Source of the DNA: a virus
Direction: 5' to 3' (one strand)
DNA length: 22,206 nucleotides
IMG/VR virus record: IMGVR_UViG_3300013126_000275
Coordinates: 1 to 22,206 of that record
Below the pieces are notes generated by a model. That model was not told the origin of the DNA. It was given only the letters and a program-made list of their open reading frames with translations, and did not search any database. Position numbers and translations under genes: made by a program. Shown here in pieces: positions 1-22,206 of the stretch. Numbering within the stretch: position 1 is the first letter of the stretch; each line of letters opens with the position of its first letter.

Positions 1-3000
1 ATAGTAACTTCTCCAGGAAATGGAGCAATACTTGAGTCATCTATTAGAAATTTAACATTGAATAATCACTTTAGATTTGGAAATGAAATATTAATTCAAG
101 GAAAAGAAAATTTACAATATGGAATAGTTGGTTATTCTACAGAAATTGGTAATAAAATTAAAACCGACGATGGATCTCAACATTCTCCTATTGTTGGGTG
201 GGCTTATGATGGAAATCCAATATATGGACCATATTCTTTTTCTGATCCAGAAAACGTAAATTCTTCTTTAAAGATATTGGAATCTGGTTATAATTTGGAT
301 ATTAATTCTGTTTTAGATAGACCCATTGGATTTTTACCTGGATTTTTTGTTGAAGATTATAAATTTGATGCCTCAGGCGATTTAGATATTCATAATGGAC
401 GTTACTGCAAAACCCCAGATTTTCCAAAAGGAGTTTATGCTTATTTTTGTGGTATTAAAACAGATCTTTCAACCTCAAATTTAGTATCAAATTTTCCATA
501 CTTTATTGGTAATTCATTTAAATCTAAATTTGATATACAAAATAAATTATTAGATCAAAACTTTGATTTTAATTCTTCTAGATTAATTAGAAATACTTTC
601 CCATATAATTTGAACAAAAATTATGCGGATAATGAATTTTTAACAGAGTCATATGAAATTAGCAATCAGATAACAAAAGTAGATTCTATTTCTAAAGGAT
701 CGGTGGATTCGTTTACTGTAGTTGAATCAGGTAAAAATTATAAAGTTGGCGATGTTGTTAATTTTAATAGTGATGGAGAAGGTGGAGGGTTAACAGTTTC
801 CGTTTCATCTTTAGTTGGCAATGAAATAACTAATTTATCAACTACAATTGAAACATATGAAAGTTCTGTAATTAGTTGGAAAAACCAAAATGAGATTGAG
901 ATAAAAATAGATCCATATCACAATTTAAAAGATAGTGATAATATTATTCTTTCTGGATTGTCAACAAATATATCAAGATTAGCAGGTAATTATAAAATTG
1001 AAGTAAAAACGGAAACCAATTTTATAATTTCTCAAATACCAGCAAATTCTTTCACTGGAGTAGTTACTGATATTTACTTGAATAAAAACTTTGAAAATAT
1101 TTCTATCGGATCAACTTTAGGAATTGGTACAGAAACTTTATCCGTTTTAAATATTTTTGAAAATGAAAAAGTACTAAGGGTCAAGAGAGGAATATCTGGA
1201 GTAGCACACACCATATCATCCAAAGTTATTGCTTCTCCAAATAGTTTTATTATAACAAAATCTTTAAATTATTTTGAATCGCAACCAAATGAAAAGGTTT
1301 ATTTTAACCCAAATAACTGTGTTGGTGTTGGTACAACTTCAGGAATAGGAGTAGGTGTTAATTTTACAATTGGTGAAATTACAAATACTATTTCAGTCCC
1401 AACTCAAAGCATCTATTTACCAAATCACCCATTTAAAACAAATCAAAGAATACTTTTATATAAACAAAATTCATCCTCTCCTATTTTAGTATCTAAAACT
1501 TCTGGTGGATCATCTTTTAATCTTCCATCAAGTGGTAACTTTGAAGCATTATACGTTATTAACAAGTCAAAAGATTTTATAGGATTAGTAACTTCAGTTG
1601 GATTGACAACAAGTAGTGATGGATTATTCTTCCTTAATAACGGAAGTAACGACTATGAATATTATTTTGAAACAAATTATAAACAGATTACATGTAAAGT
1701 TGAAAAATTAAATTGTACTGTTTCAGTTTCAACTGATCACCAATTAAAAACCGGAGATAACATCAAACTTAATGTTTTACCATCTACCACTGTTGGCATA
1801 GGAACTTCTGCGTTCATTAAGGTAAAATACAATAATTTAATTGATAAACTATTGGTGAATACGGTTGGATTTGGATCAAATTCTGTGATTACCGCAAACA
1901 ATAAAATTAATATTCAAAATCATGGGTATAAAACTGGAGATAAAATATTCTATAATTCTTTAGATCTTATATCTTCTGGATTAAACACAGGTTCATATTT
2001 TATTCATCGTATAGATGATTCTAGTTTCCAACTATGTGAAACTTATTATGATGCGTTTTCTAATCCACCTTCTACAGTTAGTATAGGTGGAACTGGCGGA
2101 TTATATCAAGAAATTAGTTTAATTAATCCTAAAATTGATTCTATAAGAGGTAATAATTTAAAATTCGATCTCTCTGACACATCTTTAGTTGGTTATGAGT
2201 TTAATATTTACGAAGATTTTAATTTTAGAAATAAAGTTGTTTCAATTGGAAATACAACAGCGTTTTCAATTAATAGAATTGGAAATATTGGAATATCAAC
2301 CAATGCTTCTTTAACTATTACATATAATTCTAGTATACCTTCAAAATTATACTACAATATTGAGAAGAGTGGATTTATTAGTACTTCAGATACTGAAGTA
2401 AAAAATTATTCAGAAATTTCTTTCATTGACAGTAAATATAACAATAATTATAGTGTTATTGGATCTGGAACAACTACATTTATTATTTCATTATTGAGAA
2501 AACCAGAAGTAACTGAATACAATCCTTCACTATGTAATATCTTAGAATATACAACAACTTCTAAAAATGCTAAAGGTGGTATTAAAACACTAAAACTTTT
2601 ATCTGGCGGTTCTAATTATAAAAAAATTCCATCGTTTAAAGATATTACAACAGATGATGGAGAAAACGCAGTAATTTTAGCAAATTCTAAAACAATTGGT
2701 AGAATAAAAAATACCACTATACTTGATCAGGGATTTGAATATCAATCAGATAAGACATTAAATCCAGAAGCTTATATTTCTCCACAAATTAAATTAATCA
2801 ATTCCTCAGAAATTGTTAATGTTACTATTTTAGATGGTGGAAAAAATTACATATCACCCCCAGATATAATCGTTGTTGATGGTATTTCCAGAAATAAAGT
2901 AGATTCAGGTCTTTTATCATCACAGTTATCATCTAATAGTATTAGATCAGTAGAAGTTGTTAGAAAACCGAAAGGATTATCTTATTCTAATAATGAAATT

Positions 3001-6000
3001 TACGCTGTTAATAATACAAATGGTGTTGGTATTAATACTGTTATATCTTCAACTTCAGGAATAATAACATGTTATTTAATGACGCCAATCCTTGGATATT
3101 CGACCCCACCCTTTACTGTTGGTGATCAAATATATGTTGAAGGAATTGAAAATAAGGATTCTACCGGAACCGGATTTAATTCTCAAGATTGTGGATATAA
3201 ATTTTTTACAGTCACTAATTTCCAAAATACTAATCCAGCTATTTTAGAATTTAGTGTATCTGGATTTACAACTAATCCTGGTATAGCTAAAACTTCACAA
3301 TCTGCTTATGCTTCAATTATAAAATATGAAAATTATCCAAAATTTAAAGTTGAAACTTCATATTCAAAATTTAATATAGGTGAATTCTTACTAACAAAAA
3401 ATAATAGTCAAGATCAATATCAGCAAAGAGATTTAAAAATAACAGAATCTGGAGATGATTATATTAAAGTTGTTGGGACATATGAATTATCACAAAATGA
3501 ATTTATTCTTGGTCAATTATCCGGTTCTTTAGCAAAAATAGATAGTATTTTACCAAATTTTGGTCAATTTTCTATTAGATATGCTTTAAATAAAGACTAT
3601 CAATGGTCTAATGACGTTGGAAAATTAAATGTAGATTATCAAGTTCTTCCTGATAATGATTACTATCAAAATTTATCTTATACAGTTAAAAGTCCAATAA
3701 CTTATGAAGTTTTATCAAATCCCGTTAATAGGTTAGTACATGCTGCTGGATTAAAGAATTTTGCGGATACTGAAATAAAGACAATAACAAATGTTGGATA
3801 TTCAAATACTTCTAGCGATACAACTACTGTTGTTAGAGATATTTTAGATGAAAAGAGAGTAGATACTGTTAATTTTTATGATAATGTTTTGGATATTGAT
3901 ACAAATTCAACAAATAACACCACTAGATCTAAATTTTTAAAATTACAAAGTAAAGCTCTATCAGATTATATTGAGTGTAGAACCAATCAGGTTTTAAGGA
4001 TTGACAATTTTAGTAATCAATTTAGAAATAAAAATAATGTAACTGAAGGGTATGTGAATATTCTTGGGTATGATAACCAATTTTCAGAATTTTTAATTCA
4101 AACAAAAAATGATTCTGGAGATGAAATACAACTCACAGAATTATTGGTATTAAATGATTCTGATAATTCAGTTACTATTCAAAAATCATCTCTAAGTAAT
4201 ACAACTGAAGAATTGGGAGATATATCTTCATTTTTAGACTCTTTTGGAAATCTTTACTTAAGATTTACACCTAAAGATGAATTTGATACTGACTACGATA
4301 TTAAAGTATTAAGTTCCGAGTTTAATTCTACGATTAATGGAATAGGAACTCAAAGTATAGGGTTTAGTAATTTGATAGGAGTAACTAAAAATGTTGGTAT
4401 TGGATCTACAGAAATACTAATAGGTATATCAACGTCTTCAGTAACTTCAATATGTGGATATTTTCATATTTACAATCAAGTATCTAAAGAATCTGATTTT
4501 GTTGAAATGGAAATTGATCATGATGGTGAGAATGTTTATATTTCTGAATTCTATACAAATAATGGACAGGGATTTGTTGGTGGATCTATTGGAACATTTG
4601 GGGTTAATATTAACAGTGGCATTTTATCTTTAGATTATTCAAATAATTCAAATAATTTAATTTTAGTTAGAGGAAATATTACTAGTTTTGGATCTACTTC
4701 TATTGGTATTGGAACATATAGATTTAAAACTAACAGTCAATTGGATGGATCTGAAAGAAGTTTAAAAATTGAGTCAAATTATTCATCACAAAGTTCTATA
4801 GGGACTGTTTTTTCATTAGATAAGAGTTTAATATCATCTATCAAATCCTTAGTAAGAGTTTCTTATGGAAAAACAACCTCATTACATCAAGTAATGATGA
4901 TTCATGATGGTTCAGACATTTATGTTTCACAATATCCGTTTATTTCTGTAGGAAGTACTGGTGGATGTGGAATATTTTCAGGATCATATTCTGGATCTAA
5001 TTTAGATCTAATATTCTACCCTGATCAAGATATTACTGGAATTTACAATATTCAAAGTTTGAATAAAATATTTTACTCTGATACTGATACTCTTAATGAT
5101 CCACCAGATTTAAATTATGGATCTGTTAATCAAAAAATAGATCTTGCATTTTATAATGCTCCTAATAATAACAGGGTTAATAGATTAGATTTTAATTTGG
5201 AATCTAACCAGATTCCTATTTTTGCTAAAACTTTTGATCCATCTGACTCCGATATTTTAGATTTAGCAACAGGAATTTTTACGATAGAAAATCATTTTTT
5301 CAATACTGGTGAGAAATTAAACTACACACCAAATAGTAGTGTTATTGGATCAGGAATCACCAGTGTTAATATTGGAATAACAACTGTGTTACCATCAACA
5401 GTTTATGCCATTAAATTAAATAATAATCAATTTAAATTATCTACATCTTCTCAAAATGCTTATTCTGGAATTGGAGTAACATTTACCTCGTATGGATTGG
5501 GTAATCTACACCAATTAGAAATGACAAAAAGGTTGGAGAAATCAATAATTTCGATCGATGGTGTTATTCAATATCCAATTAGATATACGCCGTTATCGTA
5601 TAGTTTATCAGGCAACGGAGGACAAATTGGATTTGGAAACACTTATATCTCTGTTACTGGAATATCTTCCATTAAACCGACTGATATTATAAAAATTGAT
5701 GAAGAATATGTTAAAGTTGTTGCTGTAGGATTTGGAACAACATCTAGTGGTCCAATTGATAATGTTGGTATAACAACATTAATTCAAGTTGAAAGAGGTT
5801 TTGTTGGTAGTATAGCAACATCACATTTGGATTTGTCTCCTTTTAGAGTTTATAGAGGATCTTACAATATTAGCGGCAGCAAAATATTTTTCACTGAGCC
5901 ACCAAAAGGAGGATCTGATAATAATATTGATCCTAGTAATCTTCAAGAAGTATTTTCTTCGTTTAATGGAAGAGTATTTTTACAAAAAGACTATACAAAC

Positions 6001-8373
6001 AATGTAATTTATGATGATATTTCTGATAAATTTACTGGAATTGGACAAACATATACATTAACAGTTTCTGGAATTAACACTACAGGTATAGAAACCGGAA
6101 GTGGTATTCTTTTAATAAATGATGTTTACCAAACACCAACTACAGAAAATAATGCAGGAAATAATTATATTTTATCACAAAGTGGGGGATCTTCTCAGTT
6201 AACATTTACTGGAATAACGTCTTCAAATGGATCTATTATTATTTCACCAATTTATGTTAATCAGAATCAACTTCCAAGAGGCGGTCAGATAATTTCTCTT
6301 GGATCTACAAATGGATTAGGATATTCTCCTTTAGTTGGAGCCGCAGTTACTCCTGTAGTCGGATCTGGTGGGTCTATTGTATCTGTTGGATTGGGAACAA
6401 CCGATATTGTTGGGTCTGGATATAGAGGTACGGTAAGTATTGCTGTCACATCTCTAACTGGCAATGGTGCCAATATTTCTGCTGTGGTTGGTGCTGGTGG
6501 GTCACTCACATTCAACATCATTAATGGCGGTTCTGGATATGCCACAACGAACACTGTTGTTCAAATACCAGATCCATCTTATAGTGATTTGCCAATAACT
6601 GGAGTTTCAAGATTAGGAATTGGATCTACTTCAGAATCTGGATTTGGATTATTGATTTCACTAGAAGTTGGAGCTAGTTCTACAACTGGAATTGGTTCAA
6701 CATTATTTGAAGTTAAATCTTTTAAAATTAATCGTCAAGGATATGGATTTAGAAATGGAGATGTATTTACTCCTGTTGGATTAGTTACTGATAAAAAATT
6801 AAATTCCCCAATAAGTAGATTTGAATTGACAGTTCTTGAAACTTTTTCAGATACATTTGCTGCGTGGCAGTTTGGTTCATTAGATTATATTGATAGTATA
6901 TCTTCTTTACAAGATGGAAATAGAAAAAGATTCCCACTTGTTTATAATGGGCAATTATTGAGTTTCCAGAAAAATACACAAAATATTGATTCAAGTTCCA
7001 TAGACCTTAATAATTTACTTTTAATATTTGTAAATGGTGTATTACAGGACCCCGGAGTTAATTATAGTTTTGATGGAGGTACAACTTTTGAATTTACAGA
7101 AGCACCAGAATCTACTGACATTATTTCAATTTACTTTTACAGAGGATCTAGGGATGTAGATTCACTTATTGTAAATGTTAACGAAAGTATAAAAAATGGT
7201 GATATTGTACAAGTTATTAAGAATAATTTAATTGAGCAAACAAAAACACAAAGTTTTAGAACTGTTGTTGGGATAAAGAGTTCTGATGTTCTTGAAACTA
7301 TGTTATATTCTAGTGATGGTATTGATGTAACCAACTATAAACCAATGAGTTGGACAAAACAAAAAGTGGATAAAATTATTTCTGGAGAAATTATTTCAAA
7401 ATCTAGAGATTCAATAGAAACTCAAATTTATCCAACATCTAAAGTTATTAAGAATATTTCATCATCAGACACTCAAATATTTGTTGATGATGCTTACTTC
7501 TTCAACTATGAAGAAAATGAATCCGCAATAGTTATTTCTTCTTTTGACGCTTTAGTTTTGGATATCAACGATCCTGTTTCTGCTGCTGTAACTGCGGTCG
7601 TTTCTGCCGCTGGAACTATTCAATCATTAAATATCGTCAATGTCGGTTCTGGTTACACAGGAGCTTCTATAGAAGTTAAGATAGCACCACCAAAACATAT
7701 CGGAATAGGTATAGGGACAACAGCAACGGCAAATATTTCTATTATCAATGGGTCTTTATCAAATTCAATTATTATCAATAATCCTGGATTTGGTTATTCT
7801 ATAACAAATCAACCAAAAGTTATTGTTCCAGTTCCATCACCAACTTACGAAAACATTTTGGACATCACAACAGTTGAAGGATTTTCTGGAATTATTACTG
7901 GAATTACAACAACTACAGGAACTAGTGGAAATCCTTTAGCACTTAAGTTTTTCTTAAGAGCTCCTTCTTTTGTCGGTCTATCTGTAAATTATCCAATATG
8001 TATTGTAGATACGAAAGTTGGAAATGGAGTTACTTCAATAGATACAAATAATGCTTCAGTAGTTGGCATAGGAACATCATTCTTGGATAATATCTACTAT
8101 ATTCATAGTATAGTTACATCTGGAAATAATGCTGAAATTGTGTCCAATATTAAATCAAATAGTTCAGTTGTTGGCATAGCAACAACAGGAAGTACAACTT
8201 TACCTTTAGGAAGATTCTCTTGGGGTCGTTTTTCGGGAATTACTAGATCATCTTCACCAGTATCTATTGGTGTAACTGGTTTAAAAATTGATTCAGGTCT
8301 CACAACATTTCCAACCATTCAAAGGAGAGGATATGGATTGAGAGATACTGGGTCCTTAAGAAAAGATCTATAA
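1..8373 (+). CDS. Giant YHYH-domain virion structural protein, 5' end missing (T4 gene 7 position)
   Basis: The frame is open from base 1, so the gene begins before the window; the TTG at 58 is internal, because the codons ahead of it are in the same frame with no stop. At least 2,790 residues are visible. A YHYH-type domain lies near the left edge: GWAYDGNPIYGP (about 196-231) and, further on, HNGRYC..P and YAYF (about 391-447). After it come many beta-rich modules: SGGxxY repeats (700-850, 2580-2890, 6340-6590, 7580-7840), NHGxxTGDxI modules (890-2060, 5284-5470), three HDG-type repeats (4081-5080) and three 'NGVLQDP' modules (5542-7155). The C-terminus (GRFSWGRFSG, TFPTIQRRG) resembles the end of large virion proteins of marine T4-like phages. 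It directly precedes gp8, as gene 7 does in T4, so a peripheral baseplate role is likely by position. I see no clear similarity to T4 gp7 itself, and no enzymatic function should be read from the YHYH motif. Confidence 0.85.
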   Translation: MVTSPGNGAILESSIRNLTLNNHFRFGNEILIQGKENLQYGIVGYSTEIGNKIKTDDGSQHSPIVGWAYDGNPIYGPYSFSDPENVNSSLKILESGYNLDINSVLDRPIGFLPGFFVEDYKFDASGDLDIHNGRYCKTPDFPKGVYAYFCGIKTDLSTSNLVSNFPYFIGNSFKSKFDIQNKLLDQNFDFNSSRLIRNTFPYNLNKNYADNEFLTESYEISNQITKVDSISKGSVDSFTVVESGKNYKVGDVVNFNSDGEGGGLTVSVSSLVGNEITNLSTTIETYESSVISWKNQNEIEIKIDPYHNLKDSDNIILSGLSTNISRLAGNYKIEVKTETNFIISQIPANSFTGVVTDIYLNKNFENISIGSTLGIGTETLSVLNIFENEKVLRVKRGISGVAHTISSKVIASPNSFIITKSLNYFESQPNEKVYFNPNNCVGVGTTSGIGVGVNFTIGEITNTISVPTQSIYLPNHPFKTNQRILLYKQNSSSPILVSKTSGGSSFNLPSSGNFEALYVINKSKDFIGLVTSVGLTTSSDGLFFLNNGSNDYEYYFETNYKQITCKVEKLNCTVSVSTDHQLKTGDNIKLNVLPSTTVGIGTSAFIKVKYNNLIDKLLVNTVGFGSNSVITANNKINIQNHGYKTGDKIFYNSLDLISSGLNTGSYFIHRIDDSSFQLCETYYDAFSNPPSTVSIGGTGGLYQEISLINPKIDSIRGNNLKFDLSDTSLVGYEFNIYEDFNFRNKVVSIGNTTAFSINRIGNIGISTNASLTITYNSSIPSKLYYNIEKSGFISTSDTEVKNYSEISFIDSKYNNNYSVIGSGTTTFIISLLRKPEVTEYNPSLCNILEYTTTSKNAKGGIKTLKLLSGGSNYKKIPSFKDITTDDGENAVILANSKTIGRIKNTTILDQGFEYQSDKTLNPEAYISPQIKLINSSEIVNVTILDGGKNYISPPDIIVVDGISRNKVDSGLLSSQLSSNSIRSVEVVRKPKGLSYSNNEIYAVNNTNGVGINTVISSTSGIITCYLMTPILGYSTPPFTVGDQIYVEGIENKDSTGTGFNSQDCGYKFFTVTNFQNTNPAILEFSVSGFTTNPGIAKTSQSAYASIIKYENYPKFKVETSYSKFNIGEFLLTKNNSQDQYQQRDLKITESGDDYIKVVGTYELSQNEFILGQLSGSLAKIDSILPNFGQFSIRYALNKDYQWSNDVGKLNVDYQVLPDNDYYQNLSYTVKSPITYEVLSNPVNRLVHAAGLKNFADTEIKTITNVGYSNTSSDTTTVVRDILDEKRVDTVNFYDNVLDIDTNSTNNTTRSKFLKLQSKALSDYIECRTNQVLRIDNFSNQFRNKNNVTEGYVNILGYDNQFSEFLIQTKNDSGDEIQLTELLVLNDSDNSVTIQKSSLSNTTEELGDISSFLDSFGNLYLRFTPKDEFDTDYDIKVLSSEFNSTINGIGTQSIGFSNLIGVTKNVGIGSTEILIGISTSSVTSICGYFHIYNQVSKESDFVEMEIDHDGENVYISEFYTNNGQGFVGGSIGTFGVNINSGILSLDYSNNSNNLILVRGNITSFGSTSIGIGTYRFKTNSQLDGSERSLKIESNYSSQSSIGTVFSLDKSLISSIKSLVRVSYGKTTSLHQVMMIHDGSDIYVSQYPFISVGSTGGCGIFSGSYSGSNLDLIFYPDQDITGIYNIQSLNKIFYSDTDTLNDPPDLNYGSVNQKIDLAFYNAPNNNRVNRLDFNLESNQIPIFAKTFDPSDSDILDLATGIFTIENHFFNTGEKLNYTPNSSVIGSGITSVNIGITTVLPSTVYAIKLNNNQFKLSTSSQNAYSGIGVTFTSYGLGNLHQLEMTKRLEKSIISIDGVIQYPIRYTPLSYSLSGNGGQIGFGNTYISVTGISSIKPTDIIKIDEEYVKVVAVGFGTTSSGPIDNVGITTLIQVERGFVGSIATSHLDLSPFRVYRGSYNISGSKIFFTEPPKGGSDNNIDPSNLQEVFSSFNGRVFLQKDYTNNVIYDDISDKFTGIGQTYTLTVSGINTTGIETGSGILLINDVYQTPTTENNAGNNYILSQSGGSSQLTFTGITSSNGSIIISPIYVNQNQLPRGGQIISLGSTNGLGYSPLVGAAVTPVVGSGGSIVSVGLGTTDIVGSGYRGTVSIAVTSLTGNGANISAVVGAGGSLTFNIINGGSGYATTNTVVQIPDPSYSDLPITGVSRLGIGSTSESGFGLLISLEVGASSTTGIGSTLFEVKSFKINRQGYGFRNGDVFTPVGLVTDKKLNSPISRFELTVLETFSDTFAAWQFGSLDYIDSISSLQDGNRKRFPLVYNGQLLSFQKNTQNIDSSSIDLNNLLLIFVNGVLQDPGVNYSFDGGTTFEFTEAPESTDIISIYFYRGSRDVDSLIVNVNESIKNGDIVQVIKNNLIEQTKTQSFRTVVGIKSSDVLETMLYSSDGIDVTNYKPMSWTKQKVDKIISGEIISKSRDSIETQIYPTSKVIKNISSSDTQIFVDDAYFFNYEENESAIVISSFDALVLDINDPVSAAVTAVVSAAGTIQSLNIVNVGSGYTGASIEVKIAPPKHIGIGIGTTATANISIINGSLSNSIIINNPGFGYSITNQPKVIVPVPSPTYENILDITTVEGFSGIITGITTTTGTSGNPLALKFFLRAPSFVGLSVNYPICIVDTKVGNGVTSIDTNNASVVGIGTSFLDNIYYIHSIVTSGNNAEIVSNIKSNSSVVGIATTGSTTLPLGRFSWGRFSGITRSSSPVSIGVTGLKIDSGLTTFPTIQRRGYGLRDTGSLRKDL
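4081..5080 (+). repeat. Three tandem protein-level repeats of an 'HDG' beta domain inside the giant protein
   Basis: Three consecutive units share a pattern of about 60-80 residues: a strand ending in xxHDGxxxYxSE, a spacer ending in GxF, then a strand ending in LxFxP or an equivalent. Unit 1 (about 4081-4325) is the most divergent, with LTELLVLND and LYLRFTPKD. Unit 2 (about 4495-4685) has MEIDHDGENVYISEF. Unit 3 (about 4885-5080) has MMIHDGSDIYVSQY and LDLIFYPDQD. The likeness is at protein level only; the DNA has diverged. Such units are common in giant virion proteins of marine T4-like phages and probably form stacked beta domains. That structural reading is an inference. Confidence 0.6.
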
Positions 8374-8376
8374 ATA
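8368..8376 (+). promoter_or_regulatory. T4-type late promoter element CTATAAATA before gp8
   Basis: An exact TATAAATA (8369-8376) overlaps the TAA stop of the upstream giant gene (8371-8373) and lies 18 bp before the gp8 ATG. This octamer is the T4 late promoter -10 element, recognised by the gp55 sigma-like factor with gp33 and the sliding clamp. It would give a leader of only about a dozen bases. No strong Shine-Dalgarno sequence is visible before gp8, which fits a very short leader. AT-rich DNA can produce the octamer by chance, but the position at a gene boundary supports function. Confidence 0.65.
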
Positions 8377-8394
8377 TAGAAAAAAGCTATTACG

Positions 8395-9945
8395 ATGGCG
8401 GCAATTGTAACAGACCAATTTAGAATTTTAAATACGAGCAATTTTTTAGACTCGATTGATAATACTTCAAATTCTTATTACGTGTTTTTAAGTCTACCAA
8501 ATCCAAGCATTGTTGGATTTGGTAGAACTACTTCTTGGGACAGTAATACACCATATCCAACCGATGATATCAATTATTTGAATCATGTTGGTCAAACTAT
8601 GATATTTGGTAAAAAAGTAACATCGATAAATGCAAAAAGACTCATAAGAAGAATTGATTGGGCTAGAGGGACAAAATATGAAATGTTTAGACATGATTAT
8701 AGTTCTTCTAATCTTTCTCCAATAACGCAATCTACAAGATTATATGATTCTAATTATTATGTTATGAATAGCGATTATAAAGTTTATATTTGTATTGATA
8801 ATGGATCCTCAGGAATTAATACCACTGGCAATGCTTCACAAGATGAACCACTATTCACCGATTTAGAACCATCAAGAGCTGGTGAAAGTGGAGATGGATA
8901 TCTATGGAAATACTTATTTACAGTTAATCCAACCGATATCATAAAATTTGATTCAACAGAATATATTTCTTTGCCAAATAATTGGCAAAATTCAACAGAT
9001 TCCCAAATTGTTTCCATTAGAGATAATGGAAATTCAGAATTATATGAGAATCAAATTAAAAAAGTTTATATAAAAAATCAAGGATCAAATTACTCTGGAG
9101 GTCTTGGACAAGAAGTTGATATTATTGGAGATGGAACTGGTGGTAAAGTTATAGTTGATGTTGTAAATGGAAAAATTACAAATACAACAGTTTCATCTGG
9201 TGGTAAGGGTTATACGTATGGAATGGTTGATTTAGGATCAATAAATCAAAATTCTGCGGGAACTTATGCACATCTGATTCCAATAATTCCACCATCTAAA
9301 GGTCATGGTTATGACATTTATAAAGAGTTAGGATCTGATAAAATTCTTTTATATGCTAGATTTGATGACTCTACCAAAGATTTTCCAATAGATTCTAAAT
9401 TTTCTCAAATTGGAATCATTAAAAATCCAACTTCTATGGGTTCAACTTCAATTTACAGTGAGAGTCAGTTTTCTTCTTTAGCAGCAATTAAATTTTCATC
9501 AACAGGTGGGTCATTATCAATAGGTGATAAAATAGTTCAAAGTGTATCTACAGGTCAAGCTCAAGGTTATGTAGCATCATATGATTCAGAAACAAAAGTT
9601 GTTAAATATTTTAGAGATAGAAATCTATTTTTAAATCAAACAACTTTAGACCAAACTGACTATATTGGAATTACTACCGCATCTAAAGTATTTAATTTTG
9701 AATCAACAGCAAATTCAGTTACTTCATCTGGTGGTTTTTCTGGATCAATAGATACTACATTTACAGGAATAACTACAAATCCATCAGGAACAAAACTTGT
9801 AGATTTAGGAGTACAATTTACAAATGGTTTGGCATCATCTGAAATAAATAAAGGATCAGGTGAAATAATTTACTTAGATAATCGTCCTACGATTACACGA
9901 AACTCTAGACAAAAAGAAGACGTTAAAATTATCCTGGAATTTTAA
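8395..9945 (+). CDS. gp8: Baseplate wedge subunit gp8, enlarged by two insertions
   Basis: In T4, gp8 is a wedge protein that joins gp10, gp7 and gp6 in the baseplate. The T4 gp8 framework is clear here: an N-terminal AIVTDQFR, a GRTTSW segment followed by PYPTDD (residues about 43-58), the IRRIDW segment (84-89), GDGYLWKYLF (166-175), the QIGIIKNP strand (338-345), and the C-terminal GEIIYLDNRP (489-498) with the final KIILEF. The protein has 516 residues against about 334 in T4. The excess sits in two places: residues about 222-290, a SGGxGY-type repeat, and about 355-485, which includes a GDKIVQSVSTGQAQGYV module. Both modules recur in neighbouring genes. The ATG is chosen because it starts the conserved N-terminus and follows the late promoter closely. 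The next gene starts 2 bp after the stop. Confidence 0.93.
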   Translation: MAAIVTDQFRILNTSNFLDSIDNTSNSYYVFLSLPNPSIVGFGRTTSWDSNTPYPTDDINYLNHVGQTMIFGKKVTSINAKRLIRRIDWARGTKYEMFRHDYSSSNLSPITQSTRLYDSNYYVMNSDYKVYICIDNGSSGINTTGNASQDEPLFTDLEPSRAGESGDGYLWKYLFTVNPTDIIKFDSTEYISLPNNWQNSTDSQIVSIRDNGNSELYENQIKKVYIKNQGSNYSGGLGQEVDIIGDGTGGKVIVDVVNGKITNTTVSSGGKGYTYGMVDLGSINQNSAGTYAHLIPIIPPSKGHGYDIYKELGSDKILLYARFDDSTKDFPIDSKFSQIGIIKNPTSMGSTSIYSESQFSSLAAIKFSSTGGSLSIGDKIVQSVSTGQAQGYVASYDSETKVVKYFRDRNLFLNQTTLDQTDYIGITTASKVFNFESTANSVTSSGGFSGSIDTTFTGITTNPSGTKLVDLGVQFTNGLASSEINKGSGEIIYLDNRPTITRNSRQKEDVKIILEF

Positions 9946-9947
9946 AA

Positions 9948-12900
9948 ATGCCACAAAAGACTAATTTAAATATTAATCCATATTATGATGATTTTGAATC
10001 AAAAGATAATTTTTATAGGGTATTATTTAAACCAGGATTTCCTGTCCAATCCCGTGAGTTAACATCTTTACAGTCGATTTTACAAAATCAAATAGAATCA
10101 TTTGGAAGCCATGTGTTTAAAGATGGCTCAATGGTCATACCTGGCAGTATAAATTATGACCCACAGTATACTGGAATTAAAGTAAACCCACAACATCTTG
10201 GTATAGATGTATCATTATATTTAAAAAACTTGGTTGGAAAAGTAGTTCAAGGACAAAATAGTGGAGTTACTGCGAAAATTGTCAATTATTTAATTCCGCC
10301 AGATAAAGATATTGAATATCCAACTTTATATTTAAAGTATCTAGAATCGGATTCTAATTTTTCATTTTCAACTTTTGAAGATGGTGAAGTATTAATAACT
10401 CAGAATAATATTACATATGGGAATACTACAATAAATTCTGGAGATACGATTGCTACTCTTATAGATTTTGATGCTTCTTTTACTGGATCTGCTGTTGGAA
10501 TTACAACTGGAGTATATTTTTTAAGAGGTCATTTTGTTAATGTTGAGCAAGATACTTTAATTGTTTCACCATACACAAATGATCCATCTTATCGTGTTGG
10601 ATTAACAATTACAGAGGAAATTGTAAATGTAGGTATTGATAGTTCACTTTATGATAATGCTAAAGGATTTTCAAATTTTGCAGCCCCTGGTGCGGATAGA
10701 TTAAAAATTTCTACTCGTTTATCACAAAAAGAACTGACGGATTTTAATGATAAAGATTTTGTTGAATTAATTCATTTAGAAAACGGTTCTATTAAAAAAT
10801 TACAAGATAAATCACAATATTCTACTATTAAAGATTACTTTGCAAAAAGAACATTTGAAGAATCTGGAGATTATGCGGTAGATAAGTTTAATGTTGAAGT
10901 TTCAAATTCACTTAGCGATAACATATCAAATAAAGGGTTATATTTAAATACACAAAAAACCGATCAAGGGAATACTCCTAGTGAAGATTTAATGTGTGTT
11001 AAAATTTCTCCAGGAAGAGCATATATTAGAGGATATGATGTTTCGACAACATCAACAGTTGTTTTAGATGTAGATAAGCCTAGAGATATACAATCTTCAC
11101 CATCAACATTAGTCCCATTTAATATGGGAAATAGATTGAGAGTTAATAATGTATTTGGAACACCATTTATAGGAGTTGATAGTAATAACAATACAGTCGA
11201 TCTTTATAGTCAAAGAAGAAATTCCACAACCAGTGGTACAGGAACTTTAGTTGGAAAAGCAAGAATTTATTCCTTCTCAATTGCTGATTCGGATTATTCT
11301 TCATCTTCTTCAGAGTGGGATTTATATTTGTTTGACGTACAAACATTTACTGTATTAAATTTAAATGAAACAACCTTAATTGGAGATTGTCCAGAAACAT
11401 CATTTATCAAAGGTTTAAGTAGTGGAGCTACTGGATATGTTATAGGATCTCCTAATGGATCAAGTATAACAATTAATCAAACTAGTGGAACTTTTATAAC
11501 AGGAGAACAAATTTCAATAAATGAAACTACGACTATATCTAGAGTTATAAAATCCTATAAAGCATATAACGTAGAAGATATTAAATCAATTTATCAAGAT
11601 TCATCTTCATTAGGACTAGCAACAGACTTTGTAGCTGATACGGTTCTCCAAAGATCGATTCTTTCAAAATTTAGTATAATAGATCAGTTAAAAATTGATA
11701 CTTCTGGAGTTGCTGTTTGTCCTGGGAAAACATTCACAAATAGTGGAATTAGAACGGAAGCAATTATTAGGTATCAAATATCAGGATTATCGGCAGAAAC
11801 ATTTAATAGAGTTTCATCTATTTCTTCTGACGGAACAACCTTACAATTAGCAACTGTTCCAACAGTTTCTGGTGTATGTAATGGAGCTTTACCAGGTAGT
11901 GATGTTTTAACAACATTTAGTATTGGCACACCTCAACTAGTTAATCAAGAAGATGCTTCATTATATGCAAATCTACCAAATGAGAACATTTCTTCGGTAG
12001 ATCTGTCAGATTCTAATTTGTTAATTTTTGAACAACTTACTGGTCAAACAACTAGTTCTAGTGGATCTTTAACTGTTAATGTTTCAGCAACAGGTATCAC
12101 TAGTTCATTTTTTGAAAATTATGATACTGAAAGATATGGTTTATTTTATAGTGATGGGACAGTTGCCGATCTATCTTCTGATAAATTTAATTTATCGCAA
12201 AATGGAACTCAACTAACTATTTCTGGATTAAGAAGTAGTCAGTCTAATATTACATTAAACGTAAGTGTTAGAAAAAATTCTATTAAAAATAAAGCAAAAA
12301 GTTATATCAGAAGTGAAAAATTAGTTGTAAATAAAACTAGTTCTGGAATTTCTACTGAAATAAGTGGTTTAACAACAAGTAATTACTATGGTCTTAGAGT
12401 AAATGATAGAGAAATTTCATTAAATGTTCCAGATGTTGTTAAAATTGTTGCTGTTTATGAATCAATAAATTCATCATCTCCTACGCTTGATAGTTTAACT
12501 TTTGTTTCTGGTTTAAATCTCGATACTACTTCAATTTTAGGAGAAAAGATTATAGGGCAAGAGAGTGGATCTATAGCTCAATTAGTTACTAGATCATCTT
12601 CAACTCAAGTTGAAATTGTTTATTTAAATCAAAATAGATTTTCAATTGGAGAGACAGTAACTTTTGAAGAGTCAAAAATTCAATCTAATTTAGTATCAAT
12701 AGGAAAAGGAAACTATATTGATTTAACCAATAATTTTGACCTAGATAAGGGGCAAAAGGATCAATATTATGATTATTCAAGATTGATTAGGAAATCAAAT
12801 GGAGTTACTCCTTCTAAACAACTTTTAATAATATACGATTGCTATCAAGTTCCATCCAATGATAGTGGAGATCTTTATACAGTAAACTCGTATACTAAGG

Positions 12901-15900
12901 AAAGATTTGAAAAAGACATCCCATTATTAAAAAATGGAAAAAGAGTTTCTGATACTTTGGACTTTAGACCAAGAGTAGATAAATTTTTATCAACATCATC
13001 ATCGCCATTTGCTTTCAACAATAGAAATTTTGCAGCATCTGGTATAAATCCAACAAGAATACTAAATCCTGGTGAGAGTTCAATATTATCATATAATTTC
13101 TATCTACCAAGAATTGATAAAGTTGTAGTTGATAAGTTTGGTAGATTTTCTGTCATTAGAGGAACTTCTTCACTAAATCCCAAGGATCCAACAAATGTTG
13201 AAGAAGTTATGAATATTGCTCATATAAGTCTTCCAGCATACTTATATGACCCATCAGAGTCTAAAATAACTCTCATTGATAATAAAAGATATACTATGAG
13301 AGATATTGGAAAACTTGATGATAGAATAGAAAATCTTGAAATAGTTACTTCACTTTCTTTACTAGAATTAAATACAAAATCTTTACAAATACAAGATGCT
13401 GATGGATTGTCAAGGTTTAAAAGTGGATTTTTCGTAGATGATTTTAAAAATAATAGTCTTATTAATTTGGGCGATCCTGATGCAAATTGTGATGTTAATA
13501 CTGAAGCAAAAGAACTCAACGTTCCTATAGATTTTTATTCACTAAAACCGGATTTATCACTTTCATCTTCATTAAACGAAGATACCTCAGACTATAGGAT
13601 GAATCTTCCATTATTGGACTCAAATGTTAGAAAAACCGGAGATCTGGTAACATTAAATTATGAGGAAAAAGGTTGGATAGAGCAACCATTAGCATCAAGA
13701 GTTGAAAATGTAAATCCATTTAATATTATTGAATATAAAGGATCTATTAAACTTACACCAGCTTCAGATAACTGGGTTCGTAATATTTTTGTTTCTGGTG
13801 GAACTAGAACAGAAACTGGTGGTTGGGATGGATCTTATGTAGAAGAAATACTAATAAGTAGTATTCCAGATCCTCATATGAGATCTAGAAACGTTGAATT
13901 TTTATCACTTGGAATTAAACCATTAACAAGATATTATCCATTCATAGACAGTGTTAGTGGAATTGATATTATTCCAAAACTTATTGAAATTACAATGTCT
14001 TCTGGATCTTTTGAAGTTGGAGAAACTGTTGATGGTTTCATCGGATCGCAAAGAGTAATTTCTTTCAGATCTGCTCAACCTAACCATAAATCCGGAACAT
14101 ATAATAATCCATCAAGAACTTATAGTGTTAATCCTTATAATAAATCTTCTACACTTGGTTCATCATACTCCGCCTCTTCGTCAGTCATAAATGTTGATAC
14201 ATCATCTCTTTCTGAAGAGGCACAAGGGAGATTTTCTGGTTATATAGCGGATGGAACTGTTTTAGTAGGAAGAACAAGTGGAGCTCAAGCAACAGTTTCG
14301 AATATTAGATTAATTTCAGACAATTGGGGCGATCTAATAGGTTGTTTCTTTATCAGAGATCCATTAGCATCTCCACCACCATTAATAAGATTAACAACTG
14401 GAACTAAATCTTTCAAATTAACTTCAAGTCTAACAAATGCAACTCCATTACCAGGTAGTCTATTAATTACTTCTGCTGAAACTACATATACAGCAACCGG
14501 AGTTATTAATACATTTTCTCAAACTACAGTCACAGTAAGAAGACCACCTCCACCACCACCTCCACCGCCACCACAACCAGCTGGTGGCGGTGGGAATAGA
14601 GGAGGAGGTAAAGATCCCCTAGCTCAAACATTTACAGTAGATGAAACTGGAGCATTTTTAACATCTATTGATTTATATTTTGCTAACAAAGATGAAAATG
14701 AAAAGGTTTATGTACAAATAAGAAATGTTGAATTAGGAACTCCAACTGGTCAGGTTGTTCAAGATTATGCTCAGGTTGAACTATTCCCAGATCAAGTTAA
14801 TATATCTAATGATGCTTCCATACCAACTAAAGTTACGTTCCCATCACCGGTTTATCTTCAACCCAATACTGAATATGCAGTAGTAGTTTTAGCACCAACA
14901 TCAGATTTATATGAACTTTGGGTAGCAAGAATGGGAGAAAAGACTGTAAATACACAGTCTCTTCCAGATGCTGAAAGTGTTCTTGTAACAAGGCAATACA
15001 TTGGTGGAAGCTTATTTAAATCACAAAATGGAACTATTTGGACAGCTAGTCAATTTGAAGATTTGAAATTTAAATTATATAAAGCGAATTTTACTTCAAC
15101 AAATGGTTCGGTATCTTTCTATAATCCAACATTAACATCATTAGATGATAATGTTCCATCCTTACCAAATAATTCAATTCGAACACTACCAAGAAAGTTA
15201 CAAGTAGGTATTAACACAGAATCTACTTCAATTTTTACATCTGGATTAAAAATTAAAAAACAAGGATCATCTGGTCCTAATGGAATTGTTGAAAAAATTG
15301 GAGGACGTTTAGCAACTTCTACTGCTGGTATCAATACAATAAGTGTTGGTACTGGATATTCAACCGGTTCTTTTTCAAATATTCCCCTTTATACAATTAC
15401 TGGATCTGGTAGTGGTGCATTAGCAACTGTCAATTTCCATAATAGTGGGTTAACAACCTCAATTATTACCAATTATGGTAATGGATATGCTGTTGGAGAT
15501 ATTCTAGGTATTACAACATCTAGTGTCACTAAAGGTAAAAACGCAAGAATTTCAATTACATTGATTAACGGAATTGATACTTTATATTTAACCAATGTTC
15601 AAGGAGAATCTTTTGCAGATTCAGATACTTTAGAATATTACAATGGATCATCTTATGTTGCTGCTGGAGCAACTGTTAGGGGGTCATCAAGTGTAATATC
15701 GAATTTATATGATGGAAGAGTTATTGAAGTATTCCAATATAATCATGGTATGCATCAAGATACCAATAAAATTGTTATTGATAATATTCAACCAAATACA
15801 ATTCCAACAACTCTTACCGCAAATCTTGTACTAAATGATTCAATCATTTCTGTAGCAAATACTTCTGTATTTTCAACCTTTGAAGGAATATCGACTTCCA

Positions 15901-17042
15901 GAGGATATGTAAAAATTAATAATGAGATTATTTACTATAATAGTATAGGATCTGGAACTCTTGGTATTGGGTCAAGAGCAAAAGATTTGTTACTTTCTGG
16001 AACAAGATCTCATGATATAAATTCTCAAGTATATAAGTATGAACTAAACGGTGTTTCTTTACATAGAATTAACACAACACATACTCTACCAAATGATTCG
16101 ATCTTAAAATCTTACAGAGGAATTGATAACTACCATTTACAAGTTAATAGATCTGACAGAAGTTCTGGACAGACTCAATTAAGCTTCACAAATGAAGAAG
16201 ATCTTGGTGGAGAAAATATTTTTGCCTCTCAAAATTTCCAATTCAATGGAATTATCCCACAATTCAATGTTTTGACTCCAAGTCAAAGCACAAAAGTATC
16301 TTCAGAAATTAGAACAGTTTCTGGAACAAGTGCAAGTGGATCTGAGATTTCATTTATTGATCAGGGATATGAATCTGTTCAATTAAACAATCCCAATTTC
16401 TTAAATTCAACTAGAATAGTTTGTTCTAAAGTTAATGAAACTGAATATTTAACTTCATTACCTAAGAATAAATCACTAACTGTTAGACTTGACTTATCAT
16501 CAACTGATTCTAATTTATCTCCGGTAGTTGATTTACAAACGTCGTTTGTAACATTAATTAGAAACAGAATTAATAGCCCAATTTCTAATTATGCTGATGA
16601 CCCTAGAACAAACTCAATTTCTGGAGATCCCCATGCGGCTGCTTATGTTTCAAATAAAATTAATTTAAAACAACCAGCAACTTCATTGAAAGTTTTTGTT
16701 GGTGCATATAGACATTCTTCTGCTGATTTTAGAGTTCTTTATAAACTTTATAAGGCAGATTCTAGTGAAATAGAACCAACATATGATCTATTCCCAGGAT
16801 ATGATAATCTTAAAGATACTGATGGTGATGGATTTGGAGACACTGTCATAGATTCGACAAAAAATAGTGGACTGCCTGATGCTTTTGTAAGAGCAAGTTC
16901 TGATGGTGAATTTTTAGAATATCAATTTAGTGTCGATAATTTAGATCCATTTACTGGTTTTGTAATAAAGATTGTTATGAATGGAACAAATGAATCTTAT
17001 CCTATAAAATTACAAGATTTAAGGGTAATAGCATTAGCATGA
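9948..17042 (+). CDS. Giant DUF4815-type virion structural protein (T4 genes 9-12 position)
   Basis: This protein has 2,364 residues. The N-terminal part fits the DUF4815 family of large phage structural proteins: NINPYYDDF, FPVQSRELTSLQSILQ, then YFLRGHFVNV, SYRVGLTITE, APGADRLKIS and GRAYIRGYDV within the first 400 residues. A second conserved block, RYTMRDIGKLDDRIENLE, lies near residues 1114-1131. Ten prolines (residues 1533-1542) and a glycine-rich linker lead into DPLAQTFTVDETGAFLTSID (from 1556), a beta domain typical of these proteins. SGGxGY, SGAxAxV and RGxxSH modules follow, then DTDGDGFGD (2290-2298) and the usual LQDLRVIALA end. It lies between gp8 and the neck genes, where T4 has gp9-gp12, so a baseplate-rim or fibre-attachment role is likely; the precise role is unknown. 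The 3' end overlaps the next gene by four bases (ATGA). Confidence 0.88.
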   Translation: MPQKTNLNINPYYDDFESKDNFYRVLFKPGFPVQSRELTSLQSILQNQIESFGSHVFKDGSMVIPGSINYDPQYTGIKVNPQHLGIDVSLYLKNLVGKVVQGQNSGVTAKIVNYLIPPDKDIEYPTLYLKYLESDSNFSFSTFEDGEVLITQNNITYGNTTINSGDTIATLIDFDASFTGSAVGITTGVYFLRGHFVNVEQDTLIVSPYTNDPSYRVGLTITEEIVNVGIDSSLYDNAKGFSNFAAPGADRLKISTRLSQKELTDFNDKDFVELIHLENGSIKKLQDKSQYSTIKDYFAKRTFEESGDYAVDKFNVEVSNSLSDNISNKGLYLNTQKTDQGNTPSEDLMCVKISPGRAYIRGYDVSTTSTVVLDVDKPRDIQSSPSTLVPFNMGNRLRVNNVFGTPFIGVDSNNNTVDLYSQRRNSTTSGTGTLVGKARIYSFSIADSDYSSSSSEWDLYLFDVQTFTVLNLNETTLIGDCPETSFIKGLSSGATGYVIGSPNGSSITINQTSGTFITGEQISINETTTISRVIKSYKAYNVEDIKSIYQDSSSLGLATDFVADTVLQRSILSKFSIIDQLKIDTSGVAVCPGKTFTNSGIRTEAIIRYQISGLSAETFNRVSSISSDGTTLQLATVPTVSGVCNGALPGSDVLTTFSIGTPQLVNQEDASLYANLPNENISSVDLSDSNLLIFEQLTGQTTSSSGSLTVNVSATGITSSFFENYDTERYGLFYSDGTVADLSSDKFNLSQNGTQLTISGLRSSQSNITLNVSVRKNSIKNKAKSYIRSEKLVVNKTSSGISTEISGLTTSNYYGLRVNDREISLNVPDVVKIVAVYESINSSSPTLDSLTFVSGLNLDTTSILGEKIIGQESGSIAQLVTRSSSTQVEIVYLNQNRFSIGETVTFEESKIQSNLVSIGKGNYIDLTNNFDLDKGQKDQYYDYSRLIRKSNGVTPSKQLLIIYDCYQVPSNDSGDLYTVNSYTKERFEKDIPLLKNGKRVSDTLDFRPRVDKFLSTSSSPFAFNNRNFAASGINPTRILNPGESSILSYNFYLPRIDKVVVDKFGRFSVIRGTSSLNPKDPTNVEEVMNIAHISLPAYLYDPSESKITLIDNKRYTMRDIGKLDDRIENLEIVTSLSLLELNTKSLQIQDADGLSRFKSGFFVDDFKNNSLINLGDPDANCDVNTEAKELNVPIDFYSLKPDLSLSSSLNEDTSDYRMNLPLLDSNVRKTGDLVTLNYEEKGWIEQPLASRVENVNPFNIIEYKGSIKLTPASDNWVRNIFVSGGTRTETGGWDGSYVEEILISSIPDPHMRSRNVEFLSLGIKPLTRYYPFIDSVSGIDIIPKLIEITMSSGSFEVGETVDGFIGSQRVISFRSAQPNHKSGTYNNPSRTYSVNPYNKSSTLGSSYSASSSVINVDTSSLSEEAQGRFSGYIADGTVLVGRTSGAQATVSNIRLISDNWGDLIGCFFIRDPLASPPPLIRLTTGTKSFKLTSSLTNATPLPGSLLITSAETTYTATGVINTFSQTTVTVRRPPPPPPPPPPQPAGGGGNRGGGKDPLAQTFTVDETGAFLTSIDLYFANKDENEKVYVQIRNVELGTPTGQVVQDYAQVELFPDQVNISNDASIPTKVTFPSPVYLQPNTEYAVVVLAPTSDLYELWVARMGEKTVNTQSLPDAESVLVTRQYIGGSLFKSQNGTIWTASQFEDLKFKLYKANFTSTNGSVSFYNPTLTSLDDNVPSLPNNSIRTLPRKLQVGINTESTSIFTSGLKIKKQGSSGPNGIVEKIGGRLATSTAGINTISVGTGYSTGSFSNIPLYTITGSGSGALATVNFHNSGLTTSIITNYGNGYAVGDILGITTSSVTKGKNARISITLINGIDTLYLTNVQGESFADSDTLEYYNGSSYVAAGATVRGSSSVISNLYDGRVIEVFQYNHGMHQDTNKIVIDNIQPNTIPTTLTANLVLNDSIISVANTSVFSTFEGISTSRGYVKINNEIIYYNSIGSGTLGIGSRAKDLLLSGTRSHDINSQVYKYELNGVSLHRINTTHTLPNDSILKSYRGIDNYHLQVNRSDRSSGQTQLSFTNEEDLGGENIFASQNFQFNGIIPQFNVLTPSQSTKVSSEIRTVSGTSASGSEISFIDQGYESVQLNNPNFLNSTRIVCSKVNETEYLTSLPKNKSLTVRLDLSSTDSNLSPVVDLQTSFVTLIRNRINSPISNYADDPRTNSISGDPHAAAYVSNKINLKQPATSLKVFVGAYRHSSADFRVLYKLYKADSSEIEPTYDLFPGYDNLKDTDGDGFGDTVIDSTKNSGLPDAFVRASSDGEFLEYQFSVDNLDPFTGFVIKIVMNGTNESYPIKLQDLRVIALA
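14544..14615 (+). other. Proline-glycine hinge in the DUF4815-type protein
   Basis: Ten consecutive proline codons (14544-14573) are followed by Gln-Pro-Ala, four glycines, Asn-Arg, three glycines and Lys-Asp. The segment separates the DUF4815-like N-terminal two thirds from the DPLAQTF domain. A rigid polyproline rod followed by a flexible glycine linker is most simply read as an interdomain hinge. Proline codons are a mix of CCA, CCT and CCG, so this is not a pure nucleotide microsatellite. Confidence 0.7.
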
Positions 17043-17239
17043 TTCCAGTAGAAGGGCATGAAAATCTCTTTAGAGATGAAAAATCAGGAGCAATTGTTAA
17101 TTTGGACACATATGGTTATTCACAATACATTAGAATGAAATCTGAAAAACAAAAACAAAAGGAAGAAATTAATCAAATTAAATCTGATATTGATGAATTA
17201 AAAGCACTTTTGCGGGAGTTAATTAATGGATCCAAATGA
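17039..17239 (+). CDS. Small coiled-coil protein, function unknown
   Basis: This 66-residue protein starts with MIPVEGHENLFRDEKSGAIV, a compact segment I associate with small conserved proteins of marine T4-like phages. It continues into a charged helix (residues about 34-63) with hydrophobic residues spaced as in a short coiled coil (I44, I47, I51, L54, L57, L58, L61). The ATG overlaps the stop of the giant gene as ATGA, which suggests coupled translation; an AAGGG at 17021-17025 could assist. The 3' end overlaps the next small gene by 14 bp. There is no signal peptide or membrane segment. Position among tail genes suggests a minor virion or assembly protein, possibly oligomerising through the coiled coil, but no specific function can be assigned. 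Confidence 0.8.
   Translation: MIPVEGHENLFRDEKSGAIVNLDTYGYSQYIRMKSEKQKQKEEINQIKSDIDELKALLRELINGSK
17214..17218 (+). promoter_or_regulatory. Strong ribosome binding site GGGAG for the 56-codon gene
   Basis: GGGAG sits 7 bp before the ATG at 17226, inside the last codons of the upstream 66-residue gene. It decides the start of the small downstream gene and is a main reason to believe that this short frame is translated. The surrounding 9-mer TTGCGGGAG occurs again before the ATG at 17478. Confidence 0.6.
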
Positions 17240-17396
17240 TATTACTTTAGAAAATATGAATAAATTATTTGAATATGAAAAACAAGCTAGAGTTATTGAC
17301 AAATTGAGTTTTGAAGAACTTAAAAACTTTGCTAAATTTTACTGCAAATTATACTTAAAACAGCAAGAAGTTATTTCTTCCCTAGGTACTATTTGA
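17226..17396 (+). CDS. 56-residue helical protein, weakly NblA-like
   Basis: ATG at 17226 opens a frame of 56 codons ending with TGA at 17394-17396. It overlaps the upstream gene by 14 bp in another frame and has a good GGGAG at 7 bp spacing. The product starts MDPNDITLENMNKLFEYEKQ and continues LSFEELKNFAKFYCKLYLKQ, ending SSLGTI. It reads as two amphipathic helices joined by a short turn near residues 24-28. Size, helix pattern and the xTLE...YE.Q...LS.E.....Y signature resemble NblA, the small adaptor that directs phycobilisomes to Clp protease and is carried by some cyanophages. The resemblance was judged by eye only and the helices are low in complexity, so a small tail-module protein of unknown function is at least as likely. 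Confidence 0.72.
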   Translation: MDPNDITLENMNKLFEYEKQARVIDKLSFEELKNFAKFYCKLYLKQQEVISSLGTI

Positions 17397-17399
17397 AGT

Positions 17400-17435
17400 T
17401 ATAAATATATTTTAGATCCTGATATTGTATAAATC
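17400..17435 (+). promoter_or_regulatory. T4-type late promoter region before the fibre genes
   Basis: This lies in the only sizeable gap of the window (17397-17477, 81 bp). An exact TATAAATA occupies 17400-17407, and a one-mismatch copy, TATAAATC, occupies 17428-17435. Either would give a leader of about 40-70 bases before the ATG at 17478. Together with the element before gp8, this suggests that the fibre and neck genes can be transcribed separately from the baseplate genes. I see no convincing hairpin terminator in the gap. Confidence 0.65.
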
Positions 17436-17462
17436 TCGTGGTTATGTGAATTTAAAACTTGC

Positions 17463-17467
17463 GGGAG
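17463..17467 (+). promoter_or_regulatory. Ribosome binding site GGGAG for the 78-residue fibre-type gene
   Basis: GGGAG ends 10 bp before the ATG at 17478, within TTGCGGGAG, the same 9-mer that precedes the ATG at 17226. The spacing is slightly long but acceptable. Confidence 0.5.
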
Positions 17468-17477
17468 CTACTACCTA

Positions 17478-17714
17478 ATGGCAGAAATAAAAGTTAGAGT
17501 TGGACAAAAAAATGCTGTAAAAGTAATATCTTCTTTAGCAGGAGCGCAAGCTCTTTCTTTGCCAGAATTATTGGATGTTGATTCAACTTCATTCACAAAT
17601 TTATATGATGGTATGGTTTTAGTTTATAACGCTTCCATTAATAAATGGCAAGCAACATTAAATCTAACCCCAGGAAATACACAAAATCTAGACATTAATG
17701 GGGGTACCTTTTAG
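17478..17714 (+). CDS. Small fibre-type virion protein (78 residues)
   Basis: The protein starts MAEIKVRVGQKNAVKVISSL and carries LLDVDSTSF...LYDGMVLVYNASINKWQA (residues about 31-59). The 'DVD...DGxVLVYN....W' pattern is common near the N-termini of phage tail-fibre and fibre-adaptor proteins. It ends in DINGGTF. It is the first gene after a late promoter and is followed at once by a Mtd_N-like gene: its TAG stop shares one base with the GTG start of that gene (TAGTG). The GGG-GGT codons near its 3' end supply a plausible ribosome binding site for the partner. It occupies the slot before gp13 where T4 carries wac, so a neck-whisker or fibre-attachment role is possible. That role is inferred from motif and position. 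Confidence 0.78.
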   Translation: MAEIKVRVGQKNAVKVISSLAGAQALSLPELLDVDSTSFTNLYDGMVLVYNASINKWQATLNLTPGNTQNLDINGGTF

Positions 17715-18247
17715 TGGCTAGTATTATAAGAGTTAAAAGGTCTACAGGTACAGTAGCACCAGTATCTTTAAATTATGGTGAATTAGGATATACTGATGGT
17801 CAAGCACTAACTAATAATGGTGGTGGAAGACTTTTTATTGGTGATCAAAATCAAGTACCAAGAGAGGTCGGTGGTAGATATTACACTGATATGTTTTTAC
17901 AACCTGGAAAGGTTGCTGGAAAACAAAATAAAACAACTCCTTCAAATGGATTTGTTCCTATTCTTGATATTAATAGAAAGATTGATGAATGGAATGTTGC
18001 TGGTTATTTAAATGTATCTGGAATTTCTACATTTACAGGGACTCTTGATATAAATGCTGCAGCATATTTTGATTGGGCAGCATCTGGAATACATACAAGA
18101 GGATCTGCGTATTTCGATTCAACTGGAAAACTTACTAGTACTTTGAGTCCAGAAATTGAATATACCAACACTTCAAATTATATTTTAACTACAGACGCTT
18201 CCAATGTTCCAGTGTGGACTAGCGTTTTAGACGGAGGATCTTACTAA
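17714..18247 (+). CDS. Short tail-fibre/whisker-type protein with Mtd_N-like N-terminus
   Basis: The start is GTG at 17714, chosen because it opens directly on the domain and follows GGGGG (17700-17704) at 9 bp. Residues 4-60 match the N-terminal pattern of major-tropism-determinant and related fibre proteins: IIRVKRSTGTVAPVSLNYGE, then RLFIGD, then GGRYYTDM. In that family this domain forms a trimeric base attached to the virion. Residues about 98-135 are repetitive and fibre-like (GISTFTGTLDINAAAYFDW), and the end carries YILTTDASNVPVWT, a motif seen near the ends of many phage fibre proteins. At 177 residues there is no receptor-binding head, so it is more likely an attachment or whisker protein than a host-range fibre. 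It ends DGGSY, echoing the DINGGTF of its neighbour. gp13 starts 1 bp downstream of its stop. Confidence 0.82.
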   Translation: MASIIRVKRSTGTVAPVSLNYGELGYTDGQALTNNGGGRLFIGDQNQVPREVGGRYYTDMFLQPGKVAGKQNKTTPSNGFVPILDINRKIDEWNVAGYLNVSGISTFTGTLDINAAAYFDWAASGIHTRGSAYFDSTGKLTSTLSPEIEYTNTSNYILTTDASNVPVWTSVLDGGSY

Positions 18248-18248
18248 A

Positions 18249-19100
18249 ATGAAACCAGGAAGTCGTCAAGAACTTATAGATTATTGTCTAAGGAGACTAG
18301 GATCTCCCGTATTGGAAATAAACATCGATGATGATCAGATTGATGATTTAGTCGATGATGCTTTACAATATTTTCATGAAAGACATTTTGATGGTGTCGA
18401 AAGAATGTATTTAAAATACAAAATTTCAGCAGATGATATAAAGAGGGGAAAAGCAAAATATGCCGGAGGTTCTTTTACATCAAATGCCGGAATAGTCACA
18501 ACAAGTGGAATATCTACTTCTTCTGGAGTTACTAAAACTTTTAATTTTTATGAAAATTCCAATTATATTCAAGTTCCAGATTCAGTTGTAGGAATTGAAA
18601 AAGTCTTTAAATTTGACACTAGTTCTATTTCTGGCGGGATGTTTAGTATCAAATATCAGTTATTTTTAAATGATTTGTATTACTTTAATTCTGTTGAATT
18701 ACTTCAATATGCTATGGTTAAATCATATGTAGAAGATATAGATTTTTTATTAACAACAGATAAGCAAATACGATTTAATAGAAGGCAAAATAGATTATAT
18801 TTAGATATTGATTGGGGTTCTCAAACTGAAGATCACTTTATAGTTATTGACTGCTATCGTATTTTAAATCCAAATGATTTTACAAAAGTCTATAATGATA
18901 GTTTTCTCAAAAAATATTTAACAGCATTGATGAAGCGCCAATGGGGGCAGAATCTAATTAAATTTAGAGGGGTAAAACTTCCAGGTGGTGTAGAACTTAA
19001 TGGTAGAGAAATATACGAAGATGCAGAAAAAGAACTGGAGTCTATTAGAGAAAGAATGTCAATGGATTATGAATTACCACCTTACGATTTTATTGGATAA
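18249..19100 (+). CDS. gp13: Neck protein gp13 (head completion)
   Basis: In T4, gp13 forms the ring between the portal and gp14 that closes the filled head and makes the tail-docking site. The N-terminus GSRQELIDYCLRRLGSPVLE, then IDDDQIDDLVDDALQYF and HFDGVERMY, match the helical start of gp13. The C-terminal half has FLKKYLTALMKRQWGQNLIK, LPGGVELNGREIYEDAE and the end YELPPYDFIG, all strong gp13 signatures. Length is 283 residues against about 309 in T4. A Gly/Ser/Thr-rich stretch near residues 73-93 looks like a variable loop. A GGAGG at 18233-18237, inside the end of the upstream gene, precedes the ATG by 11 bp. The stop overlaps the gp14 start by one base (TAATG). Confidence 0.95.
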   Translation: MKPGSRQELIDYCLRRLGSPVLEINIDDDQIDDLVDDALQYFHERHFDGVERMYLKYKISADDIKRGKAKYAGGSFTSNAGIVTTSGISTSSGVTKTFNFYENSNYIQVPDSVVGIEKVFKFDTSSISGGMFSIKYQLFLNDLYYFNSVELLQYAMVKSYVEDIDFLLTTDKQIRFNRRQNRLYLDIDWGSQTEDHFIVIDCYRILNPNDFTKVYNDSFLKKYLTALMKRQWGQNLIKFRGVKLPGGVELNGREIYEDAEKELESIRERMSMDYELPPYDFIG

Positions 19101-20518
19101 TGGCACTTAATCCCTTCTTTTTACAAGGATCACCAAGTGAGCAAAGACTTGTTCAAAGTCTAATAAATGAACATTTAAAAATGTTTGGTGTTGAAATTAC
19201 GTATATACCTAGAAATTTTGTAAATAAAAAAACAATTATTGAAGAGGTGCAGTCTTCGAGATTTGATGATAATTATTCTATCGAGGCTTACATTAATAAT
19301 TATGAGGGATATTCTGGTGGTGGAGATATATTAACAAAATTTGGTATGAGTTTAAGAGATGAAGTTACACTATCAATATCAAAAGAAAGATTTGAAGATT
19401 TTATATCCCCATTTATTTCTGGGGCAAGTAATAATTATGAAATTGAATTATCTACAAGACCATGGGAGGGGGATTTAATTTATTTTCCATTAGGACAAAG
19501 ATTATTTGAAGTAAAGTTTGTCGAACATGAACAACCTTTTTATCAGTTAGGAAAATTATATGTTTATGAATTAAAATGTGAATTATTTGAATATGAAGAT
19601 GAAGTTATCGATACTTCCGTTTATGAAATAGATTCTCAAGTTCAAGATGAAGGATTTATTACAACTTTAAACTTAATTGGTATTGGAAGAACAGCGCAAG
19701 TAACTCCAATACTCGGTAGTGGATATATTAAATCAGTAACTTTAATTAATGATGGTAGTGGTTATACATCAACCCCACGAGTAGAAATAACACCATCACC
19801 CTCAGGTAATGCAGCACATAACGCATCTGCTGTTGCTATAACTACGGTAAAAGGCGGAGTTTATTCAATAAAAGAAATTTTGTTTACAAATGCTGGAATA
19901 GGTTATACAATAGTACCATCAATTTCAATTGTTGGTGGTAACGGAACAGGAGCAATAGCTACATGTGATATTAACACAAATGGATATGGTATAGTTAAAT
20001 CTACAATAGATGATGTTGGAACTGGTTATGTAACAGAAAATGTTCCTTTGATTACTTTTAGTGGTCCAGTTGGATCTGGTTCTACATCTACAGGTATAAT
20101 TAGAATCGATCAAAATATCCAAGGAATCTCGACAATTTTAATTAGAAATGCTGGATATGGGTATAGTATTGGAATTACTCCAACTGCAACTATTAGCAGT
20201 CCAACAATAATTACGGGAATCGGCACATTTAATTTTAATGAAATTATTATTGGTCAATCTTCAAAAACTAAGGCAAGAGTTAAATCGTGGGATAAGGATA
20301 CTAAAGAACTTAAAATTTCTTTTGTTGGCATAGGATCAACAACATCAGGATTCATTAATGGTGAAGTTATAGTCGGAACATCTTCGTCAGCAAGATATAC
20401 AGTAAAAAAATACACTCATGATAACATTTATGATAAATATGCTCAGAATGATGAAATAGAAGAAGAAGCGGATGACCTTCTAGATTTTTCAGAATCAAAT
20501 CCATTTGGGAATTATTAG
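19100..20518 (+). CDS. gp14: Neck protein gp14 with a large beta-repeat insertion
   Basis: In T4, gp14 is a hexameric neck protein between gp13 and the tail terminator gp15. Residues 1-165 match gp14: GVEITYIPRNFV (30-41), YINNYEGYSGGGDILTKFGM (64-83), RDEVTLSIS (86-94), EGDLIYFPLGQRLFEV (123-138) and QPFYQLGKLYVY (145-156). The short tail ESNPFGNY parallels the T4 end. The protein has 472 residues against about 256 in T4. The extra part, residues about 195-440, holds four GxGY repeats (near 208-235, 255-290, 297-325, 340-368) followed by two GxxSxxAxxxV modules (380-440). The same modules occur in gp8 and in both giant proteins here. The insertion lies before the acidic C-terminus and may decorate the outside of the neck. 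gp15 starts 3 bp downstream. Confidence 0.94.
   Translation: MALNPFFLQGSPSEQRLVQSLINEHLKMFGVEITYIPRNFVNKKTIIEEVQSSRFDDNYSIEAYINNYEGYSGGGDILTKFGMSLRDEVTLSISKERFEDFISPFISGASNNYEIELSTRPWEGDLIYFPLGQRLFEVKFVEHEQPFYQLGKLYVYELKCELFEYEDEVIDTSVYEIDSQVQDEGFITTLNLIGIGRTAQVTPILGSGYIKSVTLINDGSGYTSTPRVEITPSPSGNAAHNASAVAITTVKGGVYSIKEILFTNAGIGYTIVPSISIVGGNGTGAIATCDINTNGYGIVKSTIDDVGTGYVTENVPLITFSGPVGSGSTSTGIIRIDQNIQGISTILIRNAGYGYSIGITPTATISSPTIITGIGTFNFNEIIIGQSSKTKARVKSWDKDTKELKISFVGIGSTTSGFINGEVIVGTSSSARYTVKKYTHDNIYDKYAQNDEIEEEADDLLDFSESNPFGNY
19697..20207 (+). repeat. Four GxGY beta repeats inserted in gp14
   Basis: Four units of about 40-45 residues follow the pattern 'strand, xxxGxGYxxxP, strand, Gly-rich turn': GSGYTSTPRVEI, GIGYTIVPSISI, GTGYVTENVPLI and GYGYSIGITPTA. 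The T4 gp14 core has no such repeats as far as I know. The repeats are visible at protein level; the DNA copies are diverged. Confidence 0.7.
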
Positions 20519-20521
20519 TAA

Positions 20522-21568
20522 ATGTTAGGAACTTATTTTTATCACGAAATTATTAGAAAAACTGTAATTGGTTTTGGAACCTTATTTAATGATATACACA
20601 TTCGCCATCAAGATAAAAATGGTGCGGATTTAACTGATATTAAAGTTCCCATTGCTTATGGTCCAACACAAAAGTTTTTAGCAAGAATTGAACAGCAACC
20701 AGAATTAAATAAATCAATAGCTATTACTTTACCGAGGATGTCATTTGAAATGACTTCTTTACAATATGATTCATCAAGAAAAGCAGGTGTAACACAAACA
20801 TTTAAAGCATCTGATGGGACAAATTTAAAAAAAGTTTTTTTACCTGTTCCATATAATATTGGATTTGAGTTAAATGTTTTATGTAAACTTAATGATGATG
20901 CTCTTCAAATTGTAGAGCAAATTTTACCATTTTTTCAACCAAGCTTTAATATAACAATAGATTTAGTTAATTCAATAGGTGAAAAAAGAGATGTCCCAAT
21001 TGTATTGGATAATATTTCATTTCAAGATGATTATGAAGGAGATTTTTCAACCAGAAGAGTTTTAATTTATACATTTACATTTACAGCAAAAACGTATCTA
21101 TTCGGACCTATTGCTAATTCTACTGATGGTCTTATTAGAAAAGTTCAAGTTGATTATTATGCTGATACTAATAGAGAAAATGCAAAAAGAGAGTTAAGAT
21201 ATACTGTCACACCTAAAGCACTAAAAGATTATAATAATGATAATACATCTACTTTGTCAGATGACATTACTAAAGAAACTACATTAATTGGAGTGAATGA
21301 TAGTACCGTATTTGGTGTTGGAAATAGAATAACTGTAGATAGTGAAATTATGTATGTAAAAGAAATTCCAAATAATTCTCAAATAATTGTTATAAGAGGA
21401 TACAATGGATCTACAATAACATCACACTTAAAAAGCTCATCAATCGATTTATTGACAAATATTGATGATTCTTTGATTGATATTGATGATGATTTTGGAT
21501 TTAGTGAATCTATAGTTTCCTATACAGATTCAAGATCTTTTAGTCCAACGTTAAAAACTGATCTATAA
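20522..21568 (+). CDS. gp15: Tail sheath terminator gp15 with an inserted C-terminal module
   Basis: In T4, gp15 caps the tail sheath and joins the tail to the neck proteins gp13 and gp14. Signatures include the N-terminal YFYHEIIRK and LFNDIHIRHQ (residues 5-30), VPIAYGPTQKFLARI (42-56), ITLPRMSFEM (68-77), DALQIVEQILPFFQPSFN (126-143) and TRRVLIYTFTF (178-188), followed by GLIRKVQVDYYADT. The protein has 348 residues against about 272 in T4. The extra segment is residues about 243-312, containing GNRITVDSEIMYVKEI and VIRGYNGSTITSH. This is a module also present in both giant proteins of the window. After it comes an acidic end, DDDFGFSES. The ATG follows GGGA at 11 bp spacing and lies 3 bp after the gp14 stop. 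Confidence 0.94.
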   Translation: MLGTYFYHEIIRKTVIGFGTLFNDIHIRHQDKNGADLTDIKVPIAYGPTQKFLARIEQQPELNKSIAITLPRMSFEMTSLQYDSSRKAGVTQTFKASDGTNLKKVFLPVPYNIGFELNVLCKLNDDALQIVEQILPFFQPSFNITIDLVNSIGEKRDVPIVLDNISFQDDYEGDFSTRRVLIYTFTFTAKTYLFGPIANSTDGLIRKVQVDYYADTNRENAKRELRYTVTPKALKDYNNDNTSTLSDDITKETTLIGVNDSTVFGVGNRITVDSEIMYVKEIPNNSQIIVIRGYNGSTITSHLKSSSIDLLTNIDDSLIDIDDDFGFSESIVSYTDSRSFSPTLKTDL

Positions 21569-21571
21569 GTA
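21563..21571 (+). promoter_or_regulatory. Possible late promoter CTATAAGTA before gp16
   Basis: The element differs by one base from the CTATAAATA before gp8 and is placed the same way: it overlaps the stop codon of the upstream gene (TAA 21566-21568) and precedes the next ATG by 6 bp. A start about 6-7 bases downstream would leave almost no leader. TATAAGTA also occurs inside coding sequence near 16031, so this is only a candidate. Confidence 0.35.
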
Positions 21572-21577
21572 ACTGCT

Positions 21578-22006
21578 ATGATAAATGGTTTTGAGAGAAT
21601 TGATGATGCTTTGAATATTGAAAGTTCTATTGTAGAAGTTGAAAAAACTTCTAGCGAAGTCGAAAAGGTTAAAAACACAGATAAGAATGACATTCAAAAA
21701 GATTATGAATATACTCGTGCCAATTTGTACTCTTTGATTGAAAAGGGTCAAGAAGCAATCAATGGAATTATGGAACTTGCTGGAGAAGGTGGTAGTCCGA
21801 GAGCATATGAAGTTGCGGGTCAATTGATTAAAAATGTCGCAGATACAACTGATAAATTGATTGATCTTCAAAAGAAACTCAAAGAAGTTGAAGAGGATTC
21901 TCCAAAGACTACAACAAATGTCACTAATAATGCTGCGGTATTTGTTGGGTCTACATCTGAGTTGTCAAAACTACTCAAGCAAGGTTTTCTAAATAATAAA
22001 GAGTAG
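21578..22006 (+). CDS. gp16: Terminase small subunit gp16
   Basis: gp16 forms rings that recognise phage DNA and stimulate the ATPase and nuclease of the large terminase gp17. The 142-residue product keeps the T4 gp16 layout (about 164 residues): KDYEYTRANLYSLIEKGQEA (41-60) starts the first helix of the central pair, GSPRAYEVAGQLI (72-84) matches the SPR turn and start of the second helix, and DKLIDLQKKLKEVEED (92-107) continues it as a coiled coil. The C-terminal NNAAVFVGSTSELSKLL (117-133) matches the conserved 'ATVFxGSxxEL' tail, which I take to be the segment that contacts gp17. The variable N-terminus is acidic. There is no clear ribosome binding site; a possible late promoter lies just upstream. 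Confidence 0.93.
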   Translation: MINGFERIDDALNIESSIVEVEKTSSEVEKVKNTDKNDIQKDYEYTRANLYSLIEKGQEAINGIMELAGEGGSPRAYEVAGQLIKNVADTTDKLIDLQKKLKEVEEDSPKTTTNVTNNAAVFVGSTSELSKLLKQGFLNNKE

Positions 22007-22020
22007 TTCTTTCTATTCTA

Positions 22021-22206
22021 ATGGGTTGGTCTGAAAAATATAAAAGATCAATAAACTGCGATAATCCTAGTGGATTTTCTCAAAAAGCTCATTGTGCTGC
22101 TCGTAAAAAAAGAGCAAAGGGCGAAGAAACAAAATCAAAGTCACCTTTCAGTGAAATGAACGAGGAAAAAAAGAAAAATAGGTGCAAACCAGGAAACTAT
22201 TATTGC
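22021..22206 (+). CDS. Small conserved Cys/His protein, 3' end missing
   Basis: ATG at 22021 opens a frame still open at the window edge (62 codons visible). The product starts MGWSEKYKRSINCDNPSGFS and continues QKAHCAARKKRAKGEE, ending in a Lys-rich stretch with CKPGNYYC. The 'YKxSINCxxPxGFSQxAHCxxRKK' pattern is one I associate with short proteins of marine T4-like phages; its function is unknown to me. Visible Cys/His residues (C13, H24, C25, C55, C62) could bind a metal, and the many lysines could bind nucleic acid; both are inferences. It follows gp16 by 14 bp without a clear ribosome binding site. It does not look like the start of the large terminase gp17, which is expected further downstream, but a fusion cannot be excluded from this fragment. 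Confidence 0.7.
   Translation, partial: MGWSEKYKRSINCDNPSGFSQKAHCAARKKRAKGEETKSKSPFSEMNEEKKKNRCKPGNYYC

Follow-up and report, generated by a model that had tools for sequence, protein, structure and literature searches.

Small modules shared among virion proteins of T4-like cyanophages and their variation in the neck proteins gp14 and gp15

Introduction

Promiscuous beta modules on the virion proteins of phages are already known, and what is unusual in the case described here is mainly their location in the head-closure and sheath-terminator proteins. Ig-like domains, in the account of Fraser et al. (2006) relayed by PMC6949934 and PMC11476376, are small beta modules that occur in varied number in exposed virion proteins and are lacking in some relatives, and weak carbohydrate contact or stabilisation has been proposed for them. 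The cyanophage modules are alike in these traits, but they are also hosted by two proteins of the head-tail joint, the head-closure protein and the sheath terminator. A second comparison is offered by the BACON arrays of crAss-like phages, in which a tail-associated protein carries as many as eight beta domains in tandem, their number varying by lineage; in the eight-unit array of crAssphage the positions form separate clades (PMC6949934). The cyanophage array differs in belonging to a neck protein and in having related units elsewhere among the virion proteins of its phage. Mosaicism of protein fragments, in which fragments are shared by unrelated phage proteins, is common in fibres, spikes and baseplates, and much of it is ancient (PMC10684548); the cyanophage modules differ in reaching the head-closure and sheath-terminator proteins, and in that their gain and loss could be counted.

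Neck proteins are usually seen as conserved plumbing. In the T4 virion, residues 178-256 of gp14 bind residues 203-245 of gp15 (PMC12270204; PDB 9mkb, 9lu4-9lu7), and the phage analysed here shares the T4 cores, with core, C-terminal arm and joint in the T4 order; T4 itself has none of the three module families, A, B and C, described below. A literature search for a neck or tail structure from the Kyanoviridae found no paper.

Results

Gene order and naming

The window, that is the whole stretch of DNA analysed, is a virus record of 22.2 kb which gene order and best relatives identify as the T4-type tail operon of a P-SSM2-like member of the Kyanoviridae. Its genes follow the order giant gp7, gp8, DUF4815 protein (named VrlC in some records), gp13, gp14, gp15 and gp16, identical in P-SSM2 and S-SRM01. 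The protein first called YHYH (1-8373) is the C-terminal part of a giant truncated by the window edge; the giant of the relatives, 5195 aa long in P-SSM2, is annotated as gp7 or baseplate wedge initiator in P-SSM2, S-SRM01 and S-SM2. This naming is in conflict with PMC7029224, because cyano- and pelagimyophages are described there as lacking T4 gp7, with VrlC in its place.

Two further features of the operon were noted. The DUF4815 giant carries a ten-proline run near its middle (14544-14573), followed by a glycine-rich stretch. Between DUF4815 and gp13, two short ORFs with a 1-base overlap occupy 17478-18247; the N-terminal half of phrog_13853 (151 aa) matches the first of them and its C-terminal half the end of the second, whose start matches a different family; the region is a mosaic of short fibre-like pieces.

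Three module families recur in several virion proteins

Searches of the window proteins with HMMs yielded three module families, A (SGGxGY, ~40 aa), B (SGA, ~30 aa) and C (RGxxGTxxxH, ~70 aa), located as listed in Table 1. Family A was detected in gp14 (four units), gp8, gp7 and weakly DUF4815; B in gp14 (two units), gp8 and DUF4815; and C in gp15, DUF4815 and gp7. The A content of giant gp7 consists of the unit at residues 2540-2581 and three short units. The SGGxGY repeats that a sequence-only reading of this DNA had reported in gp8, gp14, the DUF4815 protein and the YHYH protein were recovered by HMM in each of these proteins, in DUF4815 weakly (8.7 bits), and the module positions given there proved correct to a few residues, except for a B unit placed near 11400 in DUF4815, which was not detected.

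Table 1. Cores, modules and flanking elements of the tail-operon proteins, with positions in the window.
Feature	Residues	Position	Strand	Evidence
Giant gp7, C module	1880-1951	5638..5853	+	HMM 34 bits
Giant gp7, partial A unit	2170-2186	6508..6558	+	HMM 7.5 bits
Giant gp7, A unit	2540-2581	7618..7743	+	HMM 25 bits; gp14-only model 3.5e-5
Giant gp7, partial A unit	2589-2607	7765..7821	+	HMM 6.2 bits; gp14-only model 4e-4
gp8, A unit	221-257	9055..9165	+	HMM 18.8 bits
gp8, second SGGKGY stretch	261-290	9175..9264	+	visual likeness, sub-threshold HMM
gp8, B unit	377-406	9523..9612	+	HMM 30 bits
DUF4815 giant, weak B unit	99-114	10242..10289	+	HMM 5.8 bits, iE 0.009
DUF4815 giant, B unit	865-893	12540..12626	+	HMM 26 bits
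DUF4815 giant, B unit	1436-1469	14253..14354	+	HMM 32 bits
DUF4815 giant, weak A unit	1800-1828	15345..15431	+	HMM 8.7 bits
DUF4815 giant, C module	1963-2032	15834..16043	+	HMM 78 bits
gp14, core (T4 head-closure/neck protein)	1-180	19100..19639	+	PF11649 4e-31
gp14, four A units	210-249, 257-293, 300-335, 343-384	19727..20251	+	HMM 27-38 bits each
gp14, two B units	380-409, 421-442	20237..20425	+	HMM 44, 26 bits
gp14, conserved C-terminal helix and ESNPFG tail, 3' of insert		20435..20515	+	weak T4 counterpart
gp15, core (tail sheath stabiliser/terminator)	1-236	20522..21229	+	PF16724 4.5e-90
gp15, C module	249-309	21266..21448	+	HMM 54 bits

The HMMs were refined over ~90 loci and replaced seeds taken from the window only, which were over-fitted. 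With reversed and, separately, 20-fold shuffled window proteins as chance controls, the best scores were 5.4 bits for A and 6.7 bits for C, and none was obtained for B. The real A and B units of gp8 and gp14 scored 19-44 bits, and the three strong C modules 34-78 bits. Models built from gp14 only or gp15 only reached the giants, or gp8 in the case of B, weakly, with E values of 5e-3 to 4e-5, above the controls; in single-sequence searches the gp14-only A model missed gp8 and DUF4815, and the gp15-only C model missed DUF4815. Profile-profile comparisons, whose family members had first been collected with the joint models, linked gp14 with gp7 (2.5e-13), DUF4815 (1.4e-8) and gp8 (5e-7) for A, gp14 with gp8 (1e-8) and DUF4815 (4e-9) for B, and gp15 with DUF4815 (2.9e-15) and gp7 (2.4e-16) for C, and all cross-family and control-segment pairs stayed at or below 60% probability. 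In the independently built PHROGs, the gp14 insert matched tail-fibre, baseplate-wedge, hub-lysozyme and giant structural families.

Convergence of look-alike glycine-rich beta repeats without common origin might be suspected from A and B, which are short and simple, from the composition of the A array (64% G, S, T, I and V) and from the proteins that the gp14-only A model misses. We judge this very improbable, given that the shuffled and reversed controls fall short of the real scores, that the profile-profile values lie between 5e-7 and 2e-16 and every cross-family or control pair stays at 60% probability or less, and that C is long, at ~70 residues, and clear. The presence of the module families in several host proteins of the phage is confirmed.

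In the Pfam scan and in the PDB fold search with the whole-chain gp14 and gp15 models, the modules found no counterpart among carbohydrate-binding families or solved structures. The confident PDB matches involved the cores only, which resembled neck or terminator cores of T4 and of other phages, and there was no confident match to an Ig fold. In the Pfam scan, gp8, gp14, gp15 and the giants matched no Ig or Big family, and BACON (PF13004) was not matched.

Modules as insertions in gp14, gp15 and gp8

The three proteins exceed their T4 counterparts by 216 (gp14, 472 vs. 256 aa), 76 (gp15, 348 vs. 272 aa) and 182 residues (gp8, 516 vs. 334 aa), in agreement with earlier estimates of about 215, 75 and 180. 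The accompanying claim that this excess consists of shared modules applies to most of it in gp14 and gp15, and to only a part of it in gp8 (~70 residues by HMM).

The gp14 core matches T4 gp14 chains both by sequence (6e-24) and by fold (5e-9), and alignment with T4 and with relatives lacking A placed the insert between this core and the conserved C-terminal helix. The extra length is mostly made of modules also present in the two giants. AlphaFold modelled the insert as largely beta, with pLDDT mostly 84-98, whereas the core was poorly modelled as a monomer. In a fold search against predicted viral proteins, the gp14 model retrieved giant structural proteins of cyanophages, with E values near 1e-7. 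It also matched enlarged neck or head-closure proteins of the Tenacibaculum phage PTm1 (619 aa) and of an Ackermannviridae entry (549 aa), hinting at neck-protein enlargement beyond the cyanophages.

The gp15 core was likewise matched by fold to T4 gp15 (1.5e-16), and alignment with T4 and module-less relatives placed the C module after this core and ahead of a conserved DDFGF tail. Neither A nor B was detected in gp15 by HMM; its excess is indeed a module shared with the giants, but one belonging to the third family, C, which the earlier description lacked. This module was predicted, with pLDDT 91-96, to be largely beta.

The third protein, gp8, is the T4 baseplate wedge protein (PF09215, 8.9e-14 over both ends), and its N and C ends align with those of T4 gp8. 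Of its inserted residues, ~70 match modules by HMM, or ~100 when the second SGGKGY stretch is included, and the rest are specific to gp8. Among 89 sequences, A was found near residue 220 in 70 and B near residue 380 in 74, and this near-constancy suggests a structural and not an accessory role for the insert.

Variation of module content in the neck proteins

A units were counted in 304 loci with a complete gp14. Zero units were found in 75 of them, T4 included (~308 aa), four in 194 (~475 aa) and five to eight in 22 (542-857 aa), the remainder having two or three; at least one B unit is retained even in the relatives without A. An arrangement of A units in pairs (0, 2, 4, 8) was considered and dropped, because counts of 3 and 5-7 occur and depend on detection. 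The array evolves faster than the core, as identity to the window gp14 is 33-54% for array units vs. 72% for the core. The A2-type gp14 was mostly found in Synechococcus phages, in records that are highly redundant.

The closest gp14 pair with a two-unit difference is that of S-SSM4 (L088:19932-20855) and ACG-2014d (L087:19932-21095), whose cores are 93% identical. Their DNA identity is mostly 0.8-0.9 and falls to 0.55-0.7 around the block, and, because of this divergence, replacement of an allele would fit better than a clean insertion or deletion. In S-SRM01, an HNH-domain ORF lies between gp14 and gp15 (L085:21430-21957) and might drive the replacement of alleles there.

As for gp15, the C module was present in 200 of 310 loci (309-361 aa) and absent in the other 110 (≤284 aa). 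Mapped on the tree of the gp15 core, its state changes 7 times with T4 included and 6 times without it, and placement of the C-bearing sequences in one clade was rejected (p-AU 3.6e-6). Thus, the module has switched at least six times, by repeated gain or loss. Among the reference phages, A count and C state are independent of each other; P-SSM2 has four A units and no C, P-RSM1 lacks A but has C, and S-SSM4 has neither. The gp15 of S-SKS1 (L090:21474-22280) matches in three pieces with no annotated gene, probably through a frameshift in the record.

Of the pattern which the sequence-only reading had set against its own proposal, insertions present in all relatives and tracking the core phylogeny, gp8 shows a part, in its near-invariant insert; gp14 and gp15 do not show it, because their module content departs from the core phylogeny.

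Copies are inherited in place

Among gp14s with four units, the nearest unit in other phages was that of the same gp14 position for 563 of 595 A units, a conservation of array positions across relatives like that of the BACON arrays, in behaviour and not in membership. The A units of the window gp14 and gp8 scored 80-155 against orthologous positions and ≤50 against their own genome. In longer gp14 arrays, the first two units and the last one are recognisable, with the extra units between them. Trees of C modules, which comprise ~70 columns and are poorly resolved, separated the gp15 and DUF4815 modules by a 99% branch, with some gp7 modules among those of gp15, and each C module of the window was nearest to that of the same protein in other phages. 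Copies are thus inherited in a position-specific manner within each host protein, and the spread of modules among proteins is old, because copies are nearest to the same position or protein in other phages; the recent changes are gains or losses within gp14 and gp15.

These data bear on the proposal, also made from the letters of the window, that modules are repeatedly copied among the baseplate, neck and sheath-terminator proteins of one phage. Three families do recur in several proteins of one genome, and the sheath protein gp18 of S-CAM9 has a C module unseen in the other sheaths compared (see below). However, for ongoing copying the own-genome scores of the gp14 and gp8 A units are too low relative to the orthologous ones, the C modules cluster according to the protein that carries them, and the gp8 insert hardly varies. 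Position-specific inheritance largely refutes such copying for the lineage of the window, and we assign it a very small probability.

Distribution among virion proteins

When nine whole records were searched, A was found in the eight of Kyanoviridae and not in T4. Every A match in the eight cyanophage records for which the gene was looked up fell in a virion protein: gp14, gp7, gp8, the gp5 hub-lysozyme (S-SRM01, S-PM2), tail-fibre-like proteins (P-SSM2, S-CAM9), a PA14-domain protein (S-SM2) and a structural protein of ~6,800 residues (ACG-2014d). From these sequence matches, the modules appear confined to virion proteins. The gp18 of S-CAM9 (L093:32641-35295, 885 aa) carries its C module at residues 295-360; T4 gp18 has 659 aa.

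Discussion

Aligned to T4, the gp14 insertion falls inside the C-terminal arm (T4 178-256) and the gp15 insertion just after the stretch that receives this arm (T4 203-245), so both flank a single joint, because these are the segments that bind each other in the T4 virion (PMC12270204). If the rings are six-fold, as that of T4 gp14 is, about 24 A, 12 B and 6 C modules would surround the head-tail joint.

We propose that A, B and C spread long ago through the virion proteins of the Kyanoviridae, becoming a nearly fixed part of gp8 and in-frame insertions at the docking joint in gp14 and gp15, and that each copy has since been inherited in place. Turnover consists of gain and loss of units inside the gp14 array and of presence or absence of the gp15 module, to which allele replacement between phages probably adds, and copying from protein to protein within one genome is not the usual route. 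The modules would be displayed outward as accessory decoration, making weak contacts with polymers of the cell surface or of particles, like the Ig-like and BACON modules. They seem dispensable for assembly, because natural relatives lack them, and accessory surface decoration fits modules that are absent in close relatives, evolve faster than the core and appear confined to virion proteins. Against it speak the near-constancy of the gp8 insert and the searches of carbohydrate-binding families and solved structures, in which the modules found no match. We consider this account, from ancient spread to dispensable decoration, to have about an even chance of being correct; the common glycan-binding surface suggested from the letters of the window is a guess.

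The location at the docking interface could also be read mechanically, the gp14 array and the gp15 module clamping the head-tail joint or the first sheath ring, with copy number tuning stiffness and not adhesion. Both insertions align with the T4 gp14-gp15 interface, and for a sheath protein with extra Ig-like domains, a gain in sheath stability through these domains has been proposed (PMC11476376). However, 75 gp14 loci have no A and 110 gp15 loci no C, and since these include close relatives entirely devoid of modules, the joint works without them; the array moreover evolves faster than the gp14 core. Reinforcement of the joint is for these reasons unlikely.

As the joint is near the place of the T4 collar, the modules might alternatively hold neck or tail fibres and replace the gp13-fibritin collar of T4. 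The region between DUF4815 and gp13 has short variable ORFs (17478-18247), and the corresponding VrlC-gp14 region of pelagimyophages carries tail fibres (PMC7029224), but the independent variation of A count and C state among reference phages argues against such docking, and we find this quite unlikely.

Accessory decoration, our preferred reading, can be extended to the idea that the joint is an adaptive surface, in which a length-tunable adhesive array on gp14 and the gained or lost gp15 module would form a secondary collar binding host or particles, its makeup switching between close relatives and affecting attachment. We put this forward tentatively, as a rather doubtful extension.

The three families, for which Pfam has no name, would be useful for annotating the giant structural proteins of marine T4-like phages. 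In one viral family, the head-closure protein of abundant ocean phages extends from ~308 to >650 aa through a variable beta array. Since there are named isolates with and without each module, these natural variants allow the effects of decoration on attachment and stability to be tested.
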